Shown: positions 1-64,000 of the stretch, piece by piece
Numbering within the stretch: position 1 is the stretch's first letter
How the letters are laid out: each line of letters opens with the position of its first letter
DNA from: Mycobacterium sp. SMC-2
GTDB lineage: Bacteria > Actinomycetota > Actinomycetes > Mycobacteriales > Mycobacteriaceae
Direction: 5' to 3'
Length of the DNA stretch: 64,000 bases
Assembly: GCF_025263485.1 (NCBI RefSeq)
Contig: NZ_CP079863.1
Coordinates: 5,914,570-5,978,569 of the forward strand
Notes under the pieces: model-generated
What the model was told of the DNA's origin: nothing
The model's input: only the letters and a program-made list of their open reading frames with translations
Database searches by the model: none
Translations under genes and position numbers: made by a program

Positions 1-356
1 ATCACGATGTCGAGCTCGGGTCGGCCGAACTTGTGCGCGGCGGCCAACCGCCGGTTGCCGATGATTACGACCCACCGCGCCGAAATCGTGGTCTCGGGGT
101 AGATGTTTTGAAATGCGCCTCGGGTGACGACAACTACGGGCTGTAGTTGGAAGTCAACGATGGAGGCCAACTCGTCGAGGTCTCCGACTGAATCGCGCGG
201 GTTGTGTGGGTTGCCGACCAGGTCTCCTAGAGCCACCGACCGCGACAGGCCCGACCGTGGGGCGACGACGGGAGTGGTCGCATTTCCGTCAACAGATGAG
301 TTGTCGCCAACAGCATCGACGAGATCATCGAATGTCTTGACACCACCGCGTCCCAT
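1..356 (-). CDS. parB: ParB-like partition protein (3' end outside window)
   Basis: The minus strand is open from an ATG at 356 to the window edge, giving about 118 residues of the N-terminus. The segment around residues 45-110 has the ParB/Srx layout: a NPHNPR box, then IIGNRRLAAAHKFGR near the edge, which matches the conserved GxRRxxA motif of ParB nucleotide-binding domains. The start codon overlaps the parA stop (TAATG), so the two genes form a translationally coupled parAB operon. ParB would bind the nearby palindromes (1199-1216, 1317-1338) and load ParA for DNA segregation. The HTH and dimerisation domains lie outside the window. Confidence 0.85.
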   Translation of the reverse strand, partial: MGRGGVKTFDDLVDAVGDNSSVDGNATTPVVAPRSGLSRSVALGDLVGNPHNPRDSVGDLDELASIVDFQLQPVVVVTRGAFQNIYPETTISARWVVIIGNRRLAAAHKFGRPELDIV

Positions 357-1072
357 TACCGGACTCCTACCATGTTCAGTTCGTCGGCAAGCCTGTAGAA
401 GTCAGCCGCCGCGTTGGCTGCCGAGCCACTCTTCTTGTACTGGGTGACCACGACGCCCTCGCTGGAGGCATTCGTGTGAATCTTGTAGTGCCGCACTACC
501 GTCTCGGCTAAGGGCCATCCCTGTCCGCGAATGAACTTCTTTGTTTGTTCTAACCAGTGTTCGCCATCGCGCGGGTCCCAGTCATTGATGAAGACCCGGT
601 AGGGGATGTTGCGCGGTTCTAGAAGCTTACGGATCGTGCGCGCGGTTGGGTCGAAGCACATCGGCGCCGGCAGCACCGGAACGATCGCTTCGTCGGTGAC
701 GTCGAGGACGGTCCGCAGTGCATCGGCAGAGTGTCCGTCACCGAGACCATCTCGAGCGGAGTCCGCGTCGATGTCGAACCAGCCGGCGGTATCGACGTAG
801 ACCTCGGCAATACCGGGCAGGTTGCTGAGCTGCTGCAGCCATTCGAGGGGATCGTCGTGCGCTTGGACAAGATGGAAGGGGAGTGCGTCGACCCGGTTGG
901 CCCACCATTTTGCCGATCCCTGCGGGTCTATCGAGACTGCAGCCACCGGCGAGAACGCGTCGGGCTCGAGATGTGCGGTCAGTTTTTGGGCTCGTACGGC
1001 GGCCAGATTGACGGTCGCAGTGCTCTTGCCGACACCGCCTTTTTGGTTCAAAACAGTGACAACTTTGGTCAT
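356..1072 (-). CDS. parA: ParA-family partition ATPase
   Basis: This 238-residue protein opens with a deviant Walker A motif (NQKGGVGKST, residues 9-18), the signature of ParA/MinD ATPases. Further motifs are ASIDPQGSA (Walker A' region) and VYVDTAG (Walker B). The length is that of small plasmid-type ParA proteins with no N-terminal HTH, so ParB rather than ParA is the likely autoregulator. It is transcribed leftward directly into parB with a one-base overlap. The upstream 585 bp carry no gene but two identical palindromes. A partition locus suggests that element A has, or descends from, an extrachromosomal replicating form. Confidence 0.9.
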   Translation of the reverse strand: MTKVVTVLNQKGGVGKSTATVNLAAVRAQKLTAHLEPDAFSPVAAVSIDPQGSAKWWANRVDALPFHLVQAHDDPLEWLQQLSNLPGIAEVYVDTAGWFDIDADSARDGLGDGHSADALRTVLDVTDEAIVPVLPAPMCFDPTARTIRKLLEPRNIPYRVFINDWDPRDGEHWLEQTKKFIRGQGWPLAETVVRHYKIHTNASSEGVVVTQYKKSGSAANAAADFYRLADELNMVGVR

Positions 1073-1198
1073 GGGGGCGAAGACCTTGGTGTGCTTGGGC
1101 CGCGGCCGCGGCCTACTCCGGGAATCGGCCGCCAGGAAGTACGTCGCTGACCGAACGACCGCCCCTCAGACACGCTGAATTGTGGGTTACATCTCGCT

Positions 1199-1216
1199 AG
1201 TTTTCCGCGGAAAACT
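1199..1216. promoter_or_regulatory. Putative parS site 1 (perfect 18-bp palindrome)
   Basis: AGTTTTCCGCGGAAAACT is its own reverse complement. It differs from the chromosomal bacterial parS (TGTTTCACGTGAAACA) but has the same length class and a centred CG. Its position upstream of parAB and its exact recurrence at 1317-1338 support a plasmid-type centromere bound by this ParB. Binding is inferred. Confidence 0.65.
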
Positions 1217-1316
1217 GCCCGGATCCAACCGGAGATCGCGCGCTGTCTTTCGCGCCTTCCCGATCCGTCAATCACATCAGCGAGTCCATGACTTGCGTCG
1301 ATTGACGAGTGAGAGG

Positions 1317-1338
1317 CCAGTTTTCCGCGGAAAACTGG
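1317..1338. promoter_or_regulatory. Putative parS site 2 (perfect 22-bp palindrome)
   Basis: This second copy contains the same 18-bp core as site 1, extended by CC and GG to a perfect 22-bp palindrome. No third copy was noticed in the window. Two sites 118 bp apart would seed ParB spreading and could also repress parA. Confidence 0.65.
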
Positions 1339-1657
1339 ACATGCCGGGCTCAGATCATCACCCCAAAAGTCACGCAATTCCGCGGCGGCAGTGAGTTGTG
1401 CGCGCCCCGTCGACTCGCCGCTCCCGATGGCATCCGGCCGCATCATGATGCTGGCCGGCAGCCGCCGCCGAGAGGGTGAACACTTCCTCGGGCGCTCGCG
1501 GATCGGGGCGTTCATTGCGCCGGGGCCCGCACGATGTAGGAGTCGAACCGGCCGCAGTCGCTGGCATGCACAACCGGGTCCACCCACAACAGCGCCCAGT
1601 AGTCGTTGGCACGTGCACAGACGCCAGACCGCCTCACCGACACCGTGGGTCGACGGT

Positions 1658-2218
1658 TCACGACGCACCTAGTGTTTGCGCGGCCACATTGTTGGGCACG
1701 CCACCGCCAACCTCTGGCGCGGCGGCGTCTACTGAACCTAGTGCTTGCGCCGCGGCGTCGGTGGCCGCGCCACCGTCGGCTTCCCGCACCGCGCCCTTTC
1801 CTGCGCCCCGCGCCGCACTGGCTTCCGCGCCTAATGCATCCGCGCGCGGCGCTGCCTGCGCGTCGGCAGCCTTCAACACCGCGCGCACCTCACCGACTTT
1901 GACGCCCGCCAGTTCAGCGATCGCAGTGAGGCTTTCACCGCGGCCCTGCATCCGGGCCACCGCTGTCGCGCCGGCCTGGCGGTGTTCGTGACGGCGCCGC
2001 TCCCCCTCTGCGCGTATCTCGTGGATACGGTTGCGCTCCCACTCGTCGACGGCGACGAGCCGCCCAAGCTCGACGAGAAACGACGCAGCGTCATCGACAT
2101 TTTGACGCTCACGCTCCAGACGTGCCTCGTTGGCCTTATGCTGCGCCTCCCGGACACGCTTGCGCGCCGCCGATTTCGAATTGATGTTCACCACGTAGGA
2201 ACCATAGGACGCACGCAC
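1658..2218 (-). CDS. Hypothetical protein with C-terminal HTH-like segment
   Basis: The 186-residue reading begins at GTG 2218; in-frame GTGs at 2194 and 2191 are equally possible because no clear ribosome site is visible. Residues 10-85 are charged and helical (many K, R, E and Q), probably a coiled coil. They are followed by GESLTAIAELAGVKVGEV, a helix-turn-helix-like stretch near residue 120, and then a low-complexity Ala/Gly tail. The protein lies beside the parAB/parS region on the same strand, so a plasmid-maintenance or DNA-binding role is plausible. I do not recognise a named family. Confidence 0.55.
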   Translation of the reverse strand: MRASYGSYVVNINSKSAARKRVREAQHKANEARLERERQNVDDAASFLVELGRLVAVDEWERNRIHEIRAEGERRRHEHRQAGATAVARMQGRGESLTAIAELAGVKVGEVRAVLKAADAQAAPRADALGAEASAARGAGKGAVREADGGAATDAAAQALGSVDAAAPEVGGGVPNNVAAQTLGAS

Positions 2219-2697
2219 CGTCGCGCTCTACCATCTTGACCAACATCATCTGTGTCCCCATTTGTCCGCACCCACTGCCGCCAAATCGTCTGCCCACCAA
2301 TGCAACACATACGCACCGATCCGTACCACTCACCACAACCACCTGTCCGATTCGGGAACCGGTCGGGTGTGCTCATTCACGGGCTAACGCGCACGTATGC
2401 CAACGGCGCCCCGTACCGCAGCCTCAAACCGCTAGATGCGCTGGTCGACACACCGTGGTTTCGCCTGGTGTGCGATGGCGCAATATGACCATTTCAGATG
2501 CACTTTCGGCGTCTCACCCCGTTCGGGCTTTTAGGCTCTCCTCGAGCTGGTCTCGCAGATTTCGACCCCTGACCGCACTCGACGGTGCATTTCCGATCGA
2601 ATGTCGCACTGCTGGTAGCGGGAATCGAGAACTAGGCCTCATGATCTCGGTATGACCTGCCGGCTAGTACCGACGGCGGGAGAGGGGGTTGGAGACG
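2219..2697. other. Intergenic, no gene seen
   Basis: About 480 bp lie between the leftward HTH-like gene and the rightward excisionase. Short frames on both strands have poor composition and no start signals. I see no tRNA, terminator or long repeat. It probably holds the promoters of the flanking divergent genes. Confidence 0.4.
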
Positions 2698-2904
2698 ATG
2701 ACTATAGAAAATGCGTCCGTCATGCTCACCGCTCATGAAGTTCGAGCGATGACCGGAGTTCCGGTCTCAACGCTGCATGATTGGGCGGCCAGGCGGGAAC
2801 GTGGGATCGATGCGCCTGGTCCACATCACCTCAGGCTGAGCGATCGGCACCGTCGATGGTTACTGGATGACGTCAAAGATTGGCTGGAATCGACTCGGGT
2901 GTAG
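2698..2904 (+). CDS. Excisionase-like MerR/HTH_17 protein (element A)
   Basis: The protein is about 68 residues from ATG 2698, with GGAG just upstream; an in-frame TTG at 2689 is the alternative. It shows the winged-helix excisionase pattern: LTAHEVRAMTGVPVSTLHDW as recognition helix, then LRLSDRHRRWLLDDVKDWL as wing and C-terminal helix. The sequence is clearly related to the element B protein at 21858. It sits 126 bp upstream of the integrase, the usual xis-int order, and would bind att-region DNA to favour excision. A regulatory role alone is possible. Confidence 0.7.
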   Translation: MTIENASVMLTAHEVRAMTGVPVSTLHDWAARRERGIDAPGPHHLRLSDRHRRWLLDDVKDWLESTRV

Positions 2905-3030
2905 AGCGATTCGCCCTCACAGACTAATTGGCGCAAACGCAAATTTTGAGCTAACGACCAAGCTTGCACACGGTCACTGCTGGCTGGAGGCACTGATCCT
3001 CAATTCCCCCAACGGCATTCGGGAGGAATC

Positions 3031-4122
3031 TTGGCCATAAAGCGCCGGGAGACGAAGGACGGCGTGCGTTATGACGTCCAGTGGCGCCTACCGGATCGTT
3101 CGAAGCGCAAGAAGAGCTTCCGAACAGAGCGCGAGGCGCGCCAGTTCGAAGCAAGGCTCGTCACCGACAGCGCCGCGGGCGTCAGGGTGGACCCACGCGG
3201 CGGCAAAATCCTGCTCCGCAACGTCTATCGATCCTGGCTAGCCTCCCGACCCGACCTGAGCGCGAAAGTCCGCCGCGGATACGAAGACAACTGGAGGCTG
3301 CGTATCGAGCCACAGTTTGGTTCGTGGCCGATCGCACGGATCGACCACGAGTCGATCCAACGGTGGGTGAATGCCATGTCAGCGTCGGGTCTCGGACCGC
3401 GGACCGTGAGGTGGACGCACTCGGTCCTCAAGATGACCCTTGACCGCGCCGTCGAGGAAGACCAGCTCCTCGGCAAGAACCCCGCATCACGCACCAAATT
3501 CCCACCGATGCGGCAAGCCACACACGTCTATCTCACCGCCGGCGAAGTCGCAACACTTGCCCAAACATGCGGGGCTCAAGGCGACGTCGTCTTGCTCCTG
3601 GCTTACACAGGCCTACGATTCGGTGAGCTCACCGGCCTCAATGTCGAGGATGTCGACCTGGGCGCTCGTCGAATCCGTGTTCGTCGGTCGATGACCCAAG
3701 TCGGCGGCAAACTCGTTGAAGGGAACCCGAAATCGCAAGCCGGCCGACGTTCTGTCCCAATCCCCGAGCGCTTGATGCCGGCACTTAAGGCGCGGCTCGA
3801 CGCACGACCCCCGGGCGCGCCGGCGATCGCGTCGCCGAAGGGTTCCCGGCTGAGCCTGGAGAACTGGAAGCGTGCGGTCAATTGGCGGAAGTCTGTGACT
3901 GACATCGGCCGGGCCAACTTGCGTGTGCACGACCTGCGGCATACCTACGCATCGCTGTCGCGACGGGCGGGCGCCGACTTGCGACTCCTGCAAAAGGCAA
4001 TGGGTCACGCATCTATCACCGTGACCGCGCACACCTACGCGGACCTGTTCGACGACGAGCTTGACGACATTGCAACCGCGCTTGATTCGCTCGACGATAG
4101 TTTCCACGAGGGCCGCGGTTAA
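3031..4122 (+). CDS. Tyrosine recombinase/integrase of element A
   Basis: This 363-residue phage-type integrase has an N-terminal arm-binding domain (about 1-60), a SAM-like core-binding domain (about 65-150) and a catalytic domain with Arg196 in TGLRFGEL, His300-x-x-Arg303 in HDLRHTYAS, GHASIT, and nucleophile Tyr336 in HTYADLF. The start is TTG 3031 with GGGAGG 5 bases upstream. The stop lies 98 bp before a 46-bp copy of the tRNA-Phe 3' end, its predicted att site. It is homologous to the integrase at 22092 but diverged, so the two elements are distinct rather than duplicates. Confidence 0.93.
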   Translation: MAIKRRETKDGVRYDVQWRLPDRSKRKKSFRTEREARQFEARLVTDSAAGVRVDPRGGKILLRNVYRSWLASRPDLSAKVRRGYEDNWRLRIEPQFGSWPIARIDHESIQRWVNAMSASGLGPRTVRWTHSVLKMTLDRAVEEDQLLGKNPASRTKFPPMRQATHVYLTAGEVATLAQTCGAQGDVVLLLAYTGLRFGELTGLNVEDVDLGARRIRVRRSMTQVGGKLVEGNPKSQAGRRSVPIPERLMPALKARLDARPPGAPAIASPKGSRLSLENWKRAVNWRKSVTDIGRANLRVHDLRHTYASLSRRAGADLRLLQKAMGHASITVTAHTYADLFDDELDDIATALDSLDDSFHEGRG

Positions 4123-4127
4123 TCCGG

Positions 4128-4150
4128 TTTGGCCCCATTTTGGCCCCATT
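4128..4150. repeat. 11-bp tandem repeat between int and att
   Basis: The unit TTTGGCCCCAT occurs twice with an 11-bp period, about one helical turn, just after the integrase stop. Paired short direct repeats flanking an att core are typical arm-type integrase or Xis binding sites. Function is inferred from position. Confidence 0.4.
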
Positions 4151-4220
4151 TCACCCGCTGCTCACGCGGTCGAGGAGGCGCCGGGGCCGTTCAGCAGCGC
4201 TCTGAGCTGCATAAACAATG

Positions 4221-4266
4221 TGGTGGCCAGGGGCGGGATCGAACCGCCGACCTTCCGCTTTTCAGG
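4221..4266. repeat. 46-bp att site: copy of tRNA-Phe 3' end (junction of elements A and B)
   Basis: Bases 4221-4266 are identical to 23282-23327, the CCA end through the anticodon loop of the intact tRNA-Phe gene; the match stops abruptly at the next base (T versus C). No full tRNA can be folded here. As the sequence at the left border of element B and immediately right of integrase A, it serves as attR-like for A and attL-like for B. Direct repeats of a tRNA 3' end are the standard footprint of tyrosine-integrase elements. Confidence 0.88.
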
Positions 4267-4461
4267 TGGATGGAACGGCCGCTGGCCTGCGGTTTAATGA
4301 CTCCCATACGTCAAATACGCCGCGCTGAGCGCGTCTGACGCAGGCTGCTCGTCCGGCGATCGGACACAGACCGGACACGGTGACAGCACTCCCGACAAGG
4401 GACCCTTCATCGCCCGTCACTCAGTGATGCGCGCTGGGGGCTCCCGGGGAGCAGGTACCCG
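4267..4461. other. Non-coding left end of element B
   Basis: Sequence between the att repeat and the replication gene. It holds short inverted repeats but no convincing gene. In pSAM2-like elements the double-strand origin lies close to or within repSA, so this stretch and the 5' part of the next frame are candidates for it. I cannot identify a nick site. Confidence 0.35.
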
Positions 4462-5964
4462 ATGCCCGGCATCACGAGGTCGAGCGCGCATTCAACGAGC
4501 TCGATTGCGGAGCGACTCACCCTTCGGCCGGACACAACCCGAACGGCCAGCCGGAACACGGACGGAGCGGCGGACGCCGGTAGACCGCGAGTGCCCGAGG
4601 CCGGCAAGGCCGCAGGGCGCGAGAGCGGTAGCGGTCGGTCGGACGGCGGGAGCGGCGTAGACCGTGTTCCGGCTGGGACCAACGGGCTTGTTATATGCGC
4701 CAAAAGTGTCCGCGACACCGTCGACGGCATTGTTGATGCGGAACTGTCGGCCTCGGATGCCTTGGGGCTGCGGTTCCCGAGGCCCAACATGGTGGCCTCG
4801 GCAGCGGCGCTGTTCGAACCGGCCGAACCATGGGCGCATGGACGGGACCGGCTGGATGTCGAACCTGAGTGCGGGCGATTCCGGATCACGATCGGCCCGG
4901 GCGTCGTCCGTCTCGGCTGGACCAATCCCGTTCGCGCGGAGAAGGCATCTGAGCGGACCGTGGGCCAGCACATGCAGGACGTAGCGGGCGAGGTAGACCG
5001 CATAAAGGCCGGTCGTGATGTGCCTGACCCGTCGGGCCGTGCGATCACCGAATGGTCCCGCAAGTCGCGTGCGGCGATGTGCCGCACCTTCGCCGAGCTG
5101 GACTACACGCCGATGGTGGAAAGCGGACGGGTACCCGCGATGGTCACGCTGACCTACCCCGGCGACTGGGAATCGGTCGCACCCGATGGAGCCAGCGTAA
5201 AGCGACATATGATGCTGTGGCGCAAACGATTTCAGCGCGAATGGGGTGAACCAGCGCGCTACATCTGGAAGATGGAATTTCAACGCCGCGGCGCACCACA
5301 CATTCACCTATGGATGGCTCCCCCGTATACCGTCGGTCGATCAGGCCGTAGGTTCAGCGAATGGTTGTCGCAGGAATGGGCGGAAGTCGTCGCCCATCCC
5401 GACCCTGAACAACGCACACGCCACTTGCGCGCCGGTACGGCTATCGACAGCCTCAACGGATTGCGTGCTTGCGACCCCAAACGCTTGGCGATCTACTTCA
5501 CGAAGCACTCATCACCGAATAGATTGGGCGACAAGGAATACCAGCACATCGTTCCGGAGGCCTGGCGGCGGCCGGGCCGCGGACCGGGTCGCTTTTGGGG
5601 GGTCCACGGGTTGGAACGAGCAACCGCAGTCGTTGAGATCGCCCAGGACGCATACCTGACGGCCCGAAGGATCATCCGTCGGTGGTCTCGCTCACAGGCC
5701 ATTCATAGCGATTGCACCCACTGCTTCCCCACCGCACTCGTTCCGCGAATGACCCGCGTCGCAGTTCAACGAACAAACTCCAAGACTGGCAAAGTACGCC
5801 ACCGCAACGTCTGTCGGAGGCGACTTCTCTGCCGCCAAGGCGGCTTCGCGGGTGGCTACGCCCTTGTGAACGACGGACCAGCGTTCGCATCCCAGCTCGC
5901 GGCAGCGTTATCGGCGGATCGGGCGAAGGCGGTGCGCGACGAACAACTCGCGGGCCGTAAGTGA
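4462..5964 (+). CDS. repSA: RepSA-like rolling-circle replication initiator
   Basis: The 500-residue frame matches actinobacterial plasmid/AICE initiators. Residues about 225-285 carry VTLTYPGDW and RGAPHIHLW, the HUH metal motif, followed by LAIYFTKHSS (catalytic Tyr/Lys helix, about 345) and a Cys/Arg-rich C-terminus. It would nick the element's origin to start rolling-circle replication of the excised circle. The first 90 or so residues are low-complexity, so the true start may be downstream (for example near 4690); no strong ribosome site decides it. It is the first gene inside the left att site. Confidence 0.82.
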   Translation: MPGITRSSAHSTSSIAERLTLRPDTTRTASRNTDGAADAGRPRVPEAGKAAGRESGSGRSDGGSGVDRVPAGTNGLVICAKSVRDTVDGIVDAELSASDALGLRFPRPNMVASAAALFEPAEPWAHGRDRLDVEPECGRFRITIGPGVVRLGWTNPVRAEKASERTVGQHMQDVAGEVDRIKAGRDVPDPSGRAITEWSRKSRAAMCRTFAELDYTPMVESGRVPAMVTLTYPGDWESVAPDGASVKRHMMLWRKRFQREWGEPARYIWKMEFQRRGAPHIHLWMAPPYTVGRSGRRFSEWLSQEWAEVVAHPDPEQRTRHLRAGTAIDSLNGLRACDPKRLAIYFTKHSSPNRLGDKEYQHIVPEAWRRPGRGPGRFWGVHGLERATAVVEIAQDAYLTARRIIRRWSRSQAIHSDCTHCFPTALVPRMTRVAVQRTNSKTGKVRHRNVCRRRLLCRQGGFAGGYALVNDGPAFASQLAAALSADRAKAVRDEQLAGRK

Positions 5965-6023
5965 TCTAACGCAATTCACCTCTGACCGTCGCATTGCAGC
6001 AACCGGCTACATACGCTTAGCAC

Positions 6024-6335
6024 GTGACCATCGAACTGTCGCCGCGCCTGCCGGATGGTGAGCGGCCGAGGAATCATCAGGAATTGGCCGCTGAGCAGAT
6101 GGACCTGGACAACGTGATCAACGAGCTACTCCTGCGGCTGGAGGATCATAAATATCGTTGGGAGCTTTATGAATTCGGACTTTCCGACACTGAAGAGCGA
6201 CGTCAGGTGCACACAGTCATTGAGCAGCTGCGGCTGGCGGTGCATACGGGTGGGCCAGCCGTACTTCATCCGCTGCGTCACGCGCTGTCTGTAGCTCACT
6301 CCGACGACCCCGCGTCGCCTGGATGCTCCGGATAG
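6024..6335 (+). CDS. Hypothetical 103-residue protein
   Basis: It starts at GTG 6024, 59 bp after rep. It is rich in acidic and Leu residues (EQMDLDNVINELLLRLEDHK), suggesting a helical, possibly coiled-coil fold. It has no signal peptide and no family I recognise. It lies at the boundary between the replication gene and the cargo. Confidence 0.55.
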   Translation: MTIELSPRLPDGERPRNHQELAAEQMDLDNVINELLLRLEDHKYRWELYEFGLSDTEERRQVHTVIEQLRLAVHTGGPAVLHPLRHALSVAHSDDPASPGCSG

Positions 6336-6392
6336 TCCGAGTCGCGGGCCATGCTCAGCTGCGCACTACCGTCCACGCGGTGCGGGGGACGG

Positions 6393-6974
6393 CTAGCGCG
6401 GTCGTAAACCGACAAAAACGAGGTCGTGAATTGTTCTGGCAATTCGATCTTCGTCGAGCGCATCGTCAAGCACTAGGTAGGTCAGTGCGCTGGTCGTGAC
6501 GGCACCGAATAGCGCGATCGCGGCAACTGCTGGGTTGTCGAGGGTCACGAGTGAGCCGTCGCCGGCGCCAGCGCGAAGTAACGTCTCGACGGGTGCGAAG
6601 TATGCGGCGCTGATCATGTCGGCGATGACGGGCATGCGGGCGGCGCGGCCCAGTTCCCCGATGAGAGCGCGGCAGACGGCGGGTCTCTGTGCCATCACGC
6701 GCAGCTGGGCACTGATGACTGCGTGCAGGCGCTGAGCGGCGGAGCCTTCTGCCTCCACGACTGCGGCGACCTCGTGCGCGACTTGCTGTAGGACGTCTTC
6801 GAGGAGGAAGGCGAGTATTTCCTCTTTGCCGGCGAAGTAGTAGTAAAGGGTGGCCTTGGCGATGCCGGTGGTGGCGGCGACGTCTTCGATCTTGGTGTCG
6901 TTGAGCCCGCGGTCTGCGAAAAGTGCCGCCGCCGGCGGCAGGCGGTCGGCAATTTTTCGCGGAACCTCGCGCAT
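6393..6974 (-). CDS. TetR-family regulator divergent from P450
   Basis: This 193-residue protein has a TetR N-terminal domain (residues 10-55): FADRGLNDTKIEDVAATTGIAK then TLYYYFAGKEEILAF, the canonical helix 3 and YYxF/K pattern. A ligand-binding C-terminal half follows. The start is ATG 6974 with AGAGGAG upstream. It faces away from the P450 gene across 83 bp containing a GTCTAA/TTAGAC inverted repeat over a promoter, so it most likely represses itself and the P450 until a substrate-like ligand binds. Confidence 0.88.
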   Translation of the reverse strand: MREVPRKIADRLPPAAALFADRGLNDTKIEDVAATTGIAKATLYYYFAGKEEILAFLLEDVLQQVAHEVAAVVEAEGSAAQRLHAVISAQLRVMAQRPAVCRALIGELGRAARMPVIADMISAAYFAPVETLLRAGAGDGSLVTLDNPAVAAIALFGAVTTSALTYLVLDDALDEDRIARTIHDLVFVGLRPR

Positions 6975-7000
6975 TGACGCTCCTCTCGGTTGGACTTACA

Positions 7001-7032
7001 GTCTAAACTACTGGATTAGACAGCCGTATAAT
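7001..7032 (+). promoter_or_regulatory. TetR operator and P450 promoter
   Basis: GTCTAA (7001-7006) and TTAGAC (7016-7021) form a perfect 6-bp inverted repeat with a 9-bp spacer. A consensus -10, TATAAT, follows at 7027-7032, about 26 bp before the P450 start and its AGGAG site. The repeat lies where the -35 and spacer would be, so a bound TetR dimer would block the polymerase. Confidence 0.6.
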
Positions 7033-7057
7033 TAGATTCACAGCGGTAGGAGCTCAG

Positions 7058-8251
7058 ATGACGACGGTGCAACTTCGCTACGACCCGTTCGATGCGACGA
7101 TTCAGGACGATCTCTACCCCATCTACCGGCAGCTGCGCGACAAAGCCCCGCTGTATCGCGCAGCCGATTCCAACACGTGGGTTTTCAGTCGCCACGAAGA
7201 TGTCGTCAGCGCGCTGCTTGACCATCACACCTACTCATCCGTGGACGGCATATTTCCAACTCCACCGGGCTCAGATTTCCACGCATCGTTCTTGCCCATG
7301 ATGATTTTGATGGATCCCCCGCGACACGATCAGCTGCGCGCGTTGGTAAGCAAGGCGTTCACCCCGCGGCGCATCGCGGCGTTAAGTAGTGGGATTGAGG
7401 ACCTGGCGGAGGATTTATCAGATTGCCTTGACCGGGGCGCAGGGTCGGTTGACTTTGCCGCCGACTTTGCCGCCGTCCTGCCGGCCATGGTGATCGCTGA
7501 TTTGCTCGGCATTCCTCGCGAGGACCGCGCACAGTTTCGGCAGTGGTCAACCACGATGGTCCAGTCCAATCCGGCGCGCGGTGAGATGGGCGAGGGGCTG
7601 GCCGCGGCTGCGGCCGTCTATGCCTACTTCACCGACTTCCTCGCCGAGCGTCGACGCGAACCGCGCGGCGACTTGATGTCGGCCTTGGTGTCCGCCGAGA
7701 TCGACGGAAAGCGTCTTACTGACGAGGACCTCCTTGGCTTTTGCCTGTTGCTGCTCATCGCAGGCCATGAGACCACCTCGAACCTGCTCAGCAACGCCGC
7801 AGTAGTGCTTGCGAGCGATCCCGACATTCGCCGACGACTAGTCGCCGATGACAACTTGCTTGGTCCCGCAGTTGAGGAGCTCCTCCGGTATGACTCACCG
7901 GTGCAAGGACTTTCACGAACTCTGACCCGCGACGTCACGCTGCATGGCGTCACGATGTCCGTCGGTGATTCAGTGCTGCTGTTGTTCGGCTCGGCTAACC
8001 GTGACGAACGAGTGTTTGCTGATCCCGACGTGTTCGATATCGGGCGCAAACCCGAACATCAAGTGGCGTTCGGCCGAGGTATCCACTTCTGTCTCGGTGC
8101 GTCATTAGCGCGGATGGAGGCCCGGATAGCGTTGCGCGCCCTGCTGGCCCGAGTGCCCAACTGGGAAGTCGACCTAGAGAACGCGCAGCGCCTGCGGTCG
8201 GGCCTCATCCGGGGCTATATGTCTTTGCCTATCTCGTGGTCGGCAAATTAG
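7058..8251 (+). CDS. Cytochrome P450 monooxygenase
   Basis: A soluble bacterial P450 of 397 residues, the normal length. Key motifs are the I-helix AGHETT (about 235-240, oxygen activation), the K-helix ExxR in EELLRYDSP (about 273) and the haem loop FGRGIHFCLGASLA with ligand Cys345. It oxidises a hydrophobic substrate using electrons from ferredoxin and a reductase, neither of which is encoded nearby. The start is ATG 7058 with AGGAG upstream. It resembles CYP107/CYP125-type bacterial enzymes broadly; I cannot name the family or substrate. The divergent TetR gene is its likely regulator. Confidence 0.92.
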   Translation: MTTVQLRYDPFDATIQDDLYPIYRQLRDKAPLYRAADSNTWVFSRHEDVVSALLDHHTYSSVDGIFPTPPGSDFHASFLPMMILMDPPRHDQLRALVSKAFTPRRIAALSSGIEDLAEDLSDCLDRGAGSVDFAADFAAVLPAMVIADLLGIPREDRAQFRQWSTTMVQSNPARGEMGEGLAAAAAVYAYFTDFLAERRREPRGDLMSALVSAEIDGKRLTDEDLLGFCLLLLIAGHETTSNLLSNAAVVLASDPDIRRRLVADDNLLGPAVEELLRYDSPVQGLSRTLTRDVTLHGVTMSVGDSVLLLFGSANRDERVFADPDVFDIGRKPEHQVAFGRGIHFCLGASLARMEARIALRALLARVPNWEVDLENAQRLRSGLIRGYMSLPISWSAN

Positions 8252-8309
8252 CCGAACTGCGCGTCAGGCAGAGCGGCTGGGGCGGCGCCATTCCCGCGGA
8301 GCGGGATCA

Positions 8310-8945
8310 CTACGATGCGGGCTCGTCGACCTTGCGGCGGTGCGCGGCGAGGAAGTCATCGACGATGCGCTCACAGTCTTGACGATCGATGGCACGCAGC
8401 CCGGTGAGGCGCGCGAAGGCGACCGGCCCCACGAGTTGGCACAGGATCAGCTCGGGGTCGAATTCATCGAGGTCGGCGCAGGCTTCGGGGCTTTGCAAAA
8501 GTAGATCGAACGGCTGGCGATACTGCTCGATGATCCGGGTCCGCAGCGCGTGCCGATCGTAGGTCTCCTGAGTGCTGTTTGATGTTGGGCCAAGCGCGAC
8601 CCAAGCCAGTGTGGTGACGTGCAGCGGCGCCTCCTGGAACAGCGTGGCCTGTCGGCTCAACAGTTCGATGAGTTGGTCGCGCAACGATCCCGTCGCCGGC
8701 GGAAGGTGAACCTGCGGCAGCAGCCGTTCAAATGTGGCGGCCAGTAGTTGAGTGGAGCTGCTGAAGTGGCGATAGAGGGTCGTGCGCGCAACTTTAGAGG
8801 CCTTGGTGACCGCGTCTATGGTGACGGCTTCAATCCCGCCGGCGCTGAGGAGTTTGGTGGCTGCATCTAATAGCCGGGTCCGGGAGCGCACCAGGCGCGG
8901 ATCGACATCGTCGTCGACTGTCGCTTGCCAGGGTGATGGGACCAC
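8310..8945 (-). CDS. TetR-family regulator with N-terminus rewritten by IS21 insertion
   Basis: The frame encodes 211 residues. From residue 13 on it is a normal TetR protein: RLLDAATKLLSAGGIEAVTIDAVTKASKVARTTLYRHF, then an all-helical ligand domain. The first residues, MVPSPWQAT, are encoded by the end of the IS21-family element (8919-11552). Beyond the far IS end the minus strand reads ATG CCG GTC GAC, and GTCGAC is the target duplication, so the ancestral protein began MPVDDDVDP. The insertion fell after codon 4 and supplied a replacement start in frame. Expression now depends on IS sequence. It may once have controlled the mmpL module. Confidence 0.8.
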   Translation of the reverse strand: MVPSPWQATVDDDVDPRLVRSRTRLLDAATKLLSAGGIEAVTIDAVTKASKVARTTLYRHFSSSTQLLAATFERLLPQVHLPPATGSLRDQLIELLSRQATLFQEAPLHVTTLAWVALGPTSNSTQETYDRHALRTRIIEQYRQPFDLLLQSPEACADLDEFDPELILCQLVGPVAFARLTGLRAIDRQDCERIVDDFLAAHRRKVDEPAS

Positions 8946-8968
8946 CGTTTTGCCATGAGCATGGGACC
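8919..8968. repeat. IS21 left end: terminal repeats
   Basis: Two copies of the IS end motif (TTGCCAGGGTGATGGGACC, then the 22-bp copy at 8947-8968) in inverted orientation to those at the right end. They are predicted IstA binding sites. The ATG of the rewritten tetR lies inside this end. Confidence 0.7.
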
Positions 8969-9023
8969 GGTTGTTTCCGGTTGCTGGCCGTGGGGTGATG
9001 GTGACTGATGACCTGGCTGCTGG

Positions 9024-9839
9024 TCAATTCGGCTGGTCCGAATTGACCGGCTTTCGAGGACGGGGTTTCTGGCGTTGCCGGTAGGACTCGCCCTCGACGA
9101 CGAGTTCGTAGGCCGCGGATTGGAGCCGGTCCATCGCCGACTGGGCCAGGAGTGGGTCGGCCATCATGGTGAGGATCTCCGGTGGTTCGCGGTTGCTGGT
9201 GATGACCGTTGATGCGGTGCGGTGGCGTTCCACGATGAGCTCGTAGAAGTCATTGGTCTCGGTGGCCTCAAGCCGGTGCAACGCGAGGTCATCGATGATG
9301 AGCAGCTCGACGCGGTGTAGTTTGCGCATCTCGTCTTCATAGCTGCCGTCTAGCCGTGCTCCGCGGAGGCGTTTGAACAGTTTGTCGGCGCGTTCGGTAT
9401 GCACGCTGTGGTGACGTCGCACGGCGATGTGGCCTAATGCGTTGGCCAGGAACGTTTTTCCGACTCCGACCGGTCCCATGATGAGCACGTTGTAGGCGTC
9501 GGCCAGAAACCGCAGCGAGGTCAACTCTGCCCATAGTTGGCGGTCGTAGCTGACCGCGGCGGTGTCATCCCAGGCCTGCAGCTGCATCTGCGGATCCAAT
9601 TGTGCTGTCTTGGCGCGGCGGGCGGCGGACTCGCGGTCGCGGCGGGTGACCTCATCGGCTAGCAGCATTTCCAGGAAGTCGTGGTGTGGCAGCCGATTCG
9701 ATCGTGCCAGCGCGAGCCGTTCGGGCAGGGTGTCGAGCAGGCGGCCGAGCTTGAGGCGGCGCATCAGCGCTTTGAGGTCTGCAGACACCTCGATCGGCTT
9801 GACCGCGGGGGTGGCATCGGGGCGGCGGGTTGTGCTCAT
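9024..9839 (-). CDS. istB: IstB-like ATPase of IS21 element
   Basis: This AAA+ protein has 271 residues: Walker A in MGPVGVGKTF (about 147), Walker B in LLIIDDLAL (about 205), sensor region VITSNREPPE. IstB assists the IstA transposase in target choice and strand transfer. Its ATG overlaps the istA stop (4 bp), so translation is coupled. Length and motifs are complete. Confidence 0.92.
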   Translation of the reverse strand: MSTTRRPDATPAVKPIEVSADLKALMRRLKLGRLLDTLPERLALARSNRLPHHDFLEMLLADEVTRRDRESAARRAKTAQLDPQMQLQAWDDTAAVSYDRQLWAELTSLRFLADAYNVLIMGPVGVGKTFLANALGHIAVRRHHSVHTERADKLFKRLRGARLDGSYEDEMRKLHRVELLIIDDLALHRLEATETNDFYELIVERHRTASTVITSNREPPEILTMMADPLLAQSAMDRLQSAAYELVVEGESYRQRQKPRPRKPVNSDQPN

Positions 9840-11365
9840 GAGGGCCTGCGCACCGCGAAGTCGGTGGCCGCGCGGACGAACCGCGACGCCTGCGGCGGGT
9901 TCGGGATCAGCGGCAGCTGTGCGCCGGCACCGCGGGTAAGCATGCGCTCGATCAGCCCGACGTCGATGACCTCGGCGTCCAGCGCGCGCTGGCAGGCGTC
10001 ATCGACCGCGTCGGCGCCGTGGCGGCGCACCAGTCCCAGGAGTCGGTAGACCTGGCGCATCTTGGTCCACGGCAGCGGATGCTCCAGCACCGCCGCCGCG
10101 TAGGCGCCGACATGCTGCCCGTGTGCGGATGCCTTGCGCTGCAAGGTGTTGATATCTCGCATCGCATAGACCGACACCTCGGCCGGTAGATCAGCGGGGT
10201 CGGTATGGCGGCGTCCTGGCGCCATGACCGGATGGACCTTGATCAGCTCACCGCGCCAATACAGCTTCACCGTGCGCGCATCCACCCGGGCATCCAGCCG
10301 GCGCCCAATCAGCTCACCGGGAACGCTGTAGAGCGCCTTGGCGACCTGCACGTGCCGATCGGGAGCCACCTTGGGCCGGCTCCAGGTCGGGATGTCGAAC
10401 ACCTCGTCGGGTGCCGGTTTGAGGTGGGGTAGCTCGTCGGTGGCGAATACCTCGGCCGGGCGCAGCCGAGTGGTGCCGTGTATCCGCATCCCCGCCACCT
10501 GCCCACACCACTGCTCGGCTCGTGCCCGGCAGTCACTCAGATTCCGAAAGTCTTCTCCAGCAAAGAAATTCGACCGAACATATTGGACACAGCGCTCAAC
10601 CCTAGGCTTGTCGCGCGGGCTGCGGATGCGGGTGGGGTCCACGACGAAGCCCCGCGCCTGAGCGTATTCGCGGAAGGCGTCATTAAGTTTCGGATCGGTC
10701 GCATCAGCCTTGTCGACGATGGCCTTCATGTTGTCGGGGATCGCCACCGCGAACACCCCGCCGAAGAATGCCCACGCGGCCTCAAACCCGGCGATCACCT
10801 CGTGAAGCGTCTGCCGGTAGGTCGGCCAGACGAACATGTGCCGCGAATACACCGCAGTGAAGATCAACCCCTGCACTACCCGCCGGCGGCCATCCGCGGC
10901 ATCAGTGAGCATTCCGAGCCGACCGAAATCGACCTGCAGTTCAGCACCGGGCTCGCAATCGGCCACCGGCACCGTGGCCTGCCGAATCCCGAACCCCAAT
11001 TCCGTTGTGGCATAGCGATGCAACGTTCGATACGACACCACCACGCCCCGACGCCCAAGCAGCGTGTGCACCTTCGTCAGAGTCAAGTCTTGCTTCAGCC
11101 ACGCCTTGATCTGCTCGTGCTGGGCGGCGATGGTCTCCCAGGCCTGGCTCTTGCCGTTGGGCCGACTCGGCCGCACGCCGGCGATCACCGCCGCCAACAG
11201 CTCGTCGGTCAACTGACACCCGTCGCCGTCACGGTCCAGCCCGCACGCGCGGGCGCGGTCCACATACCGGCGCACCGTTTTGCGGTCCGTGCCCGATAAC
11301 CGGGCCACCTCGCGCAACCCATGACCCTGCAGCCACAACCGCAGCATCTCCCTGACTTCGATCAC
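9836..11365 (-). CDS. istA: IstA-like DDE transposase of IS21 element
   Basis: About 509 residues from GTG 11365, chosen because GGGAGG lies 5-6 bases upstream and IS21 IstA proteins begin near this helix; the frame is open back to 11455. An N-terminal HTH (LREVARLSGTDRKTVRRYV) is followed by an rve/DDE integrase core: VDFGRLG (first Asp), AIPDNMKAIV (second Asp), DKPRVERCV (Glu). It binds the terminal repeats and catalyses transposition with IstB. Confidence 0.9.
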   Translation of the reverse strand: MIEVREMLRLWLQGHGLREVARLSGTDRKTVRRYVDRARACGLDRDGDGCQLTDELLAAVIAGVRPSRPNGKSQAWETIAAQHEQIKAWLKQDLTLTKVHTLLGRRGVVVSYRTLHRYATTELGFGIRQATVPVADCEPGAELQVDFGRLGMLTDAADGRRRVVQGLIFTAVYSRHMFVWPTYRQTLHEVIAGFEAAWAFFGGVFAVAIPDNMKAIVDKADATDPKLNDAFREYAQARGFVVDPTRIRSPRDKPRVERCVQYVRSNFFAGEDFRNLSDCRARAEQWCGQVAGMRIHGTTRLRPAEVFATDELPHLKPAPDEVFDIPTWSRPKVAPDRHVQVAKALYSVPGELIGRRLDARVDARTVKLYWRGELIKVHPVMAPGRRHTDPADLPAEVSVYAMRDINTLQRKASAHGQHVGAYAAAVLEHPLPWTKMRQVYRLLGLVRRHGADAVDDACQRALDAEVIDVGLIERMLTRGAGAQLPLIPNPPQASRFVRAATDFAVRRPS

Positions 11366-11433
11366 CGACACCTCCCGGTAGCTCATTCGGCCAATACAGC
11401 GGCCGAGCAACCGGAAGCCCCCAACGCCACGCC

Positions 11434-11552
11434 GGGGTGGTCCCATAACTGGCAAAACAGCTAGCCAGATGGTCCCATCACTGGCAATCGGGTGGTCCCA
11501 TGCTCATGGCAAAACCGGCGCCGAGCTGGTCCCTTATTCCTGGCAGCCGACA
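11434..11552. repeat. IS21 right end: four iterated repeats
   Basis: Variants of GGTCCCATNACTGGCAA occur at about 11437, 11471, 11494 and 11530, the last running to the element end. IS21-family elements have multiple terminal repeats of this kind, more at one end than the other, and they bind the transposase. Confidence 0.65.
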
Positions 11553-11671
11553 GTCGACCGGCATGTCAAAACCGTCGCGCTCCATATGGTCACCGTAAAC
11601 CCTACGCATACCTGGCCCGCACCGAATCGCATCTGCATTGGCGATTGATCCAGCCACTACCCAACTAACGC

Positions 11672-11702
11672 TACTGTTGGTAGCATAGCGCTACCAATAG
11701 TA
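11672..11702. promoter_or_regulatory. Imperfect palindrome, TetR-type operator candidate
   Basis: TACTGTTGGTAGC and GCTACCAATAGTA are inverted copies with one mismatch around a 5-bp centre. The core GCTACCxATAGTA recurs at 16874-16886, at the other end of the mmpL module. The dyad size fits a TetR operator. It lies in the old upstream region of the interrupted tetR. Confidence 0.55.
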
Positions 11703-12327
11703 CAGTTATTCGTAGGGGTTTGTGCGTAGTAGGGGGATTCGTGATCAGGCAACGGCTCGAACAACCCGTGGTCCAAAAGGCCACCAATGCACGGCTGGCA
11801 TGTCGGTTCATGAGGCCATCCCACGAACCCTCCCAACTTGTGCGGCAGGGACTCGCACACGCCGAGGATGGCGTTCTGCGATGAATGCGCTGCTTGCGCT
11901 AACCAGGACCCAAGTGTGGATGAGTGCGGCTCGCGGTTTCAGGCTCAGCGGCCGCACCATTACCAGTGACATCCACCGAACGCCGCCGGACCAAGACCGC
12001 GTTCGTCCTCGGCATTACCCGCCTCGCTACTGCTCATACCTGGACGACAATTTGATGAACCGGGAAATGTACAACCACGTGCACGACGATCCCACCAGGC
12101 TAACTTCCCGGCTGGCTTTTCGTCTGCGGCGTTCATGAACCTTTCAGAATTTCGGCGACGGTGCGTCGTCACGGTCAATCAACCTGCGCGCCGAGGGGCA
12201 CGTCGCGCCAGGCGCGAAATGCTGGTCCGTCGCCTGCGGGGTGCTCTCGGGCCAATCCAGGTGAGTAGTGCGGTAGCGGTCGACGGGTGCACGCCTGTCG
12301 CGGTTTCGGCGACGAAGCGAAAGGGTA

Positions 12328-12354
12328 CTAGCGGTACTGTTCCGACACCGTTAG
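12328..12354. promoter_or_regulatory. Dyad upstream of mmpL
   Basis: CTAGCGGT and ACCGTTAG form a pseudo-palindrome (arms CTAxCGGT/ACCGxTAG) ending 16 bp before the strong GGAGG of mmpL. Position and symmetry suggest a repressor site controlling the transporter. No clear -10/-35 pair could be set. Confidence 0.4.
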
Positions 12355-12381
12355 TTTCTTTTGGGATAACGGAGGTGGGGG

Positions 12382-15300
12382 ATGGCGGACAACGGGTGGG
12401 TTTCCTCGGGGGTGGCGACGCTGAGTCGCCCAGTTCGGGAGCAACTTCGCAAGGTCGCGGCGGGCGAGGGCGCATACAGTGATCGACTAGCTCGCCTGGC
12501 GGGGTTCAGCATCCGACATAAGGTGCTGGTCATCGGGGCGTGGGTGGTGACCGCCGGCGTCCTGGCGATGCTGTTCCCCCAGCTGGAAACCGTTGTGAAA
12601 CAGCAGTCGGTGAATCTGGTCCCCCCTGATGCTCCATCGCTGCAGACGGTTGACCGGATGGGCACGGCATTCGGCGAGCAGGGGTCCAAGACCACCGTCT
12701 TTGTTGCATTCGAGGACCCGACGGGCCTGACTGCGCCGGTGCGTCAGCGCTACAAAACGATGGTTTCGCGGTTGCGTGCCGACTCCCAGCACGTGCGACT
12801 GGTTCAGGATCTGTTAGCCGACCCCGTTACTGCGGGTCAGGCGATGAGCCAGGATGGCAAGGCGTGGTATGTGCCGGTCGGGGTAGCTGGCACGCTCGGC
12901 GATCCTAGAGCGGCGGAATCCGTTCGGGCGGTGCGCGCTATTGTCGCCGAGTCGTTTAGCGGTACGTCCACGATCGTTCGTGTAACCGGACCTCCCGCGA
13001 CATTCAGCGATCTAATCGATTCGGCTGAGCAGGATTTGATTGGCATCTCCATCGTGACAGCCGGTCTGATCGCGGTGATTTTGCTGGTCATCTATCGGTC
13101 ACTAGTTACCGCGTTGCTGCCATTGCTCGTGATCGGTGTGAGCCTGGCGGTCGGGCGCGGGGTGCTCTCGGCGCTGGGCGAATCAGGAATGCCGGTGTCG
13201 CAATTCACGATTGCGTTCATGACTGCCATCTTGTTGGGTGCCGGCACCGATTATTCCGTGTTTCTGATCAGCCGGTATCACGAGCAGCGCCGCCAGATGA
13301 TTTCGGCTGACCTGGCTGTGATTAACGCAACCGCCACCATCGGGCGGGTGATCATGGCTTCCGCCGCGACTGTGGCGTTTGCGTTTCTATCCTTGGTCTT
13401 TGCGAAGCTGAGCGTATTTAGCGCATTAGGCCCGGCGTGCGCGATCGCTGTCTTTGTCGGAGTCGCAGCTACAGTAACGTTGTTTCCTCCGGTATTGGCG
13501 CTTGCCGCGAAACATGGCATTGGCGAACCCAAAGCTGACCGCACGCGCCGATACTGGAACTGGATCGCCGTGGCCGTGGTCCGCCGACCCGCCCCACTGC
13601 TGGCCGCCAGCCTGGCACTTGTATTAGGCCTCGCGGCTGTCGCGCTGACTATGCACATCAGCTACGACGATCGGCAAGGACAGCCGGCGACGACCACCAG
13701 CAATGAGGGCTATCGCTTGCTGGATAGGCATTTCCGCAAAGATACCGTCATCACACAGTTCATGGTCGTCGAATCACCCACAGATATGCGCACCAGTAAA
13801 GGCCTAGCCGACCTAGATGAAATGGCGTCTCGAGTGTCGCAATTGCCGGGCGTCACCAAGGTTTCCGGTGTCACTCGGCCCACCGGTGCACGCCTCGATC
13901 AGGCACAGCTCTCGTGGCAAAACGGCCAGATCGGCAACAAGATGGCCGGCGCGGTCGCCAAGGGAGACGCCCATAAGGACGACCTGGCCAAACTCACCAG
14001 TGGCGCCGACCAACTCGCCGGCGGCCTGGCGCAACTTGACACCACCCTGCGCACGGCATTGACACCGCTGACCGCGGTCCTTACCCAAGCCCAGTCCAGC
14101 GGATCGCAATTTCAACACTTTCGCCCTCTGCTGCAGCAACTTTCGGCTACCACACCAACCATCGATCAAGCGATCCGAACCGGGCCGGGACTGCGTCAAG
14201 AAGCTCAACAAGCCCAAAACGCGATCGCCACGATCGATCCGCTGGTTGGTGCGCTCAACACCTCCCCGTGGTGTGCCACCACACCCGAGTGTGCCCAGAT
14301 CCGCGATCAGGTGCAGATTCTGGTGACCTTGCGCGATGGCGGCTTTTTCAGCCAGCTCGCCAACCTGGGCGACATGTACCAGCCGGGCAGCGACAATGCG
14401 GCGGGCACCGTAGCAGATCTGCAGAGCACGGTCACCTCGCTGAACAAGGCTTTCGGAGCACTCGGCGATCCCGCCGACATGGCCGGCAATATCCGCCGCC
14501 TCCAAAACGGCATCAGCCAGCTCGCGTCGGGTGCACAAGCCCTGGCCACCGGCGTGCACACCCTTGCCGACAGCAACATCGAAATGTTGTCCGGCATGAG
14601 TCAGGTCGCCACCCAATTACAAAATTCCGCGCGGTCCAGCGCCGGTTCGGACAACGCCAGCGGCTTTTACCTGCCCGCCAACACCTTCGAGAATCGCCAG
14701 TTCGCCGATGTGGCAAAACATTTTATGTCGGCCGATGGCAAGACCGCCCGCTTCGCGATCGAATCGAGCTACAACCCCTACAGCAGCCAAGCGATGGATC
14801 TCGCTCAGAAAATCACCGAAGTTGCCGGGGCCGCACGCCCGAACACCTCCCTGGCCAACGCCACGATATCGATGGCCGGTTTCCCCGCCGTCAACTCCGA
14901 TATTCAGCGCCTGCTGTCGGCCGACTTTCATCTGCTGGCGATCGCCACGCTCGTCATCGTCGGAGTGATCCTTGTCCTTCTCCTGCGTGCCTTGCTGGCC
15001 CCGCTCTACCTCCTCGGTACGGTCGTACTCAACTATGGCGCGGCACTGGGCATTGGGACGCTCGTCTTCCAATACGGCCTGGGTAAGGAAATCGCCTGGC
15101 CCGTACCGCTTGTGGCGTTCATCATCCTGGTCGCCGTCGGCGCCGACTACAACATGCTGCTGATCTCGCGGTTACGCGAAGAATCCGCTCACAACATTCG
15201 CGTCGGCGTGCTACGCACGGTCGCAAACACCGGTTCAGTCATCACCTCAGCCGGGCTCATCTTCGCCGCGAGTATGTTCGGCCTGATGGTCGGCTCTGTC

Positions 15301-15468
15301 GGAATCATGATCCAAGTCGGATTCATCGTCGGCTGCGGCCTACTACTCGACACCTTCGTCGTTCGCACCCTCACGGTGCCCGCGATCGCTACGCTCCTGC
15401 GCGAGGCCAGCTGGTGGCCGCAACGGAAATCCTCGACTCACAACGGCCGACCACACCGGACCACATGA
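12382..15468 (+). CDS. MmpL-family RND transporter
   Basis: The 1028-residue protein fits MMPL proteins: one N-terminal membrane helix (about 48-68), a periplasmic porter domain, five helices (about 210-375), a second helix at about 405-430, a large porter domain with a long Gln/Ala-rich helical insert (about 530-760, coiled-coil-like, as in MmpL4/5 types), and five C-terminal helices. The proton-relay motifs GTDYSVFLISRY (about 288) and GADYNMLLISRL (about 920) are both present. GGAGG precedes the start. It would export a lipid or hydrophobic compound. No mmpS partner is adjacent. It overlaps the hydrolase gene. Confidence 0.92.
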   Translation: MADNGWVSSGVATLSRPVREQLRKVAAGEGAYSDRLARLAGFSIRHKVLVIGAWVVTAGVLAMLFPQLETVVKQQSVNLVPPDAPSLQTVDRMGTAFGEQGSKTTVFVAFEDPTGLTAPVRQRYKTMVSRLRADSQHVRLVQDLLADPVTAGQAMSQDGKAWYVPVGVAGTLGDPRAAESVRAVRAIVAESFSGTSTIVRVTGPPATFSDLIDSAEQDLIGISIVTAGLIAVILLVIYRSLVTALLPLLVIGVSLAVGRGVLSALGESGMPVSQFTIAFMTAILLGAGTDYSVFLISRYHEQRRQMISADLAVINATATIGRVIMASAATVAFAFLSLVFAKLSVFSALGPACAIAVFVGVAATVTLFPPVLALAAKHGIGEPKADRTRRYWNWIAVAVVRRPAPLLAASLALVLGLAAVALTMHISYDDRQGQPATTTSNEGYRLLDRHFRKDTVITQFMVVESPTDMRTSKGLADLDEMASRVSQLPGVTKVSGVTRPTGARLDQAQLSWQNGQIGNKMAGAVAKGDAHKDDLAKLTSGADQLAGGLAQLDTTLRTALTPLTAVLTQAQSSGSQFQHFRPLLQQLSATTPTIDQAIRTGPGLRQEAQQAQNAIATIDPLVGALNTSPWCATTPECAQIRDQVQILVTLRDGGFFSQLANLGDMYQPGSDNAAGTVADLQSTVTSLNKAFGALGDPADMAGNIRRLQNGISQLASGAQALATGVHTLADSNIEMLSGMSQVATQLQNSARSSAGSDNASGFYLPANTFENRQFADVAKHFMSADGKTARFAIESSYNPYSSQAMDLAQKITEVAGAARPNTSLANATISMAGFPAVNSDIQRLLSADFHLLAIATLVIVGVILVLLLRALLAPLYLLGTVVLNYGAALGIGTLVFQYGLGKEIAWPVPLVAFIILVAVGADYNMLLISRLREESAHNIRVGVLRTVANTGSVITSAGLIFAASMFGLMVGSVGIMIQVGFIVGCGLLLDTFVVRTLTVPAIATLLREASWWPQRKSSTHNGRPHRTT

Positions 15469-16361
15469 CAATTGGCCGAGAGCGCATCCGCACCAGCGAC
15501 GGGATCACTCTCGTGGCCGATTGCTACCGGCACGCCGCGACTCACCCCGTCGTGTTGCTGCTCCATGGCGGCGGCCAGAACCGTCACGCGTGGGCCACCA
15601 CCGCCCGTCGACTCTATTCCCACGGCTACACCGTCGTCGCCTACGACACACGAGGTCACGGCGACAGCGACTGGGACCCGAGCGGACAATATGACATCGA
15701 ACGGTTTGTGTCCGATCTGATCTCGGTACGAGGACACGTCAGCGCCGACAGTCCCCCCGCCGTCGTCGGCGCGTCGCTGGGTGGGCTGATCATCCTCGCT
15801 ACCCATCTGCTGGCCCCACCCGACCTCTGGGCAGCCGTTGTCCTGGTCGACATCACCCCGCGAATGGAATTTCATGGGGCCCGTCGCATCCTGTCATTCA
15901 TGGCCGGACACCCCGACGGATTCGGCACGCTCAATGATGCCGCCGATGTCATCGCCGAATACAACCCACGCCGCGCGCGACCCGAAAATCTCGACGGCCT
16001 GCACAAGGTTCTGCGCCAACGTAGCGATGGCCGATGGATCTGGCGCTGGGACCCGGCCTTCATCAGCTCCAACTTCGATGTCCTCCAAGGCAATCTCATG
16101 ACGGGCAGCGAGGAGTTCGACGCCATCAGCGGATTCCTCGCCGAAGGAGCACGTCGAATCACGGCCCCAACGCTGTTGGTACGCGGGGCACTTTCAGACG
16201 TAGTCTCCCAGGAAACCGTCAGCGAATTCCGCCAGCTCGTCAGGCACGCCGAAACGACGGACGTCACCGGCACCGGTCACATGGTTGCCGGCGACAACAA
16301 CGACGCGTTCACCGCCGCGGTTACCGACTTCCTCGACCGCGCCATGAGGACCCTGACATAA
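15465..16361 (+). CDS. Alpha/beta-fold hydrolase
   Basis: About 298 residues from ATG 15465, which overlaps the mmpL stop as ATGA; an upstream in-frame GTG at 15414 is the alternative start. The features are HGGGQNRHAW (oxyanion region), YDTRGHGDSDW, nucleophile elbow GASLGG, and GTGHMVAGDNND with the catalytic His. These fit epoxide hydrolase, haloperoxidase or esterase families. Coupling to mmpL suggests it processes the transporter's substrate, perhaps after P450 oxidation; that link is inferred. Confidence 0.88.
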   Translation: MTIGRERIRTSDGITLVADCYRHAATHPVVLLLHGGGQNRHAWATTARRLYSHGYTVVAYDTRGHGDSDWDPSGQYDIERFVSDLISVRGHVSADSPPAVVGASLGGLIILATHLLAPPDLWAAVVLVDITPRMEFHGARRILSFMAGHPDGFGTLNDAADVIAEYNPRRARPENLDGLHKVLRQRSDGRWIWRWDPAFISSNFDVLQGNLMTGSEEFDAISGFLAEGARRITAPTLLVRGALSDVVSQETVSEFRQLVRHAETTDVTGTGHMVAGDNNDAFTAAVTDFLDRAMRTLT

Positions 16362-16389
16362 GCATCCAGCGAGTCTTCAGCCACCCGGG

Positions 16390-16836
16390 CTACTGATGTG
16401 CCATGGCTTTGGGTTGTGTTGCGTCTGAGTCATTCTCGTCGACAGGAAGGTCGTGCCGAATCGCTCGGACGCGACCTCGCGGCAGACACGCCACGTATCC
16501 GTGACACTTGCCATAGAGTTCCCACGAGGTCGCCGCTACATCCGGGTCGACGTCGATGCGGTGGCCGGGGGAGAAACAGAGATGTAAGGCCCCGTCGTCG
16601 TCGCACCAGGCGCGCGTACAGATCGCTCCGGCAAGGTCCAACAGTGGCCGCTCCTCGGGCGAAAGGTTGATGGGGTCGATCAACACTTCATCCGACGGCC
16701 AGGCTCCTGCCGGCGGGAGGGTCAGTCGCAGCGGTCGGGAAATCACCAATTCGTTGTAACCGTCGAGGTCGAGTATGAGCCCTTCGTGCAGCGAGACTCG
16801 CTGAACGGTGCATTGCTCAATCCATTGCGTGTGCAT
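16390..16836 (-). CDS. DUF6188-like hypothetical protein
   Basis: About 148 residues from ATG 16836, chosen because AAGGGGG lies just upstream; the frame is open to 16869. The sequence (WIEQCTVQRVSLHEGLILDLDGYNELVISRPLRL, then IDVDPDVAATSWELYG) resembles mycobacterial DUF6188 proteins of unknown function. It has no signal peptide or membrane helix. It is convergent with the hydrolase gene. Confidence 0.65.
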   Translation of the reverse strand: MHTQWIEQCTVQRVSLHEGLILDLDGYNELVISRPLRLTLPPAGAWPSDEVLIDPINLSPEERPLLDLAGAICTRAWCDDDGALHLCFSPGHRIDVDPDVAATSWELYGKCHGYVACLPRGRVRAIRHDLPVDENDSDATQPKAMAHQ

Positions 16837-16873
16837 AACCGCCCCCTTCGACGCGTCGGTGAGTCCCATCTAT

Positions 16874-16907
16874 GCTACCGATAGTAGCGCAACGATACTA
16901 TTAGTAT
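16874..16907. promoter_or_regulatory. Operator-like repeats upstream of DUF6188-like gene
   Basis: GCTACCGATAGTA (16874-16886) matches the half-site at 11690-11702 apart from one base, and ATAGTA/TACTAT form an inverted repeat across GCGCAACGA. The same regulator may control both flanks of the mmpL module. It is located 40-70 bp from the chosen start of the DUF6188-like gene. Confidence 0.45.
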
Positions 16908-17100
16908 TCCTATGCGCTATCGCGGGCGTTCCATGCATCAAGAATGCGCTGCAAACCTCGATCAATGCGCTCGCGCGCCTCCCCTGCCGTGCGGCTCTGG
17001 TGTGGCTGCGGTCGGTTGACCTGCCGTATGCATGCAGTCGTCGGAATGCGAACACTACGGACCGATCTGAGTTGTCATCCCCAAGTGCGACCATCCCAAT

Positions 17101-18669
17101 ATGGCGATCACCATCCCATCCGGCCGGCCCAACTGGCGCTTCATGCGCTACGTTCGGCCGCCGACGAGAGACTCGAAGTTGGAGCCTCTGTACCCATTGA
17201 GGCCGGCAACGCGCCCGGTGCGGCTGGGCATTGATGTCGGGACCATCGCGGAGCCGCCGGAGGAGGGCTACATCACCGGGTTCCTGACGCGCGACGAGAT
17301 CGAGGTGCACCTATTGATCCCGGCGGCAACGGAAGCTCCGAGCGGGTGGACCGAGTTGCTCGATGAACCGCCTTGCCACACCGTCAATTTCACGAACGTA
17401 GCTGACGCAGGCAAGTTCTGCGACGCGGCCGAGTTCTCCGTCAGCACCGCTCGTGGCGAGAGCTACCGTGCCTGGTCCAAGGCTCGGTTCTTCGCCGCGT
17501 ACCAGCAGCTCGATGAGCACGATGCGCCGGACGGCCTCCCCCCGTTGACGCTCGATCAGCGACATCGTGCAGCTGCCTATGCTGCCGCCGCCGGGGCTGT
17601 TGGCATCGATGCCATCGTCACCACCGCCCCCACTGCGGGACGAACAGATGTCGCCGACAACGATGTGGTCGTCAGCGTGACACCCGACGCGGCTGTACCA
17701 CTCATCGGTCACTACTTGCGGGTGACTAGCAATCCGGTTGTGACGGTCGAGCGCGGCATGTTGGTGGGTGGCGGAAGCTGGGAGACGACGGAGTCGACTG
17801 CGACCATCGTCAATCTTTACGACTGGGGCACGGTCAGCGGATTGCCATACTTCGATGCCGCTTCAATGTTTGCGGCTGCCGCTAAAGGTGGACCTGAGGC
17901 CGCAGAGGCATTCACGTCGGTTCGCATCCGCCTGAGACGTGCAGCGCGCGCGTTCGACGATCTGCTGGCCGCGCTGTCGAACCCGCTGGACGGGAAGCGG
18001 AACGAAGATGTTGCCGAGGCTACCGCTGAAGCTTTTGACCGTGAATTACTCTATCTTGCAGCAGTTTTCGATATTTTCGGGCGTGCTTACCAAGCGATGG
18101 TCGACCCGTCAGTTGATCGGAAAAAGGCTCGGGGATCACTCGACTCGCGGACCTTCATCGACAAGGAAGTGCGAACGCAGTACGACCAGTCACTTTTGGG
18201 TGACGTGACGCGCCTGCGGGTGTATGCGTGGCTCTGCAAGCAGTTGAGGAATCACATCCACGATGGCGTTCTTGCCGTCGACACCCACCCTGGCCGCAGC
18301 TACGGCAACACGATGAACGTGGCGCTGAATCTCAGTGTGATTCCCGAGTTAGCCCTCGGTGCCGACAATGAGATGACTCAGCACCACTACGACGCGCTGG
18401 GAGTGTGGCAGACCGAACCTGTTTCGCCCTTTACCGGTTCGTCAATGGTGGCCGACCTTGCGACAACCGGTTTCACCCTCATCCGAGCGGCGCTCGAGTA
18501 CATCGAAGCGTTCACGAAACTTATCGTCCGGAACAAACCGGCGAATGCGCCGTCGTCTAGTGCGTTCCTGGGATGCGTGCAGGCTCGTCCGGGCGAGGTC
18601 GAGCCAGCGCCCCCAAAGCGAGCAGTGTTCTATCAAGCACTGTTCGGATTACATCCGGACAGCGTGTAG
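17101..18669 (+). CDS. Unrecognised 522-residue protein
   Basis: A long, well-formed frame from ATG 17101 with no clear ribosome site, possibly leaderless. I see no transmembrane segment, signal peptide, Walker box or nuclease motif. The N-terminal half is beta-rich (repeated V/T/I strands). The C-terminal half (about 270-480) is helical with a basic patch and a HxHDGVLAVDTHPGR-like stretch. It is the last cargo gene before the conserved AICE transfer cluster. It could be an accessory or defence gene, but nothing in the sequence proves a function. Confidence 0.7.
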   Translation: MAITIPSGRPNWRFMRYVRPPTRDSKLEPLYPLRPATRPVRLGIDVGTIAEPPEEGYITGFLTRDEIEVHLLIPAATEAPSGWTELLDEPPCHTVNFTNVADAGKFCDAAEFSVSTARGESYRAWSKARFFAAYQQLDEHDAPDGLPPLTLDQRHRAAAYAAAAGAVGIDAIVTTAPTAGRTDVADNDVVVSVTPDAAVPLIGHYLRVTSNPVVTVERGMLVGGGSWETTESTATIVNLYDWGTVSGLPYFDAASMFAAAAKGGPEAAEAFTSVRIRLRRAARAFDDLLAALSNPLDGKRNEDVAEATAEAFDRELLYLAAVFDIFGRAYQAMVDPSVDRKKARGSLDSRTFIDKEVRTQYDQSLLGDVTRLRVYAWLCKQLRNHIHDGVLAVDTHPGRSYGNTMNVALNLSVIPELALGADNEMTQHHYDALGVWQTEPVSPFTGSSMVADLATTGFTLIRAALEYIEAFTKLIVRNKPANAPSSSAFLGCVQARPGEVEPAPPKRAVFYQALFGLHPDSV

Positions 18670-18676
18670 TGGACCC

Positions 18677-19108
18677 CTAGCAGCCCGACACGAGGTTGAC
18701 GCCGTCATGGACCCGCGAATGAGTTTCTTCGTCGAACGCGTCCAGTACACGCACCGCGAATGCAGGATTCATCGCTGACTGAACTTCCTCCCTTGTCATC
18801 CAACGAACCTCGCGGGCTTCCGCAGTGGGGTGAGTGTCCCCATCGGCCGGATGGCAGCGGTAGACCAGAGCGACAATCCCATGGGTCAGGTTCTTGTAAA
18901 CGCCGGTGAGACGTTCTACCTTCACCGTCAATCCGGTTTCCTCAAGGACTTCGCGCCGAACACCGTCCTCAAAAGATTCGCCTAGTTCGAGTACACCACC
19001 AGGGGCTTCCCAGTGGCCGTTGTCGTCCCGCCTGATCACGAGAACGCGATCATCGTCACGCACTACGATGCCGGCGACACTGACCGAGTGCTTAGGCGAG
19101 GTTGCCAT
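18677..19108 (-). CDS. Nudix hydrolase, Pif-like
   Basis: A 143-residue single-domain Nudix protein with a complete box, GGVLELGESFEDGVRREVLEETGL-type spacing (GX5EX7REVXEEXG) at residues about 38-60. AAGGAGG lies upstream of ATG 19108. It is divergent from the GntR repressor and next to the transfer genes. pSAM2 encodes a Nudix protein, Pif, that blocks redundant transfer between cells carrying the element, and the genomic context is the same here. A housekeeping nucleotide-cleaning role is possible. Confidence 0.85.
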   Translation of the reverse strand: MATSPKHSVSVAGIVVRDDDRVLVIRRDDNGHWEAPGGVLELGESFEDGVRREVLEETGLTVKVERLTGVYKNLTHGIVALVYRCHPADGDTHPTAEAREVRWMTREEVQSAMNPAFAVRVLDAFDEETHSRVHDGVNLVSGC

Positions 19109-19151
19109 TTCTGGGGTCCTCCTTGTTCGATGCCGGCAGAAGAGACACGGG

Positions 19152-19181
19152 TTGACTGGCTTCCTAGACTAGTCGTCTAGA
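19152..19181 (+). promoter_or_regulatory. GntR promoter and KorSA-type operator
   Basis: A -35-like TTGACT (19152-19157) is followed by TAGTCGTCTAGA (19170-19181), whose reverse complement TCTAGACGACTA recurs exactly before the next operon (20027-20038). The motif sits about 4 bp before the gntR start, so autorepression and a near-leaderless transcript are likely. CTAGAC/GTCTAG forms a 6-bp dyad here. Confidence 0.6.
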
Positions 19182-19184
19182 CAT

Positions 19185-19982
19185 GTGATGGAAGGCCAGC
19201 GGGTGCTGCAACTTGGACAAATCGACAGAGCCGATGACAAGCCGCCATATCGGCAGATCGCGGGCATGTTGCGAGAAGCGATCCGTTCCAACCGGCTAGC
19301 TCCCGGGGAACGACTGCCGTCTGAGACGGAACTTATCGAGCATTTCGGTGTGGCACGCATGACGGTAAGACAAGCTGTGCAGGAGCTTCGTTCCGAGGGA
19401 CTGGTCGTCTCGCAGCATGGCCGCGGGGTGTTTATTCGCCCGACGCCCCCCATCCGCCGGCTCGCGTCGGATCGATTCGCGCGACAGCATCGCGCGGCAG
19501 GCAAGGCGGCGTTTACCGTCGAGGCCGAGAAATCGGGTTACTCGCCGCAAGTCGACAATATTGCGGTGAGCCGCGAGAAGCCGAATTCGTTTGTAGCGGA
19601 ACGACTTCGATTATCACCGGACGATGACATCGTCGTGCGATCGCGCCGCTACCTGGCGAATGGCCGACCGGTTGAAACGGCGGTCTCCTTCATCCCGGCT
19701 GCTTTCGCCGAAGGCACGAGGATCGAGCAGGTGGACACTGGGCCCGGGGGCATCTACGCCCGACTGGAAGAGAATGGCCACGTACTCGGTCACTTCACCG
19801 AGGAGGTCGCAGCCCGAATGCCCACTCCCGAAGAACGGCGGCAACTGGAACTCGAACCAGGCGTTCCCGTATTGACAGTGCTGCGAACCGCATATGACGC
19901 GAATGACGTGGCGGTTGAGGTCTGCGACACGGTGAAAGTTGCTTCCGCCTACCTGCTCGAATACGAGTTCCCGGCCCGCTGA
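19185..19982 (+). CDS. GntR/HutC-family repressor, KorSA-like
   Basis: 265 residues from GTG 19185, or ATG 19188. The N-terminal winged HTH is YRQIAGMLREAIRSNRLAPG with PSETELIEHFGVARMTVRQAV (residues about 20-70); a C-terminal UTRA effector domain follows (about 100-255). In pSAM2-like AICEs, KorSA of this family represses the activator and transfer genes and so keeps the element integrated. Matching operators before this gene and before the 20082-21847 operon support the same role. Confidence 0.87.
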   Translation: MMEGQRVLQLGQIDRADDKPPYRQIAGMLREAIRSNRLAPGERLPSETELIEHFGVARMTVRQAVQELRSEGLVVSQHGRGVFIRPTPPIRRLASDRFARQHRAAGKAAFTVEAEKSGYSPQVDNIAVSREKPNSFVAERLRLSPDDDIVVRSRRYLANGRPVETAVSFIPAAFAEGTRIEQVDTGPGGIYARLEENGHVLGHFTEEVAARMPTPEERRQLELEPGVPVLTVLRTAYDANDVAVEVCDTVKVASAYLLEYEFPAR

Positions 19983-20023
19983 GCCCAAAGTCTTCGATCA
20001 ACTGGGCGTCGACCGTTGCACTC

Positions 20024-20058
20024 CTCTAGACGACTATGTAACCTCAACTTGTCTAGAG
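20024..20058 (+). promoter_or_regulatory. KorSA-type operator pair before transfer operon
   Basis: TCTAGACGACTA and a nearby TGTCTAGAGC lie between gntR and the transfer operon. The first is an exact inverted copy of the site before gntR. Two TCTAGA cores 24 bp apart suggest cooperative binding by the GntR regulator. Confidence 0.55.
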
Positions 20059-20081
20059 CAGTTCTCATGAAAGGTCGACAA

Positions 20082-20504
20082 ATGTCTGTGCCGAAATGGC
20101 TCAAGGTGTCACACCAGCAGGTTTTCCCACGCAAAGCGTTTGTGGTGTCCGACGTGACGGCGGTGATCGATTACGAGCGGTCGACGAAGGACAACAAGGT
20201 CCAGGCGACTGATCGAGAATCAGGCGCTCCGTTGTGGCAGGTCGAAGTCCTCGACGGCGACCCGACAGCTAGTAAGCGAGCGCGCACTCTCACCGTCAAG
20301 TTCGCAACGCCCAAGCAGCCTGTGTGCCCACCGAACACTGCCGGAATGCCCTTCACACCAGTGATTTTCGAGGAACTATACATATTGCCGTACGTAGACC
20401 GTTCGAGCGAATCCGGCCGCATCGCGTGGTCGTTTCGGGCCTCGGGTATGACTGCGGACACCGGCAAGGCGGGGTCCTCAGCGGGAGACCGGGTGTCAGC
20501 ATGA
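20082..20504 (+). CDS. Conserved AICE-type hypothetical protein
   Basis: 140 residues from ATG 20082, preferred over ATG 20067 because AAAGG lies 8 bases upstream. It has no membrane helix. The region around VEVLDGDPTASKRARTLTVKF and GMPFTPVIFEELYILPYVD looks like a single beta-rich domain. Genes of this kind often precede the translocase in actinobacterial plasmids and AICEs. Its stop overlaps the translocase start (ATGA), so it belongs to the transfer operon. Confidence 0.65.
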   Translation: MSVPKWLKVSHQQVFPRKAFVVSDVTAVIDYERSTKDNKVQATDRESGAPLWQVEVLDGDPTASKRARTLTVKFATPKQPVCPPNTAGMPFTPVIFEELYILPYVDRSSESGRIAWSFRASGMTADTGKAGSSAGDRVSA

Positions 20505-21847
20505 GTCCGTACGACCCCGTAGTACCTAGCGATCCGTATTCGATTCCAGATCCCGACGCCGGCATCGACTTCTTTGACCTCACGCACCTGCTGGCGGTCG
20601 GCGCCATGTGGCTCATTGCGGTGATCGGCGTGGTCGCCGTTTCGCTCGTCGTTTGGAGAGTGCGTTCCCCCGCCACATTTGGGCGTTATGTTGCAACACC
20701 AGCATGTCGGGCCCGATGGCTGATCTGGGCATCGATCTCCTGGCCACGGGTTGCCAAGGCCTGCGGGTTGTCGACTCCCGAGCACGTCACACGCACGGAC
20801 GCACAGGGCAAGAGCAGGACGAGGACAGTTTGGACTCATCCTCGCCTTCTCGGGGTGAGCATGTTCGGCGACTGCCTACGGATGACAGTCCGAACACGGA
20901 CCGGCCAGACGGTGGACGACCTCGAAAACGCGGTCCCCGCAATTCGTGACGCTGTCGGGGCGCATTCCGCCCGCTCGACACTGATCGGCCCCGGCACGGT
21001 TCGCGTGGAATTCGTTATGAAACAATGCCTTTCAGAGGCAGAGACCGCTGCATTCCCAACCAGCGTCGAGCCGACGGGCGTCGAGGTCGGCCGGCGTGAG
21101 AATGGGTCGGCATGGACTCTGCGCGTCGCCGGCCTGCACACCCTCACTGTTGGGTGCTCGGGTGCGGGCAAGGGCTCCGTTTTTTGGGGCATTGCAGGCG
21201 GATTAGGCCCAGCCATCAAGGCGGGAACCGTGCGGCTGTTCGCCGTGGATCTCAAGTACGGGATCGAAGTGTCAGTCGGGTCTGCACTATTCAGCGGCAT
21301 TGCGACGACCGAGGCCAACGCCGCGAGACTGCTGACCAACTTGGAGGAGCTACTAGACAGCCGCGGTCGCAGGATGGCCGGCCGAGCGCGTTCGCACACA
21401 CCGAGCACCGCCGAACCGCTCGTCGTGCTGCTCATCGATGAATTCGCGGGCTTGACCGCATACATGACGGACGCGGCACTGAGGAAGCAAGTTGCGGGCT
21501 CACTCTCACGCATCCTGACAAAGGGTAGGGCTGTAGGCATCGTGGTCGCCGCATTCATGCAGGACCCTCGCAAGGAGATTCTGCCCATGCGCGGGTTGTT
21601 CACCCAAACCGTCGCACTGCGGCTGCGCTCACGCGACGAAGTCGCCATGGTCTTGGGTGACGGCCTCGCCGACGCCGCCCCCGCGCATCGGATCAACCCA
21701 AATGAGCCTGGTACCGGATACGTCATCGCCGAAGACGGGTCAACGATGCGAGTACGCGCCGACTTCTGGCCCGATTCGCTAATCCGTTCTGTCGCACAAG
21801 AATACGGGCCTACAAGCTCAAGTCGCGCTGGTTCAGCAGAGAACTGA
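20501..21847 (+). CDS. traSA: FtsK/SpoIIIE-like conjugative DNA translocase (TraSA/TraB-like)
   Basis: 448 residues from ATG 20501, which overlaps the previous stop. One or two N-terminal membrane helices (about 32-55) anchor it. The motor has Walker A GCSGAGKGS (about 218) and Walker B VVLLIDEFA (about 310), followed by RILTKGRAVGIVVAAFMQDP. In Streptomyces, one hexameric protein of this type moves double-stranded element DNA between cells. The position just before xis-int matches pSAM2-like elements. Confidence 0.88.
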   Translation: MSPYDPVVPSDPYSIPDPDAGIDFFDLTHLLAVGAMWLIAVIGVVAVSLVVWRVRSPATFGRYVATPACRARWLIWASISWPRVAKACGLSTPEHVTRTDAQGKSRTRTVWTHPRLLGVSMFGDCLRMTVRTRTGQTVDDLENAVPAIRDAVGAHSARSTLIGPGTVRVEFVMKQCLSEAETAAFPTSVEPTGVEVGRRENGSAWTLRVAGLHTLTVGCSGAGKGSVFWGIAGGLGPAIKAGTVRLFAVDLKYGIEVSVGSALFSGIATTEANAARLLTNLEELLDSRGRRMAGRARSHTPSTAEPLVVLLIDEFAGLTAYMTDAALRKQVAGSLSRILTKGRAVGIVVAAFMQDPRKEILPMRGLFTQTVALRLRSRDEVAMVLGDGLADAAPAHRINPNEPGTGYVIAEDGSTMRVRADFWPDSLIRSVAQEYGPTSSSRAGSAEN

Positions 21848-21857
21848 GGACATCGGC

Positions 21858-22091
21858 ATGACAACCCTCGGCATCAAAACCAGCGCCACCGCGACAGCGA
21901 CCTTTCCAGAGCTTCTAACAGCGGAGCAGGTGGCCGAGCTGCTTGGCGTGTCCGCTGCGACGGTGAGTCGATGGGGCGCATTGCGCGAACACGGCGCAGA
22001 CGTGGGACCGCCCTGCTACACGCTATCTGATCGCGTAAGACGTTGGGACGCAGCTGAAGTCCGCGCATGGCTTCGTAAGGTGCGTCGCTAA
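21858..22091 (+). CDS. Excisionase-like MerR/HTH_17 protein (element B)
   Basis: 77 residues from ATG 21858. The HTH_17 pattern is LLTAEQVAELLGVSAATVSRWGAL then YTLSDRVRRWDAAEVRAWL. It is homologous to the element A protein at 2698. Its stop is immediately followed by the integrase start (TAAGTG), the compact xis-int arrangement of AICEs. Confidence 0.85.
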   Translation: MTTLGIKTSATATATFPELLTAEQVAELLGVSAATVSRWGALREHGADVGPPCYTLSDRVRRWDAAEVRAWLRKVRR

Positions 22092-23249
22092 GTGGCCGGA
22101 TCGGTCCCGCGCGGTATCCGAAAGCGGATCAATTCGGCCGGTCTGCCGCGCTATCAAGTGCGCTACCTGGTGCGTGATTCAGACTCCCCGTCGGGATGGG
22201 CTGAGACGTCGTCGACGTTCGCCACCTTGCGAGAAGCGCGGGCATTCAAGGCCGACCGGGATGGCGAAGCGGCGATCGGCGCCAGACGCTTCGACCCCCG
22301 ACTTGGCCGGGCCAAACTCGCCGCTGTCTGGACGCAATACAGCGCGTTGAAACGCCCCGCAGTGTCGCCCAAGACCTGGAGCGGCTACACCCAGCATTGG
22401 GAACTACGCATCAGTCCGCGTTTCGGCCACGTCCCGGTTGATGAAATCAGCCGAAAGGATATACAGCAATTCATCGATTCCATGACCGTCGGTCCCTGGG
22501 CCAAACTCGCCACGCTGCGGCTGCTGCGGTCGATTCTCGACATGGCGCGCGAGGACGGTCGAATCCACAGCAACCCGGCTGACGGGGTGTCATCCGGGCG
22601 GATACCCACCCGAGAACGCCACCGCTATCTGACCGCCACCGAAGTCGCCGCCCTGGCAGCCGCATGCGGCGACCACGGCGACGTGGTGATCATCCTCGCC
22701 TTCACCGGCCTGCGCTGGTCCGAACTCGTCGGCCTGCGGGTCGGCGACATCGACCTAACTGCGCGTCGGCTCTATGTCCGCCAGGCCGCGCCAGAAGTGG
22801 AAGGCCGGATCATCGTCGGGCCGCCAAAAACTCGCGCCGCCGCCCGAACCGTCCCACTCCCCCAAATCGTCATCGACGCGCTCAAACCAAGGATCGATAA
22901 TCGCGCGCCCACAGAACATGCAATCACCTCGCCAAATGGCGGGTTCCTCAGATCAAACAACTGGCGCCGGCATACCGACTGGAACGAAGCCCTAAAGAAA
23001 ACCGGACTGGTGCCGCTGACGATTCACGACCTGCGCCACACCTACGCCAGCCTGGCCCGGGCCTCCGGCGCCGACCTCCGCTACGTCCAGAAGACGATGG
23101 GGCACTCGACGCCGACCGTCACCGCGAACATCTACAGCGACCTCTATTCAGACGAACTCGACCACGTAGCCACGAATCTCGACCGGCTTCAGGACGTCGC
23201 CAAAAACCGGGCGAACGGACAGGAACCGGACACACCGAACCATCCATAG
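22092..23249 (+). CDS. Tyrosine recombinase/integrase of element B
   Basis: 385 residues from GTG 22092, directly after xis. The catalytic residues are Arg208 (TGLRWSELVGL), His312-x-x-Arg315 (HDLRHTYAS), GHSTPT and Tyr348 (NIYSDLY). The stop lies 33 bp from the 3' end of tRNA-Phe, its attachment site. It shares the fold and target with the integrase at 3031 but differs throughout, consistent with two related elements using one tRNA site. Confidence 0.94.
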   Translation: MAGSVPRGIRKRINSAGLPRYQVRYLVRDSDSPSGWAETSSTFATLREARAFKADRDGEAAIGARRFDPRLGRAKLAAVWTQYSALKRPAVSPKTWSGYTQHWELRISPRFGHVPVDEISRKDIQQFIDSMTVGPWAKLATLRLLRSILDMAREDGRIHSNPADGVSSGRIPTRERHRYLTATEVAALAAACGDHGDVVIILAFTGLRWSELVGLRVGDIDLTARRLYVRQAAPEVEGRIIVGPPKTRAAARTVPLPQIVIDALKPRIDNRAPTEHAITSPNGGFLRSNNWRRHTDWNEALKKTGLVPLTIHDLRHTYASLARASGADLRYVQKTMGHSTPTVTANIYSDLYSDELDHVATNLDRLQDVAKNRANGQEPDTPNHP

Positions 23250-23281
23250 AGTGCCATCACCGCGTCCGTGCAGCTCAAGAC

Positions 23282-23327
23282 TGGTGGCCAGGGGCGGGAT
23301 CGAACCGCCGACCTTCCGCTTTTCAGG
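23282..23327. repeat. att copy within tRNA-Phe (right boundary of element B)
   Basis: This is the second copy of the 46-bp direct repeat, covering the tRNA 3' end to the anticodon loop. It marks the right border of element B, where the integrase made its crossover. Confidence 0.88.
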
Positions 23328-23358
23328 CGGACGCTCGTACCGACTGAGCTACCTGGCC
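23282..23358 (-). tRNA. tRNA-Phe (anticodon GAA)
   Basis: The minus strand folds as a complete cloverleaf: acceptor GGCCAGG/CCTGGCC, anticodon loop CTGAAAA with GAA, T-loop TTCGATC, and an encoded CCA end. Its 3' 46 bases are duplicated at 4221-4266. As the element side supplies that 3' half, integration leaves the gene intact. Confidence 0.96.
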
Positions 23359-23384
23359 GGAAGGCATGAAGTGCCTCGCCGAGT

Positions 23385-23461
23385 TGGCGACCCTGACGGG
23401 ACTCGAACCCGCGACCTCCGCCGTGACAGGGCGGCGCGCTAACCAACTGCGCCACAGGGCC
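23385..23461 (-). tRNA. tRNA-Asp (anticodon GTC)
   Basis: The minus strand gives acceptor GGCCCTG/CAGGGTC, anticodon loop CTGTCAC with GTC, T-loop TTCGAGT and an encoded CCA. It lies 26 bp from tRNA-Phe, probably in one transcript with it and tRNA-Glu. Confidence 0.96.
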
Positions 23462-23490
23462 TTGCTGCTGCTCCGCGTCACCGCGTCGCG

Positions 23491-23563
23491 TACCCCCAAC
23501 GGGATTCGAACCCGTGCTACCGCCGTGAAAGGGCGGCGTCCTAGGCCACTAGACGATGGGGGC
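23491..23563 (-). tRNA. tRNA-Glu (anticodon TTC)
   Basis: The minus strand gives acceptor GCCCCCA/TGGGGGT, anticodon loop CTTTCAC with TTC and T-loop TTCGAAT. No CCA is encoded. It is the first gene of the leftward Glu-Asp-Phe series. Confidence 0.96.
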
Positions 23564-23687
23564 CAGAACCGAATCACTCCGGGGTACTCGCAACGAGGTT
23601 TCGTTAGGAGCCACGTCAGCTTAGGTCACCGTGGGCCCAATCCTCAAACGAGCCGCGTTTGGGACCCAAGTATCCTGAATCTCCGCG

Positions 23688-23763
23688 GCCCCTATAGCTC
23701 AGTTGGTAGAGCTACGGACTTTTAATCCGCAGGTCCCAGGTTCGAGTCCTGGTGGGGGCACCA
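23688..23763 (+). tRNA. tRNA-Lys (anticodon TTT)
   Basis: The plus strand gives acceptor GCCCCTA/TGGGGGC (one T-G pair), anticodon loop CTTTTAA with TTT, T-loop TTCGAGT and an encoded CCA. It is divergent from the Glu-Asp-Phe series. Its 3' half is the prophage junction, and the repressor gene on the other strand ends inside it. Confidence 0.96.
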
Positions 23764-24050
23764 GCCGCACCGCCGTCGTCACCGTCGCCGGGGAACAGCT
23801 CGACTTCGGGCATGAGGTCTTCGGGTCGCACTCCTAGCCATGCGGCCGTCACGGCGATGTCGATCGCCGACCATTCCGTCTTGCCTCGGAGTCGATCCGA
23901 CACTGATCCCTGGCCCACTTCGAGGATCGCGGCGAGCTGCTTTTGCGTACGGCCGGCGCGCCACATCAACGTGTGCACCCGTTCTCCAATCAAGCTGGTC
24001 GCCCGCTTCTTCGGGTCGACCTCGGTAGTAACCGTGATGCTCATAGGCAT
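23712..24050 (-). CDS. Cro/C1-type HTH immunity repressor, 3' end inside tRNA-Lys
   Basis: 112 residues from ATG 24050 (ATG 24044 also possible; a TATAGT -10 at 24053-24058 suggests a near-leaderless message). The HTH spans about 28-65 (RTQKQLAAILEVGQGSVSDRLRG). The last 17 residues, GAPTRTRTWDLRIKSP and neighbours, are the antisense of tRNA-Lys, and the stop lies at tRNA position 25-27, beyond the probable crossover. Thus the integrated gene has a host-encoded C-terminus. In phages such as BPs, integration trims a degradation tag from the repressor in just this way. Confidence 0.75.
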   Translation of the reverse strand: MPMSITVTTEVDPKKRATSLIGERVHTLMWRAGRTQKQLAAILEVGQGSVSDRLRGKTEWSAIDIAVTAAWLGVRPEDLMPEVELFPGDGDDGGAAGAPTRTRTWDLRIKSP

Positions 24051-24096
24051 GACTATAGGACATAAACGTCGCTTTGCGACATGCCGTATGAGAACG

Positions 24097-24126
24097 TTGA
24101 CACAATATCGGCTAAACCGATACCTT
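24097..24126 (+). promoter_or_regulatory. Early rightward promoter with repressor operator
   Basis: TTGACA (24097-24102) and TACCTT (24121-24126) with an 18-bp spacer form a SigA-like promoter. A dyad TATCGG-CTAAA-CCGATA (24106-24122) fills the spacer, and a second ATATCGGCT half-site follows at 24137. This fits an operator for the divergent HTH repressor. Confidence 0.6.
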
Positions 24127-24133
24127 CTAGCCT

Positions 24134-24348
24134 ATGGATATCGGCTCACCCGATGTTAATCGGCCCGACCTTGCCAACCCCAACCCGTTCCTTACCGTCG
24201 CCGAAGTAGCAGCCCACTACCGCACCACCGACCGCACTGTGCAGCGGTGGATCCGCGAGGAAAGTTGCCTGCGGTCCGCGTCCCGGGCGGCCGTAGCTAC
24301 CGAATCAATAAGGCCGACGTCGAAGCGTTCGCCGAGGCCGCGTCGTGA
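24134..24348 (+). CDS. Excisionase/Cro-like HTH_17 protein, single-base frameshift
   Basis: The N-terminal half (PFLTVAEVAAHYRTTDRTVQRWIREE) and the C-terminal half (LPAVRVPGGRSYRINKADVEAFAEAAS) are the two parts of one HTH_17 domain but lie in different frames. They rejoin if one A is added to the A run at 24261-24263, giving EEKLPAVRV. It is the first rightward gene after the repressor, the place of cro or xis in related phages. As written the gene is broken; a sequencing slip is likely. Confidence 0.65.
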
Positions 24349-24761
24349 GCGGCTCCTACAACTTCCCCGGCCTCGCGTACCTCACGGAGGAGCGTGTGCG
24401 CGAGATCGTCCGCGAGGAGCTAGCCGCTCAGCAAGCCGAACTCGACCATGATCGCCTCCCAGGTGGAGTCATTGATTCCGGGACGTCCTTCGAGTCGCTC
24501 GATCCGGTTCTCCAAGGTCTGGACGCAGATGGAGAACGTCGCCGCGAACTTGCTCACAACTTGGTGGAGTTTCTCGATGGATATATCACCTTCGTCACCA
24601 CGGACGGAGCGCAGGGACTCAAGCAGATACAAGACGCTGTGAGTCGCCGGCATCGTCTCCGGAACGTGGTTCAAGAGGGCCCGCATTCCCTGTCGGGCCT
24701 CGTCGGGGTGGGAACAGTCAAGATGCTTCTCCTTCTCTCGGTCTGGACAACCAGAGCGTAG
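24345..24761 (+). CDS. Hypothetical protein, 3' part doubtful
   Basis: GTG 24345 overlaps the previous stop (GTGA). The first 33 or so residues (SGSYNFPGLAYLTEERVREIVREELAAQQAELD) have good phage-like codon choice and a helical character. The rest of the 138-residue frame lies antisense to a better minus-strand gene (24420-24686), and its third positions lose their GC bias. The true product may be much shorter or another break may be present. Confidence 0.35.
   Translation: MSGSYNFPGLAYLTEERVREIVREELAAQQAELDHDRLPGGVIDSGTSFESLDPVLQGLDADGERRRELAHNLVEFLDGYITFVTTDGAQGLKQIQDAVSRRHRLRNVVQEGPHSLSGLVGVGTVKMLLLLSVWTTRA
24420..24686 (-). CDS. Small minus-strand prophage protein
   Basis: 88 residues from ATG 24686 (start uncertain, the frame is open upstream). 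Codon third positions are strongly G/C in this frame, and the sequence is helical: VLYLLESLRSVRGDEGDISIEKLHQVVSKFAATFSICVQTLENRIERLEG. It faces the repressor, against the early genes, like lysogenically expressed accessory genes. No family recognised. Confidence 0.5.
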   Translation of the reverse strand: MRALLNHVPETMPATHSVLYLLESLRSVRGDEGDISIEKLHQVVSKFAATFSICVQTLENRIERLEGRPGINDSTWEAIMVEFGLLSG

Positions 24762-24767
24762 GAGAAC

Positions 24768-24799
24768 GGCCGGGCCCGGCTGGGAAGTCGGGCCCGGCC
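24768..24799. terminator. GC-rich hairpin
   Basis: Arms GGCCGGGCCCG (24768-24778) and CGGGCCCGGCC (24789-24799) pair perfectly over 11 bp with a 10-nt loop. There is no T tract, so it is a terminator only by mycobacterial standards. It lies between the minus-strand gene and the rightward early genes. Confidence 0.45.
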
Positions 24800-24818
24800 A
24801 CGCCCAAGGCGGTGCGCG

Positions 24819-24989
24819 GTGACCGCCCCCGTCACGGTCGTCAAGACGTTCTCGGGGATCTGTGACCGCTGCTCGAAACCGTTCCGGACGCCGTCGTTTC
24901 CGAATGACTGCCTGTGCCGGGCCTGCCACCTGGGCGCGCTGTCGCCGGTGGAGCGTGCCCTCGCGCTCGTGAGCGGAGCGGTGTCGTGA
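24819..24989 (+). CDS. Small zinc-ribbon protein
   Basis: 56 residues from GTG 24819. Two CxxC knuckles, CDRC and CRAC, 16 residues apart, predict one zinc site. It is followed by a gene starting within its stop (GTGA at 24986). Many small zinc-knuckle proteins populate this early region; the role is unknown. Confidence 0.6.
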   Translation: MTAPVTVVKTFSGICDRCSKPFRTPSFPNDCLCRACHLGALSPVERALALVSGAVS

Positions 24990-25294
24990 TCAACGCGCTC
25001 CGCACGCTCGCCGCCGCTGGCTTCGACGCCCTCGCGCACATCGCCTATCCGGCCGCTGACGCGATCTGGGAGGAGCGCCGCCGGCGCCCGGACGCCGAGC
25101 TGACGTTGCTCGACGAGATGTCTGATCACCTCGGCGTGATCCGCGCGCAGCTCGAAGACATCCGGAACCTGCTGCAGCAGCAGAACTCGTTGGCGCTCGG
25201 CCTGCCGCCGGTCTGCAACTGCAATCCCCCGGTTCCCGGCTTCCACGTCTGGGACTGCCCCGCAGACCGTTCCCCCAAGCACCCCGCTAAGTAA
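24986..25294 (+). CDS. Hypothetical early protein with coiled coil
   Basis: 102 residues from GTG 24986, which overlaps the upstream stop. Residues about 45-75 (LLDEMSDHLGVIRAQLEDIRNLLQQQ) form a heptad-like helix. A C-terminal CNCNPPVPGFHVWDC segment may bind metal. It ends just before a GC-rich hairpin. Confidence 0.6.
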   Translation: MINALRTLAAAGFDALAHIAYPAADAIWEERRRRPDAELTLLDEMSDHLGVIRAQLEDIRNLLQQQNSLALGLPPVCNCNPPVPGFHVWDCPADRSPKHPAK

Positions 25295-25296
25295 GC

Positions 25297-25327
25297 GGCC
25301 CGCGCCGGAGGAGAGCCGGCACGGGCC
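25297..25327. terminator. GC-rich hairpin, possible terminator
   Basis: Arms GGCCCGCGCCGG (25297-25308) and CCGGCACGGGCC (25316-25327) pair with one mismatch over a 7-nt loop. It lies directly after the preceding stop codon with no T tract, and could act as a weak terminator or RNA-stability element. Confidence 0.45.
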
Positions 25328-25354
25328 AAACCCACGGAAAGGAACCCAATCCCT

Positions 25355-25642
25355 GTGAGTGCACCGATTCTAACCGGCCCCAAACGAATCCTGCGGAAAT
25401 GGCGGCAACGCCGAGCGGGCGACGACCAAGCATTGTTCGACGCCGACATGCACCGCTTCATCGACATGTGTGACCGCATCTACGCCCAACGTGTCGTCAC
25501 TGGCCACGCCGTTGAAGCGTTCCCGTCGATCCTGTCGACCACGCTGGACATCGCACTGTTCCTGGTCCGCAGAGACTTCCCGGACCAGGTGGCCGGCGAG
25601 CTGGCTGCGTGGCGCGCTGATATCGCAGCGGCCGCAGCATGA
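25355..25642 (+). CDS. Hypothetical early protein
   Basis: 95 residues from GTG 25355 with GGAAAGGAA upstream. The N-terminus is basic (RILRKWRQRRAG) and the rest helical with hydrophobic faces (FPSILSTTLDIALFLVRRDF). It overlaps the next start (ATGA). No family recognised. Confidence 0.6.
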   Translation: MSAPILTGPKRILRKWRQRRAGDDQALFDADMHRFIDMCDRIYAQRVVTGHAVEAFPSILSTTLDIALFLVRRDFPDQVAGELAAWRADIAAAAA

Positions 25643-25731
25643 ACGACTCGTGGCTTGGCCCGTGGGCGTTCTGGGTCGTCGTGTTCGGGCTGATCTTCGG
25701 ATACGCGCTACTCGGGTCGGTGGCCCGATGA
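25639..25731 (+). CDS. 30-residue membrane peptide
   Basis: MNDSWLGPWAFWVVVFGLIF followed by GYALLGSVAR is a single membrane helix. It is linked to both neighbours by ATGA overlaps, which supports its being translated. Its role is unknown. Confidence 0.55.
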   Translation: MNDSWLGPWAFWVVVFGLIFGYALLGSVAR

Positions 25732-26074
25732 AGAACCTGTTGTACGCGGCGCCCGCGCTGGTGCCGCCGGAGCCGATCGAGATCATCGAGGCGCTCGAGG
25801 CCGCCCGGACGCTCGTCGGCCCGCACCTACCCAAAGGCAACGCCATCGAGCGCATCGGCAACTGGGGATGCTTCTGCATCGTCGCCGCGATCACCGCAGC
25901 GTCACGCACCGAGCAGATCCGCGACGCCGCGCTCGCCTGCGCCCGCTACGCGCTGCCCGGCCGCTTCCACGGCCACAGCATCGTCGAATACAACGACCAC
26001 CCTCCACCACCGTCGACGACGCCAAGACGTTGCTGCAGCGGGCCAAGGGGCTCGTCGGGACGGTCGCCGCATGA
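25728..26074 (+). CDS. Conserved phage protein, single-base frameshift
   Basis: The protein runs from ATG 25728 (LLYAAPALVPPEPIEIIEAL, then a helical GNWGCFCIVAAI segment) to HSIVEYNDHP. It continues in the other frame as STTVDDAKTLLQRAKGLVGTVAA, stopping at 26074. Adding one C to the CCC run at 26000-26002 restores a product of about 115 residues of a type common in actinophages (the YND...T..D...LL..A signature). The downstream gene starts in the restored stop (ATGA). Confidence 0.6.
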
Positions 26075-26220
26075 GCCGCCACGTCCGCCGTCTCTGTCCC
26101 GTCTGCTGGACCCGCGTGCACCGCACCCCGGTCGGGAAGATCGCCGGCCACTTCGACAAAGCCCGTCAGTACTGCCCGGCCAGTTGGGAGACCTACGCCA
26201 TCACGATCGGAGCGGCATGA
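26071..26220 (+). CDS. Small zinc-binding-like protein
   Basis: 49 residues from ATG 26071. CPVCW and a later YCPASW give three Cys that may bind a metal with His residues between. ATGA overlaps occur at both ends. Its function is unknown. Confidence 0.55.
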   Translation: MSRHVRRLCPVCWTRVHRTPVGKIAGHFDKARQYCPASWETYAITIGAA

Positions 26221-27044
26221 GCGCCAAATTCACCGGCCCGGTGCGCCGGATCGAGACCGCCGAAGGCCACTACTACAAAGATGCCAATGGCCACCGAATC
26301 CCCGGTGTCACAACGATGCTCGGCGACGGCGTACCTAAACCCGCGCTGATCAACTGGGCGGCCAACGCCACCGCCGAGTACGCCGTCGACAACTGGGATC
26401 AGCTGACCGAACTGCAGCCGTCCGCGCGACTCAAGCAGCTTCAAGGTGCCCGTTACGCGGTCACCGACAAAGCGAAGAAACGCGGCACCGAAGTCCACGG
26501 CTACGCCGAGCGGTTGGTGAAAGGCGAACAGATCCAAGGAATTCCGGACGAACTCCGCGGCCACGTCGAGGCATACGTCAGGTTCCTCGACAAGTTCGAG
26601 GTCGATCCGATCCTCGTCGAAGCCACCATCGTCTCCTACCGGTACGGCTACGCCGGCACCCTCGACCTCGTCGCCGAGGTCACCCACCAGAAGCAGCGCC
26701 GACGGCTGCTGCTGGACGCGAAAACCAACGAGAAAGGCATCTTCGGCGAAACCGCGTTGCAGCTGGCGGCATACCGCTACGCCGACTTCTACCTCGACAC
26801 CGACGGCAAAGAACAACCCATGATCGAGGTCGAAGGCTGCGGCGCAATCCTCATCAGTTCCGATGACGCGCAACTCATTCCTTGCACGAGCGGCCCCGAA
26901 CAGATGAAGTCCTTCCGGATCGCCGCAGCGATGCGGGACATCGTCAACAGCTCCCGCGACCTCGTCGGCGCAGCACTAGAACCCGACGACCCCAACCCAT
27001 CCACCGCCCGCATCGTCTTCGAGGACGTCGATATAGATGCCTGA
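26217..27044 (+). CDS. Cas4/RecB-like PD-(D/E)XK exonuclease
   Basis: 275 residues from ATG 26217. The nuclease core is visible: a GTEVHGYAERL helix (about 90), then GYAGTLDLVAEV, and RLLLDAKTNEKG (about 160-170), the D...DxK catalytic set, followed by ALQLAAYRYADFY with the Q-Y helix of Cas4/RecB nucleases. It lies upstream of RecT, which makes an exonuclease/annealase pair for phage recombination. It is the recE or lambda-exo equivalent. Confidence 0.82.
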   Translation: MSAKFTGPVRRIETAEGHYYKDANGHRIPGVTTMLGDGVPKPALINWAANATAEYAVDNWDQLTELQPSARLKQLQGARYAVTDKAKKRGTEVHGYAERLVKGEQIQGIPDELRGHVEAYVRFLDKFEVDPILVEATIVSYRYGYAGTLDLVAEVTHQKQRRRLLLDAKTNEKGIFGETALQLAAYRYADFYLDTDGKEQPMIEVEGCGAILISSDDAQLIPCTSGPEQMKSFRIAAAMRDIVNSSRDLVGAALEPDDPNPSTARIVFEDVDIDA

Positions 27045-27210
27045 GATGACCCACCGCATCACCGTTTCTGGATGCGACGACGAAACAACATTCGACATGG
27101 CGCTCAGCTTTGACGAAGCGCAGTTGATCGCCGACGTCGCCAGACGATCAAGAGAAGCAAGCGAATACGGCTGCCAGCCCATCGTACAAATCGAGGAGAT
27201 CACGAGATGA
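27037..27210 (+). CDS. Small hypothetical protein
   Basis: 57 residues from ATG 27037, overlapping the exonuclease stop by 8 bp and the recT start by 4 bp. It is acidic with alternating strands and one helix (FDEAQLIADVARRSREASE). It sits between the two recombination genes and may be a cofactor. Not recognised. Confidence 0.55.
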   Translation: MPEMTHRITVSGCDDETTFDMALSFDEAQLIADVARRSREASEYGCQPIVQIEEITR

Positions 27211-28325
27211 CCGAACTCGCCACACGCAACGACGTCCCCCGCGAGCTGTTCGCCAGCCAGCAACCCGCACCATGGGACGGCACCTTGGCACGCGTCCCCG
27301 CCGGCCAGATCAGCAAAGGTGAACGCCTCCGTGAATGGCTGGATCTGTTCATCAAGACCGAGCAGGTCGCCAACGTGCTCGCCAAGACCACGTTCGTACC
27401 GAAATCCATGCAGGGCAAGCCCGCTGAAGTCGCCGCCGCGATGATGCGCAGCTTCGAGATGGCCATCGACCCTCTCGACGGCCTCGGCCACATGCACGTC
27501 ATCAACGGCAAAGTCGGCTACTCCGCAGAGCTGATGCGCCGCCGCATCATCGAAGCCGGCCACGAAATCAAGTTCGTCGAGACCACCGACAGCCGCGCGG
27601 TGATCAAGGGCCGCCGCCGCGAACACGTCGACGACGAATCCAAATGGCAGACCTTCACCTTCACCGAGGAGAACGCCCGCAAAGCCAAGATCGACCTGGG
27701 CGGCTACCCTGCCGACAAGCTCGTCGCTCGCGCGTCATCGCGGATGTGCCGGCGCATGTTCCCCGAAGTGCTGGCCGGCGCGTCGATCGCCGAGGACCTG
27801 ATCGACGCGGTGGTCATCGAAGGCGGCGACATGGCCGCGCTCGACGAGCTGCCCGAGGACATGCGGCCCGCGCTGCCACGCGCCGCCGGAACGACCGCGC
27901 AACGCCGCCGACAGCCACGCAAGGTCGCCGCCACCAAGGCAGAGACCAAGCCAGCGGCCGCGGTGGTCAACGACGTCGACGAGCTGCTCGACGACGAACC
28001 TGAGCCCCACTCGAACGAGGCCGGAAAAGCGGACACGGCGCAGGCAGACGAGCCGCAGCAGGATGACCTGCTCGGCGACGAAGCCCAGGCCCAGCCTGAG
28101 CCGAGCGCCGACGAAGGCATCACCAAAGCACAGCTGCAGAAGCTCTCGATCCTACGCCAGCGTGAGGGCTACGCCGACACCGACGAAGGCCGCGCCGACT
28201 GGTTCCAATGGGTGAACGTGAACATCGGCCGCCTGGTCGGCTCCAACAAAGACCTATCGAAAGCCGAAGCCCACGTGCTCATCGACGTCCTCGAAACCGC
28301 GCAGGCGCAAGACGCGCAGCAGTGA
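27207..28325 (+). CDS. recT: RecT-like single-strand annealing protein
   Basis: 372 residues. The N-terminal 230 residues match RecT-family annealases: MQGKPAEVAAAMMRSFEMAIDPL, MHVINGKVGYSAELMRRRI, then the KLVARASSRMCRRMFPEVL helix near 180. The C-terminal 140 residues are acidic and disordered, then a helical tail. It pairs resected strands made by the preceding exonuclease. The start is ATG 27207 in the upstream stop. Confidence 0.85.
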   Translation: MTELATRNDVPRELFASQQPAPWDGTLARVPAGQISKGERLREWLDLFIKTEQVANVLAKTTFVPKSMQGKPAEVAAAMMRSFEMAIDPLDGLGHMHVINGKVGYSAELMRRRIIEAGHEIKFVETTDSRAVIKGRRREHVDDESKWQTFTFTEENARKAKIDLGGYPADKLVARASSRMCRRMFPEVLAGASIAEDLIDAVVIEGGDMAALDELPEDMRPALPRAAGTTAQRRRQPRKVAATKAETKPAAAVVNDVDELLDDEPEPHSNEAGKADTAQADEPQQDDLLGDEAQAQPEPSADEGITKAQLQKLSILRQREGYADTDEGRADWFQWVNVNIGRLVGSNKDLSKAEAHVLIDVLETAQAQDAQQ

Positions 28326-28467
28326 GCGCAGACCTCGGGCCGCGTCAACGCGTTCCGTACTCCGCCAAGGCAGACCCACGACCCCGTCCAACTCCTAGCG
28401 GGAGAGGCCTGACCTGCGCGGCCCGACCAAACCCCAATAGCCCACGCACCGAAAGGAACCCACCCCC

Positions 28468-28895
28468 ATGCTCGTGACCGACAAGCCCCAAGACCTGCCC
28501 TCCACCAACGCGCTCGACAACATCCCCGACGACCTGCTCGACACCCCCGCCGCCTACCTGGGTTTCGGCAGCACCCCGTGCGCGATGGAAGAACCCCCGC
28601 TGTCGGTGAAGTCCGCACCTACATCGTGCGGGCCCGCTGCACCGCCGAACACGGCCCGATCGAACGCAAAGACGGCGAAATGCGCTACACCCGCACCCTC
28701 ACGATTCAGGCGTGCTGGGAAGCGGGCAAGCAGCCACCCAGCACCGACGACGACCAGCCCGGCCTGTTCGACGAAGCTGGCGACGTGAATCCCGATGCCG
28801 TCGACGACGAGCACCAGGACCACGACGCCGACAACGGTGACGGCCTCAACGAATTCGACCCCGAATTCAGCCACAACGGCATCGAAGGCGAGTAG
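28468..28895 (+). CDS. Conserved phage protein next to RecT, single-base frameshift
   Basis: The first part (LPSTNALDNIPDDLLDTPAAYLGFG) runs from ATG 28468 in one frame. The second (GEVRTYIVRARCTAEHGPIERKDGEMRYTRTLTIQACWE, then an acidic tail) lies in the next. Adding one C to the C5 run at 28594-28598 gives EEPPAVGEVRTY and a protein of about 142 residues. GEVRTY...C..EHGPIERKDGE is conserved in actinophages beside recombination genes; function unknown. Confidence 0.6.
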
Positions 28896-28899
28896 CCGC

Positions 28900-29157
28900 A
28901 TGGCCACCAACGAATGCAACCGGCACCCGGCGACACAGCACCTGCTCGACCTGTTCGCCTACGACCACCTGCCGCAGCACTTGTGGGACGTCAGCGGTTT
29001 CCCCGCTGCACTGGCTCAACGCATGGCCGACCACCTGGACGACGGCCCGGAGCTGACCACCGGCCTGCGGAAACTGTTGGAAGCCAAGGACTGTTTCGTC
29101 CGCCAAGCCGTCATCGACGCGCGCACGTCCGACCCCGACGACGGGTGCCGCTGCTGA
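28900..29157 (+). CDS. Conserved actinophage protein (NRHPATQHLLDLF type)
   Basis: 85 residues from ATG 28900. The sequence CNRHPATQHLLDLFAYDHLP followed by LAQRMADHLDDGPELTTGLRKLLEAKDC is a widely conserved actinophage small protein. It is helical with no catalytic motif. The stop overlaps the next start. Confidence 0.7.
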   Translation: MATNECNRHPATQHLLDLFAYDHLPQHLWDVSGFPAALAQRMADHLDDGPELTTGLRKLLEAKDCFVRQAVIDARTSDPDDGCRC

Positions 29158-29408
29158 TGGCTGACCAGCTGCACTACCGCGGCGACCATCGCCAATTCGA
29201 TCCCGACAACATCGTCGGCCCCGACCAGTTCGGCGCGTTCTACCGGGCCGTCGCAGCCGAATACGACGCGGAGGCTGACCGAACCGCGCTGCACCTGCAG
29301 GTCGTCCCGCCGGCCGAGCTGCAGCAGCGGATGCTCGACGCCCTCCCAACGATCCAAGACGTCACCACCGCCGCAGCCCGCATCATCGGACTATTCGCAG
29401 ACGCATGA
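29157..29408 (+). CDS. Hypothetical early protein
   Basis: 83 residues from ATG 29157 (TGATG overlap). A helical C-terminus (AELQQRMLDALPTIQDVTTAAARIIGLF) follows a charged N-terminus. It overlaps the methylase start by 4 bp. No family recognised. Confidence 0.6.
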   Translation: MADQLHYRGDHRQFDPDNIVGPDQFGAFYRAVAAEYDAEADRTALHLQVVPPAELQQRMLDALPTIQDVTTAAARIIGLFADA

Positions 29409-29971
29409 GCCTCGTTCGGTTTCAAGCTCGTAACCACCGTCAGCAGCTGGCGGCACGCGGCGGCGCCGACGATGCGATCGACGACCGCGCCACCACCCCC
29501 GAGGACTTCGCGCGCTTCGACAAATCACTTGGCCCGTTCACCCTCGACGTCGCCGCCGCAGCCCATAACGCCAAATGCGCCCGCTACTTCATCCACTCCG
29601 ACAACGGGCTCGCACAGTCCTGGGCCGGCGAACGTGTCTGGTGCAACCCGCCGTATTCACGCATCGGTCACTGGGTCGAAAAAGCATGGCGCGAACACGA
29701 GCGAACCGACGGCGTCGCGATGCTGTTGCCGGCCAACAGGACCGAGCAGGGCTGGTGGCAGCAGATGGTCGAACCGTATCGCGACCGGCCCGGATCGCCG
29801 CTCTCCGTTCTGTTCCTGCCCGGTCGAATGCGTTTCATCGCCCCCGGCCGCGCCGCTATCGGCCCTAACGAGCGGCCGCCGTTCGGCTGTTGCCTGGTGA
29901 CATGGCGGCTCGATAGCTCATCGCTCGCGTGGACCCAACAAGACCAGCTCAATTTCGAGGCACCCATATGA
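29405..29971 (+). CDS. Phage N6-adenine DNA methyltransferase (Dam-like)
   Basis: 188 residues of the phage DNA N-6-adenine methyltransferase family: TPEDFARFDKSLGPFTLDVAAAAHNAKC, AGERVWCNPPYSRIGHWVEKA with the catalytic NPPY motif (about 80), and LLPANRTEQGWWQ. It would methylate adenines in phage DNA, perhaps to evade restriction. It starts in the upstream stop (ATGA). Confidence 0.82.
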   Translation: MSLVRFQARNHRQQLAARGGADDAIDDRATTPEDFARFDKSLGPFTLDVAAAAHNAKCARYFIHSDNGLAQSWAGERVWCNPPYSRIGHWVEKAWREHERTDGVAMLLPANRTEQGWWQQMVEPYRDRPGSPLSVLFLPGRMRFIAPGRAAIGPNERPPFGCCLVTWRLDSSSLAWTQQDQLNFEAPI

Positions 29972-30129
29972 GCAAGGAGTCGAAGCCGCGTGATCGTTGG
30001 GCGCAGGTGTTCGCCGCCGCGACCGACCGCCGGGGCTTCTGCGTGGGCTGCGGCTACTACCACGCCGTGCACAACAAGCACCGCGCCGACTGCACCGCAA
30101 CGCCACGCGAGGAGGAGAGCGCCAGCTGA
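29968..30129 (+). CDS. Small zinc-knuckle protein
   Basis: 53 residues from ATG 29968. FCVGCGYYHAVHNKHRADC gives a CxxC plus H/C cluster. The 3' end carries GGAGGAGAG, which serves as ribosome site for the next gene. ATGA/TGATG overlaps at both ends. Confidence 0.6.
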   Translation: MSKESKPRDRWAQVFAAATDRRGFCVGCGYYHAVHNKHRADCTATPREEESAS

Positions 30130-30976
30130 TGGCCGTATCGAAACGACTTCGATTCGAGATCCTGCGTCGCGACAACCACGCCTGCCGCTACTGCGGAGCA
30201 ACCGCACCGGACGTCAAGCTGACGGTCGACCACGTCATCCCAGAAGCCCTGGGCGGCAGCGACGAGTCCACCAACCTCGTCACTGCTTGCAGCGACTGCA
30301 ACAGCGGGAAGTCCTCGGTGCCGGCCGATGCCGCGCTCGTCACTGACGTCGCCGGAGACGCCATGCGCTGGGCCGCAGCGATGCGTCAGGCCGCCGACGA
30401 GATCGCGGCCGAAGATGATGCCATCGAACGCATCCTCGACGCTGTCTACGACGCGTGGAAACCGTACTGGATCCCGAACGATTGGCCGTCGAGCGTAGTG
30501 ACGTTCATTCGCGCCGGACTGACCCAAGACACGTTGCTTTACCTCGTCGACACGGCCCGGCGCAAACGCGGCCTCGACGACCGCTGGGCCTACTTCTGCG
30601 GCTGCTGCTGGAAACGGATACGCCAGCTGCAAGACCGAGCCCACGAGATCGTCAGCACGGCAGAAAACGCGCCCCGGCAGCGCCGCCACTTCTCACCACC
30701 CGCTGGACCGCCGAGGAGATCCGCGATCACGAAGCGGACGCCCTCGAATTCGCCAAACAGTGGTGCGGCGGCGACGTTCTCGACCACGTTCTGGGACGCG
30801 CCCCATCGCCAGCGTGCCGCCATGGCGTCGATCCGCACTGCGGAGACCCCGCGTGCGCCGTAGAACACGCCGGCTGCCTTTATCTGGTCGGCTCCGGCTG
30901 GAAGAACACCACCGAATCGGCACGGCAGCGCGCCGACGCCGTCATCGCAGAAGCGGAGGCACTACTCGATGGCTAA
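30129..30976 (+). CDS. HNH endonuclease-like protein, single-base frameshift
   Basis: The N-terminal HNH domain (residues 7-62) has CRYC, LTVDHVIPEALGG, NLVTACSDCNSGK: two CxxC knuckles and the DH...N...N core. A helical middle part continues to AENAP, after which the reading continues in another frame (LLTTRWTAEEIRDHEADALEFAKQW to the stop at 30976). One extra C at 30672-30675 rejoins them into about 282 residues. A short C-terminal Cys cluster follows. Ribosome site GGAGGAGAG. Confidence 0.7.
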
Positions 30977-31860
30977 CGCGGCCGGCGTCCTCAAGGAATC
31001 GATCTGGCGGGACAAGGAATTCCGGGCGCTCCCGCGCACCGCCCAGGCGACCTACGCCCAGCTGATCAGCCAGAAGGAACTCGACCGGGCCGGAGTCCAG
31101 CCGCTGCAGGTCGCCAAGTGGACCAAGGGCTGCGACACCTTCACCGCCGAGGACTTCACCGCGGACCTGAAGGTGCTCGAGCAGCACCGGTTCGTGTTCG
31201 TCGACGAGGACACCGACGAGCTGTTCATCCGCTCGTATATGCGGCACTGCGACGTGGTGCGGTATCCGAACATCCTCAAGAACGCGTTGCGGTGTGCCGG
31301 AATGGTTGCGTCCGAGAAGATCCGGCGCGAGCTGGCGCGGGAATTGCGGCGCCTCCGGAAGGCTGAGGCTGATCGGATCGCGGACCAGATCGAACCGGAA
31401 ACCGTTCCTGAACCGTTCAACGGTTCCGAAACCGAACAGAACCCTTCCGGAACGATTCCGCAACCGTTTCGGAACCGTTAAACCGTTCCGAAACCCTTCG
31501 CGAACCCCAGGGATATGGATCTGGATCTGGATCACTCACCTTGGGTAGTTCTCAAGTTGGGGAGCTGCCCGCCGAAAATCCCAACGCCGACGAACCACGC
31601 GGAACCGACCCGAACGAGCCCCCACCCGAAAGCTGCCCAGCACACCGCAACGACCCGAACCCCCGGCCTGCGGCGCCTGCGCCGGCTACCGCCGCCGCCG
31701 CGCCAGCTGGAACGACCAACACGCCGACCGAACAGCCCGACTACGCGCCGAATTCTGGGCACGCATCCGCCAATGCCCGCACTGCGACGACCGCGGCATG
31801 GTCGACGTCGACAACGGCGTGACGCGCTGCACCAAACACGACTGGTCCGTGATCGCATGA
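30969..31860 (+). CDS. Phage replication initiator, two single-base breaks
   Basis: Residues 1-145 are a winged-helix DNA-binding unit (ESIWRDKEFRALPRTAQATYAQLIS, then TAEDFTADLKVLEQHRFVFVD), as in phage replisome organisers. The frame stops at 31481, but the -1 frame continues (NRSETLREPQGYGSGSGS). After another break in a C5 run (31660-31664) it goes on as PPACGACAGYRRRRASWNDQ and a CPHC...C zinc tail to 31860. The joined product is about 297 residues. A repeat-rich patch in the middle may be the origin. If the first stop is real, the protein is 170 residues and the rest a remnant. Confidence 0.65.
31395..31500. repeat. Iterated CCGTTCCG/CGGAAC repeats, possible phage origin
   Basis: Within the replication gene, CCGTTC, GGTTCCG, TTCCGG and TTTCGGAAC-type words recur every 10-15 bp in both orientations, including the dyad GTTTCGGAA/TTCCGAAAC at 31466-31493. 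The coded peptide is a low-complexity Pro/Glu/Asn/Ser linker. Iterons inside an initiator gene are the lambda O layout, so an origin here is plausible. Confidence 0.45.
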
Positions 31861-32057
31861 GCACATTCGCCGCCCGATTCGACGGCCGCTGCGCAAGCGA
31901 TGACTGCGACTACGGCGACAACCGGATCCGCCAGGGCGACGACGTCGACTACTTCGACGACGAACTGATGCACGCCTCATGCGCGCGCCGCGCTCAACGT
32001 GAAGATCCGCCCTGCTGCCGCCGCTGCTGGCAATACCACCGAGGAGAGTGCGCGTGA
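31857..32057 (+). CDS. Small multi-cysteine protein
   Basis: 66 residues from ATG 31857 (ATGA overlap). Cys residues at C-x4-C and CCRRCW pairs with a MHASC motif suggest one or two zinc sites. Similar small proteins (FAARFDG.C) are common in actinophages. Its role is unknown. Confidence 0.65.
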   Translation: MSTFAARFDGRCASDDCDYGDNRIRQGDDVDYFDDELMHASCARRAQREDPPCCRRCWQYHRGECA

Positions 32058-32335
32058 GCGACCGATTCCGGATCCACAAGACCGACGACGTCGGCGCCGG
32101 CGCTTGGTACCTGGACTATACGGCAGGCTTCTCGGACGACTCAGTCGGCGAGTGCTGGGACACCTTCGCCCAGGCAGTCACCGCGTTCATCGCCGCAACC
32201 GAGAAGCGATGCCCACTCTGCGATAAAGGCGCCGTGGTGGACACCGATTACGGCTGGCGGTGCGAGAACTGCGGAACCTACGACGTCGCGACCGGATGCC
32301 ACCCACCGCACTACGACCCGAGCTGCGACGCATGA
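32054..32335 (+). CDS. Zinc-ribbon hypothetical protein
   Basis: 93 residues from GTG 32054, overlapping the upstream stop and preceded by GAGGAGAG. An N-terminal beta region is followed by a clear zinc ribbon, CPLC...CENC (residues about 57-77). DNA or RNA binding is likely. Confidence 0.65.
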   Translation: MSDRFRIHKTDDVGAGAWYLDYTAGFSDDSVGECWDTFAQAVTAFIAATEKRCPLCDKGAVVDTDYGWRCENCGTYDVATGCHPPHYDPSCDA

Positions 32336-32922
32336 TCGTCGCCGGCATCGACCCGTCGCTGACCAGCACCGGCATCGCAGTCTTGTGCGACGGCCACCCG
32401 TCCAGACTTCACTCGCTCGGCCACGGCACACCGAATGGCAAGACTTACGGCCACCGCTCCGACCGCATCGTGAGCCAATGCCGCGCAGTCATCGCCTGGC
32501 TCGACGACAATCTCCAAGGGCCACTTGGAATTCTGCCGCTATCCAAACGCGTCGACCTCGCCGTGATCGAAGGCCCGTCGTACGGCTCCAACATGCCCTC
32601 CAACCACGACCGAGCTGGCCTGTGGTGGGGCCTGTATTCGACGCTGCGGGCCCGTGGCATTCCGATCGCGGTAGTCGCCCCCAAGACCCGCGCACTGTGG
32701 GCGACAGGCAACGGCAACGCCGACAAACGCGCGGTCTTGACGACCGTGCGCGCCTGGTGGCCACGCACACCCATAGCTGACCACGACCAGGCCGACGCGC
32801 TCGTCCTCGCCGCCATCGGAGCGTTCCGCGCAGGCGACCCGATGCCATTCGACGTCAAAGAACGGCACACCGCGAACCTCGCCGCGGTGCAATGGCCGGC
32901 AGAGTTGGCGGCCTCACGATGA
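32332..32922 (+). CDS. RuvC-like Holliday junction resolvase
   Basis: 196 residues from ATG 32332 (ATGA overlap). The RuvC fold is clear: first Asp in IVAGIDPSLTSTGIAV (residue 7), Glu in DLAVIEGPSY (about 80), and the C-terminal acidic pair in IADHDQADALVLA (about 163). Phage RuvC-type enzymes resolve branched DNA before packaging. All catalytic acids are present. Confidence 0.88.
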   Translation: MIVAGIDPSLTSTGIAVLCDGHPSRLHSLGHGTPNGKTYGHRSDRIVSQCRAVIAWLDDNLQGPLGILPLSKRVDLAVIEGPSYGSNMPSNHDRAGLWWGLYSTLRARGIPIAVVAPKTRALWATGNGNADKRAVLTTVRAWWPRTPIADHDQADALVLAAIGAFRAGDPMPFDVKERHTANLAAVQWPAELAASR

Positions 32923-33287
32923 CCCTCGTCAACGTCTGGTCCATAGACTTCCGCCAACATATCGCCCGCACCGTCGCCACTGTCGAACAACACCAATTCG
33001 CGTTGCCGCCAGTGCACGACGTCGCCGGGACCATCGTGCGGCCCACCCAGATCATCGACGGCCTGCACCTGACCGCGACCGGCCTGACGCCCGAGTTCCA
33101 AGACAAACTCATCCACGGCTTCTGCAACGGCGTGCTCACCATCGAAGACCAACCGGAATTCGTTTTCGCCTCCACCGGGACGCGCTGGGAGTCCGGCACC
33201 ATCTACGCCGCCGCTATCCCCTTCGCCGCCTACCTGCGCCGATTGTGCCTGCCCGACTGGTACGTCCCGGATGAAAGGTTCTGCTGA
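32919..33287 (+). CDS. Hypothetical early protein
   Basis: 122 residues from ATG 32919, overlapping the ruvC stop. It is a mixed alpha/beta sequence with no recognised motif; DGLHLTATGLTPEFQDKLIHGF is the most regular segment. It lies between RuvC and a zinc/HTH protein. Confidence 0.6.
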   Translation: MTLVNVWSIDFRQHIARTVATVEQHQFALPPVHDVAGTIVRPTQIIDGLHLTATGLTPEFQDKLIHGFCNGVLTIEDQPEFVFASTGTRWESGTIYAAAIPFAAYLRRLCLPDWYVPDERFC

Positions 33288-33290
33288 CAG

Positions 33291-34248
33291 ATGGCGAACT
33301 GCCAGGCATGTCAACGCAAGTCGGATCTCTACCTGTGCACCGACTGCCAAGGCGATCTCCACGAAATGCTACAAGGGCTCGCGGTCGGCCAAGCTCACCC
33401 CAACGGTGAACGCTCACCCGGATTCATCGAGTACCTCGAGGACGCCAAGCTAGGCCGCACACGCCTGGGTGAATCCGCGCGCCGCTCAAACGAACGCACC
33501 ACCCCGCTGCTGGTTCGACTCGGCCCCGATCGCAACGCCACCCGCGAAACACAGTGGAAAGGCAGCCCATCCGAGCTGCTCGACGACCTGCACGCCACAC
33601 TGGCCCGCTGGGTCGAAGTGATCAACGTCAACGCCGAAACGCTGAGCACGGAGGCGTCGCGAGGGTGAACAGCTCCGACATGGCCCTTCTGCTCGCCGCC
33701 AACGTCCACACCCTCGCCGCGCGCCCCGACGCCGGCCAATGCTTCGCCCAGATCAAACACCTGATCGGCGACATCGAGAAGACGATCAACCGGCCGCCCG
33801 CGCCGCGGTTCTGCGGCCAATGCGACACCATGATCAACCGCAAAATCTGCGGCCTCGCCCTCTACGCCCCCGCGACGCCATCGAAGTCACCTGCCCGAAT
33901 CCGCAGTGCCGCACCACCCACAACATCGAACGGCTCTACAACCGCACGCTCAACAACGCCGACAACAAGACCTTTCCCCGCGACGTGCTCATCGGCAACC
34001 AGCGCACCGACTCACCCGACCGCTACACCACCGGAATCATGGGTGAACTCGGCGAATTCGTGCACTGGCGCACCTTCGCCCGCTGGATCCGCGACAAACA
34101 GCTCAAACCCGCCATGTGGGTGAGGCCTAACGGGCGCCGCGGCTTCTACCGACACAGCCCTGAGGATGTACCCGAATATCGGCTGGCTGACGTCCGGAAA
34201 GTCAAACGAGCGATGGACCGAAAAACCGGAAAGGCGAAAGCCGGATGA
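33291..34248 (+). CDS. Zinc-finger/HTH DNA-binding protein, two single-base breaks
   Basis: The first frame (33291-33668) has an N-terminal CQAC...CTDC zinc knuckle and a helical body. The reading continues at GTG 33665 in the next frame (MALLLAANVHTLAARPDAGQCFAQIKHLIGDIEKTINRP, CGQC) and again in a third after ICGLALYAP (CPNPQC, then a FVHWRTFARWIRDKQL HTH to 34248). One missing base in G3 33663-33665 and one in C5 33867-33871 join all three into about 318 residues. Actinophage homologues are single proteins of this build. The GTGA overlap allows a natural two-gene reading at the first break. Confidence 0.6.
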
Positions 34249-34323
34249 CCCGACGAATCGCAGTCTTTATCGGCATGTCAGTTCAGCAGGGCACTTCTGC
34301 CCCGAGCATCGACGGAGGAAGGC

Positions 34324-34557
34324 ATGAGCTATTTCATCCGACGTGAAATCACCTACCGCGATGGCACGCATTCGGTGACGTTCTGGCGCGGCCCGGCGGA
34401 CCCGACGATGTGGGTTTATCACCACTCGGACGCCGCGCAGTACCCGACGCTTACGGCAGCGCGATCGACGTACAAGAAGGCGACTGGATACGCGCCGGGG
34501 AGTCATCCACAGGAGGTTGCCAAGATCACCACTGTCGGTGGACCGGACCCGACGTAA
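34324..34557 (+). CDS. Hypothetical protein
   Basis: 77 residues from ATG 34324 with GGAGGAAGG upstream. Beta-rich (FIRREITYRDGTHSVTFWRG). It is the last rightward gene before the minus-strand toxin-antitoxin pair, with which it is convergent. No family recognised. Confidence 0.6.
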   Translation: MSYFIRREITYRDGTHSVTFWRGPADPTMWVYHHSDAAQYPTLTAARSTYKKATGYAPGSHPQEVAKITTVGGPDPT

Positions 34558-34576
34558 GGCGATATTTCTCGGCACG

Positions 34577-34894
34577 CTATCCGGCCTCGTGTTCGAGGAA
34601 CTGGTCGATCGCTTCACGTAGCAGTTTCGACGTCCGCACACCACGCCGCGCGGCGAGCGCCTGCAACTTCGCGCGCACCTCGACCGGCACACGCGTCTGC
34701 ACGATCGGCGAATGCTGACCCTCACCAGAGAGCGACTTGCCGCCCGGGATCAGGTTGTCGGCACGGCGAAACACCTTCGCGGCCAGCTCCGCGCGATTCT
34801 CGGTGAGCCGCTTGCCGTGGAACCGAAAATCTTCCTCGTCGAGGTCGATGTCGCTGACCTCCGCGCCGGCCAGCGTTTTGGGGAACTTTCCCAT
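34577..34894 (-). CDS. Putative antitoxin with ribbon-helix-helix C-terminus
   Basis: About 105 residues from ATG 34894, chosen because AAGGGAG lies 8 bases upstream; the frame is open to 34927. The C-terminus (QTRVPVEVRAKLQALAARRGVRTSKLLREAIDQFLE) is a clear RHH/Arc-like DNA-binding unit. The N-terminal part is acidic, as in toxin-neutralising segments. It follows the toxin-like gene by 17 bp and would bind the operator at 35143-35197. Confidence 0.7.
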   Translation of the reverse strand: MGKFPKTLAGAEVSDIDLDEEDFRFHGKRLTENRAELAAKVFRRADNLIPGGKSLSGEGQHSPIVQTRVPVEVRAKLQALAARRGVRTSKLLREAIDQFLEHEAG

Positions 34895-34911
34895 CGTGTT
34901 CACTCCCTTGG

Positions 34912-35139
34912 TTACTTGCGCCGCCACTCGGTCGGCATGGAATGGATCACGGCGAACTGGTCATCGAACCGGTCGTCGGGCACTATCCCGAGTTCCAGTT
35001 CGACACCGCGGTCGTCTACGCCGATGTAGAGCGCGTAATCACCATCGACGCTGACAAGAACCGCGTTGGCGATCGCCGCCCGGATCCTGCCTGAGTTGAT
35101 GCCATGTTTGCGGGCCGAGGCAGTGATCCGAACGCGCAT
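34912..35139 (-). CDS. Putative toxin of phage type II toxin-antitoxin pair
   Basis: 75 residues from ATG 35139. MRVRITASARKHGINSGRIR then YALYIGVDDRGVELELGIVPDDR is a small alpha/beta protein of a type found in mycobacteriophage and actinobacterial toxin-antitoxin loci with an RHH partner. No catalytic residues can be assigned. The toxin-first order and promoter with dyad match autoregulated modules. The toxin role is inferred. Confidence 0.6.
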   Translation of the reverse strand: MRVRITASARKHGINSGRIRAAIANAVLVSVDGDYALYIGVDDRGVELELGIVPDDRFDDQFAVIHSMPTEWRRK

Positions 35140-35142
35140 ACG

Positions 35143-35197
35143 TCGAGTATGTCATACATCTTCGGTAACTGTCAACGAATATGTCGCACATACTCGA
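35143..35197 (-). promoter_or_regulatory. Promoter and operator of toxin-antitoxin operon
   Basis: On the minus strand TTGACA (35170-35175) and CATACT (35146-35151) are 18 bp apart. The inverted repeat TCGAGTATGT (35143-35152) and ACATACTCGA (35188-35197) brackets the promoter and overlaps its -10. An RHH antitoxin bound to both arms would shut the promoter. Confidence 0.65.
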
Positions 35198-35283
35198 TAA
35201 GTCTAGGCGTGCGGCGGAACAACCGCACACACACCGCGAAAAACACACCCATGTGATTTCGGTGTGCTAGCGTGACACACCAG

Positions 35284-35316
35284 AAGCCACTAGCACAGCC
35301 GTGCCTAGTGGCTTTT
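35284..35316 (+). terminator. Rho-independent-type terminator
   Basis: AAGCCACTAG (35284-35293) and CTAGTGGCTT (35305-35314) form a perfect 10-bp stem with an 11-nt loop, followed by TTCTCGTC. A -10-like TAGCGT at 35268-35273 lies only about 10 bp upstream, so it could be a leader attenuator for the genes from 35343. Confidence 0.65.
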
Positions 35317-35342
35317 CTCGTCTCCCTGAAAGGCCCACGCAA

Positions 35343-35519
35343 ATGGCTATACAAGTCGACGTCGAAGCACGCCTCGACACCGAAACCGCCCAGCAAGTCG
35401 CCCAGCACATCCGCGCGCTCGCCAAACAAGCCGTCCTCGACGGCATCAACGACGCCGTCAATCAATTCGCCGCCAGTGGCCTACTAGCAGGCAACGTCGG
35501 CGACGACGACGGCCAGTGA
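35343..35519 (+). CDS. Small hypothetical protein
   Basis: 58 residues from ATG 35343, after the terminator-like hairpin and a GAAAGG site. Mostly one amphipathic helix (TAQQVAQHIRALAKQAVLDGINDAVNQF). Role unknown. Confidence 0.55.
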   Translation: MAIQVDVEARLDTETAQQVAQHIRALAKQAVLDGINDAVNQFAASGLLAGNVGDDDGQ

Positions 35520-35529
35520 CTGACCGCCG

Positions 35530-35634
35530 ATGACCACGCTCATCGTTGGACTCACCATGCTCGTCTTAGGCTGGGCCGCGCGAGACGCCCGATGCCGGCG
35601 CAACAACTGCAGGTGCACCGATGCCGCGGAATGA
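35530..35634 (+). CDS. 34-residue membrane peptide
   Basis: MTTLIVGLTMLVLGWAARDA gives one short membrane helix; a basic Cys-containing tail follows (RCRRNNCRC). It overlaps the next start by 14 bp. Small membrane peptides of this kind are common in phage early regions. Confidence 0.45.
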   Translation: MTTLIVGLTMLVLGWAARDARCRRNNCRCTDAAE

Positions 35635-36025
35635 CGCCGCCAAGATCATCGGCGAAAACCTGCACAACCTCACCATCCCCGGGCCCGACGGCCGACTTGT
35701 CCGCTACCGGCTGCTCTCGCACAGCACCGTCGGACACTCACCCGAGCTGGCTGAACAGATCACCCGTCGCGCCCTCGACGTCGGCGCCGCGATCGTCCAC
35801 GTCCTCGAGGCCAACGGCTACACCATCACCCACGCGGCCGACCCAGCACCCACCGACAACCTCGGCCCATACATCGTGGTCACCGCCCACTGCGGACACT
35901 GCGCGTGCGCCATACACACGCTGACCGGGCTGCAACCAGACCCCAACCGCAAAGACCACTTCACCGCCAAGCTGTACAAGCAAGGCATCGAAGCTATCGG
36001 ACTCGACCACAGGTGCTGGGAATGA
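35621..36025 (+). CDS. Hypothetical protein
   Basis: 134 residues from ATG 35621. The middle has VVTAHCGHCACAIHTL, a possible metal-binding Cys/His cluster. The start overlaps the preceding peptide gene and the stop overlaps the next start (ATGA). No family recognised. Confidence 0.6.
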   Translation: MPRNDAAKIIGENLHNLTIPGPDGRLVRYRLLSHSTVGHSPELAEQITRRALDVGAAIVHVLEANGYTITHAADPAPTDNLGPYIVVTAHCGHCACAIHTLTGLQPDPNRKDHFTAKLYKQGIEAIGLDHRCWE

Positions 36026-36252
36026 ACCAACCATTCGAGCCGCCGCCGATCCTGTCCCAGCTCATGCCCTACCACCAAGCCACACGTAACTTCACCGTGC
36101 GCCAGGCCGAGAAGTTCATCCACTACCTCGCACAGTGGATCACCACCAGCAACCGGCTACCAGCCCGCGCCAGCGTCGACAAACGCGGCGACAACACGCT
36201 CGTCATGACCGTCGTCATCGACACGCCAGACACACCACCAGACCACCCCTAG
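36022..36252 (+). CDS. Small hypothetical protein
   Basis: 76 residues from ATG 36022 (ATGA overlap). A helix (VRQAEKFIHYLAQWITTS) is followed by a beta hairpin and a Pro/Asp tail. It lies directly before the HNH gene. Not recognised. Confidence 0.55.
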   Translation: MNQPFEPPPILSQLMPYHQATRNFTVRQAEKFIHYLAQWITTSNRLPARASVDKRGDNTLVMTVVIDTPDTPPDHP

Positions 36253-36254
36253 CC

Positions 36255-36581
36255 ATGCCTGGTCGGCACACCAGAACCACCACGCAACGCGGCCTCGGAC
36301 ATCGCCACAAACAGCAAGTTGAACACCTCAAACGGCAACACATCGAGGGAACACCCTGCTGGTGGTGCGGCGAACCCATGTACCTCGCACAAGGACTATC
36401 CGGCGACCACTCCACACCACGATCAGCCGGCGGCACACTCGCCGACCGCCTACTCCACGGCCCATGCAACAGCGAACGCGGCGACGGAACACGCGACCAC
36501 CTACGCCCAGCACTCACCGGCAAAACACGCCACAAACAGACCGGCGCCGACCTCGGCCACCGAGTCATGGCGTGGCCTTAA
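36255..36581 (+). CDS. HNH endonuclease (packaging-associated)
   Basis: 108 residues from ATG 36255. The HNH core is complete: CWWCGEP, SGDHSTPRSAGG and LLHGPCNSERGDG. HNH proteins encoded next to terminase genes are needed with the large subunit for end cleavage in many cos phages, so a packaging role is likely here. Confidence 0.85.
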   Translation: MPGRHTRTTTQRGLGHRHKQQVEHLKRQHIEGTPCWWCGEPMYLAQGLSGDHSTPRSAGGTLADRLLHGPCNSERGDGTRDHLRPALTGKTRHKQTGADLGHRVMAWP

Positions 36582-36776
36582 CACCGGCATGGTCGCATTG
36601 AGCCCGGTCCCACGGCGCCCGGTCACCGGCCCCACGGTCACCATCCAGCCACCCGCGCGCCCTCCCCGCAAACCCACCACCACCCCCGCCGAAAAAATCG
36701 AGAGGGAGGGGGCCGAGGCGACCGCCGCCCGTCGCTTTTTCTCTCCTGGACGGAAAACGCACCATTTTGGCAGGTC
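36582..36776. other. Non-coding region before terminase (possible cos/pac)
   Basis: This 195-bp gap between HNH and the small terminase holds a C-rich tract and no gene. It is where siphoviral cos sites usually lie, but I cannot identify a cohesive-end sequence. Confidence 0.35.
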
Positions 36777-37136
36777 ATGGCGATTGATCCGATTCGGCCA
36801 GTGAAGCTTGGTCGCCGCGCGGCCGCGCTGTGGCGCGAGCTGGTGCGGCCCGAGACGCCGGTCGACACGAAGGTGCTCGTCGCTGAGGCGTGCCGGCTGA
36901 CGGATCGGCTCGACAAGTACGACCGGATCCTGCGGGCTGACCCGACTGATCCGGTGCGCAGCGAGGCCCGGCTGGCGGCGTCGGCGTTGCACCGGATCTT
37001 GAACGGCTTGTCGTACGAGACGCATGGAACGTCGGCCGGGACGCCGGCGGATCCTCCTGCGACCAGTAAGGCCACTACGATTGCTGACGAGATCGCGGCC
37101 CGCCGAGCCGCGCGGCAAGCAGACACCGCGGGTTAG
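36777..37136 (+). CDS. Terminase small subunit
   Basis: 119 residues from ATG 36777. It is helical and charged (AAALWRELVRPETPVDTKVLVAEACRLTDRLDKYDRIL), like small terminase subunits of actinophages, and overlaps the large subunit gene. It would recognise the packaging site and load the motor. Confidence 0.7.
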   Translation: MAIDPIRPVKLGRRAAALWRELVRPETPVDTKVLVAEACRLTDRLDKYDRILRADPTDPVRSEARLAASALHRILNGLSYETHGTSAGTPADPPATSKATTIADEIAARRAARQADTAG

Positions 37137-38637
37137 TCACTTCCCGCGCCCGGAGATCGCCCGGGACTACACCGCGGGCTTGGATGCGCTCGAGTGCGCC
37201 AAGATCGCGGGCCGGGAGAACATTCCGTGGCAAGAGCTGGTGGTCCGCGAGGGCATGGCCACCGACGACGCGGGCCGGTGGCTGGCGTTCGAGGTCGGCG
37301 TCCTGGTGGCCCGGCAGAACGGCAAGAACGGCGGCATCGAGGTCGTCGAGCTCGGTTGGATGATCAACGAGCCGGGCGTGTCGATCCTGCACACGGCGCA
37401 CGAGTTCCAGACGGCCATGGAGTCGATGGACAAGCTCGAGGCGTTGATCTTGTCGCATCCGCTGCTGGAGAACGAGGTCGCCCAGATCCGCCGCGGGAAC
37501 GGCCGGGAGTCGATTCGGCTGAAGAACGGGTCGATCATCCGGTTCCGGACCCGCACGAAGTCTGGTGGCCGCGGCTTCTCGGTGGATCGGCTGGTGATCG
37601 ACGAGGCGATGATCTGGTCGCCGGCGTCGCAGGCGGCGATCATGCCGCTGCTGACTACGGCGAAGAACCCGCAGATCTGGTATCTGGGGTCGGCTGCCGA
37701 CGAGGAGACCCACGAGTACTGCGGCAAGTGGGCGTCGCTGCGGGCCCGCGCGCTGGCCGGCGACGATCCGAAGCTGTTGTGGCTGGAATGGTCGGCTCCG
37801 GAGCCGCCGGAAGACCCTGCGGCGCGGCGTGTTTGGCGTGAGGACCGCGCGAACTGGGCTGCCGCGAACCCGTCGATGGACTACCTGGTGACCGAGGAGT
37901 ACATCGAAGATGAGTTGGCGGCGTTCCGGCGTGATCTGGCGAAATGGGAGGTCGAGCGGCTCTCGGTCGGCCGGTGGCCGAAGGACATCACCGACGTCCA
38001 CATCTTCCCGATCGAGAAGTGGGACGCGCTAGGGGACGGATCGCCGGATCTGGTGAACATCTATCCGCAGGTGATTGCGGTGGACCGCGATCCGGTAACG
38101 AAATTATGGGCAATCGCGGGAGCGACGCACACGACCGACGGTCACGCCCATATTGAGATCGGCTACAACCAGGTCGCATCGGCGACCGAGGTAGTCGAGA
38201 AGCTCGTCGACATCGTGACCGAGGCAGATCCTGCGGCGCTGGTGATCGACTCGCGGTCGCCGGCCGCCGTGCTCAAGCCGTATCTGATCGAGGCCGGCAT
38301 CGAACCCGTGATGACCAACACCGCAGAGCTGGCGTTGGCCTGCGAAGGCATCGTCGAAGCAGTCGAATCAGCTCAGGTCACCCATTCCAACCAGGCTGTG
38401 TTGAACGAAGCGGTCATATCGGCGGCGAAACGAGACCTTCCGGGAGACCGCTTCGCGTGGGACCGCAAACCAGGTGGCCAGATCGTGCAGCTGATGGCCG
38501 CAACGTTGGCGCACTGGGGGCTGCTGACCTTCACGACGCCGCCTAGGAACGCGCCGCCGCCGCTGATGGACAAACAGCCGGCACCGTCAAATGGCGGTTT
38601 TGACCACGATTTTGACGCTATGACGGCACCGTTCTGA
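37081..38637 (+). CDS. Terminase large subunit
   Basis: About 518 residues from TTG 37081; the start is uncertain (open to 37024, no ideal ribosome site). The ATPase has a Walker A variant ARQNGKN (about 77-83) and Walker B LVIDEAM (about 172), with coupling motif GSAADEETHE. The C-terminal RNase H-like nuclease has VIAVDRDP, LVIDSRSPA and a late acidic region. It packages DNA into the prohead with the small subunit and HNH. Confidence 0.9.
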   Translation: MLTRSRPAEPRGKQTPRVSHFPRPEIARDYTAGLDALECAKIAGRENIPWQELVVREGMATDDAGRWLAFEVGVLVARQNGKNGGIEVVELGWMINEPGVSILHTAHEFQTAMESMDKLEALILSHPLLENEVAQIRRGNGRESIRLKNGSIIRFRTRTKSGGRGFSVDRLVIDEAMIWSPASQAAIMPLLTTAKNPQIWYLGSAADEETHEYCGKWASLRARALAGDDPKLLWLEWSAPEPPEDPAARRVWREDRANWAAANPSMDYLVTEEYIEDELAAFRRDLAKWEVERLSVGRWPKDITDVHIFPIEKWDALGDGSPDLVNIYPQVIAVDRDPVTKLWAIAGATHTTDGHAHIEIGYNQVASATEVVEKLVDIVTEADPAALVIDSRSPAAVLKPYLIEAGIEPVMTNTAELALACEGIVEAVESAQVTHSNQAVLNEAVISAAKRDLPGDRFAWDRKPGGQIVQLMAATLAHWGLLTFTTPPRNAPPPLMDKQPAPSNGGFDHDFDAMTAPF

Positions 38638-38665
38638 CCCGAAAATCGACCCAGGAGGGGATGTT

Positions 38666-40198
38666 TTGGCGCCTACATCGCGCAATGTCCCCGCCACAGC
38701 CCCGCTTAAACCTCCTGCGAAGCGTCTTCCGCGGCGCGTGGCGGGACTTAGGACTAAGACACCGGTCCCGATCACTGAAGCCGGATTCGCTAACCCGTTT
38801 CCCGGGATGCTGTCGGCGTTTTCGCAGTGGGACCAGTTCGAGCAGGTGCCGGAGCTGTTGTGGCCCAACAGTGTGCGCACCTACACGCGGATGTGGCGGG
38901 AGGACTCGCGGATCGCGAGCGTCTATTACGCGATCGCGTTGCCGATTCTGCTGACCGGGTGGCGGATCGACCAGAACGGGGCCTCTGATGAGGTCACCGA
39001 GTTCGTGGCGACCAACCTGGGGCTGCCGATCGCGGGCGCTGATGAGACGAAGCCCAAACAGCGCACCCGCGGCCGGTTTTCGTGGTCGAAGCACCTGAAG
39101 CTGGCGTTGCGGCATCTGCAGTTCGGGCACCAGGTGTTCGAGCAGGTGTACCGCATCGGCGATGACGGCCGCGCGCATCTGCGCAAGCTGGCCCCGCGGC
39201 CGTCGTCGACGATCGCCTACTGGGACGTGGCGCTTGACGGCGGCCTGGTGGGTATCACTCAGTTCCCGCCGGGCACGTCGTTCGGGGCGCCGATGGGCAT
39301 GACGCAGGGCGGCATGGCGGGGCTGCAACTGCAGATCCCCGTGTCCCGGCTCGTCGTGTACGTCCGCGACCCGGATCCGGGCCAGTGGATCGGCAACAGC
39401 CTGTTCCGGCCGGCCTACAAGCACTGGCTGCTCAAGGACCGGTTCATCAGGATCGAGGCCACGGCCGCCGAGCGTAACGGTGTCGGTGTTCCGGTCGTGA
39501 CCGCGCCGGATTCGGTGTCGGAGGCCAGCGTCGGCAGCGCGGATCTGCAGCCGTATCTGGACATTGCGCGCCAGTACCGCGGCGGAAACCACGCCGGTGT
39601 CGCGTTGCCCTACGGCACGCTGTTCGAGCTGGCCGGCGTCAAGGGCAACCTGCCGTCGGGGTTTATCCGGCAGGCCGTGGAGTACCACGATAAGCAGATG
39701 GCGCTCGCCGCGTTGGCGCATTTCCTGAATCTGGACCGCGGCGGATCCTATGCACTCGCGTCGGTGCAGGCCGACACGTTCTCCGAGGGTGTGCAGCAGG
39801 TCGCCGAAGACATCCGCGACACCGCCCAGGCGCACATCGTCGAGGATCTGGTCGACATCAACTGGGGTGAGGATGAGCCGTGCCCGCGGTTGGTGTGCGA
39901 GGAGATCGGTTCTCGGCAGGACGCTTCGGCCGCGGCGCTGCAGATGCTGGTCAACGCCGGGCTGATCACCCCGGATCCGCAGCTCGAGGCGTTCGAGCGG
40001 CAGCAGATGGGCCTGCCAGCCGTCGACCCCGATCTGCAAGAGGCCAACGACCAGCAGTATCCGAAAGCGCCGACGGAGACCGAACCGATCCCGACCGCGC
40101 AACCCGCGCTGCCGTTCTCGTCGCGCGCGCGGGTTTCCGCGTCGGCTCGGCGGCGTCCGGTAACTATCCATCCCGAAGGGCAGATAACGCTGTGGTGA
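38666..40198 (+). CDS. Portal protein (DUF935/Mu gp29-like)
   Basis: 510 residues from TTG 38666, chosen because AGGAGGGG ends 5 bases upstream; the nearer ATG 38661 is out of frame. It has features of Mu gp29-type portals: YYAIALPILLTGWRID, FGHQVFEQVYRIGDDG, VYVRDPDPGQWIGNSLFRPAY, and the DRGGSYALASVQADTFSEGVQ wing. The dodecameric portal is the DNA gate and head-tail connector base. Confidence 0.85.
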   Translation: MAPTSRNVPATAPLKPPAKRLPRRVAGLRTKTPVPITEAGFANPFPGMLSAFSQWDQFEQVPELLWPNSVRTYTRMWREDSRIASVYYAIALPILLTGWRIDQNGASDEVTEFVATNLGLPIAGADETKPKQRTRGRFSWSKHLKLALRHLQFGHQVFEQVYRIGDDGRAHLRKLAPRPSSTIAYWDVALDGGLVGITQFPPGTSFGAPMGMTQGGMAGLQLQIPVSRLVVYVRDPDPGQWIGNSLFRPAYKHWLLKDRFIRIEATAAERNGVGVPVVTAPDSVSEASVGSADLQPYLDIARQYRGGNHAGVALPYGTLFELAGVKGNLPSGFIRQAVEYHDKQMALAALAHFLNLDRGGSYALASVQADTFSEGVQQVAEDIRDTAQAHIVEDLVDINWGEDEPCPRLVCEEIGSRQDASAAALQMLVNAGLITPDPQLEAFERQQMGLPAVDPDLQEANDQQYPKAPTETEPIPTAQPALPFSSRARVSASARRRPVTIHPEGQITLW

Positions 40199-40428
40199 AA
40201 ACCCTTGTGGTGGGCGCGACCCTTCCGGGCGCCCGTGAACTTTCCGACCAGCTGGGCGTGCCGGACGCCTACGTGAGTTCGCCGCGGTCTTGCGGCGCGC
40301 GCGGCCTATCGGGTGTGCAGCGCGTGTTTGTCGATCGCGCAGTGATGACCGAGGACATGCTCGCCGAGCTGGCGCCGCTGGTCGCGTTCACAGGAGGCCA
40401 AATGTTCGCCGTATCAAGGATTCTCTGA
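40195..40428 (+). CDS. Hypothetical protein between portal and protease
   Basis: 77 residues from GTG 40195, overlapping the portal stop, and with its stop overlapping the protease start (TGATG). It is compact and alpha/beta (TLVVGATLPGARELSDQLG). Role unknown. Confidence 0.6.
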   Translation: MKTLVVGATLPGARELSDQLGVPDAYVSSPRSCGARGLSGVQRVFVDRAVMTEDMLAELAPLVAFTGGQMFAVSRIL

Positions 40429-41756
40429 TGGTCAATCTCGTAACGGTGCCCGGCATCGAGCTGATGCGCACCGGCAAGTGGGACCTGTCGACAGGCGAGT
40501 GGGAATGCACCGCCAAGGAGATCGCCGCCGCGATCGACGCCCACGACAAGGGGCTGCTACGTAAGCCTGTGATCCGGTTGGGGCACAACGACCCCCGATT
40601 CAGCGGCGATCCCGCTGTCGGATGGTTGGACAACCTGCGGGCATCCGAGGACGGCCAGGCGCTGATCGGTGACATGGTCGGCGTTCCTGAGTGGCTGGCA
40701 GAGATCCTGCCGTCCGCTTACCCGTCCCGGTCGATCGAAGGGCTCTACGACTACACCGCCCCGGATGGCAGCGAGCACGACTTTGTGCTCACCGGCCTGG
40801 CGCTGCTGGGCGCCACGCGGCCGGGCGTGGAGTCGCTGCAGAGCCTGCAGGACGTGGCCAGGTTGTACGACATCGCCGCGGCCGCCCAGGTCGGCGGCAA
40901 AGCGATCGAGCTGACCGTCGAAGCCGCCACCTACCGGGACCGCACCACAGCGAAAGAGCCCTGGGGCGACGTGGATTACGCCGACCCCGGTTTTCTCGAC
41001 GAGAACGACCAGCCGGCCGAGCCCGGGCACGGCGTCAAGCGGTACCCGTTGAACGACCGCGATCACGTCAAAAGCGCGTGGGACTTCATCAACGAGAAGG
41101 CCAACGCGAAGCTCTACACCCCGACTCAGTTGGCGCACATCCGAAGTGCGATCGAGTCGGCGGCCAAGAAGTTCGGAATCACCATTGAAGCCGCCTCGGC
41201 TTCCGAAACAGAAGGAGGGGCCGTCGTGGCTCTACCCGAGAAGGTCGCGGAAGCGCTCGGTATCGACGCATCCGCCGACGAGGACGCCGTGCTGGCCAAG
41301 ATCGCAGAGCTGACGCCCGCGGCCGCCCCAGAAACCGCACCTGCGGCTGCGTCGGTCGCCGCTGCGGCTGCGGGCGTGGTCAACGGCCTCGTGCAGATCG
41401 AGCAGGCGCAGCTCGACGAGCTGAAAGCCGCGGCAGCCCAAGGTGTCGAGGCCCGCGCACGTCAGATCGCCGAAGACGACGAGCGCACCGTCATGGCCGC
41501 CATCAGTCAGGGCAAGATCGCCCCGGCCCGCAAGGATCACTGGCTGGCCGCGCTCAAGGCCGACCGCGACGGCACCAAGCAGGTGCTGGCTTCGCTGGCC
41601 GCCGGGCTGATCCCGGTCGCCGAAGTCGGCCACCAGGGCGTCGCCGGCCACGTCAGCGCCGAGGGCGCACCCGACTCCGAGCAGCAGGCCAAGGAATACG
41701 CCAACGCGCGGATCATGGCCGCACTCGGCATCCCCACCACGAAAGAGAGCAACTGA
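40428..41756 (+). CDS. Capsid maturation protease with scaffold C-terminus
   Basis: 442 residues from ATG 40428. The N-terminal half resembles Mu I-like prohead proteases (RKPVIRLGHNDPRFSGDPAVGWL, LPSAYPSRSIEGLYDY). A middle YPLNDRDHVKSAWDFINEKANAKLYTPTQLAHIRSAIESAAKKFGI segment is a DUF6582-like unit. The C-terminal 175 residues are Ala/Glu-rich and helical, scaffold-like, with their own internal start at 41226. Confidence 0.8.
   Translation: MVNLVTVPGIELMRTGKWDLSTGEWECTAKEIAAAIDAHDKGLLRKPVIRLGHNDPRFSGDPAVGWLDNLRASEDGQALIGDMVGVPEWLAEILPSAYPSRSIEGLYDYTAPDGSEHDFVLTGLALLGATRPGVESLQSLQDVARLYDIAAAAQVGGKAIELTVEAATYRDRTTAKEPWGDVDYADPGFLDENDQPAEPGHGVKRYPLNDRDHVKSAWDFINEKANAKLYTPTQLAHIRSAIESAAKKFGITIEAASASETEGGAVVALPEKVAEALGIDASADEDAVLAKIAELTPAAAPETAPAAASVAAAAAGVVNGLVQIEQAQLDELKAAAAQGVEARARQIAEDDERTVMAAISQGKIAPARKDHWLAALKADRDGTKQVLASLAAGLIPVAEVGHQGVAGHVSAEGAPDSEQQAKEYANARIMAALGIPTTKESN
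41226..41756 (+). CDS. In-frame nested scaffold protein
   Basis: Inside the protease gene, GAAGGAGGGG (41211-41220) precedes an in-frame GTG at 41226 by 5 bases, a better ribosome site than most in the window. The product of 176 residues is the helical, Ala/Glu-rich C-terminus only. This is the lambda C/Nu3 and Mu I/Z arrangement, in which scaffold is made from an internal start. Confidence 0.6.
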   Translation: MALPEKVAEALGIDASADEDAVLAKIAELTPAAAPETAPAAASVAAAAAGVVNGLVQIEQAQLDELKAAAAQGVEARARQIAEDDERTVMAAISQGKIAPARKDHWLAALKADRDGTKQVLASLAAGLIPVAEVGHQGVAGHVSAEGAPDSEQQAKEYANARIMAALGIPTTKESN

Positions 41757-41757
41757 C

Positions 41758-42156
41758 ATGGCTGGACAGGACTACGTCCCCCTTGCGACCTCCGGCATTC
41801 AGTGGTCCTGCGTCGCTGGCGCGGCGATCACCGCGGGCCAGCTGGTCGAGATCACGGCCGGCTCACTGTCCGGCGGCGGGGTGAATCCGACCGTGGCGCC
41901 GACGTCGGCCGCGACGTCGGCTGAGGTCGGTGTCGCCGCGAACACCGTGGCATCCGGGCAGCCGGTGAGCGTGTACTTCGGCGGGCTGCATGTGTTGGCC
42001 GCCAGCGGAGCGATCACTGCCGGTGATCCTGTGGTGGCTGCCGCCGCCGGTGCTGTCGCTGACCTCGGCGCCGGCACCACCTACGACCAGGTCGTCGGCA
42101 AGGCGTGGAGCGCCGCAGCCAACAACCTGGTCGCGGTGCGACTCGGAGAGATCTAA
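41758..42156 (+). CDS. Capsid decoration protein (DUF2190-like)
   Basis: 132 residues from ATG 41758. Small beta-rich, Ala/Gly/Val-rich protein (AGAAITAGQLVEITAG, HVLAASGAITAGDPVVAA), as in DUF2190 head-decoration proteins, placed directly before the major capsid gene. It would stabilise the expanded shell. Confidence 0.75.
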   Translation: MAGQDYVPLATSGIQWSCVAGAAITAGQLVEITAGSLSGGGVNPTVAPTSAATSAEVGVAANTVASGQPVSVYFGGLHVLAASGAITAGDPVVAAAAGAVADLGAGTTYDQVVGKAWSAAANNLVAVRLGEI

Positions 42157-42191
42157 CCGCCAGCAAGCCACACGCACCCCGGGCCAGCAGG

Positions 42192-42214
42192 TTCGGGGTT
42201 TATTTGACCCCGAA
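42192..42214 (+). terminator. Hairpin before capsid gene
   Basis: TTCGGGGT (42192-42199) and ACCCCGAA (42207-42214) form an 8-bp stem with a 7-nt loop between the decoration and capsid genes. No T tract follows. It could attenuate transcription or stabilise the capsid message. Confidence 0.4.
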
Positions 42215-42258
42215 ACCAGCTGCGCCGCAGCATCGTTCATAGAAAGGGTTAGGTCGAG

Positions 42259-43293
42259 ATGCCTTTCCTTCAGCCTCCTGGCTTTCCCACCGGAAACCTT
42301 GCAACGCAAGACGTTTACTCGATCAGCCGGTACCTCAACGACCCGACGATGGTGTTGCGGGCGCTGCGGACCATCGCCGATCAGATCTTCATCGGCAACA
42401 AGATCCTGACCGGCCAGCTGTACACCAAAGACGGCGCGGCCATCTACGAGCAGATCGAGTCGATCTTTGCGGCCAACACCCCGCAAGCGGTGCAGCCGGG
42501 CGACGAGTACCCGCTGACCGCGGTGCCCACCGGCCCGGCGCAGATCGCCAACGTGCTCAAGTGGGGTATGGACACGATCATCACCGACGAGTCCATCTCC
42601 CGGCAGAACTTCGATGTGGTGTTGCGGGACTTCACCAAGCTGGTCAACAGCGTGTTCCAGTACATCGACTCGCTGATCATGTCGGCCGTCGTCTCCGCGA
42701 TCACCCTGACCGTGAACGCCGGCTCGGCGACCATCACCGGCGCCACCCCGTCCGGCGGCGCGAACTGGAACGGCTCGGGCACCAACGCGCCTCGCATCTT
42801 GCGGGACGTCATGTACGCCGAACAGCTGATGCGTTCGCTCAAGCAGGGCTACAACGCCAACACCGTGATCTGCGACTTGGAGACCTACGCGGCGGTCATG
42901 GGTGACCCCAACATCGCGCCCGCACTTCCCCGCGAGGACATGGGCCGCGGCGTCAACGACATGCCGATCATGGAAGGCATCAAAACCGGGCTGCAGACCC
43001 GGCTCCTGGGCAAGACATGGCTTGCGACTCCGAACCTGCCCAGCGGCGAGTTCGGGCCGTTCGCTGCGGTGCTCGACTCGACCGTGCTGGGCGCCATGCT
43101 CGACGAGGAGCTGCCCGCACCGGGCTATGTCGGCTCGCAGGATGACGGAAAGGCTGGCAGCGACGGCCGCTCGATGATTCAGTGCAAGACGATGCGCGAA
43201 GACAAGAACGACCGCTGGCGCATCCGGGCTCGCCGCAACACCGCGCCGATCATCATCGAGCCCAAGGCCATTGTGCAGATCGTGGGTGTCTGA
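42259..43293 (+). CDS. Major capsid protein
   Basis: 344 residues from ATG 42259, with AGAAAGGG upstream. Location after protease, scaffold and decoration genes, length, and a HK97-like profile (ADQIFIGNKILTG, YPLTAVPTGPAQIANVLKWGMDTIITDESI, WRIRARRNTAPIIIEPKAIVQIVG at the C-terminus) support the call. There is no obvious N-terminal delta domain, as scaffold is separate. Confidence 0.85.
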   Translation: MPFLQPPGFPTGNLATQDVYSISRYLNDPTMVLRALRTIADQIFIGNKILTGQLYTKDGAAIYEQIESIFAANTPQAVQPGDEYPLTAVPTGPAQIANVLKWGMDTIITDESISRQNFDVVLRDFTKLVNSVFQYIDSLIMSAVVSAITLTVNAGSATITGATPSGGANWNGSGTNAPRILRDVMYAEQLMRSLKQGYNANTVICDLETYAAVMGDPNIAPALPREDMGRGVNDMPIMEGIKTGLQTRLLGKTWLATPNLPSGEFGPFAAVLDSTVLGAMLDEELPAPGYVGSQDDGKAGSDGRSMIQCKTMREDKNDRWRIRARRNTAPIIIEPKAIVQIVGV

Positions 43294-43586
43294 TGGCCTA
43301 TCGCCTCACCCCGCAGACACCCCTGGTGCCGGCCAAAGACCAACAGGGCCACATCCGCTACCACTACCAGCACAACCCGATCATTCCGTGGCTCAACGAT
43401 GAGCAGCGCGAGCATTTCCTGCGCCTCGGCCTGGTCGAGGAGATCGTCGAGGATGCCAAGCCGGGCGCGAAGCCGAACAAGACCGCACCGCAGGACAAGT
43501 GGGTCGACTACGGCGTCACCCAGGGGCATGACCGCGCCGAGCTCGAGGCGCTCAGCAAGCCGGAGCTCGTTGACCTGTTGAGCTGA
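43293..43586 (+). CDS. Hypothetical head protein
   Basis: 97 residues from ATG 43293 (overlaps capsid stop as TGATG). It has an IPWLNDEQREHFLRLGLVEEIVEDA helix and ends ELEALSKPELVDLLS, a SAP/Rho-N-like helical tail seen in small phage head proteins. It overlaps the next gene by one base. Confidence 0.65.
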   Translation: MAYRLTPQTPLVPAKDQQGHIRYHYQHNPIIPWLNDEQREHFLRLGLVEEIVEDAKPGAKPNKTAPQDKWVDYGVTQGHDRAELEALSKPELVDLLS

Positions 43587-43897
43587 TGGCACCTGCGGTC
43601 GTGGCTGTCGGCGAGACAGCCGCCGAGATTTCGTTGCCGGCCGTCGCCGCCGTCTGGGTGCTCAATTCCAGCGGCGGCCTCGGCGACGCCGACAACGCTC
43701 CCGATGTTGTGGTCAACACCGGCGCGGCTGCGGCGTTAACTCCGCAGCAGGTGGGCTGCCGACTCAAACCTGGTGAGGGCCTCACGTTTCCGTTGCGGGC
43801 GCCGGGCAGCAGTCAACAGCTCGGGCTGTATGCGGTGGCGGCCGGTCCGGGCGCCCAGGTCGAGTTGGAACTTCTCGCAGACAACGATAGGTGGTGA
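43586..43897 (+). CDS. Hypothetical head-tail joining protein
   Basis: 103 residues from ATG 43586. Beta-rich throughout (ISLPAVAAVWVLNSSGG, GEGLTFPLRAPGSSQQLGLYAVAAGP). Its place between capsid and connector genes suggests a decoration or joining role. Confidence 0.6.
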   Translation: MAPAVVAVGETAAEISLPAVAAVWVLNSSGGLGDADNAPDVVVNTGAAAALTPQQVGCRLKPGEGLTFPLRAPGSSQQLGLYAVAAGPGAQVELELLADNDRW

Positions 43898-43901
43898 GAC
43901 G

Positions 43902-44369
43902 TTGAGCCCGTTCTTGGATCTGAGCGGGTTCACCGCGCTGTGGGATGGGCCGCCGCTGACTGTGCAGCAGAACGCGATCGTCACGCTGCTGCTGAACGTG
44001 GCGTCGCAGTGGATCTACAACAACGGGCCGCAAGGAAACGCGCTGCCGCCCAACGATGCGACGGCGCAGTTCGTGGTGTGGGACGTGGTGTCGAGCGCTG
44101 TGCGCTACCAGCGCTACAGCAAGCTCGCGTCGTTCTCCCGCACAACGGGGCATCGCATGGACGGCGGCAGCTTCACCGACCCGATGAAGGCGCTGGAGTT
44201 CACCGACAACCACAAGCTGCTGTTGGGCATCCCGCTGCGCGCGCTGCCCATGTCGAGCTGCCGGCCCAACGACTTCGACGCCCAAGACCAGTGGGCCGGC
44301 TGGGACACCTGCTACTCAGATAGCTTCGGCAACCTCGGCTGGGACTATTGGGAAGTCAGCAATGACTGA
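43902..44369 (+). CDS. Head-tail connector protein
   Basis: 155 residues from TTG 43902, the first in-frame start after the upstream stop, with GGTGGTGAG before it. Helical N-terminus (LTVQQNAIVTLLLNVASQWIYNN), as in gp6-like adaptors that sit under the portal. It overlaps the next gene by 8 bp. Confidence 0.65.
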   Translation: MSPFLDLSGFTALWDGPPLTVQQNAIVTLLLNVASQWIYNNGPQGNALPPNDATAQFVVWDVVSSAVRYQRYSKLASFSRTTGHRMDGGSFTDPMKALEFTDNHKLLLGIPLRALPMSSCRPNDFDAQDQWAGWDTCYSDSFGNLGWDYWEVSND

Positions 44370-44799
44370 CTATCCCGGCGGGGAAACCCTCGGCGTCGTC
44401 GAGATGCAGGCCAGCGGCCACGTGGACGGCAAGAACCAGGCGGTCACGTCACCGTCGGTTGTGGCGTGGGTGTACGGGTGCACGTTCGAGCCGTACACCC
44501 GCGGCCCGGTCGAGGAACAGTCCGACACCATCACCAGCCATGAGCGGGCGTGGGCGTTCCTGCCGTATGTGCCGGGGATCGGGATTCCGACGGTCGATGT
44601 GAACGGCGACCCCGTGCTCGACACCAACGGTGATCCGGTGCCGGCGTCGATCGGCAACAGCAACTGGATTCAGCCGGTCCGTGCCAATGATGCTCAGGCG
44701 CAGCGGCTTTACAAGGTGCAGGGGCTGCCGGAGATCGAGTACGACATCGACGGCTTACCGGTCTACGCCTGGATCGTGTGCGAATGGCAGGGCGGATGA
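44362..44799 (+). CDS. Head-tail stopper-like protein
   Basis: 145 residues from ATG 44362. It is a mainly beta protein with a long loop (GIPTVDVNGDPVLDTNGDPVPASIGN). The position second after the connector is that of head-completion or stopper proteins. Family not certain. Confidence 0.55.
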   Translation: MTDYPGGETLGVVEMQASGHVDGKNQAVTSPSVVAWVYGCTFEPYTRGPVEEQSDTITSHERAWAFLPYVPGIGIPTVDVNGDPVLDTNGDPVPASIGNSNWIQPVRANDAQAQRLYKVQGLPEIEYDIDGLPVYAWIVCEWQGG

Positions 44800-45314
44800 G
44801 TCTTGAAGCCGAGATCGTAGCGCAGTTCGCGGGGTCCGTTGAGGTTGAGCATCACCTGGACGCGTTCGCTAAGCAGATCGCCGATGAGATCCGCGAGCGC
44901 ACACCGCTGTTCGGGGATCGGCCGCCTAAGCGTGAAGAGCCCGGTATCGGCGAGCCGGGTGACCTCAAGGCGTCGATTCAGGTCTCCGCGATCAAGTCGC
45001 CGGGGCGGCGTCGCGTCGAATCCCGTGACCCGAAAGTTGTGTGGGCTGAGCTGGGCGCTAAGCACTTCCCTGAGATCGGGATGTTCGCACAGGTCGCTGC
45101 GCTGCACGGCGGCACCGGCCCGATCATCGACGCGGGTATCGAGCACGCTCAAAAGCATCTGCGCGGCGAGGTGGAAAAGCTCGAGAAGCTGACGGCTACC
45201 GGCGCGCACCCGGCGTCGATCGCGGCGCAGAAGGTCGCCGTGGCGCGGGCGCGGGGGCAGCGTTCGGCGGCGTTCAAAGCGGCGCGCGGCGGCCGGCGAG
45301 GTCGTCGGCGGTGA
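44796..45314 (+). CDS. Neck protein (HK97 gp10-like)
   Basis: 172 residues from ATG 44796 (ATGA overlap). It has the pattern of gp10/neck proteins: an N-terminal helix (HHLDAFAKQIADEIRERTPLF), GDLKASIQV, and PKVVWAELGAKHFPEIG. A basic C-terminus (RGGRRGRRR) follows. It would link the connector to the tail terminator. Confidence 0.7.
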   Translation: MSLEAEIVAQFAGSVEVEHHLDAFAKQIADEIRERTPLFGDRPPKREEPGIGEPGDLKASIQVSAIKSPGRRRVESRDPKVVWAELGAKHFPEIGMFAQVAALHGGTGPIIDAGIEHAQKHLRGEVEKLEKLTATGAHPASIAAQKVAVARARGQRSAAFKAARGGRRGRRR

Positions 45315-45751
45315 CGCTGAATTATGGGCGTCCCGCGCCGCCGGAGGATTTCATCATCGGCGCGTTGATCCCGCTGGGGTTGCCGGTGACCGCCGAGCGC
45401 GACCAGGAGACCGGGATGCCGGTCATCGGCGCGCAACCCGCCGGGCTGCCCTGTTATCTGGTGACGGCGCTGCCGGCGCCTGAGTGCGACAACTTTCTGC
45501 TGCAGCCGCTGGTGTCGGTGCACAGCTTCGCGGCCACTCGGGATGAAGCCGACATCGCGGCCTGGAACGCCGACGACCGGTTGGTTTCGCTGACGCCGGG
45601 TGACATCGTCACGATGCCCAACGGCAAGACCGCGAGCGCGTGGGTGGAGCGCACGCAGGTTCCGGCGTTCGCCGAGTACCGCGACCCGTTCATCAAGCGC
45701 TACAGCGCCCGGTATCGGCCGTTGCTGCGATACATGCCCACGCAGAGCTGA
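45311..45751 (+). CDS. Tail terminator protein
   Basis: 146 residues from GTG 45311 (GTGA overlap). Alpha/beta with an N-terminal segment DFIIGALIPLGLPVTAERDQ and central strand pairs, as in tail terminators that cap the tail tube. It directly precedes the major tail gene, which supports the call. Confidence 0.7.
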   Translation: MTLNYGRPAPPEDFIIGALIPLGLPVTAERDQETGMPVIGAQPAGLPCYLVTALPAPECDNFLLQPLVSVHSFAATRDEADIAAWNADDRLVSLTPGDIVTMPNGKTASAWVERTQVPAFAEYRDPFIKRYSARYRPLLRYMPTQS

Positions 45752-45813
45752 GGAGACGTTTGCGCGCCTTGCACATTCGACGCAGGGCGGTTTCTCACTG
45801 AAAGGAAACAGTT

Positions 45814-46854
45814 ATGACGGGATTGCCCGCTTCCGGCGCGACCCAAGCGGTTGTTCTTGAGCCCACCCTCAATCCGTTGGGCACGCGGTACTGGCAGATC
45901 GTTTACGCGCTGGTGCGTGACTACTACAAGGCCGACGGCACGGTGTTCAACCTGGCCGACCCGTCGGTGGGGTTGGCGATGGCCAGCAACGGGCAGATGC
46001 TGTTCACCCCGTTCGCGGCCGACGGTGTGTCGATCCGCGAGGATCTGCTGATCACCGCGCCGGGCACCAACCAGGGTTTCTACAGCGTGGGTTTCCTCAA
46101 GCCGGAGAGTGTTTCGGTCACGCCGGATCAGACGATGACCGAAACCCCGACCGCGCAGTGGGTTCGCAGCACCCGCAACGTGCTCGACAAGCTCGACGAC
46201 AAGATCGCGTTCGAGCCGTTGGAGTCTTCGCCGCTGACCCAGTACCTCAAATACGAGAAGCCGCTCGCCGGGGGTGTGCCGGCGCTGGGAACACCCAACC
46301 TGATCATTCCTCGCGGCAACACCGACGTCCCTGTCGAGCGCGTCTTGCTGCTTATCGGCATCGACGGGGACGGGCAGCTGAAGTCCCGTGTCTTCCCGCG
46401 GATCGTCACCGACAAGAAAGCCAAGGCCGAGCTTGGCCGCAAGGCACCTGACTCGCAGATGCTGAACTACTCGGCGTTGCCGTGCGCCTACTCCAAGAAC
46501 GTCGAGTGGACGTGCTACGCCGGCTCGCAGTGGAACGCCTCCGGGGACTTCGACTTCTTGACGACCGCCCCGGTCGTCACCCCGGTCACCGGGCTCGACG
46601 CCACCATCGTGTTCCCGACACCGATCGACATCACCAGCCCGGTGTACACGGTGGCGCTCCAAGAGACCGCCAACGGCTCGTTCACGTCGGCGACCCTGTC
46701 CGGTTCGCCCACGGTGTCCGGTGGTTTCACCACGGTGACCATTTCGGGGCTGACCGCGTCGACCACCTACAACGCGGCGCAGGTCACCGCGACGGGCAGC
46801 AACGACACCGCGACCTCGCCGGTGTCCGCTCCGTTCACCTCGACTGCCTCCTAG
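45814..46854 (+). CDS. Major tail tube protein with Ig-like C-terminal domain
   Basis: 346 residues from ATG 45814 with GAAAGGAAA upstream. The tube domain spans about 1-250. The last 90 residues (TGLDATIVFPTPIDITSPVYTVALQET to TTYNAAQVTATGSNDTA) form a fibronectin/Ig-like domain, frequent on phage tail tubes. A long hairpin follows the stop. Confidence 0.85.
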   Translation: MTGLPASGATQAVVLEPTLNPLGTRYWQIVYALVRDYYKADGTVFNLADPSVGLAMASNGQMLFTPFAADGVSIREDLLITAPGTNQGFYSVGFLKPESVSVTPDQTMTETPTAQWVRSTRNVLDKLDDKIAFEPLESSPLTQYLKYEKPLAGGVPALGTPNLIIPRGNTDVPVERVLLLIGIDGDGQLKSRVFPRIVTDKKAKAELGRKAPDSQMLNYSALPCAYSKNVEWTCYAGSQWNASGDFDFLTTAPVVTPVTGLDATIVFPTPIDITSPVYTVALQETANGSFTSATLSGSPTVSGGFTTVTISGLTASTTYNAAQVTATGSNDTATSPVSAPFTSTAS

Positions 46855-46863
46855 GCAGCAAAA

Positions 46864-46909
46864 CATCGCCGGGGCGAGGCGCTTGCGTGGGCCGCTCGCC
46901 CCGGCGATG
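46864..46909 (+). terminator. Strong hairpin after major tail gene
   Basis: Arms 46864-46878 and 46895-46909 pair over 15 bp without mismatch (core CGCCGGGGCGAG), with a 16-nt loop. No T tract follows. It lies between the abundant tail protein and the low-level chaperone genes, suited to partial termination or 3'-end protection. Confidence 0.6.
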
Positions 46910-46946
46910 CCCACGCAACCGCCCACGCAGCTAAGGAAATACCGTC

Positions 46947-47429
46947 ATGGCCGAATACGACTCATTCGAGGCCGCCCGCGAACAAGCCGCCGAATACCTG
47001 GGGTTCCTCGCCAGCGACCGCGTCAAGGGGTTTGAGATCCCGAACCCTTCGCTGCTCAGCGACGAGGCGACAGTGCGGCTCGCGCAACTAGACCTCGATG
47101 TCGAGTCCTGGGACCGGCATCCGAGCGAGTTCGCGGCGCCGGCCAAAGAGGCATTGGCCGAGAAGATCAACCATGCGCTCGCCGCGCACGGCGACCCCCC
47201 TGCTGATGGTGTCGCGGCCGAATTGGTGCAGCTGGTCGAGGATTTCGTCAAGAACTACCCGGGCATGTTGATGATCGGGGCGGCCTCAAAGAGCCGAACC
47301 GCAAAGACGATCAGCTCGTCGAGCCCTACGAGACCCAGCGCGCCAAGGCGATTCTCGGCGATGACTATGAGGCGTTCCGGCGTGCCGGCGGCAACGCTTC
47401 TGACATCACGATCACGTGGTGGAAGATGA
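46947..47429 (+). CDS. Tail assembly chaperone (short form)
   Basis: 160 residues from ATG 46947. Up to residue about 105 it is a helical chaperone-like protein (FEAAREQAAEYLGFLAS, AAELVQLVEDFVKNYPG). The zero-frame tail after the slippery site is Ser/Arg-rich. It corresponds to lambda gpG. The gene lies between the major tail and tape measure genes, as expected. Confidence 0.78.
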   Translation: MAEYDSFEAAREQAAEYLGFLASDRVKGFEIPNPSLLSDEATVRLAQLDLDVESWDRHPSEFAAPAKEALAEKINHALAAHGDPPADGVAAELVQLVEDFVKNYPGMLMIGAASKSRTAKTISSSSPTRPSAPRRFSAMTMRRSGVPAATLLTSRSRGGR

Positions 47430-47605
47430 ACAAGATGCTCGCCGATCGGCGCGCCGCGGACTCGAAAAGTGACGGAAGCGCTCAAGACGTGGCGGCTATT
47501 CCCGCGGCAGATCGCGTCGGATCTTCAGATCTACTGCAACGGCCGCCACATCAGGGAGTGGCACCAGGGGCAGATGTCGAGCCGGGAGCTGCTGGAACTG
47601 CTTGA
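46947..47605 (+). CDS. Tail assembly chaperone, -1 frameshift long form
   Basis: At 47258-47264 the heptamer C CCG GGC (X XXY YYZ) allows a -1 slip. The -1 frame then stays open to 47605 with good coding sequence (LKEPNRKDDQLVEPYETQRAKAILGDDYEAFRRAGG, ITITWWKMNKMLADRRA). The fused product of about 219 residues is the lambda gpGT counterpart. This break is programmed, unlike the others in this prophage. Confidence 0.75.
47258..47264 (+). promoter_or_regulatory. Programmed -1 frameshift slippery site
   Basis: CCCGGGC read as TAC CCG GGC in the zero frame fits X XXY YYZ exactly. It lies in the chaperone gene just before the tape measure region, the conserved place of such sites in tailed phages. 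Confidence 0.72.
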
Positions 47606-47975
47606 CGGGCTGCCCGAGGCGTCGAAGTTCAAAGAGGCCTCCGAGCGCACGTTCCGGGTCGCCGAATACCGCGGCGAGCGGACCGATCTCAAAGGCAAGC
47701 TGCTGCAGATGCCCGCGGTCGGTCCAGCACCCAAAGACGTTGTCGTGGTGGCCGAATACGTCGACTGGACCTACGACCGGAAGTTGGCGGCGCGCAACGT
47801 GCGCGAATTGGTAGCACTACGCAACGACGGGCGCGGCTCTCAAGTGGACTTCGCGGGGTTGCTCGAACCGCTGGACATGGTTCTTCTTGAGCGTCAACGC
47901 AAAGCTGAAGCCGAGATTCAGGCCCGCGGGCAGCAGCACATTCTTGCGGGCCTCTACGGATACGAAAGGCGGTGA
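47469..47975 (+). CDS. Tail assembly-associated protein before tape measure
   Basis: 168 residues from GTG 47469. It overlaps the -1 chaperone extension by 137 nt in another frame. Codon third positions favour this frame (WRLFPRQIASDLQIYCNGRHIREWHQGQMSSRELLELLDGLP). It ends 3 bp before the tape measure start. It is probably a tail assembly or minor tail factor. Confidence 0.65.
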   Translation: MTEALKTWRLFPRQIASDLQIYCNGRHIREWHQGQMSSRELLELLDGLPEASKFKEASERTFRVAEYRGERTDLKGKLLQMPAVGPAPKDVVVVAEYVDWTYDRKLAARNVRELVALRNDGRGSQVDFAGLLEPLDMVLLERQRKAEAEIQARGQQHILAGLYGYERR

Positions 47976-47978
47976 GCC

Positions 47979-50900
47979 GTGCCGGTTTATCTCGACGTCG
48001 AGTCACGGCTGGACCGCCGAGCCGTGGAGGCAACAGCCCGTGAGATCACCGCGATCTTCAACCGTCTCGGCGCCGACGTCTCCAAAGGCCTCGGCGGTTC
48101 GCTCGGTAAAGCGTTCGGCGCGTTAGACACCAGAGCTGCCCGCGCGGAGCTGGTGAACCTGGAGAATGCGTGGCGCCGCGCCGCCGACGTCGAAACCGAT
48201 GCTGCTCGCCGGATGGAAATGGCCGCGCGGCGCGCCTCGGAGGCGACCGCCAAGTACGGCCAGGATTCCGCGCGGGCGATGCAGGCCCAAGCGGTCGCCG
48301 CCAAGAGCCAACGCGACTACACCGACGCCCTGGTGGCCAACGAGGCCGCGCACAAAGCGCACACCAAATCCGTGCAAGACAGCGCCGCCGCAGCCACGGT
48401 AGCCGGGCGGGCGTGGAACGCCGTCGGGGTGGGCTCGCTGGCCGTGTTTACCGGCAGCGTTCTGGAAGCGACCAAGGCCGCCGGGAACTTCCAGCAGTCC
48501 CAACAGCGTCTGGTGTCCTCTGCCGGGGAGACAGCGGCCAACCTCAAGGTCGTCTCTGACGGCATCCTGCAGATGGCGGGCCAGGTCGGCTACTCCGCGC
48601 AGGAACTGTCCAAGGGCATGTACACCGTGGAAAAGGCCGGCTACCGCGGCGCCGACGGCGTCAACGTCCTGAAGTCGGCCGCGCAGCTCGCCAAGGCCGA
48701 AAACGCTGATCTCGGTGAGGTGCTCAACGGTCTGACGACCTCGATGCACGACTTCGGCTACGGCAGCGACCGGGCCGCCGAGGTGGCCTCGAAGATGAAC
48801 ACCGCTGTGGGTGAGGCCAAAACGAACCTGCAGGAGTTTTCCGGGGCGCTGCACTCGGTGGAGCCCATCGCCGCGGCGGCCGGCCTGAAACTCGAGGACG
48901 TGTACGGATCGCTGGCGCAGATCACCCAGTCGGGAACGTCGGCGGATCAGGGCGCGCAGAACATGGCGCACTCGATCTCGCAGCTGATGAAACCCACGCA
49001 GCAGATGCGCGACGAGATGGGCCAACTCGGCATCGATGCCCGCGACGTGCAGGCGCACCTAGGTGAGCGCGGCTTCGCCGGGACGGTGCAGTACCTGTCG
49101 GACACGATCCTCCAGCACATGAACCCGGCCGGCCAGGTCGTCATCGACACCATGTTCAAGTCCCAGCAGGCCACCGACGCGGCGAACCAGATTTTCAACA
49201 ACCTGCCCCCCGCGGCGAAAGCTGTCGCGCAGGCTATCAAAGACGGCACCTTGTCCTACAAGGAGTTCCGCAAGACCCGCGGCGGCCTGGACGTCGAGCA
49301 GGCCAACGAGATCAACCAGTGGAACAACCTCAACAATAAGGTCACTGGGTATTCGGCGGCGCTGAAGACCGGCCAGGGCGACATCCAAACCTACGAGCAG
49401 GCATTAGCGTTGATGACCGGCGGACAGGACTCGCTGCGCACCGTGCTGCAGCTGGTCGGAGACAACGCGCAAGCCACCAACGACAAAATCAAAGCCGTCC
49501 GCGACACCACCGCCGAAACCGATGGAACGGTCAAAGGTTTCAACGAAACCCAGCAGACGCTCAACGCCAAGATGGCCGACGCCAAAGCAGCGTTCGGCGC
49601 CGCCGCGATCGAGATCGGAAACGCCTTCGTCCCGTTCATGACCAGTGCAGCAAATGTCGCCAAGGATGTCGGCGATGCGATGGCCAAACATCCAGCCATC
49701 CTTCATGACGCCACGATCGCAGTTGGCGCACTCGGGGGAGCTTGGGCGACAATCAAACTCGCTAACATCGCAGGAACTATCCTCAGTCCGCTGATCAACG
49801 GTGTACGGACCCTCACCGTCGCGGAGGATGCGGCGGCCGCATCGGCTGGTGGCTTGCGCGGTGCACTGGGTGGGATCGCTGGTGCTGCTGGTCCCGTGAT
49901 CGGGACAGCGATCGCCGCTGACCAGTTGTCGAAGCAAGCCGAGGACAGCCACAACCCGGTGCTGCACTACCTGGGGGATGCATTCCGGCACAGCCCCGTG
50001 TCGGCCTACGGCCTGTACAACCTCGTCACCGGCCGCCACGCGGGAGGGGGCCCGTTGCGGGCGCCGGGGCCGAAAGGCCGCGACTCGGCGCTGTTCTGGG
50101 GCGCTGAAGGCGAGCATGTGCTGACCGCCGACGACGTCGACGCGATGGGCGGCCACGGCGCGGTGTATGCGTTCCGCAACGCGCTGCACCGCCAGTACGG
50201 TGGTGCGCTGGGCCCCGATGTGCAGGTCGCCGAATCCTTGGCGGGTATGAAGTACAGCCAGGGTGACCGCACGGACTGCTCGGGCATGGTCGGCCGCGTC
50301 ATCCTCGGAGCGATGGGCCTGCCGCCCACGAACCTGCCGACGACGCAGAACATGGGCCAGTGGCTCGCGGCGCTGGGTTTCCACCCCGGTATCGGCGGCC
50401 CGGGCAGCATTTCGGTCGGTTGGTACAACCACGGATCCTCTCCCAACGACGGCCACGCGGCCATGACCCTGTCCGACGGGGAGAACGCCGAATCCGGCGG
50501 CAGCCACGGCAATTTCCTCATCGGTTCGGGCGCGGCGGGCGCGGCGAGCGCGGAGTTCGACCATCACATGTTCCTGCCGACCGTGTACGGCGAAGGCGCC
50601 GCGACGGGAATGCCGGGCTTCGGCGGCGGCTTCGGCGGCATGGGTGGGGGTTTCGGTGGCGGCTTCGGTGGGGGCGGTGGCGGCATACCGGCGGGCGCGA
50701 CCCCGGAACAGGGCCCGGCGGCCAGGCCGGCTATTACACGGCCAACCCCGAGCGCGTCGCATCAGCGCAGGAATCGCTGCGCCACCTCAACGACGAGATC
50801 CACGACGCCGAGGAACGCAAGAAGAACCTCAAAGCCGACGCGTCGCAGGCCGAGAAGGATCGGCTCGATCACGAAATCCAGCATCTGTACCGTGAGCGCG

Positions 50901-52608
50901 ACTTGGCCCAAGAGCGGCTAGCCAGAGCTGAGCAAGGCACATTCCACGCGGCGCGCCGCGGCCGCGGCGGCATGGGCGGTAGCCCATTTCTGCCGGTGCC
51001 GCTTGCCGACAAGTTCGGGCTGTCCAAAGGGCTGCCCGGGCTAGCGGAATGGCTGGTCGGGTTCGCCGAGGACATGGTGTTGGGCCCGTTAGAGACCGCG
51101 GCGTGGAATGCGATCGGCCAAGCCCCGCCTGGCATGGGTGGCTTGGGCGGCTTGGGCTCCGGCGCTGGCCTAGGAATTCCCGGGCCGGGCCAGTTCGGAT
51201 TCGGCGCGCCGGGCGTCCCCGACGTGGGCGGCGCCGATATGGGTGCATCGTCGCGTGACAACGTTGCCGGACCGGCAGGCGGCGGCGCTGGTACGGCTCC
51301 GGCCGCGTCCACGACAACACCCAGCTCGTGGAATGACCAGTTCTGGACCACGAAGCCGAAGAGTCCCGCGACGCCCCCGCCACCGGCAGCACCGCCCTCT
51401 TCGGCGGATTACGCAAGCTGGTATCCCGCTTCCGGGTTCTACAAGGGCTGGTACCCGCGTCCCCTTGGGCCGGTACCGCCCCCTCTCCCAATGCATACGG
51501 GCCGCCGTCCCACGGGTCGGATTGGCGCTGGGGCCCCTCACACGTAGCGCCGCCTGGGCCGCGTGGCCCCATGAGAAGCCCTGCGGAGCAGCAACAGTCG
51601 ATGCTGGGCGGCGCGGGCAGCGGAGGCCCGGCGCCCGGTCGGCTAAAGCCGCTTCCTATGGGTCCATTCGTAGGCGGCGATCCGCGTTGGAATCCAGCGA
51701 TGCATTTCGCCGCGGGTGGGCCGTCTGGTACGGACACGATCCCGGCGTGGTTGTCGCCGGGTGAGTTCGTTGAGCCGACGTCGGCGGTCAGCAGATACGG
51801 GCGTCCGTTCATGGACGCTATTCGCCAGGGCCGAATCGACCCGTCATCGGTGCGATACTTCGCCCCTGGCGGTGAGGTCGATCCACCCCCACCACCGCCG
51901 CAGCCGCAGCCGCAGCCGCAGCCCAAGCCGCCGAAGAACACGCCGCCGCCGATGTCGGCTCAGCCGGGCGATATCCACGACGGGTTGAAGCCCACAGGGC
52001 CGGGCGCGGTAAGTCCTGGCTCGAAGAGAGCCGCCTCAGACCTCGCCACCCCGGGCGCGGACGCTCAGCAGCCCGGCACGGGGTTGCCGTCGATGCCCGG
52101 TATCGGCTTCTCCGGCGGCCTCATCGGCGGCATCGAGGGCGCGGCAAGTTCGGCCGCGGCGATGGGTGCGGACATGGGCACCTTCGGCGGCGCGGGCGGT
52201 GCTGTCTCAGCGGCCATGAATATCGGCTTCCAAGAGCTCAACCGGGCTGCCGCGTTCGGCGCCCAGGCCGCCGGTATCGGCGTCGAGGGCCTCCTTGAAG
52301 GTTTGATCCCGGACGCGGGCGGCAGCGGCGCGGACTGGGCGAAAACCATTCCCGGCCGGCTGTTGATGGGTGTGACGGGTGTGCGCCCGGCCGCGTCGCA
52401 GAACACCGCCGGGCAGACCCAGCAGCCATTCGCCTCGAATGCTTCAGACGACAAGTTCGCCAACCCTGCCGGGAACGTCTCGCAGCCGCCGCCGATCCAG
52501 ATCCTCGGCCCGGTGCACATTCAGGCCAACAACACCGACCAGATTCACTCGGAGATCAACCAGCAGACGTCGATGGCGGCCAACAGGTTCGGGGCGGCCC
52601 AGCGGTGA
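47979..52608 (+). CDS. Tape measure protein with NlpC/P60-like domain, two single-base breaks
   Basis: The first frame (GTG 47979 to 50921) holds the PhageMin-Tail-like domain (GILQMAGQVGYSAQELSKGMYTVEKAGYRG, about 190-400), membrane-like helices (about 590-660), and a peptidase-like domain with Cys767 in TDCSGMV and His near 825 in DGHAAM. The sequence continues in the next frame after 50717 (GGQAGYYTANPERVASAQES), and in a third after the C5 run at 51479-51483 (SPNAYGPPSHGSDWRW) to 52608. One base at each point gives about 1543 residues, setting tail length. The tail peptidase motif would help cell-wall entry. Confidence 0.8.
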
Positions 52609-54162
52609 GCACATGGCCGCAAGGAACGATCACCCCTTACGGGGCTGATGTTCTCGCCGACGGCGCAATTCCGAACCTGTGGGTCACCAGCGCCGACCGT
52701 AACCACATCTTCTACCTGATGGGTGGTTTGGCGCCGTTCCCCGGCGTGCAGGACGGCATCATCTGCGTCGAGAACCCGGTGGGGATGGCCGCGAAATTCA
52801 AAAACCTGGATTTGCAGGCCGCCCGCCAAGACGGTGTCACGTATCAGGGCCGCGCCTATGACCCGGCCATCATCAAGCTGAAGCTGCAGGTGCACGCCCG
52901 CACCCCGCAAGCCTTGTCGCGGATCATGGACGAGTGGATGGGCGCCTGGTCGACCCCACGCGACACCACCCTGACGATGGAATACATCACCCCCGACGGC
53001 GGCTACTGGACCGCCCAAGTGCGGCTCATGCCCGATAGTTGGGGCGACGCAATGAAACTCACCCCCGCGAACTCGGGGTGTGGGACATGACGCACATCTG
53101 CCGCATCGACGACAGCTTCTGGACGACGATCCCGTCGATCGACTCCTGGGGGCCCGCGTACACCAAGTTCTCCGACACCTTCTCGACCGCAACCCAATCC
53201 GGCCTCGGGCCGGCTGGTCGACCATCTACAAGCCAAAAGGCAGCGGCTATGAGTACGTCGGCGCTGACGGCGAAGTGCGCTGGTTCGACACCGGCAACTC
53301 GACTCAAGGTGTTTTGAACACCTACACCGCGCAGGCCACCGACACCGATAACCAGGTCGTCACCGTCACCCTCGGGACCGGATGGGACGGTGTCGTGCTG
53401 TTCGGTGAGGCCACCACACTCATCGGTGCCCGCATGGACGGTGAAGGAAACGGCGTGTTCTGCGACTTCGGTTGGGGCGGAATCGAAGTCTACTGCGTGG
53501 TCAACGGCGTGGTGACGATGCTGTACCGCAAGATCAACCTGCTCTCGGCGCCGCTGCCGGGCGAGACATGGCAGTTCATCACCGGAGCCGTGTCCGGTGT
53601 TCCCCGCTCGTTCGCGGTGCGCCGCTCCGGCATCGAGGTCGTGCGGTTCACCGAAGCCGGTACCACGAGCCCGCTCGGCGCGTCGAACCGCTACACCGGC
53701 TTCGGGATGACCACCGCGCAGGGGCTTTTCAACGAAGCCAAACCGGCGCCGATCGCATACTTCGCGGGCGGCGACAATGTCGCAGCGGCGGCCAGCGGAT
53801 ACCTCGAGCTGTCCAATCAGGGGACGGAAGATGGGTGGCCTGAGCTGCTGTTCTACGGGCCCGGCACCTGGAGTTTCGGCAACGGCCCCAACAGCACCGA
53901 CATGATCACCCTCGGCCCGCTCGGCGACGGCGTCGTCGCGTTTTTGGACACGCTGCCGCGCCGGCAACGCGTGGTCAACATGAACAACCTCGCCGACACA
54001 TCGCTGCAGAAACTGGTGTCCGGCACCTATGACACACCGATACCCGGTGTGACGACACCACAGCTGGTGACTCTGTCGCAGATTCCCGTCTCTGTCAGCG
54101 GCGGCAGCGCCTCGTCGAAAATCGTTGCGTCGGTCACGCCGCGGAGGATCCACCCGGCGTGA
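52605..54162 (+). CDS. Minor tail protein, two single-base breaks
   Basis: The reading begins at GTG 52605 (GTGA overlap with the tape measure stop), with a distal-tail-like N-terminus (NHIFYLMGGLAPFPG, LQVHARTPQALSRIMDEWMG). It shifts frame at C5 53062-53066 (PRELGVWDMTHICRIDDSFW) and again at 53212-53213 (GPGWSTIYKPKGSGYEYVG) to end at 54162. Joined, it is about 519 residues, a usual size for the first minor tail protein after the tape measure in mycobacteriophages. The last part is a beta-rich jelly-roll-like domain (GVFCDFGWGGIEVYCVVNG). Confidence 0.65.
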
Positions 54163-55409
54163 GCGCGCCGGTACCGGCCGCCCTGCTGCACGCATTGCAG
54201 GGCGGCGACCCGCTCGCAGCGATCCAGGCCGCTTCGGCGGCCGCGCGTCCCAACCTGACCCCGTCACCGAAAGCCACGCTGTCGGTGTATGACCCCTACT
54301 ACACCTGCATCGACCCGGACTGCTCCGACCGCTACATCGACCTGCACCTGCAAGACCCGCGCAAGGATCTGCCCGTCGGGCAGATGACGCTGGACGGCAC
54401 CGACTGGCTCGCCGACGTTGTGGTCCAATGCGACACGATCGTCGTGCCGGTCATCTATCAGAAAGGCAACTCCCCGTGGGACACCGCCGACCCCGGGTAT
54501 CGCTGGTCGGGACGCGTCGACGTCGCCCACGACAAGTCCGAGCAAGGCATCCAAACCGTCCCGTGTGACCTCGTCGGCGACAAAACCTGGCTCGACCGGA
54601 TCCTGTGCTGGCCAAATCCTTTCCTGCCCATATTCGTTCAGGAGCCAGGCGAGTGGTTCGCAATGGGCCCGGGCCTGACTGTGATCGCCACCCTCATCAT
54701 GGAACAGGCCTGGCGCCTGCAGTTCCGGCTGTGGGAACTGGTCAACAACATCACCTCGCTGCACCCGGACTTCATCGAATGGCTGTCCAACCTGCTCGGC
54801 GGTAACAGAGCCGATCTGCTGCAAGCGTTGGTGACCCCGATCTGTGTGATACCGCCTCATCCACTGCGTGACACCTCGGCGTGGATCGAGATCAACGGCC
54901 GCATGGACACGATCTGGAAACTGATCAACCGGCAGTTGCAGGACAACGGTTTTGACCTTGACGCCACCATGTGGCTGCCCGGCGACCCGCAACCGGAGGG
55001 GTTGTGGTTCCCGCTGACCGTGGCGACCTGTGTCGTCACGTTGAAGGACCGCTCGGGATTCACCGGGCCGTGGGGTCCGTTCGAGGGATTGGCCGTCGAT
55101 CTGACCCAGCTCGAGGGGTCGCTGCTCGGCAACGCGCTGCAACCGTTGTTGAACCCGAAGAACGAAGCCGCCTACCTCACACCGGATTTGGGCGAGTACA
55201 TCGCGCCGACGATCGGCGTGGACTTCATCCCACCGACCTTGTACTTCAACCTCGATGTCGTCGAGGCCGGCTACATCGACTTCAGCGTGGACCACCACGC
55301 TCCGCTTGCTTATCAAGCGGTGATCGGGGGCAGAGCCCCAAGGTCTGTGCCCTCTCGGGAAACCGGGGGGCACAGACCTAGGGTAGCCGGTAGTGGATCA
55401 ACGATCTGA
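54159..55409 (+). CDS. Minor tail protein (ReqiPepy6 Gp37-like), N-terminal part
   Basis: From GTG 54159 (GTGA overlap), 416 residues. Up to about residue 390 it is a Gp37-like minor tail protein (SVYDPYYTCIDPDCSDRYIDLHLQDPRKDLP, FNLDVVEAGYIDFSVDHHAPLAYQAVIGG). The last 20-odd residues are read out of the hairpin interruption and look artefactual. The protein's normal continuation starts at 55394. Such proteins form the tail-tip hub in mycobacteriophages. Confidence 0.7.
   Translation: MSAPVPAALLHALQGGDPLAAIQAASAAARPNLTPSPKATLSVYDPYYTCIDPDCSDRYIDLHLQDPRKDLPVGQMTLDGTDWLADVVVQCDTIVVPVIYQKGNSPWDTADPGYRWSGRVDVAHDKSEQGIQTVPCDLVGDKTWLDRILCWPNPFLPIFVQEPGEWFAMGPGLTVIATLIMEQAWRLQFRLWELVNNITSLHPDFIEWLSNLLGGNRADLLQALVTPICVIPPHPLRDTSAWIEINGRMDTIWKLINRQLQDNGFDLDATMWLPGDPQPEGLWFPLTVATCVVTLKDRSGFTGPWGPFEGLAVDLTQLEGSLLGNALQPLLNPKNEAAYLTPDLGEYIAPTIGVDFIPPTLYFNLDVVEAGYIDFSVDHHAPLAYQAVIGGRAPRSVPSRETGGHRPRVAGSGSTI
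55343..55393 (+). other. 51-nt hairpin-bearing interruption in tail gene
   Basis: AGGTCTGTGCCC (55341-55352) and GGGCACAGACCT (55368-55379) pair over 12 bp. If one base is added near 55334, giving GRSPK, the segment from 55343 to 55393 is 17 codons in the continuing frame, including TAG twice (55379-55381, 55391-55393). Coding resumes at TGG 55394. Nothing similar occurs elsewhere in the window. Confidence 0.5.
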
Positions 55410-55936
55410 TCAACGCCACTCTGGAGTGGCTGATCGACGCCATCACCATCGCGCTCGGGGTCACAGGTGTCCCAAATAGCCTGCTAGACGGGCTGTTTGA
55501 CAATGTGCTGTTCGCGTTCAGCGTCGCCGAGAACTACCAGGCCCGCGCCGCCGCCGGCCCCTACATGTTCGCCGAGAAGTTTTTCCCGTCCGGTGAAGGC
55601 GCGCTGTCGATCGACACCCTGTTTTCGGAGAAGGCGGCGCTGTGGAACATTCGTGGATACCCGTCAGGGAAAATCACGTTCATCGACAACGAGCCCTTCG
55701 CTGTCGGGCGTGAAATCTTCCGCGGAATCCTGGTGTTCTACATCCGCCGTGGCCGCCTCTATATCGACTACGTCGATGACATCGACATCAAAGACTCACG
55801 CACCGAACGTAATCGGGTCACGTTGCAGATCGGTGACGGCAAATCCGAGGAGTCCGCGCCGGTGAAGGTGCAACGCAAGATCGCGGGGTTCGAGACCCTG
55901 TTCAACATCATTCTTTCCGGAGGCAACCTGTCGTGA
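55394..55936 (+). CDS. Minor tail protein (Gp37-like), C-terminal part
   Basis: The frame is open and coding-like from TGG 55394 (WINDLINATLEWLIDAITIALGVTGVPNSLLDGLFD) to 55936, with no start codon or ribosome site at its head; GTG 55505 is only an internal possibility. The sequence is the natural continuation of the 54159 protein (SPK then WINDLINA in related phages). The joined protein would be about 575 residues. It overlaps the next gene by 4 bp. Confidence 0.65.
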   Translation, partial: WINDLINATLEWLIDAITIALGVTGVPNSLLDGLFDNVLFAFSVAENYQARAAAGPYMFAEKFFPSGEGALSIDTLFSEKAALWNIRGYPSGKITFIDNEPFAVGREIFRGILVFYIRRGRLYIDYVDDIDIKDSRTERNRVTLQIGDGKSEESAPVKVQRKIAGFETLFNIILSGGNLS

Positions 55937-56838
55937 CAAACCCTGAACTGTCTGTCAGCCCCGACGGGACGTCGATCACTTACAACGGCCGCGTCTATTA
56001 CGTTCCCGGTAACACGTGGAGCGTCAACCCGGACGGCTCGACCACCTTCAACGGGTCGGTGTGGTTCCCGGCCGGTTTCAACTCCGCGTCGGGTGCGGGG
56101 ATTGTGGTGTTCGGGCCCGGCGGCGGCCGAGCGACCTTTCCCGCGGTGGAACCAGGACCGCCCGGGCCTGCCACGCAGTTCTCGATCAAGCAGGTGCAGG
56201 TCGCTTACGGGACACCGTTGCCGGCCGTCAATCCTGCGGTCGTGCCGACCGCCTGGGATTCTAACGGTATCCCGACGGCGCTGAGTTTGACGTTCTACGT
56301 CAACGCGGGCCAGGACGGGGCACCCGGGCAGACCACGATCCCGCAGATCCTCGACGGGGTGACCGCGGCGGCGGGCATGATGATCGGCTGGGACGCCACC
56401 AACGGGGCGGCGCAGTGGCAGCAGATCCCGATGGGCGGCTGGCAGTACGCGACCGGGATCGTGGCCTCAGCGTCGAATACCAACAGCCAAAAGCAGATCG
56501 GTGCGATCCAGTTCGCCGCGCAGCCCTACGCGTGGTGGCCTGAGATCAAGGCCCAAGCCAACGTTGTCGGGGCGGTCGACACCCTGGTGGACCTGGTGGC
56601 CCGCGTCAACGGCACTGCGGGCGCGATCTGCGGCTACGGCTACGGCAACCCCGGCGCTGCGCCTGGCACGGTGACCGCGATCTCCTCGGGGCTCGGCCCG
56701 GGCAGCGACAACATCATCGCCGCGGGCCAGGCCGCCACGATCTATCTGTACGCCGAGAACCAGACCAGCTCGGCCAACGACTGGTCCACGACCGCCCGCT
56801 GCAGTTTCCAGGCGCGCCCGAACTTCGTGCCGCTATGA
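55933..56838 (+). CDS. Minor tail protein
   Basis: 301 residues from GTG 55933 (GTGA overlap). An N-terminal beta motif (SPDGTSITYNGRVYYVPGNTWSVNPDGSTTFNG), a collagen-like GPPGPAT stretch (about 76), and a C-terminal virion beta domain (WWPEIKAQANVVGAVDTLVDLVARVNG). Typical of actinophage tail-tip or fibre-associated proteins. Confidence 0.75.
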   Translation: MTNPELSVSPDGTSITYNGRVYYVPGNTWSVNPDGSTTFNGSVWFPAGFNSASGAGIVVFGPGGGRATFPAVEPGPPGPATQFSIKQVQVAYGTPLPAVNPAVVPTAWDSNGIPTALSLTFYVNAGQDGAPGQTTIPQILDGVTAAAGMMIGWDATNGAAQWQQIPMGGWQYATGIVASASNTNSQKQIGAIQFAAQPYAWWPEIKAQANVVGAVDTLVDLVARVNGTAGAICGYGYGNPGAAPGTVTAISSGLGPGSDNIIAAGQAATIYLYAENQTSSANDWSTTARCSFQARPNFVPL

Positions 56839-58418
56839 CGATCGATTATTCGTCGGCGACGTCGGACCCGCCGGCGATCACCCCGAATCCGGCGATCCAC
56901 AATGTTCCGGCCGCTGACTCGAGGTCGGTCACCCCGATGGGGATCATCGGCCGCGCGAACAACCTGTCGACCGGGACAGCGACCGGGGTCGCCGGGGCGC
57001 TGGTGGGCGGATTGTCATCCGGCACAGATCCGTTCGCCGCGTTAGCGTCGTTCGGCCAGTCAGCACTGGGCGCGATCGCCAACATCGCTGAACTGATCCT
57101 CAAAACCGGCGCCGCGGTCATCGACGACGTCGCTAACTTCATCGTGTCCGCGGTGCAGGGCGTGGCCAACATCATCGGCGCCATCATTCAGGGCCTCGGC
57201 GGCATCCTCGGCGGCACCGGCAGCGCCAGCGATGCGCAGCTCGTGTTGCAGGCGACCGCGCAGACCATCGCGGCCACCAACGCCCAGCTGCAGGCGATGC
57301 AGGCCGCCGACTCCGCCGACTCCAACAACGGCGTCAACGTGTTCATCAACTTCTCTAACGGGTCGCTGAGCGGGTTCACCGAGTCGTTCACCGGTGCTGC
57401 AACAGGATTGGTGATCAACAGCGCGGGCTACGCGCAGCTGGTCACCAGCGGCAACGGGGTCGGTTTGGCGCTGCACCCGACACCGACGAACACCGACGAC
57501 CAGATCGTGTCCGCGGTCTACTACAACGCCCCCGGAAGCTATAACTTCTTCAACCTCACCGAGGGGTCGGGCTATAACGTTCTGATCGGGCACTCGAACG
57601 CGGCGATGACCCGCTACGTGTACGCCGTGATCAGCCCGGTTCAGTACACCATTCGTAACGTGGTGGACGGCGTTGACACCGTGCTGGCGAACTGGCTGCC
57701 GGCCGAGCCGACTTTCTATGCGGGAGCGCAATACTCGCTGCTGTGCGGATTCGACGGCAACTCGAAACCGACCTACGACATCGTCGTTAACGGCGTCAGC
57801 ATTCTGCACTTCACCGATACGTCCGGGGTCACCAACACCGGCGCCGATTACCGGTATTGCGGGTTCGGGTTAGCGGAGTTCGCCGGCATGGTGCCCAGCC
57901 AGCAGGCGTCGTTCGGGTTCGTCGACGACGCGCCCGGCCCGGTCATCGGTGACATGTTCATGGTTCAAAACACCAACGCGACGGTGACCACGTTGGCTAA
58001 CAACATCGCTTGCGTGGTGGCACCTGCGAACTACTTTGGCACCGTCGCAGTGCAGACGTCGAACTACACCTATGACCCGGCGACGAACAAACTGACCGTC
58101 AACAAGTCGGCTATCTACACCGTGAGGATCACGACGCAGTGGGTGCCGAAAAACGGAGCCACATACGCCTATTTCGGTGCCGGTGTTTTCAAGAACGGGC
58201 TGCTCTACGACTTTGACGTCGACTGCATCACCTCGCCCGGCGCGCTGCCGTACTACATCGAAAAGGGTTCGGTGTTCATCGTTCAGCTCGACGCTGGTGA
58301 CTACATCCAGCCGGGGTTTGTGTCCTACAGCAACTCGGCGTCGTATGAAAACAGCATCGTCGGTAACGGGGACGCCCAGTTCATCTGCGCGATCGCCAAC
58401 ACCGGAACAGCTGGATAG
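56835..58418 (+). CDS. Large minor tail protein (tail fibre-like)
   Basis: 527 residues from ATG 56835 (ATGA overlap). A helical Ala/Ile-rich N-terminal segment (AELILKTGAAVIDDVANFIVSAVQGVANIIG, about 90-125) is followed by a lectin-like beta domain (FINFSNGSLSGFTESFTG to the FADYRYCGFGLAEF region) and a C1q/TNF-like C-terminus (GTVAVQTSNYTYDPATNKLTVNKSAIYTVRITTQWV). It probably contacts the host surface. Confidence 0.78.
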   Translation: MTIDYSSATSDPPAITPNPAIHNVPAADSRSVTPMGIIGRANNLSTGTATGVAGALVGGLSSGTDPFAALASFGQSALGAIANIAELILKTGAAVIDDVANFIVSAVQGVANIIGAIIQGLGGILGGTGSASDAQLVLQATAQTIAATNAQLQAMQAADSADSNNGVNVFINFSNGSLSGFTESFTGAATGLVINSAGYAQLVTSGNGVGLALHPTPTNTDDQIVSAVYYNAPGSYNFFNLTEGSGYNVLIGHSNAAMTRYVYAVISPVQYTIRNVVDGVDTVLANWLPAEPTFYAGAQYSLLCGFDGNSKPTYDIVVNGVSILHFTDTSGVTNTGADYRYCGFGLAEFAGMVPSQQASFGFVDDAPGPVIGDMFMVQNTNATVTTLANNIACVVAPANYFGTVAVQTSNYTYDPATNKLTVNKSAIYTVRITTQWVPKNGATYAYFGAGVFKNGLLYDFDVDCITSPGALPYYIEKGSVFIVQLDAGDYIQPGFVSYSNSASYENSIVGNGDAQFICAIANTGTAG

Positions 58419-58421
58419 CAC

Positions 58422-58739
58422 ATGGCGATTCCCGGGTTCATGATGACCGCCCCGACGGTGGCCGCAAAGTCGGGGCTGGCCGCCTCGATCATCTTCCCGC
58501 AGCCGAATACGGCAAGCGTGCCCTACAGCTACACCGTCACCCAAACCGACATCACCGCGGACGCCAGCGCGGCGGCGGCGCTGTCGGGTGATCCGGTGAT
58601 CACCGACGGGACCGTCGCGTTGACCGTGGTCGACCTCATCGAAGGCCACGCCTACACCTTCGTCGTGACCGTCACCAGCCAATCCGATGGAGCAACAACG
58701 ACATCGGCTGCCAGCACACCGATCACCGCAACCACATAG
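58422..58739 (+). CDS. Small fibronectin-like tail protein
   Basis: 105 residues from ATG 58422. After a short leader, PNTASVPYSYTVTQTDITADASA...ALTVVDLIEGHAYTFVVTVTSQSDGA is a fibronectin type III-like fold. It lies among minor tail genes and probably decorates the tail tip. Confidence 0.65.
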   Translation: MAIPGFMMTAPTVAAKSGLAASIIFPQPNTASVPYSYTVTQTDITADASAAAALSGDPVITDGTVALTVVDLIEGHAYTFVVTVTSQSDGATTTSAASTPITATT

Positions 58740-58747
58740 GAGCAGCC

Positions 58748-58858
58748 ATGAGCGCAGCGGTCAGCGACTTGGTCACGTCCGCCTGGACGCTCGGCGCCGC
58801 TGTGCTGCTCGGCGTGCTCATCGAATGGCTATGGAACGCAACGCATCACCACCACTAG
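58748..58858 (+). CDS. 36-residue membrane peptide with His-rich end
   Basis: MSAAVSDLVTSAWTLGAAVL then LGVLIEWLW gives one membrane helix, ending NATHHHH. GGAGCAGCC lies upstream. A holin-like or tail-tip membrane role is possible; nothing decides it. Confidence 0.55.
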   Translation: MSAAVSDLVTSAWTLGAAVLLGVLIEWLWNATHHHH

Positions 58859-58868
58859 GAGGGGTTTG

Positions 58869-59272
58869 ATGTCTAACAGCTACGGGATGACCCCGCGGCC
58901 GCGCAACTCGTTCTTGAGGCGATACTGAACAACACGTCGCTGAACGTGTCCACCCTGTGCGCGCAACTGCACGCAGGTGGCAGCCCCGGCAGCGACGGCA
59001 AATCCAACCCGGCCGCCGAAACCAACCGGCTGCAAATCGGTATGACCACCGCTAATGCCGCCGCGCAACTGTCCGGCACCGGGCCTTCGTGGACGATCAT
59101 CGCCACCCAGGGCGAAGACCTCACCGCGATCAGCCTGTGGGACGGCTTCGAGGACGACCCCAACGCGATCTGCTGGTTCACGCTGCCTGTGACGCCGAAC
59201 GTCGTCGTCGCATACGGCGACGTCGTCACCTTGACCACATGCAATCTGGCTGGCGCTGGGCTGGCGTCCTGA
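58869..59272 (+). CDS. Virion protein, single-base frameshift near N-terminus
   Basis: AGGAGGGG precedes ATG 58869 (MSNSYGMTP). The reading continues in the next frame (AAAQLVLEAILNNTSLNVSTLCAQLHAGG to 59272). One C added to the C4 run 58891-58894 joins them into about 134 residues. The C-terminal half (WTIIATQGEDLTAISLWDGFEDDPNAICWFTLP) is a beta domain seen in actinophage virion proteins of unknown role. Confidence 0.6.
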
Positions 59273-59273
59273 C

Positions 59274-61445
59274 ATGGCAGTCCTGTTCGACTCGTCGGCC
59301 AGCTCGCACGCGGACCTGACCACGCTGGGTTCTACGTCGCACACCCACAACGTCGGCGCCAGCGCACCTAACCGTGTCGCGCTTGCTGCGGTCTATTGGG
59401 CCGGCGCCCAAGACGCGTCCAGCGCGGCGTTCACCGTGACGTTCGGCGCCCAAACCATGACTGAAATCACCGACGGTGAAATCGGTTTCGCTAGCGACAC
59501 CTGCATGTTGAAGTTCTACGAACTCGTCGACCCGCCGACCGGGCCGCAGACGGTGCAGGCCGCCCTGGACACCAACCTGGGGGCCGGCACCCTGTCGCTG
59601 GCATCGGCCGCCTATTCCGGGGTGGCCGAGGTCGGCGACGCGGTCACCGCCACCGGACAGGTCGGCGCGGCGAACCTCATTGTTCCCTCAGCGACCGCCG
59701 CCATGTTCTTCAACGCCTTCTCCTGCAAGCCTGCTGTCGCCGGGGCCCGCCTCGATGAGATCCTGCCGCCGTCGGGGCTGACGGTCACCCCGTCCACGAC
59801 TGGCGGCACATTCGCGGCTGGCGACTACTACTGGGTTGTTACAGCGGTCGACGCGGCGGGCGAGACGGTCGCCTCCAACGAGGTGCACGCCACCCTCACC
59901 GGCTCCACCTCGTCGGCGGCGCTCGCATGGACGCTGCCGCTGGGCGCGACGGCGACCAAGATCTACCGCGGCGCCACAGCGGGCGGTGAAGACGTCCTCG
60001 TGGCCACAGTCTCCTCCGGTTCGACCTACACCGACACCGGGGGCGCCGGGACCGCGGCGACACCGCCGGTCACCAACACCGCGGCCGGGATCTACAACCA
60101 GACCGTGCGCGCCAGCATGGCTGGCACGTCGTCGATCAACCCGCTACTCATCGGTGATGCCGACGGCGCCGGGAGCGTCGAGTTCGCCACCACCGCCCCG
60201 GTCGACAGCACCGACCAGTGGGCGGGCATCGGTGTCGGGCTGATCGGGCAGGGCGTGGCTTTCGATGCCGTGGGTGCCGGAGATTCCGGGTTGGGCAGCA
60301 CCCGGTCGTGGTCTCATGACATCGCCGGCAACTGCGTGCTGGTGGCGGCCAGCGTCGCCGGGTTGCCGTCGGGTGCGAGCTTGGCCGCCCAAGTCGGCAC
60401 TACTGCGATGACACCGCTGGGGGTGGCCGGCGATTACGCCTACACGACCACCAAAACGACCTATAGCGAGCAAGAGGTCGAACTGATCCTGTTCATCTTC
60501 GTGTTCATCTGGTTCACCCGTGTGGCGACGACGACCACGGTCTACTCCTATTCGCCGTCGCTGTTCCTGTTCGGGCTCATCGGCGGACCGACCGGCACCC
60601 AGACCATCGAGCTGAACAGCTCAGCACCGGCGAACATCGCGGCGAACTCGGCGTCCTACGCCAACGTTTCGGGCTTCGATACCGCGGTGGCCAACGGCTC
60701 CTACGTCAGCCCGGTGACGGTGGAGTCGACGGTGCCGGCCGCGCGTGTGGTGTCGGTGCACGCGATCGAACCGCAAGCCAACACCTTCACCTACGAGTCC
60801 TCGGAAAACCTCGCTGCCGCACCCACGCTGACGTCCGTGGCGGCCAACGAACTCACCCAGGCCAAACGCGCCGTGGTGTCCACTACCGCAGCTGAGCAGA
60901 TCCTGCTGCTCGGCGACGGGCCCGGGGACTTCAGTGTCACACCGGTAGCGTTGATGACTTCCAACGGCACCACCCCGACCAACACCCCGAACTGGGGTGT
61001 GGTGGGCGTCAATCTGTCCCCGGCCGTGGTGCAGATCGGGGCGTCGCAGCCGGTCGAATTCTTCGGAGCGGCGGCCGCGATCACCGACTACCGCTCGCAT
61101 GTGCCCTCGCCGATGCGCACCTGGGTTGTGCCAGCCACGGTTGCCACCGCCGCAACCTACGGGCTGCCCGCCCAGCAGTGGGCGCAAGCCGTCGACTCGG
61201 TGCTCGACTACACACTGGACTGGACGCAATACCTGGCCGGCACCGGCGACACCATCGTGGCGGCCAAGTTCGTGCCCTTCGACTCCACCGTCAGCGTGGT
61301 GGCGACCAGTGTCACCGACACGCTGTGCACCGGTTGGCTCACCGGCGGCATCAGCAACCTGTCAGTCCCGGTGAGGGTGCATATCACCACCCTGTATGGG
61401 CGCCAAGACGATCGGTCGTTCGCGCTCGTCATCACCCCCACATGA
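59274..61445 (+). CDS. Large minor tail protein with fibre-adaptor C-terminus
   Basis: 723 residues from ATG 59274. Repeated beta domains: an N-terminal Ig-like unit, a fibronectin-like unit (GTFAAGDYYWVVTAVDAAGETVASNEVHATL, about 170-250), a middle domain with a hydrophobic VELILFIFVFIWFTRVATTT segment, and a C-terminal fibre-tail adaptor-like part (LDYTLDWTQYLAGTGDTIVAAKFVPF, about 640-720). A tail-tip protein that may carry host-binding fibres. Confidence 0.75.
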   Translation: MAVLFDSSASSHADLTTLGSTSHTHNVGASAPNRVALAAVYWAGAQDASSAAFTVTFGAQTMTEITDGEIGFASDTCMLKFYELVDPPTGPQTVQAALDTNLGAGTLSLASAAYSGVAEVGDAVTATGQVGAANLIVPSATAAMFFNAFSCKPAVAGARLDEILPPSGLTVTPSTTGGTFAAGDYYWVVTAVDAAGETVASNEVHATLTGSTSSAALAWTLPLGATATKIYRGATAGGEDVLVATVSSGSTYTDTGGAGTAATPPVTNTAAGIYNQTVRASMAGTSSINPLLIGDADGAGSVEFATTAPVDSTDQWAGIGVGLIGQGVAFDAVGAGDSGLGSTRSWSHDIAGNCVLVAASVAGLPSGASLAAQVGTTAMTPLGVAGDYAYTTTKTTYSEQEVELILFIFVFIWFTRVATTTTVYSYSPSLFLFGLIGGPTGTQTIELNSSAPANIAANSASYANVSGFDTAVANGSYVSPVTVESTVPAARVVSVHAIEPQANTFTYESSENLAAAPTLTSVAANELTQAKRAVVSTTAAEQILLLGDGPGDFSVTPVALMTSNGTTPTNTPNWGVVGVNLSPAVVQIGASQPVEFFGAAAAITDYRSHVPSPMRTWVVPATVATAATYGLPAQQWAQAVDSVLDYTLDWTQYLAGTGDTIVAAKFVPFDSTVSVVATSVTDTLCTGWLTGGISNLSVPVRVHITTLYGRQDDRSFALVITPT

Positions 61446-61448
61446 CCG

Positions 61449-62501
61449 ATGGACTTTTGGTGGCTGCCGCCCGAGATCAACTCGGCCCGCATCTACACCG
61501 GGGCGGGCAGCTGCCCGCTCATGATGGCCGCAACCTGGTGGGACCATCTAGCGTCGGAGCTGACAGCTACAGCCGTGTCGTGGCGCTGCATAACGGCCGC
61601 CGTCTGTGCCGTATGGACTGGTCCTTCCTCGATCGCGATGCTGAGCGCGTCGACCTCGTATGCGTCCTGGCTGGCCTCCACAGCCGTCCAGGCCGAGCGG
61701 ACCGCTAGCCAAGCACGCTCGGCGGCAGCTGCTTTCGAGGCAGCTCGCGCGGCGAGCGTGCCGCCCCCGCTGGTGGCCGCCAACCGCGCCCAGCTGGCCG
61801 CCCTGGTCGCCACCAACCTGCTCGGCCAGAACACCGCGGCGATCATGGCGCTCGAGGCCGCCTACGCCGAAATGTGGGCCCAAGACGTCGCGGCGATGGC
61901 CGAATACCAGGCGGCGTCAGCGGCCGCCACCGGGGGCCTGCCGCAGTTCGACGCGGCGCCGCAAGTAACGAACGGCGGCCCGAGCACCCCGGGCAGCGGC
62001 AGCAGCAGCGGGGCGGCCGTGTCCGGTCTGCTCGGCAGCAGCCTGGGTGACCTGGCCAACCAGTACCTGCAGGCGTTCCTGTCGTCGGGTCCCTACGAGG
62101 TGCCGATCTCGCTGCTGTCGATGTTCAACGTCTTGTGGGCGGTCGCCTCACCCGCGAGCCCGATCACGCAGGCGCTCAACCGGTTATCGGCGGCGGCCGA
62201 AGCCAGCGTGACCTTCCCGCCGCAGACGCCGGCCACGCCCAGCGCGCCGCCCGCTGCCGCCTCCAGCGGGACTGCTGGGCGGCTCGGCCGGCTCTCGGCG
62301 CCGAGCTGGGCGACCCAACCCGATCGCCGCGACCAACCAGCCGCCGCCGCGGTGCGGGCACTGCCAGCCGAGCAGACAGCCATCGCGGTACCGCTGCCCG
62401 CGCCCATGCCCGGCGGCGGCACACCGCCCAAACAGCAACGGCCCCCACCCGAATACGGGGCGGTCGTCCGATTCGTACCCCGCCCACCGTCAGGAGGATA
62501 A
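61449..62501 (+). CDS. PPE-family protein encoded within the prophage
   Basis: 350 residues from ATG 61449. The N-terminal 170 residues are a PPE domain: MDFWWLPPEINSARIYTGAG with Pro7-Pro8-Glu9, helical pairs rich in Ala, and AAYAEMWAQDVAAMAEYQAA near 150. A Gly/Ser linker, a hydrophobic segment (NQYLQAFLSSGPYEVPISLLSMFN), and GRLSAPSWA near 285, a variant of the SVPxxW motif, follow. PPE proteins are exported by ESX type VII systems, usually with a PE partner; none is adjacent. It lies 3 bp after a minor tail gene in the same operon. Confidence 0.85.
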   Translation: MDFWWLPPEINSARIYTGAGSCPLMMAATWWDHLASELTATAVSWRCITAAVCAVWTGPSSIAMLSASTSYASWLASTAVQAERTASQARSAAAAFEAARAASVPPPLVAANRAQLAALVATNLLGQNTAAIMALEAAYAEMWAQDVAAMAEYQAASAAATGGLPQFDAAPQVTNGGPSTPGSGSSSGAAVSGLLGSSLGDLANQYLQAFLSSGPYEVPISLLSMFNVLWAVASPASPITQALNRLSAAAEASVTFPPQTPATPSAPPAAASSGTAGRLGRLSAPSWATQPDRRDQPAAAAVRALPAEQTAIAVPLPAPMPGGGTPPKQQRPPPEYGAVVRFVPRPPSGG

Positions 62502-62504
62502 AAG

Positions 62505-63356
62505 GTGAAATACAAGCGCGGACTCAAGCCCGTGGCCGTGCAGCCGGCCGTCCGGCTCGCCGACTACTACACCCCGGATCTGCCCAGCGTCGAGTCGCTG
62601 AAATTCCCGCTGGGACACAGCGATCTGATCCAACCGCAGATGTTCTGCAACGACCGCATCGGCGACTGCGCCATCGCGGGCAGCATCGAGGAAGTGCGGC
62701 TGGCCAACGCGCTGCGCGGCGTCACGGTCAACTTCACCGACCAAAGCGCCGTCGAGAACTACAGCGCGATCACCGGATACCAGCCGGGCCCCGAGCTTGA
62801 CGACCCCTACGCGCCGCCCAACCCCACCGACCAGGGCACCGACGTTCACGAACTCTACGACTACCGCAAGAACACCGGGCTGGTCGACGCCGACGGCAAC
62901 CGGCACACGATCGTCGCCTACGCCGGGCTGACCGTCGGCGACTTCGACGAGCTGCTCATCGCGCTGTCGCTGTTCCCCTCCGGTGTCGGCATCGGTATCC
63001 AGGTGCCCGACTACTGCGACGCGCAGTTCGAGGCCGGCCAAGCGTGGCACCTGGTGCCCGGCAGGCACGCGATCGAGGGTGGGCACTACATCCCGGTTGT
63101 GGATGCTGCCAGCCGCACCGAGGGCGGCCTGTTCACCTGGGGCGGCCACGGCGGCATCACCGCCCCGTTCTACCGCGCCTACAACACCGTCACCGCCGTC
63201 GCGCTCACCCAGGAGATGTTCACCGGCGACAAGAGCCCCACGGGCGTGGACTTCGAGCGGCTCGCCGCGGATCTGCAGCTGCTGAACACCGGCCCCGTGA
63301 TGGCCAAAGCGCCGCGGCGACGCAAGACCGAGGTCGACGATGCGCCGGCTGCTTAA
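62505..63356 (+). CDS. Papain/C39-like cysteine peptidase-type phage protein
   Basis: 283 residues from GTG 62505, with AGGAGG upstream. MFCNDRIGDCAIAGSIEE places Cys55 at the head of a helix, and EGGHYIPVVDA places His194 before a strand, the Cys-His layout of papain-like enzymes. Related proteins with NDxxGDC motifs occur after tail genes in many actinophages. A role in virion or host-protein cleavage is possible; activity is unproven. Confidence 0.65.
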   Translation: MKYKRGLKPVAVQPAVRLADYYTPDLPSVESLKFPLGHSDLIQPQMFCNDRIGDCAIAGSIEEVRLANALRGVTVNFTDQSAVENYSAITGYQPGPELDDPYAPPNPTDQGTDVHELYDYRKNTGLVDADGNRHTIVAYAGLTVGDFDELLIALSLFPSGVGIGIQVPDYCDAQFEAGQAWHLVPGRHAIEGGHYIPVVDAASRTEGGLFTWGGHGGITAPFYRAYNTVTAVALTQEMFTGDKSPTGVDFERLAADLQLLNTGPVMAKAPRRRKTEVDDAPAA

Positions 63357-63693
63357 CCGGATCAACAAGTGGTTGACCCGGCTCCTCGAGCTGTTCAACC
63401 GCTGGTTCTGCAGCGCGCCCGGGGTGTGGCACACGCTGCTCGCGGCGTCGCTGATGGTCCTAATCGAGCTCGTCGTCGACCCGGGCCTAGACCCGCACGG
63501 CTTTTGGCTGCTCTACGTCTTGACGATCTACAGCGCGGTCACCCAACCCGCTTTGGCGTATGTCGCGGCGAAGTCAGCCAAGCGCACCGACGCCATCCTG
63601 GCCGAGCTGCGCAAGATCCAATCCGATGAATTCGTGCTCGACACAAAGACTTACGATCTGGTCGCGCACATCGCCAATCGGAGCGTCGAATGA
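63340..63693 (+). CDS. Two-helix membrane protein (holin candidate)
   Basis: 117 residues from ATG 63340, overlapping the previous gene by 17 bp. Two membrane helices (about 29-48 and 55-75: TLLAASLMVLIELVVDP and GFWLLYVLTIYSAVTQPALA) precede a charged cytoplasmic helix. Location after tail genes suggests lysis or membrane-anchoring function; holin is only a candidate name. Confidence 0.6.
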   Translation: MRRLLNRINKWLTRLLELFNRWFCSAPGVWHTLLAASLMVLIELVVDPGLDPHGFWLLYVLTIYSAVTQPALAYVAAKSAKRTDAILAELRKIQSDEFVLDTKTYDLVAHIANRSVE

Positions 63694-64000
63694 CCGAGCA
63701 TCATTCACGGCCGGTCACCAACCATTACACCGTTCACTACCCGGCGCACGAGCCACGCGAAACCGACCCGCACTATAAGGATTTCGAGGCTTACCGGCGG
63801 CGCACCCACAAGACAGCCAAGTGCGTGATCGGTGAGCACCGCGGCGATTACAGCGACTGCCGCGGGCCGCTTGAGCTGCACCACGCCCATGTCGAGTTCG
63901 CGCTGCAAAACGGCATCGACCTCGTCTGGTTAGAGCAGGACTACCCGGGGATCTCCGACCCCGACAAGGTCGGCGCGTGGGTGGAGTCTGCGGCGAACCT
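63690..64000 (+). CDS. HNH-like protein (3' end outside window)
   Basis: The frame from ATG 63690 (ATGA overlap) is open for 103 residues to the edge. CVIGEHRGDYSDCRGPLELHHAHVEFALQNG and a following GAWVESAANL correspond to the first half of an HNH fold (Cys, LELHH). The rest is off the window. Such genes are common near actinophage lysis cassettes. Confidence 0.7.
   Translation, partial: MTEHHSRPVTNHYTVHYPAHEPRETDPHYKDFEAYRRRTHKTAKCVIGEHRGDYSDCRGPLELHHAHVEFALQNGIDLVWLEQDYPGISDPDKVGAWVESAAN

Follow-up and report, generated by a model that had tools for sequence, protein, structure and literature searches.

PPE-SVP proteins are described as substrates of the ESX-5 secretion system (PMC7028111), which is reported to be confined to slow growers (PMC4418733). 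In M. smegmatis carrying ESX-5, PPE proteins are found at the outer membrane and have been proposed to form channels in the mycomembrane (PMC10597459), and PPE51 is an ESX-5-secreted surface protein linked to nutrient uptake (PMC12607722). PE and PPE genes have also been recorded on predicted Mycolicibacterium plasmids (PMC8190616). The nearest precedent in a phage is MAV_0790, a PPE family protein of prophage phiMAV_1 in M. avium 104, for which a role in physiology and pathogenicity was suggested (Fan 2014, PMC3986857). Its gene has tail genes (from MAV_0795) on one side and lysis genes (MAV_0786, 0787) on the other, a position which fits the PPE slot described below. The available text of that article devotes one sentence to the protein, with no analysis of family, lineage, position or mechanism. 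No other report of a prophage PPE was found in the open-licence literature. In the accessible parts of the prophage survey PMC10654092, PE/PPE proteins are cited just for comparison with PEST proteins, and the accessible parts of PMC9934374 and PMC13056207 contain no phage PPE.

An example of phages encoding cargo for a type VII system of the host is provided by the PEST cassettes of M. abscessus prophages. These consist of WXG100, polymorphic toxin and immunity genes, are located near integration genes and, with one exception, are restricted to the M. abscessus-chelonae group (PMC10654092); the PPE gene studied here differs from them. With respect to gene position, Cor cassettes are comparable, which place an outer-membrane protein gene just 3' of tail-fibre genes in unrelated coliphages (PMC13164509). 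Envelope proteins encoded beside tail-fibre or receptor-binding genes are known from T1, HK022, N15, ES18, phi80 and T5; they act as exclusion factors against superinfecting phages and are considered to protect progeny against cell remnants (PMC13164509, PMC9586334). Cor and Llp (T1, N15, phi80, T5) are lipoproteins with no known sequence kinship to phage PPEs, and the likeness is one of place and kind. Their export route is Sec/Lol. Lambdoid late regions also contain genes for outer-membrane beta-barrels, lambda Lom and the Lc porin of PA-2, which are proteins of Gram-negative bacteria unrelated to PPE.

The DNA analysed here, a stretch of 64,000 nt referred to as the window, contains a prophage extending from about 23.7 kb to past the right end. 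From left to right, its genes are arranged in the order repressor, exonuclease and RecT-like, terminase, portal, head protease, major head, major tail, tape-measure, minor tail, and PPE. The genome nearest to the window, G001, matched 25% of sampled 31-letter words. The left attachment site is probably located at 23688..24050, where a tRNA-Lys(TTT) gene detected by ARAGORN (23688-23763, plus strand) is overlapped by the phage repressor gene (23712-24050, minus strand; phrog_2328, E 9e-21); the right end lies outside the window. Searches for repeats and for a tRNA-end pattern yielded nothing useful for placing the attachment site. Integration-dependent immunity systems, in which the end of the repressor gene is set by integration, exist in some mycobacteriophages, and because of the overlap with the tRNA gene the end of the present repressor gene may be set in this way. 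Terminase, portal, head maturation protease, cement and major head genes were assigned by PHROGs and Pfam (37024..43293, plus strand). The tape-measure region (47979..52608, plus strand) is split over several ORFs, of which 47979-50921, 50360-51547 and 51571-52608 each match tape-measure families. This interruption may indicate a decayed or defective prophage, whose late operon may have ceased to serve a virion, or sequence errors at this place; the argument at the level of the PPE family is independent of it. Two minor tail genes of 301 and 527 aa follow (55933..58418, plus strand; phrog_732, phrog_746), and the gene directly upstream of the PPE gene is a tail gene of 723 aa (59274..61445, plus strand) matching phrog_553 (minor tail, E 2e-7), phrog_4137 and PF23148 (fibre-tail adaptor, E 7e-17). 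A second tyrosine integrase gene (21858-23249), beside tRNA-Phe/Asp/Glu, and a third integrase gene (3031-4122) belong to neighbouring integrated elements.

The phage-type PPE gene (61449..62501, plus strand) encodes 350 aa, comprising the PPE helical domain (residues 1-165) and a variable C-terminal part (166-350). The original prediction, made from the sequence and its reading frames, was that of an intact PPE gene, and this was borne out by a match to PF00823 over residues 2-161 (E 6.2e-56; 189 bits versus a cut-off of 26). The predicted PPE tripeptide is present at residues 7-9 (P7 P8 E9), the WxG motif as W56-T-G58, and MWAQDVAAMAEY at residues 142-153; in a 27-row alignment, the tripeptide and WxG are nearly invariant or invariant. 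An SxPxW-like C-terminal motif, also expected, was located at S283-x-P-x-W287, where the SVP position before xxW reads S-A-P-S-W in the window protein and SVP in several relatives. The PPE-SVP C-terminal model PF12484 remained below its cut-off (18 of 23 bits) and was, as a weak match, the only Pfam domain in the C-terminal part. No PHROG and no NCBIfam family matched the protein at E 0.01. A helical PPE fold is predicted by the structure model, in which block pLDDT values of the N-domain are 86-98 up to residue 170 and which matches PPE15, PPE41 and PPE4, with TM values by target length of 0.90 to PPE15 (5xfs_B) and 0.91 to 4w4k_B; pLDDT values for the C-terminal part are mostly under 60. With the ESX-5 PPE-SVP proteins PPE15, PPE18 and PPE51, the phage protein shares the PPE domain, WxG, a tip of apparent EspG5 type, SxPxW and a terminus of the type ..YG....RPP.GG. 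It differs in being encoded without a PE gene, in its length (326-369 aa in the phage copies read) and in the low PF12484 score. Furthermore, copies in the tail slot end with PEYG after a GTPxKQ stretch, whereas many host copies have RYG or QYG.

To determine the distribution of the gene, viral contigs and prophage loci (L numbers) were searched. With the gene following PPE in the window (the neighbour gene) alone as query, eight IMG/VR contigs were obtained. Six of them harbor PPE genes, all in the same slot as in the window (L003-L006, L008, L010), while L007 and L009 have the neighbour gene and no PPE; thus, PPE is dispensable. In L008, the PPE is truncated after about 112 residues and joined to a different reading frame. 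PPE queries added L011-L013 and L071-L076, of which L076 was left out of all counts for its host-like flanks and the absence of a late phage gene match in the stretch. L012, L071, and L075 have no match to late genes of the window besides PPE and were counted as phage on the basis of their IMG/VR listing and matches to lysin, integrase, SSB, RNA ligase or exonuclease genes. In total, 14 of 16 phage-like viral records contain PPE genes, one of them cut short, with eight of the 16 records having been retrieved by PPE itself. An assembly chimera, which would have invalidated the original prediction, was ruled out, since the identical arrangement is found in independent viral contigs and in an M. 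interjectum prophage.

The PPE gene is flanked by a late gene and by the neighbour gene in the window, L003-L006, L008, L010, L013, and L014, the upstream ORF not being a tail gene in L013 and L014. In L011, L012, L072, L073, and the M. branderi prophage L023, it is situated behind endolysin (phrog_3084, 317, 700 or 6707) and lysin-B-type (phrog_102) genes, and in L075 behind an endolysin gene. In a second M. branderi prophage, L024, as in L023, the distance from the neighbour gene to the PPE gene beyond it is about 3.7 kb. In L074, it is found between a phrog_19005 gene and an endolysin gene, and in L071 it adjoins an SSB gene of the early region, not a late gene. The M. interjectum prophage, locus L014, and the two M. 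branderi loci contain relatives of the tail genes of the window. Being present or absent (six of eight contigs), or differently placed at these other sites, among related phages, the PPE gene can with little doubt be regarded as an accessory gene owned by phages. A position inside the structural gene cluster had been considered odd; the gene is indeed located within the late genes, but at the end of the tail cluster, which is not unusual for an accessory gene. On the best reading, it belongs to a lineage kept by temperate mycobacterial phages, in most cases at the end of the late region that holds the tail and lysis genes. L023 and L024, which are related prophages with nearly identical PPEs, lie close to the two ends of a single contig of G142 (M. 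branderi), and the lysin-B-type gene of L023 is spread over two frames.

Bacterial genomes were also searched. A profile of the neighbour gene matched in six of 248 genomes of the genus, strongly in G001 (one place) and G142 (two places and a short third piece) and weakly in G173, G224, G237, and G251; no phage-type PPE was detected near the weak relatives in the stretches examined, which for G173 and G224 measured only 2-3 kb. The phage-type PPE itself was searched for with a full-length profile at E 1e-95, scoring the best five candidates per genome, so that misses are possible; three genes in two of 396 genomes were identified. All three are part of M. interjectum or M. branderi prophages and have phage tail genes or the neighbour gene next to them. 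The genome scan that led to the M. interjectum locus used two short patterns, and none of 76 loci was matched by a degenerate DNA pattern designed for the C-terminus of PPE. PPE relatives at 55-57% identity carry the names M. intracellulare, M. avium, and M. europaeum, the last being identical to the PPE of L003 over the part used for the tree. The hosts of the phage PPE lineage are presumably slow-growing, to judge by those with species names. The proposed search of phage databases yielded PPEs in IMG/VR contigs and none in 50,697 phage records, which were searched by tblastn with two different phage PPEs; the neighbour gene was likewise not matched there. As a positive control, 24 plasmid records were matched by one of the two queries. 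More than 2,200 mycobacteriophages have been sequenced, nearly all of them isolated on M. smegmatis (PMC10654092).

As originally noted, the PPE gene starts 3 bp behind the tail gene: TGA (61443-61445) is followed by CCG and the ATG start codon (61443..61451, plus strand). No Shine-Dalgarno sequence was seen before this ATG, so that translational coupling to the tail gene appears likely. Stop-start junctions of 3-4 bp are also present in L003, L004, L005, L006, L008, L010, and L014. L003 and L014 have TGA-GCG-ATG, and in L004, L005, L006, L008, and L010 TAA is followed by four bases and GTG. The coupled junction is kept though the upstream gene varies, which is the tail gene in the window and L003 and an ORF of 64 aa in L014. 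The strong ribosome site predicted for the gene behind PPE is AGGAGG at 62492..62497 (plus strand), located inside the last PPE codons; GGAGG is also contained in the PPE ends of L003, L013, and L074, ahead of a close downstream start. A simple sigma-70 scan of 58400-64000, which is a weak test for mycobacteria, found no promoter-like site versus 0.5 expected. Together with the apparent coupling, this result points to late expression of PPE.

Comparisons of the PPE genes revealed conserved and diverse parts. As a conservation score, the mean share of the commonest residue was calculated for 14 phage PPEs, not including L073 or L006, L008, and L010, which as near copies or cut genes were also kept out of the trees. 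Scores were highest for residues 113-146 (0.80), corresponding in our mapping to the EspG-binding stretch as described in PMC5311947, for 1-20 (0.79) and for 133-161 (0.76), and lower for helices 2 and 3 (0.53-0.65), residues 166-270 (0.47) and 271-350 (0.55). Twelve pairs of phage PPEs were compared for dN/dS, three of which were near-identical and uninformative. For the nine informative pairs, values were 0.19-0.47 in the N-domain and 0.35-0.90 in the C-terminal part, with synonymous sites near saturation in several pairs, demonstrating that the PPE domain is under purifying selection. In L004 and L005, the first 120 codons are identical; the two genes diverge thereafter and agree again at the end (0.13-0.63 in the mid-part, 0.96 in the last block), the middle part having been swapped. 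Between the window and L003, identity is 58% for PPE, 80% for the tail gene and 89% for the neighbour gene. L005, L006, and L010 are near copies in PPE. L004 and L006 have identical tail genes and PPE C-terminal parts at 0.67, while L005 and L006 have identical PPEs and tail genes at 0.55. PPE type and adjacent tail-gene type are therefore unlinked in these three contigs.

Phylogenetic trees were calculated with metagenome and host rows selected from longer lists. In a tree of 79 rows, the host label needs two changes, the exception being a PPE of M. heckeshornense that joins the PPEs of the M. branderi prophages; L074 is an outlier. In a tree of 110 rows with a broader choice of hosts, from which L074, L005, P0012, P0014, P0016, P0020, P0028, P0055, and P0082 were left out, all 13 phage PPEs are contained in one set of 48 rows (SH-aLRT 86). 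This set also holds 26 mostly metagenomic rows of unseen context and nine host rows, eight of which, on two long branches, may be misplaced. In this tree, 11 changes are required for the phage label, because the phage rows are interspersed with rows of unseen context. The simplest account of these sequences would be the origin of phage PPEs as one old branch from within the SVP-like group, rather than several separate captures of host PPEs by phages. A recent capture from the host chromosome was not accepted as the main account, because the phage PPEs cluster, with modest support, apart from most host PPEs. The idea of a captured host gene, put forward originally, thus holds for the distant past and not for a recent event, the trees containing one weakly supported phage lineage nested among host PPEs.

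The EspG-binding region of the window PPE has a mean identity of 76% to 31 SVP-type host PPEs, 53% to 11 MPTR-like and 47% to five PPE4-like (ESX-3) host PPEs, the labels SVP and MPTR-like being our own and the PPE4-like type having been checked for one of five. By this comparison, the region appears to be of ESX-5 type. Across the other phage rows, its SVP similarity ranges from 0.49 (L074) to 0.82. A search for a PE-like partner encoded elsewhere had also been suggested. PE was found in none of 16 and EspG in none of 11 viral records, many of which may be fragments; the PE model PF00934 is not perfectly clean, since it also matched in one control genome (E. coli). The host would therefore have to supply both, and three EspG genes each are present in G001 and G142. 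With PPE-domain and EspG surfaces kept and the parts behind them varying, the protein would most simply be an exported one with a variable outer part, and its export by ESX-5 is probable. Among the three options offered originally, transport through a host ESX system is the best supported, by conservation of the EspG region and SVP likeness. A toxin of the PEST type was not supported, since a WXG100 partner and a C-terminal toxin domain by Pfam are lacking. WXG100 exceeded the cut-off in none of 11 viral records, with weak matches below it in six, the one located being inside PPE itself, and was absent from 38 window proteins, representing part of the prophage ORFs, scanned with Pfam.

Taken as a whole, the data are best explained by an accessory PPE of temperate phages that would be exported by ESX-5 to the mycomembrane and alter the cell surface for the phage (probability about 0.45). 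The PPE would be translated late, coupled to the tail gene, pair with a host PE, be bound by host EspG5 and leave through the host ESX-5 to the mycomembrane. There it would most likely mask or change a phage receptor, by which superinfection would be blocked and progeny be kept off cell debris. It would work like Cor and Llp without being related to them, and by this analogy superinfection exclusion or progeny protection is put forward tentatively as its role. An exclusion protein matched to the receptor of its phage is weakened by the independence of PPE type and adjacent tail type in L004 and L006. That temperate phages of slow growers own a branch of mosaic, late, ESX-5-exported PPEs directed against both competing phages and progeny loss on debris is, as a complete statement, doubtful. 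Counter-points to the explanation by an exported accessory PPE are the PPE beside an SSB gene in L071, the lack of a PE in the phage records, and an SH-aLRT of only 86 for the clade. Alternatively, the PPE could be expressed in the lysogen to the benefit of the bacterium, as a nutrient channel in the mycomembrane or by changing the cell surface with respect to eukaryotic hosts. Expression in the lysogen is known for outer-membrane morons, lambda Lom among them, which set an example. Further support comes from PPE51 with its link to nutrient uptake (PMC12607722) and from the lysogenically expressed ESX-secreted toxins of M. abscessus prophages (PMC10654092). Lysogenic conversion, one of the original options, is nevertheless rather unlikely, given the negative, if weak, promoter scan of 58400-64000 and a start so close behind the tail gene that intergenic room is absent, both of which indicate late expression.

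It is improbable that the PPE is a virion part which contacts the mycomembrane from the tail tip at entry, as had also been considered. The distance of 3 bp to the tail gene would agree with such a function, as would a correlation between upstream-ORF and PPE C-part identity (Spearman 0.75), which was obtained from 28 non-independent pairs of eight related records, including L013 and L014 with non-tail upstream ORFs. But the PPE is missing in two of eight contigs with the neighbour gene, is unlinked to the tail type in L004, L005 and L006, is found behind lysis genes in other phages, and has the chaperone-binding tip, useless in a virion, among its best-kept parts. Equally improbable is a lysis helper, exported late to permeabilise the mycomembrane and ease release, since lysin B already acts on the mycomembrane, phages of the same kind manage without PPE (L007) and the diversity of the C-terminal part would be unexpected for a generic helper. 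The location behind endolysin genes in L011, L012, L072, L073, L075, and one M. branderi prophage is in favor of this function, and so is the proposal of PPE channels in the mycomembrane (PMC10597459). A host PPE acquired by chance and carried as an unused, decaying passenger could be suspected from the interrupted tape-measure gene of the window and the cut and fused PPE of L008; this is very improbable in view of PPE genes in 14 of 16 phage-like records (one cut short) and N-domain dN/dS values below 0.5 in all nine informative pairs.

PPE proteins are central to building the outer membrane of slow growers, and their spread is mainly told as host gene duplication; a PPE lineage that is maintained by phages and exchanges its C-terminal parts contributes a horizontal route. 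Phage PPEs also offer a handle on how phages protect or change the slow-grower mycomembrane, and on the variable C-termini of PPE proteins. If the surface-altering accessory PPE is real, it would represent a class of phage surface modification possible only where ESX-5 exists, which would explain its absence from the collection, mycobacteriophages being mostly isolated on M. smegmatis. M. smegmatis is without ESX-5, and collections made on it would miss this class, a point of relevance to phage isolation.

The neighbour gene (62505..63356, plus strand) starts 3 bp past the PPE stop and encodes a protein of 283 aa belonging to phrog_19005 (E 3e-88). Seven aligned relatives are 69-89% identical to the window copy. 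C55, H194, and W212 are invariant in this alignment and would fit a cysteine-peptidase-like fold. Its original designation as papain-like was not confirmed, since there was no Pfam match, the fold model had a pLDDT of 36, and a profile search against the PDB gave a single match at E 0.6 and thus no relative. A distant form of phrog_19005 also adjoins the PPE of L074. A gene that by eye looks PLD-like directly precedes the neighbour gene or its small companion in L007, L011, and L023, where PPE is placed behind lysis genes or missing. The PLD-like gene matches phrog_12711 (E 4e-5), a family with no function attached. In L008 (6847-7734), the N-terminal part of PPE is joined in frame to a PLD-like gene, again by eye, apparently as the result of a deletion in the slot.
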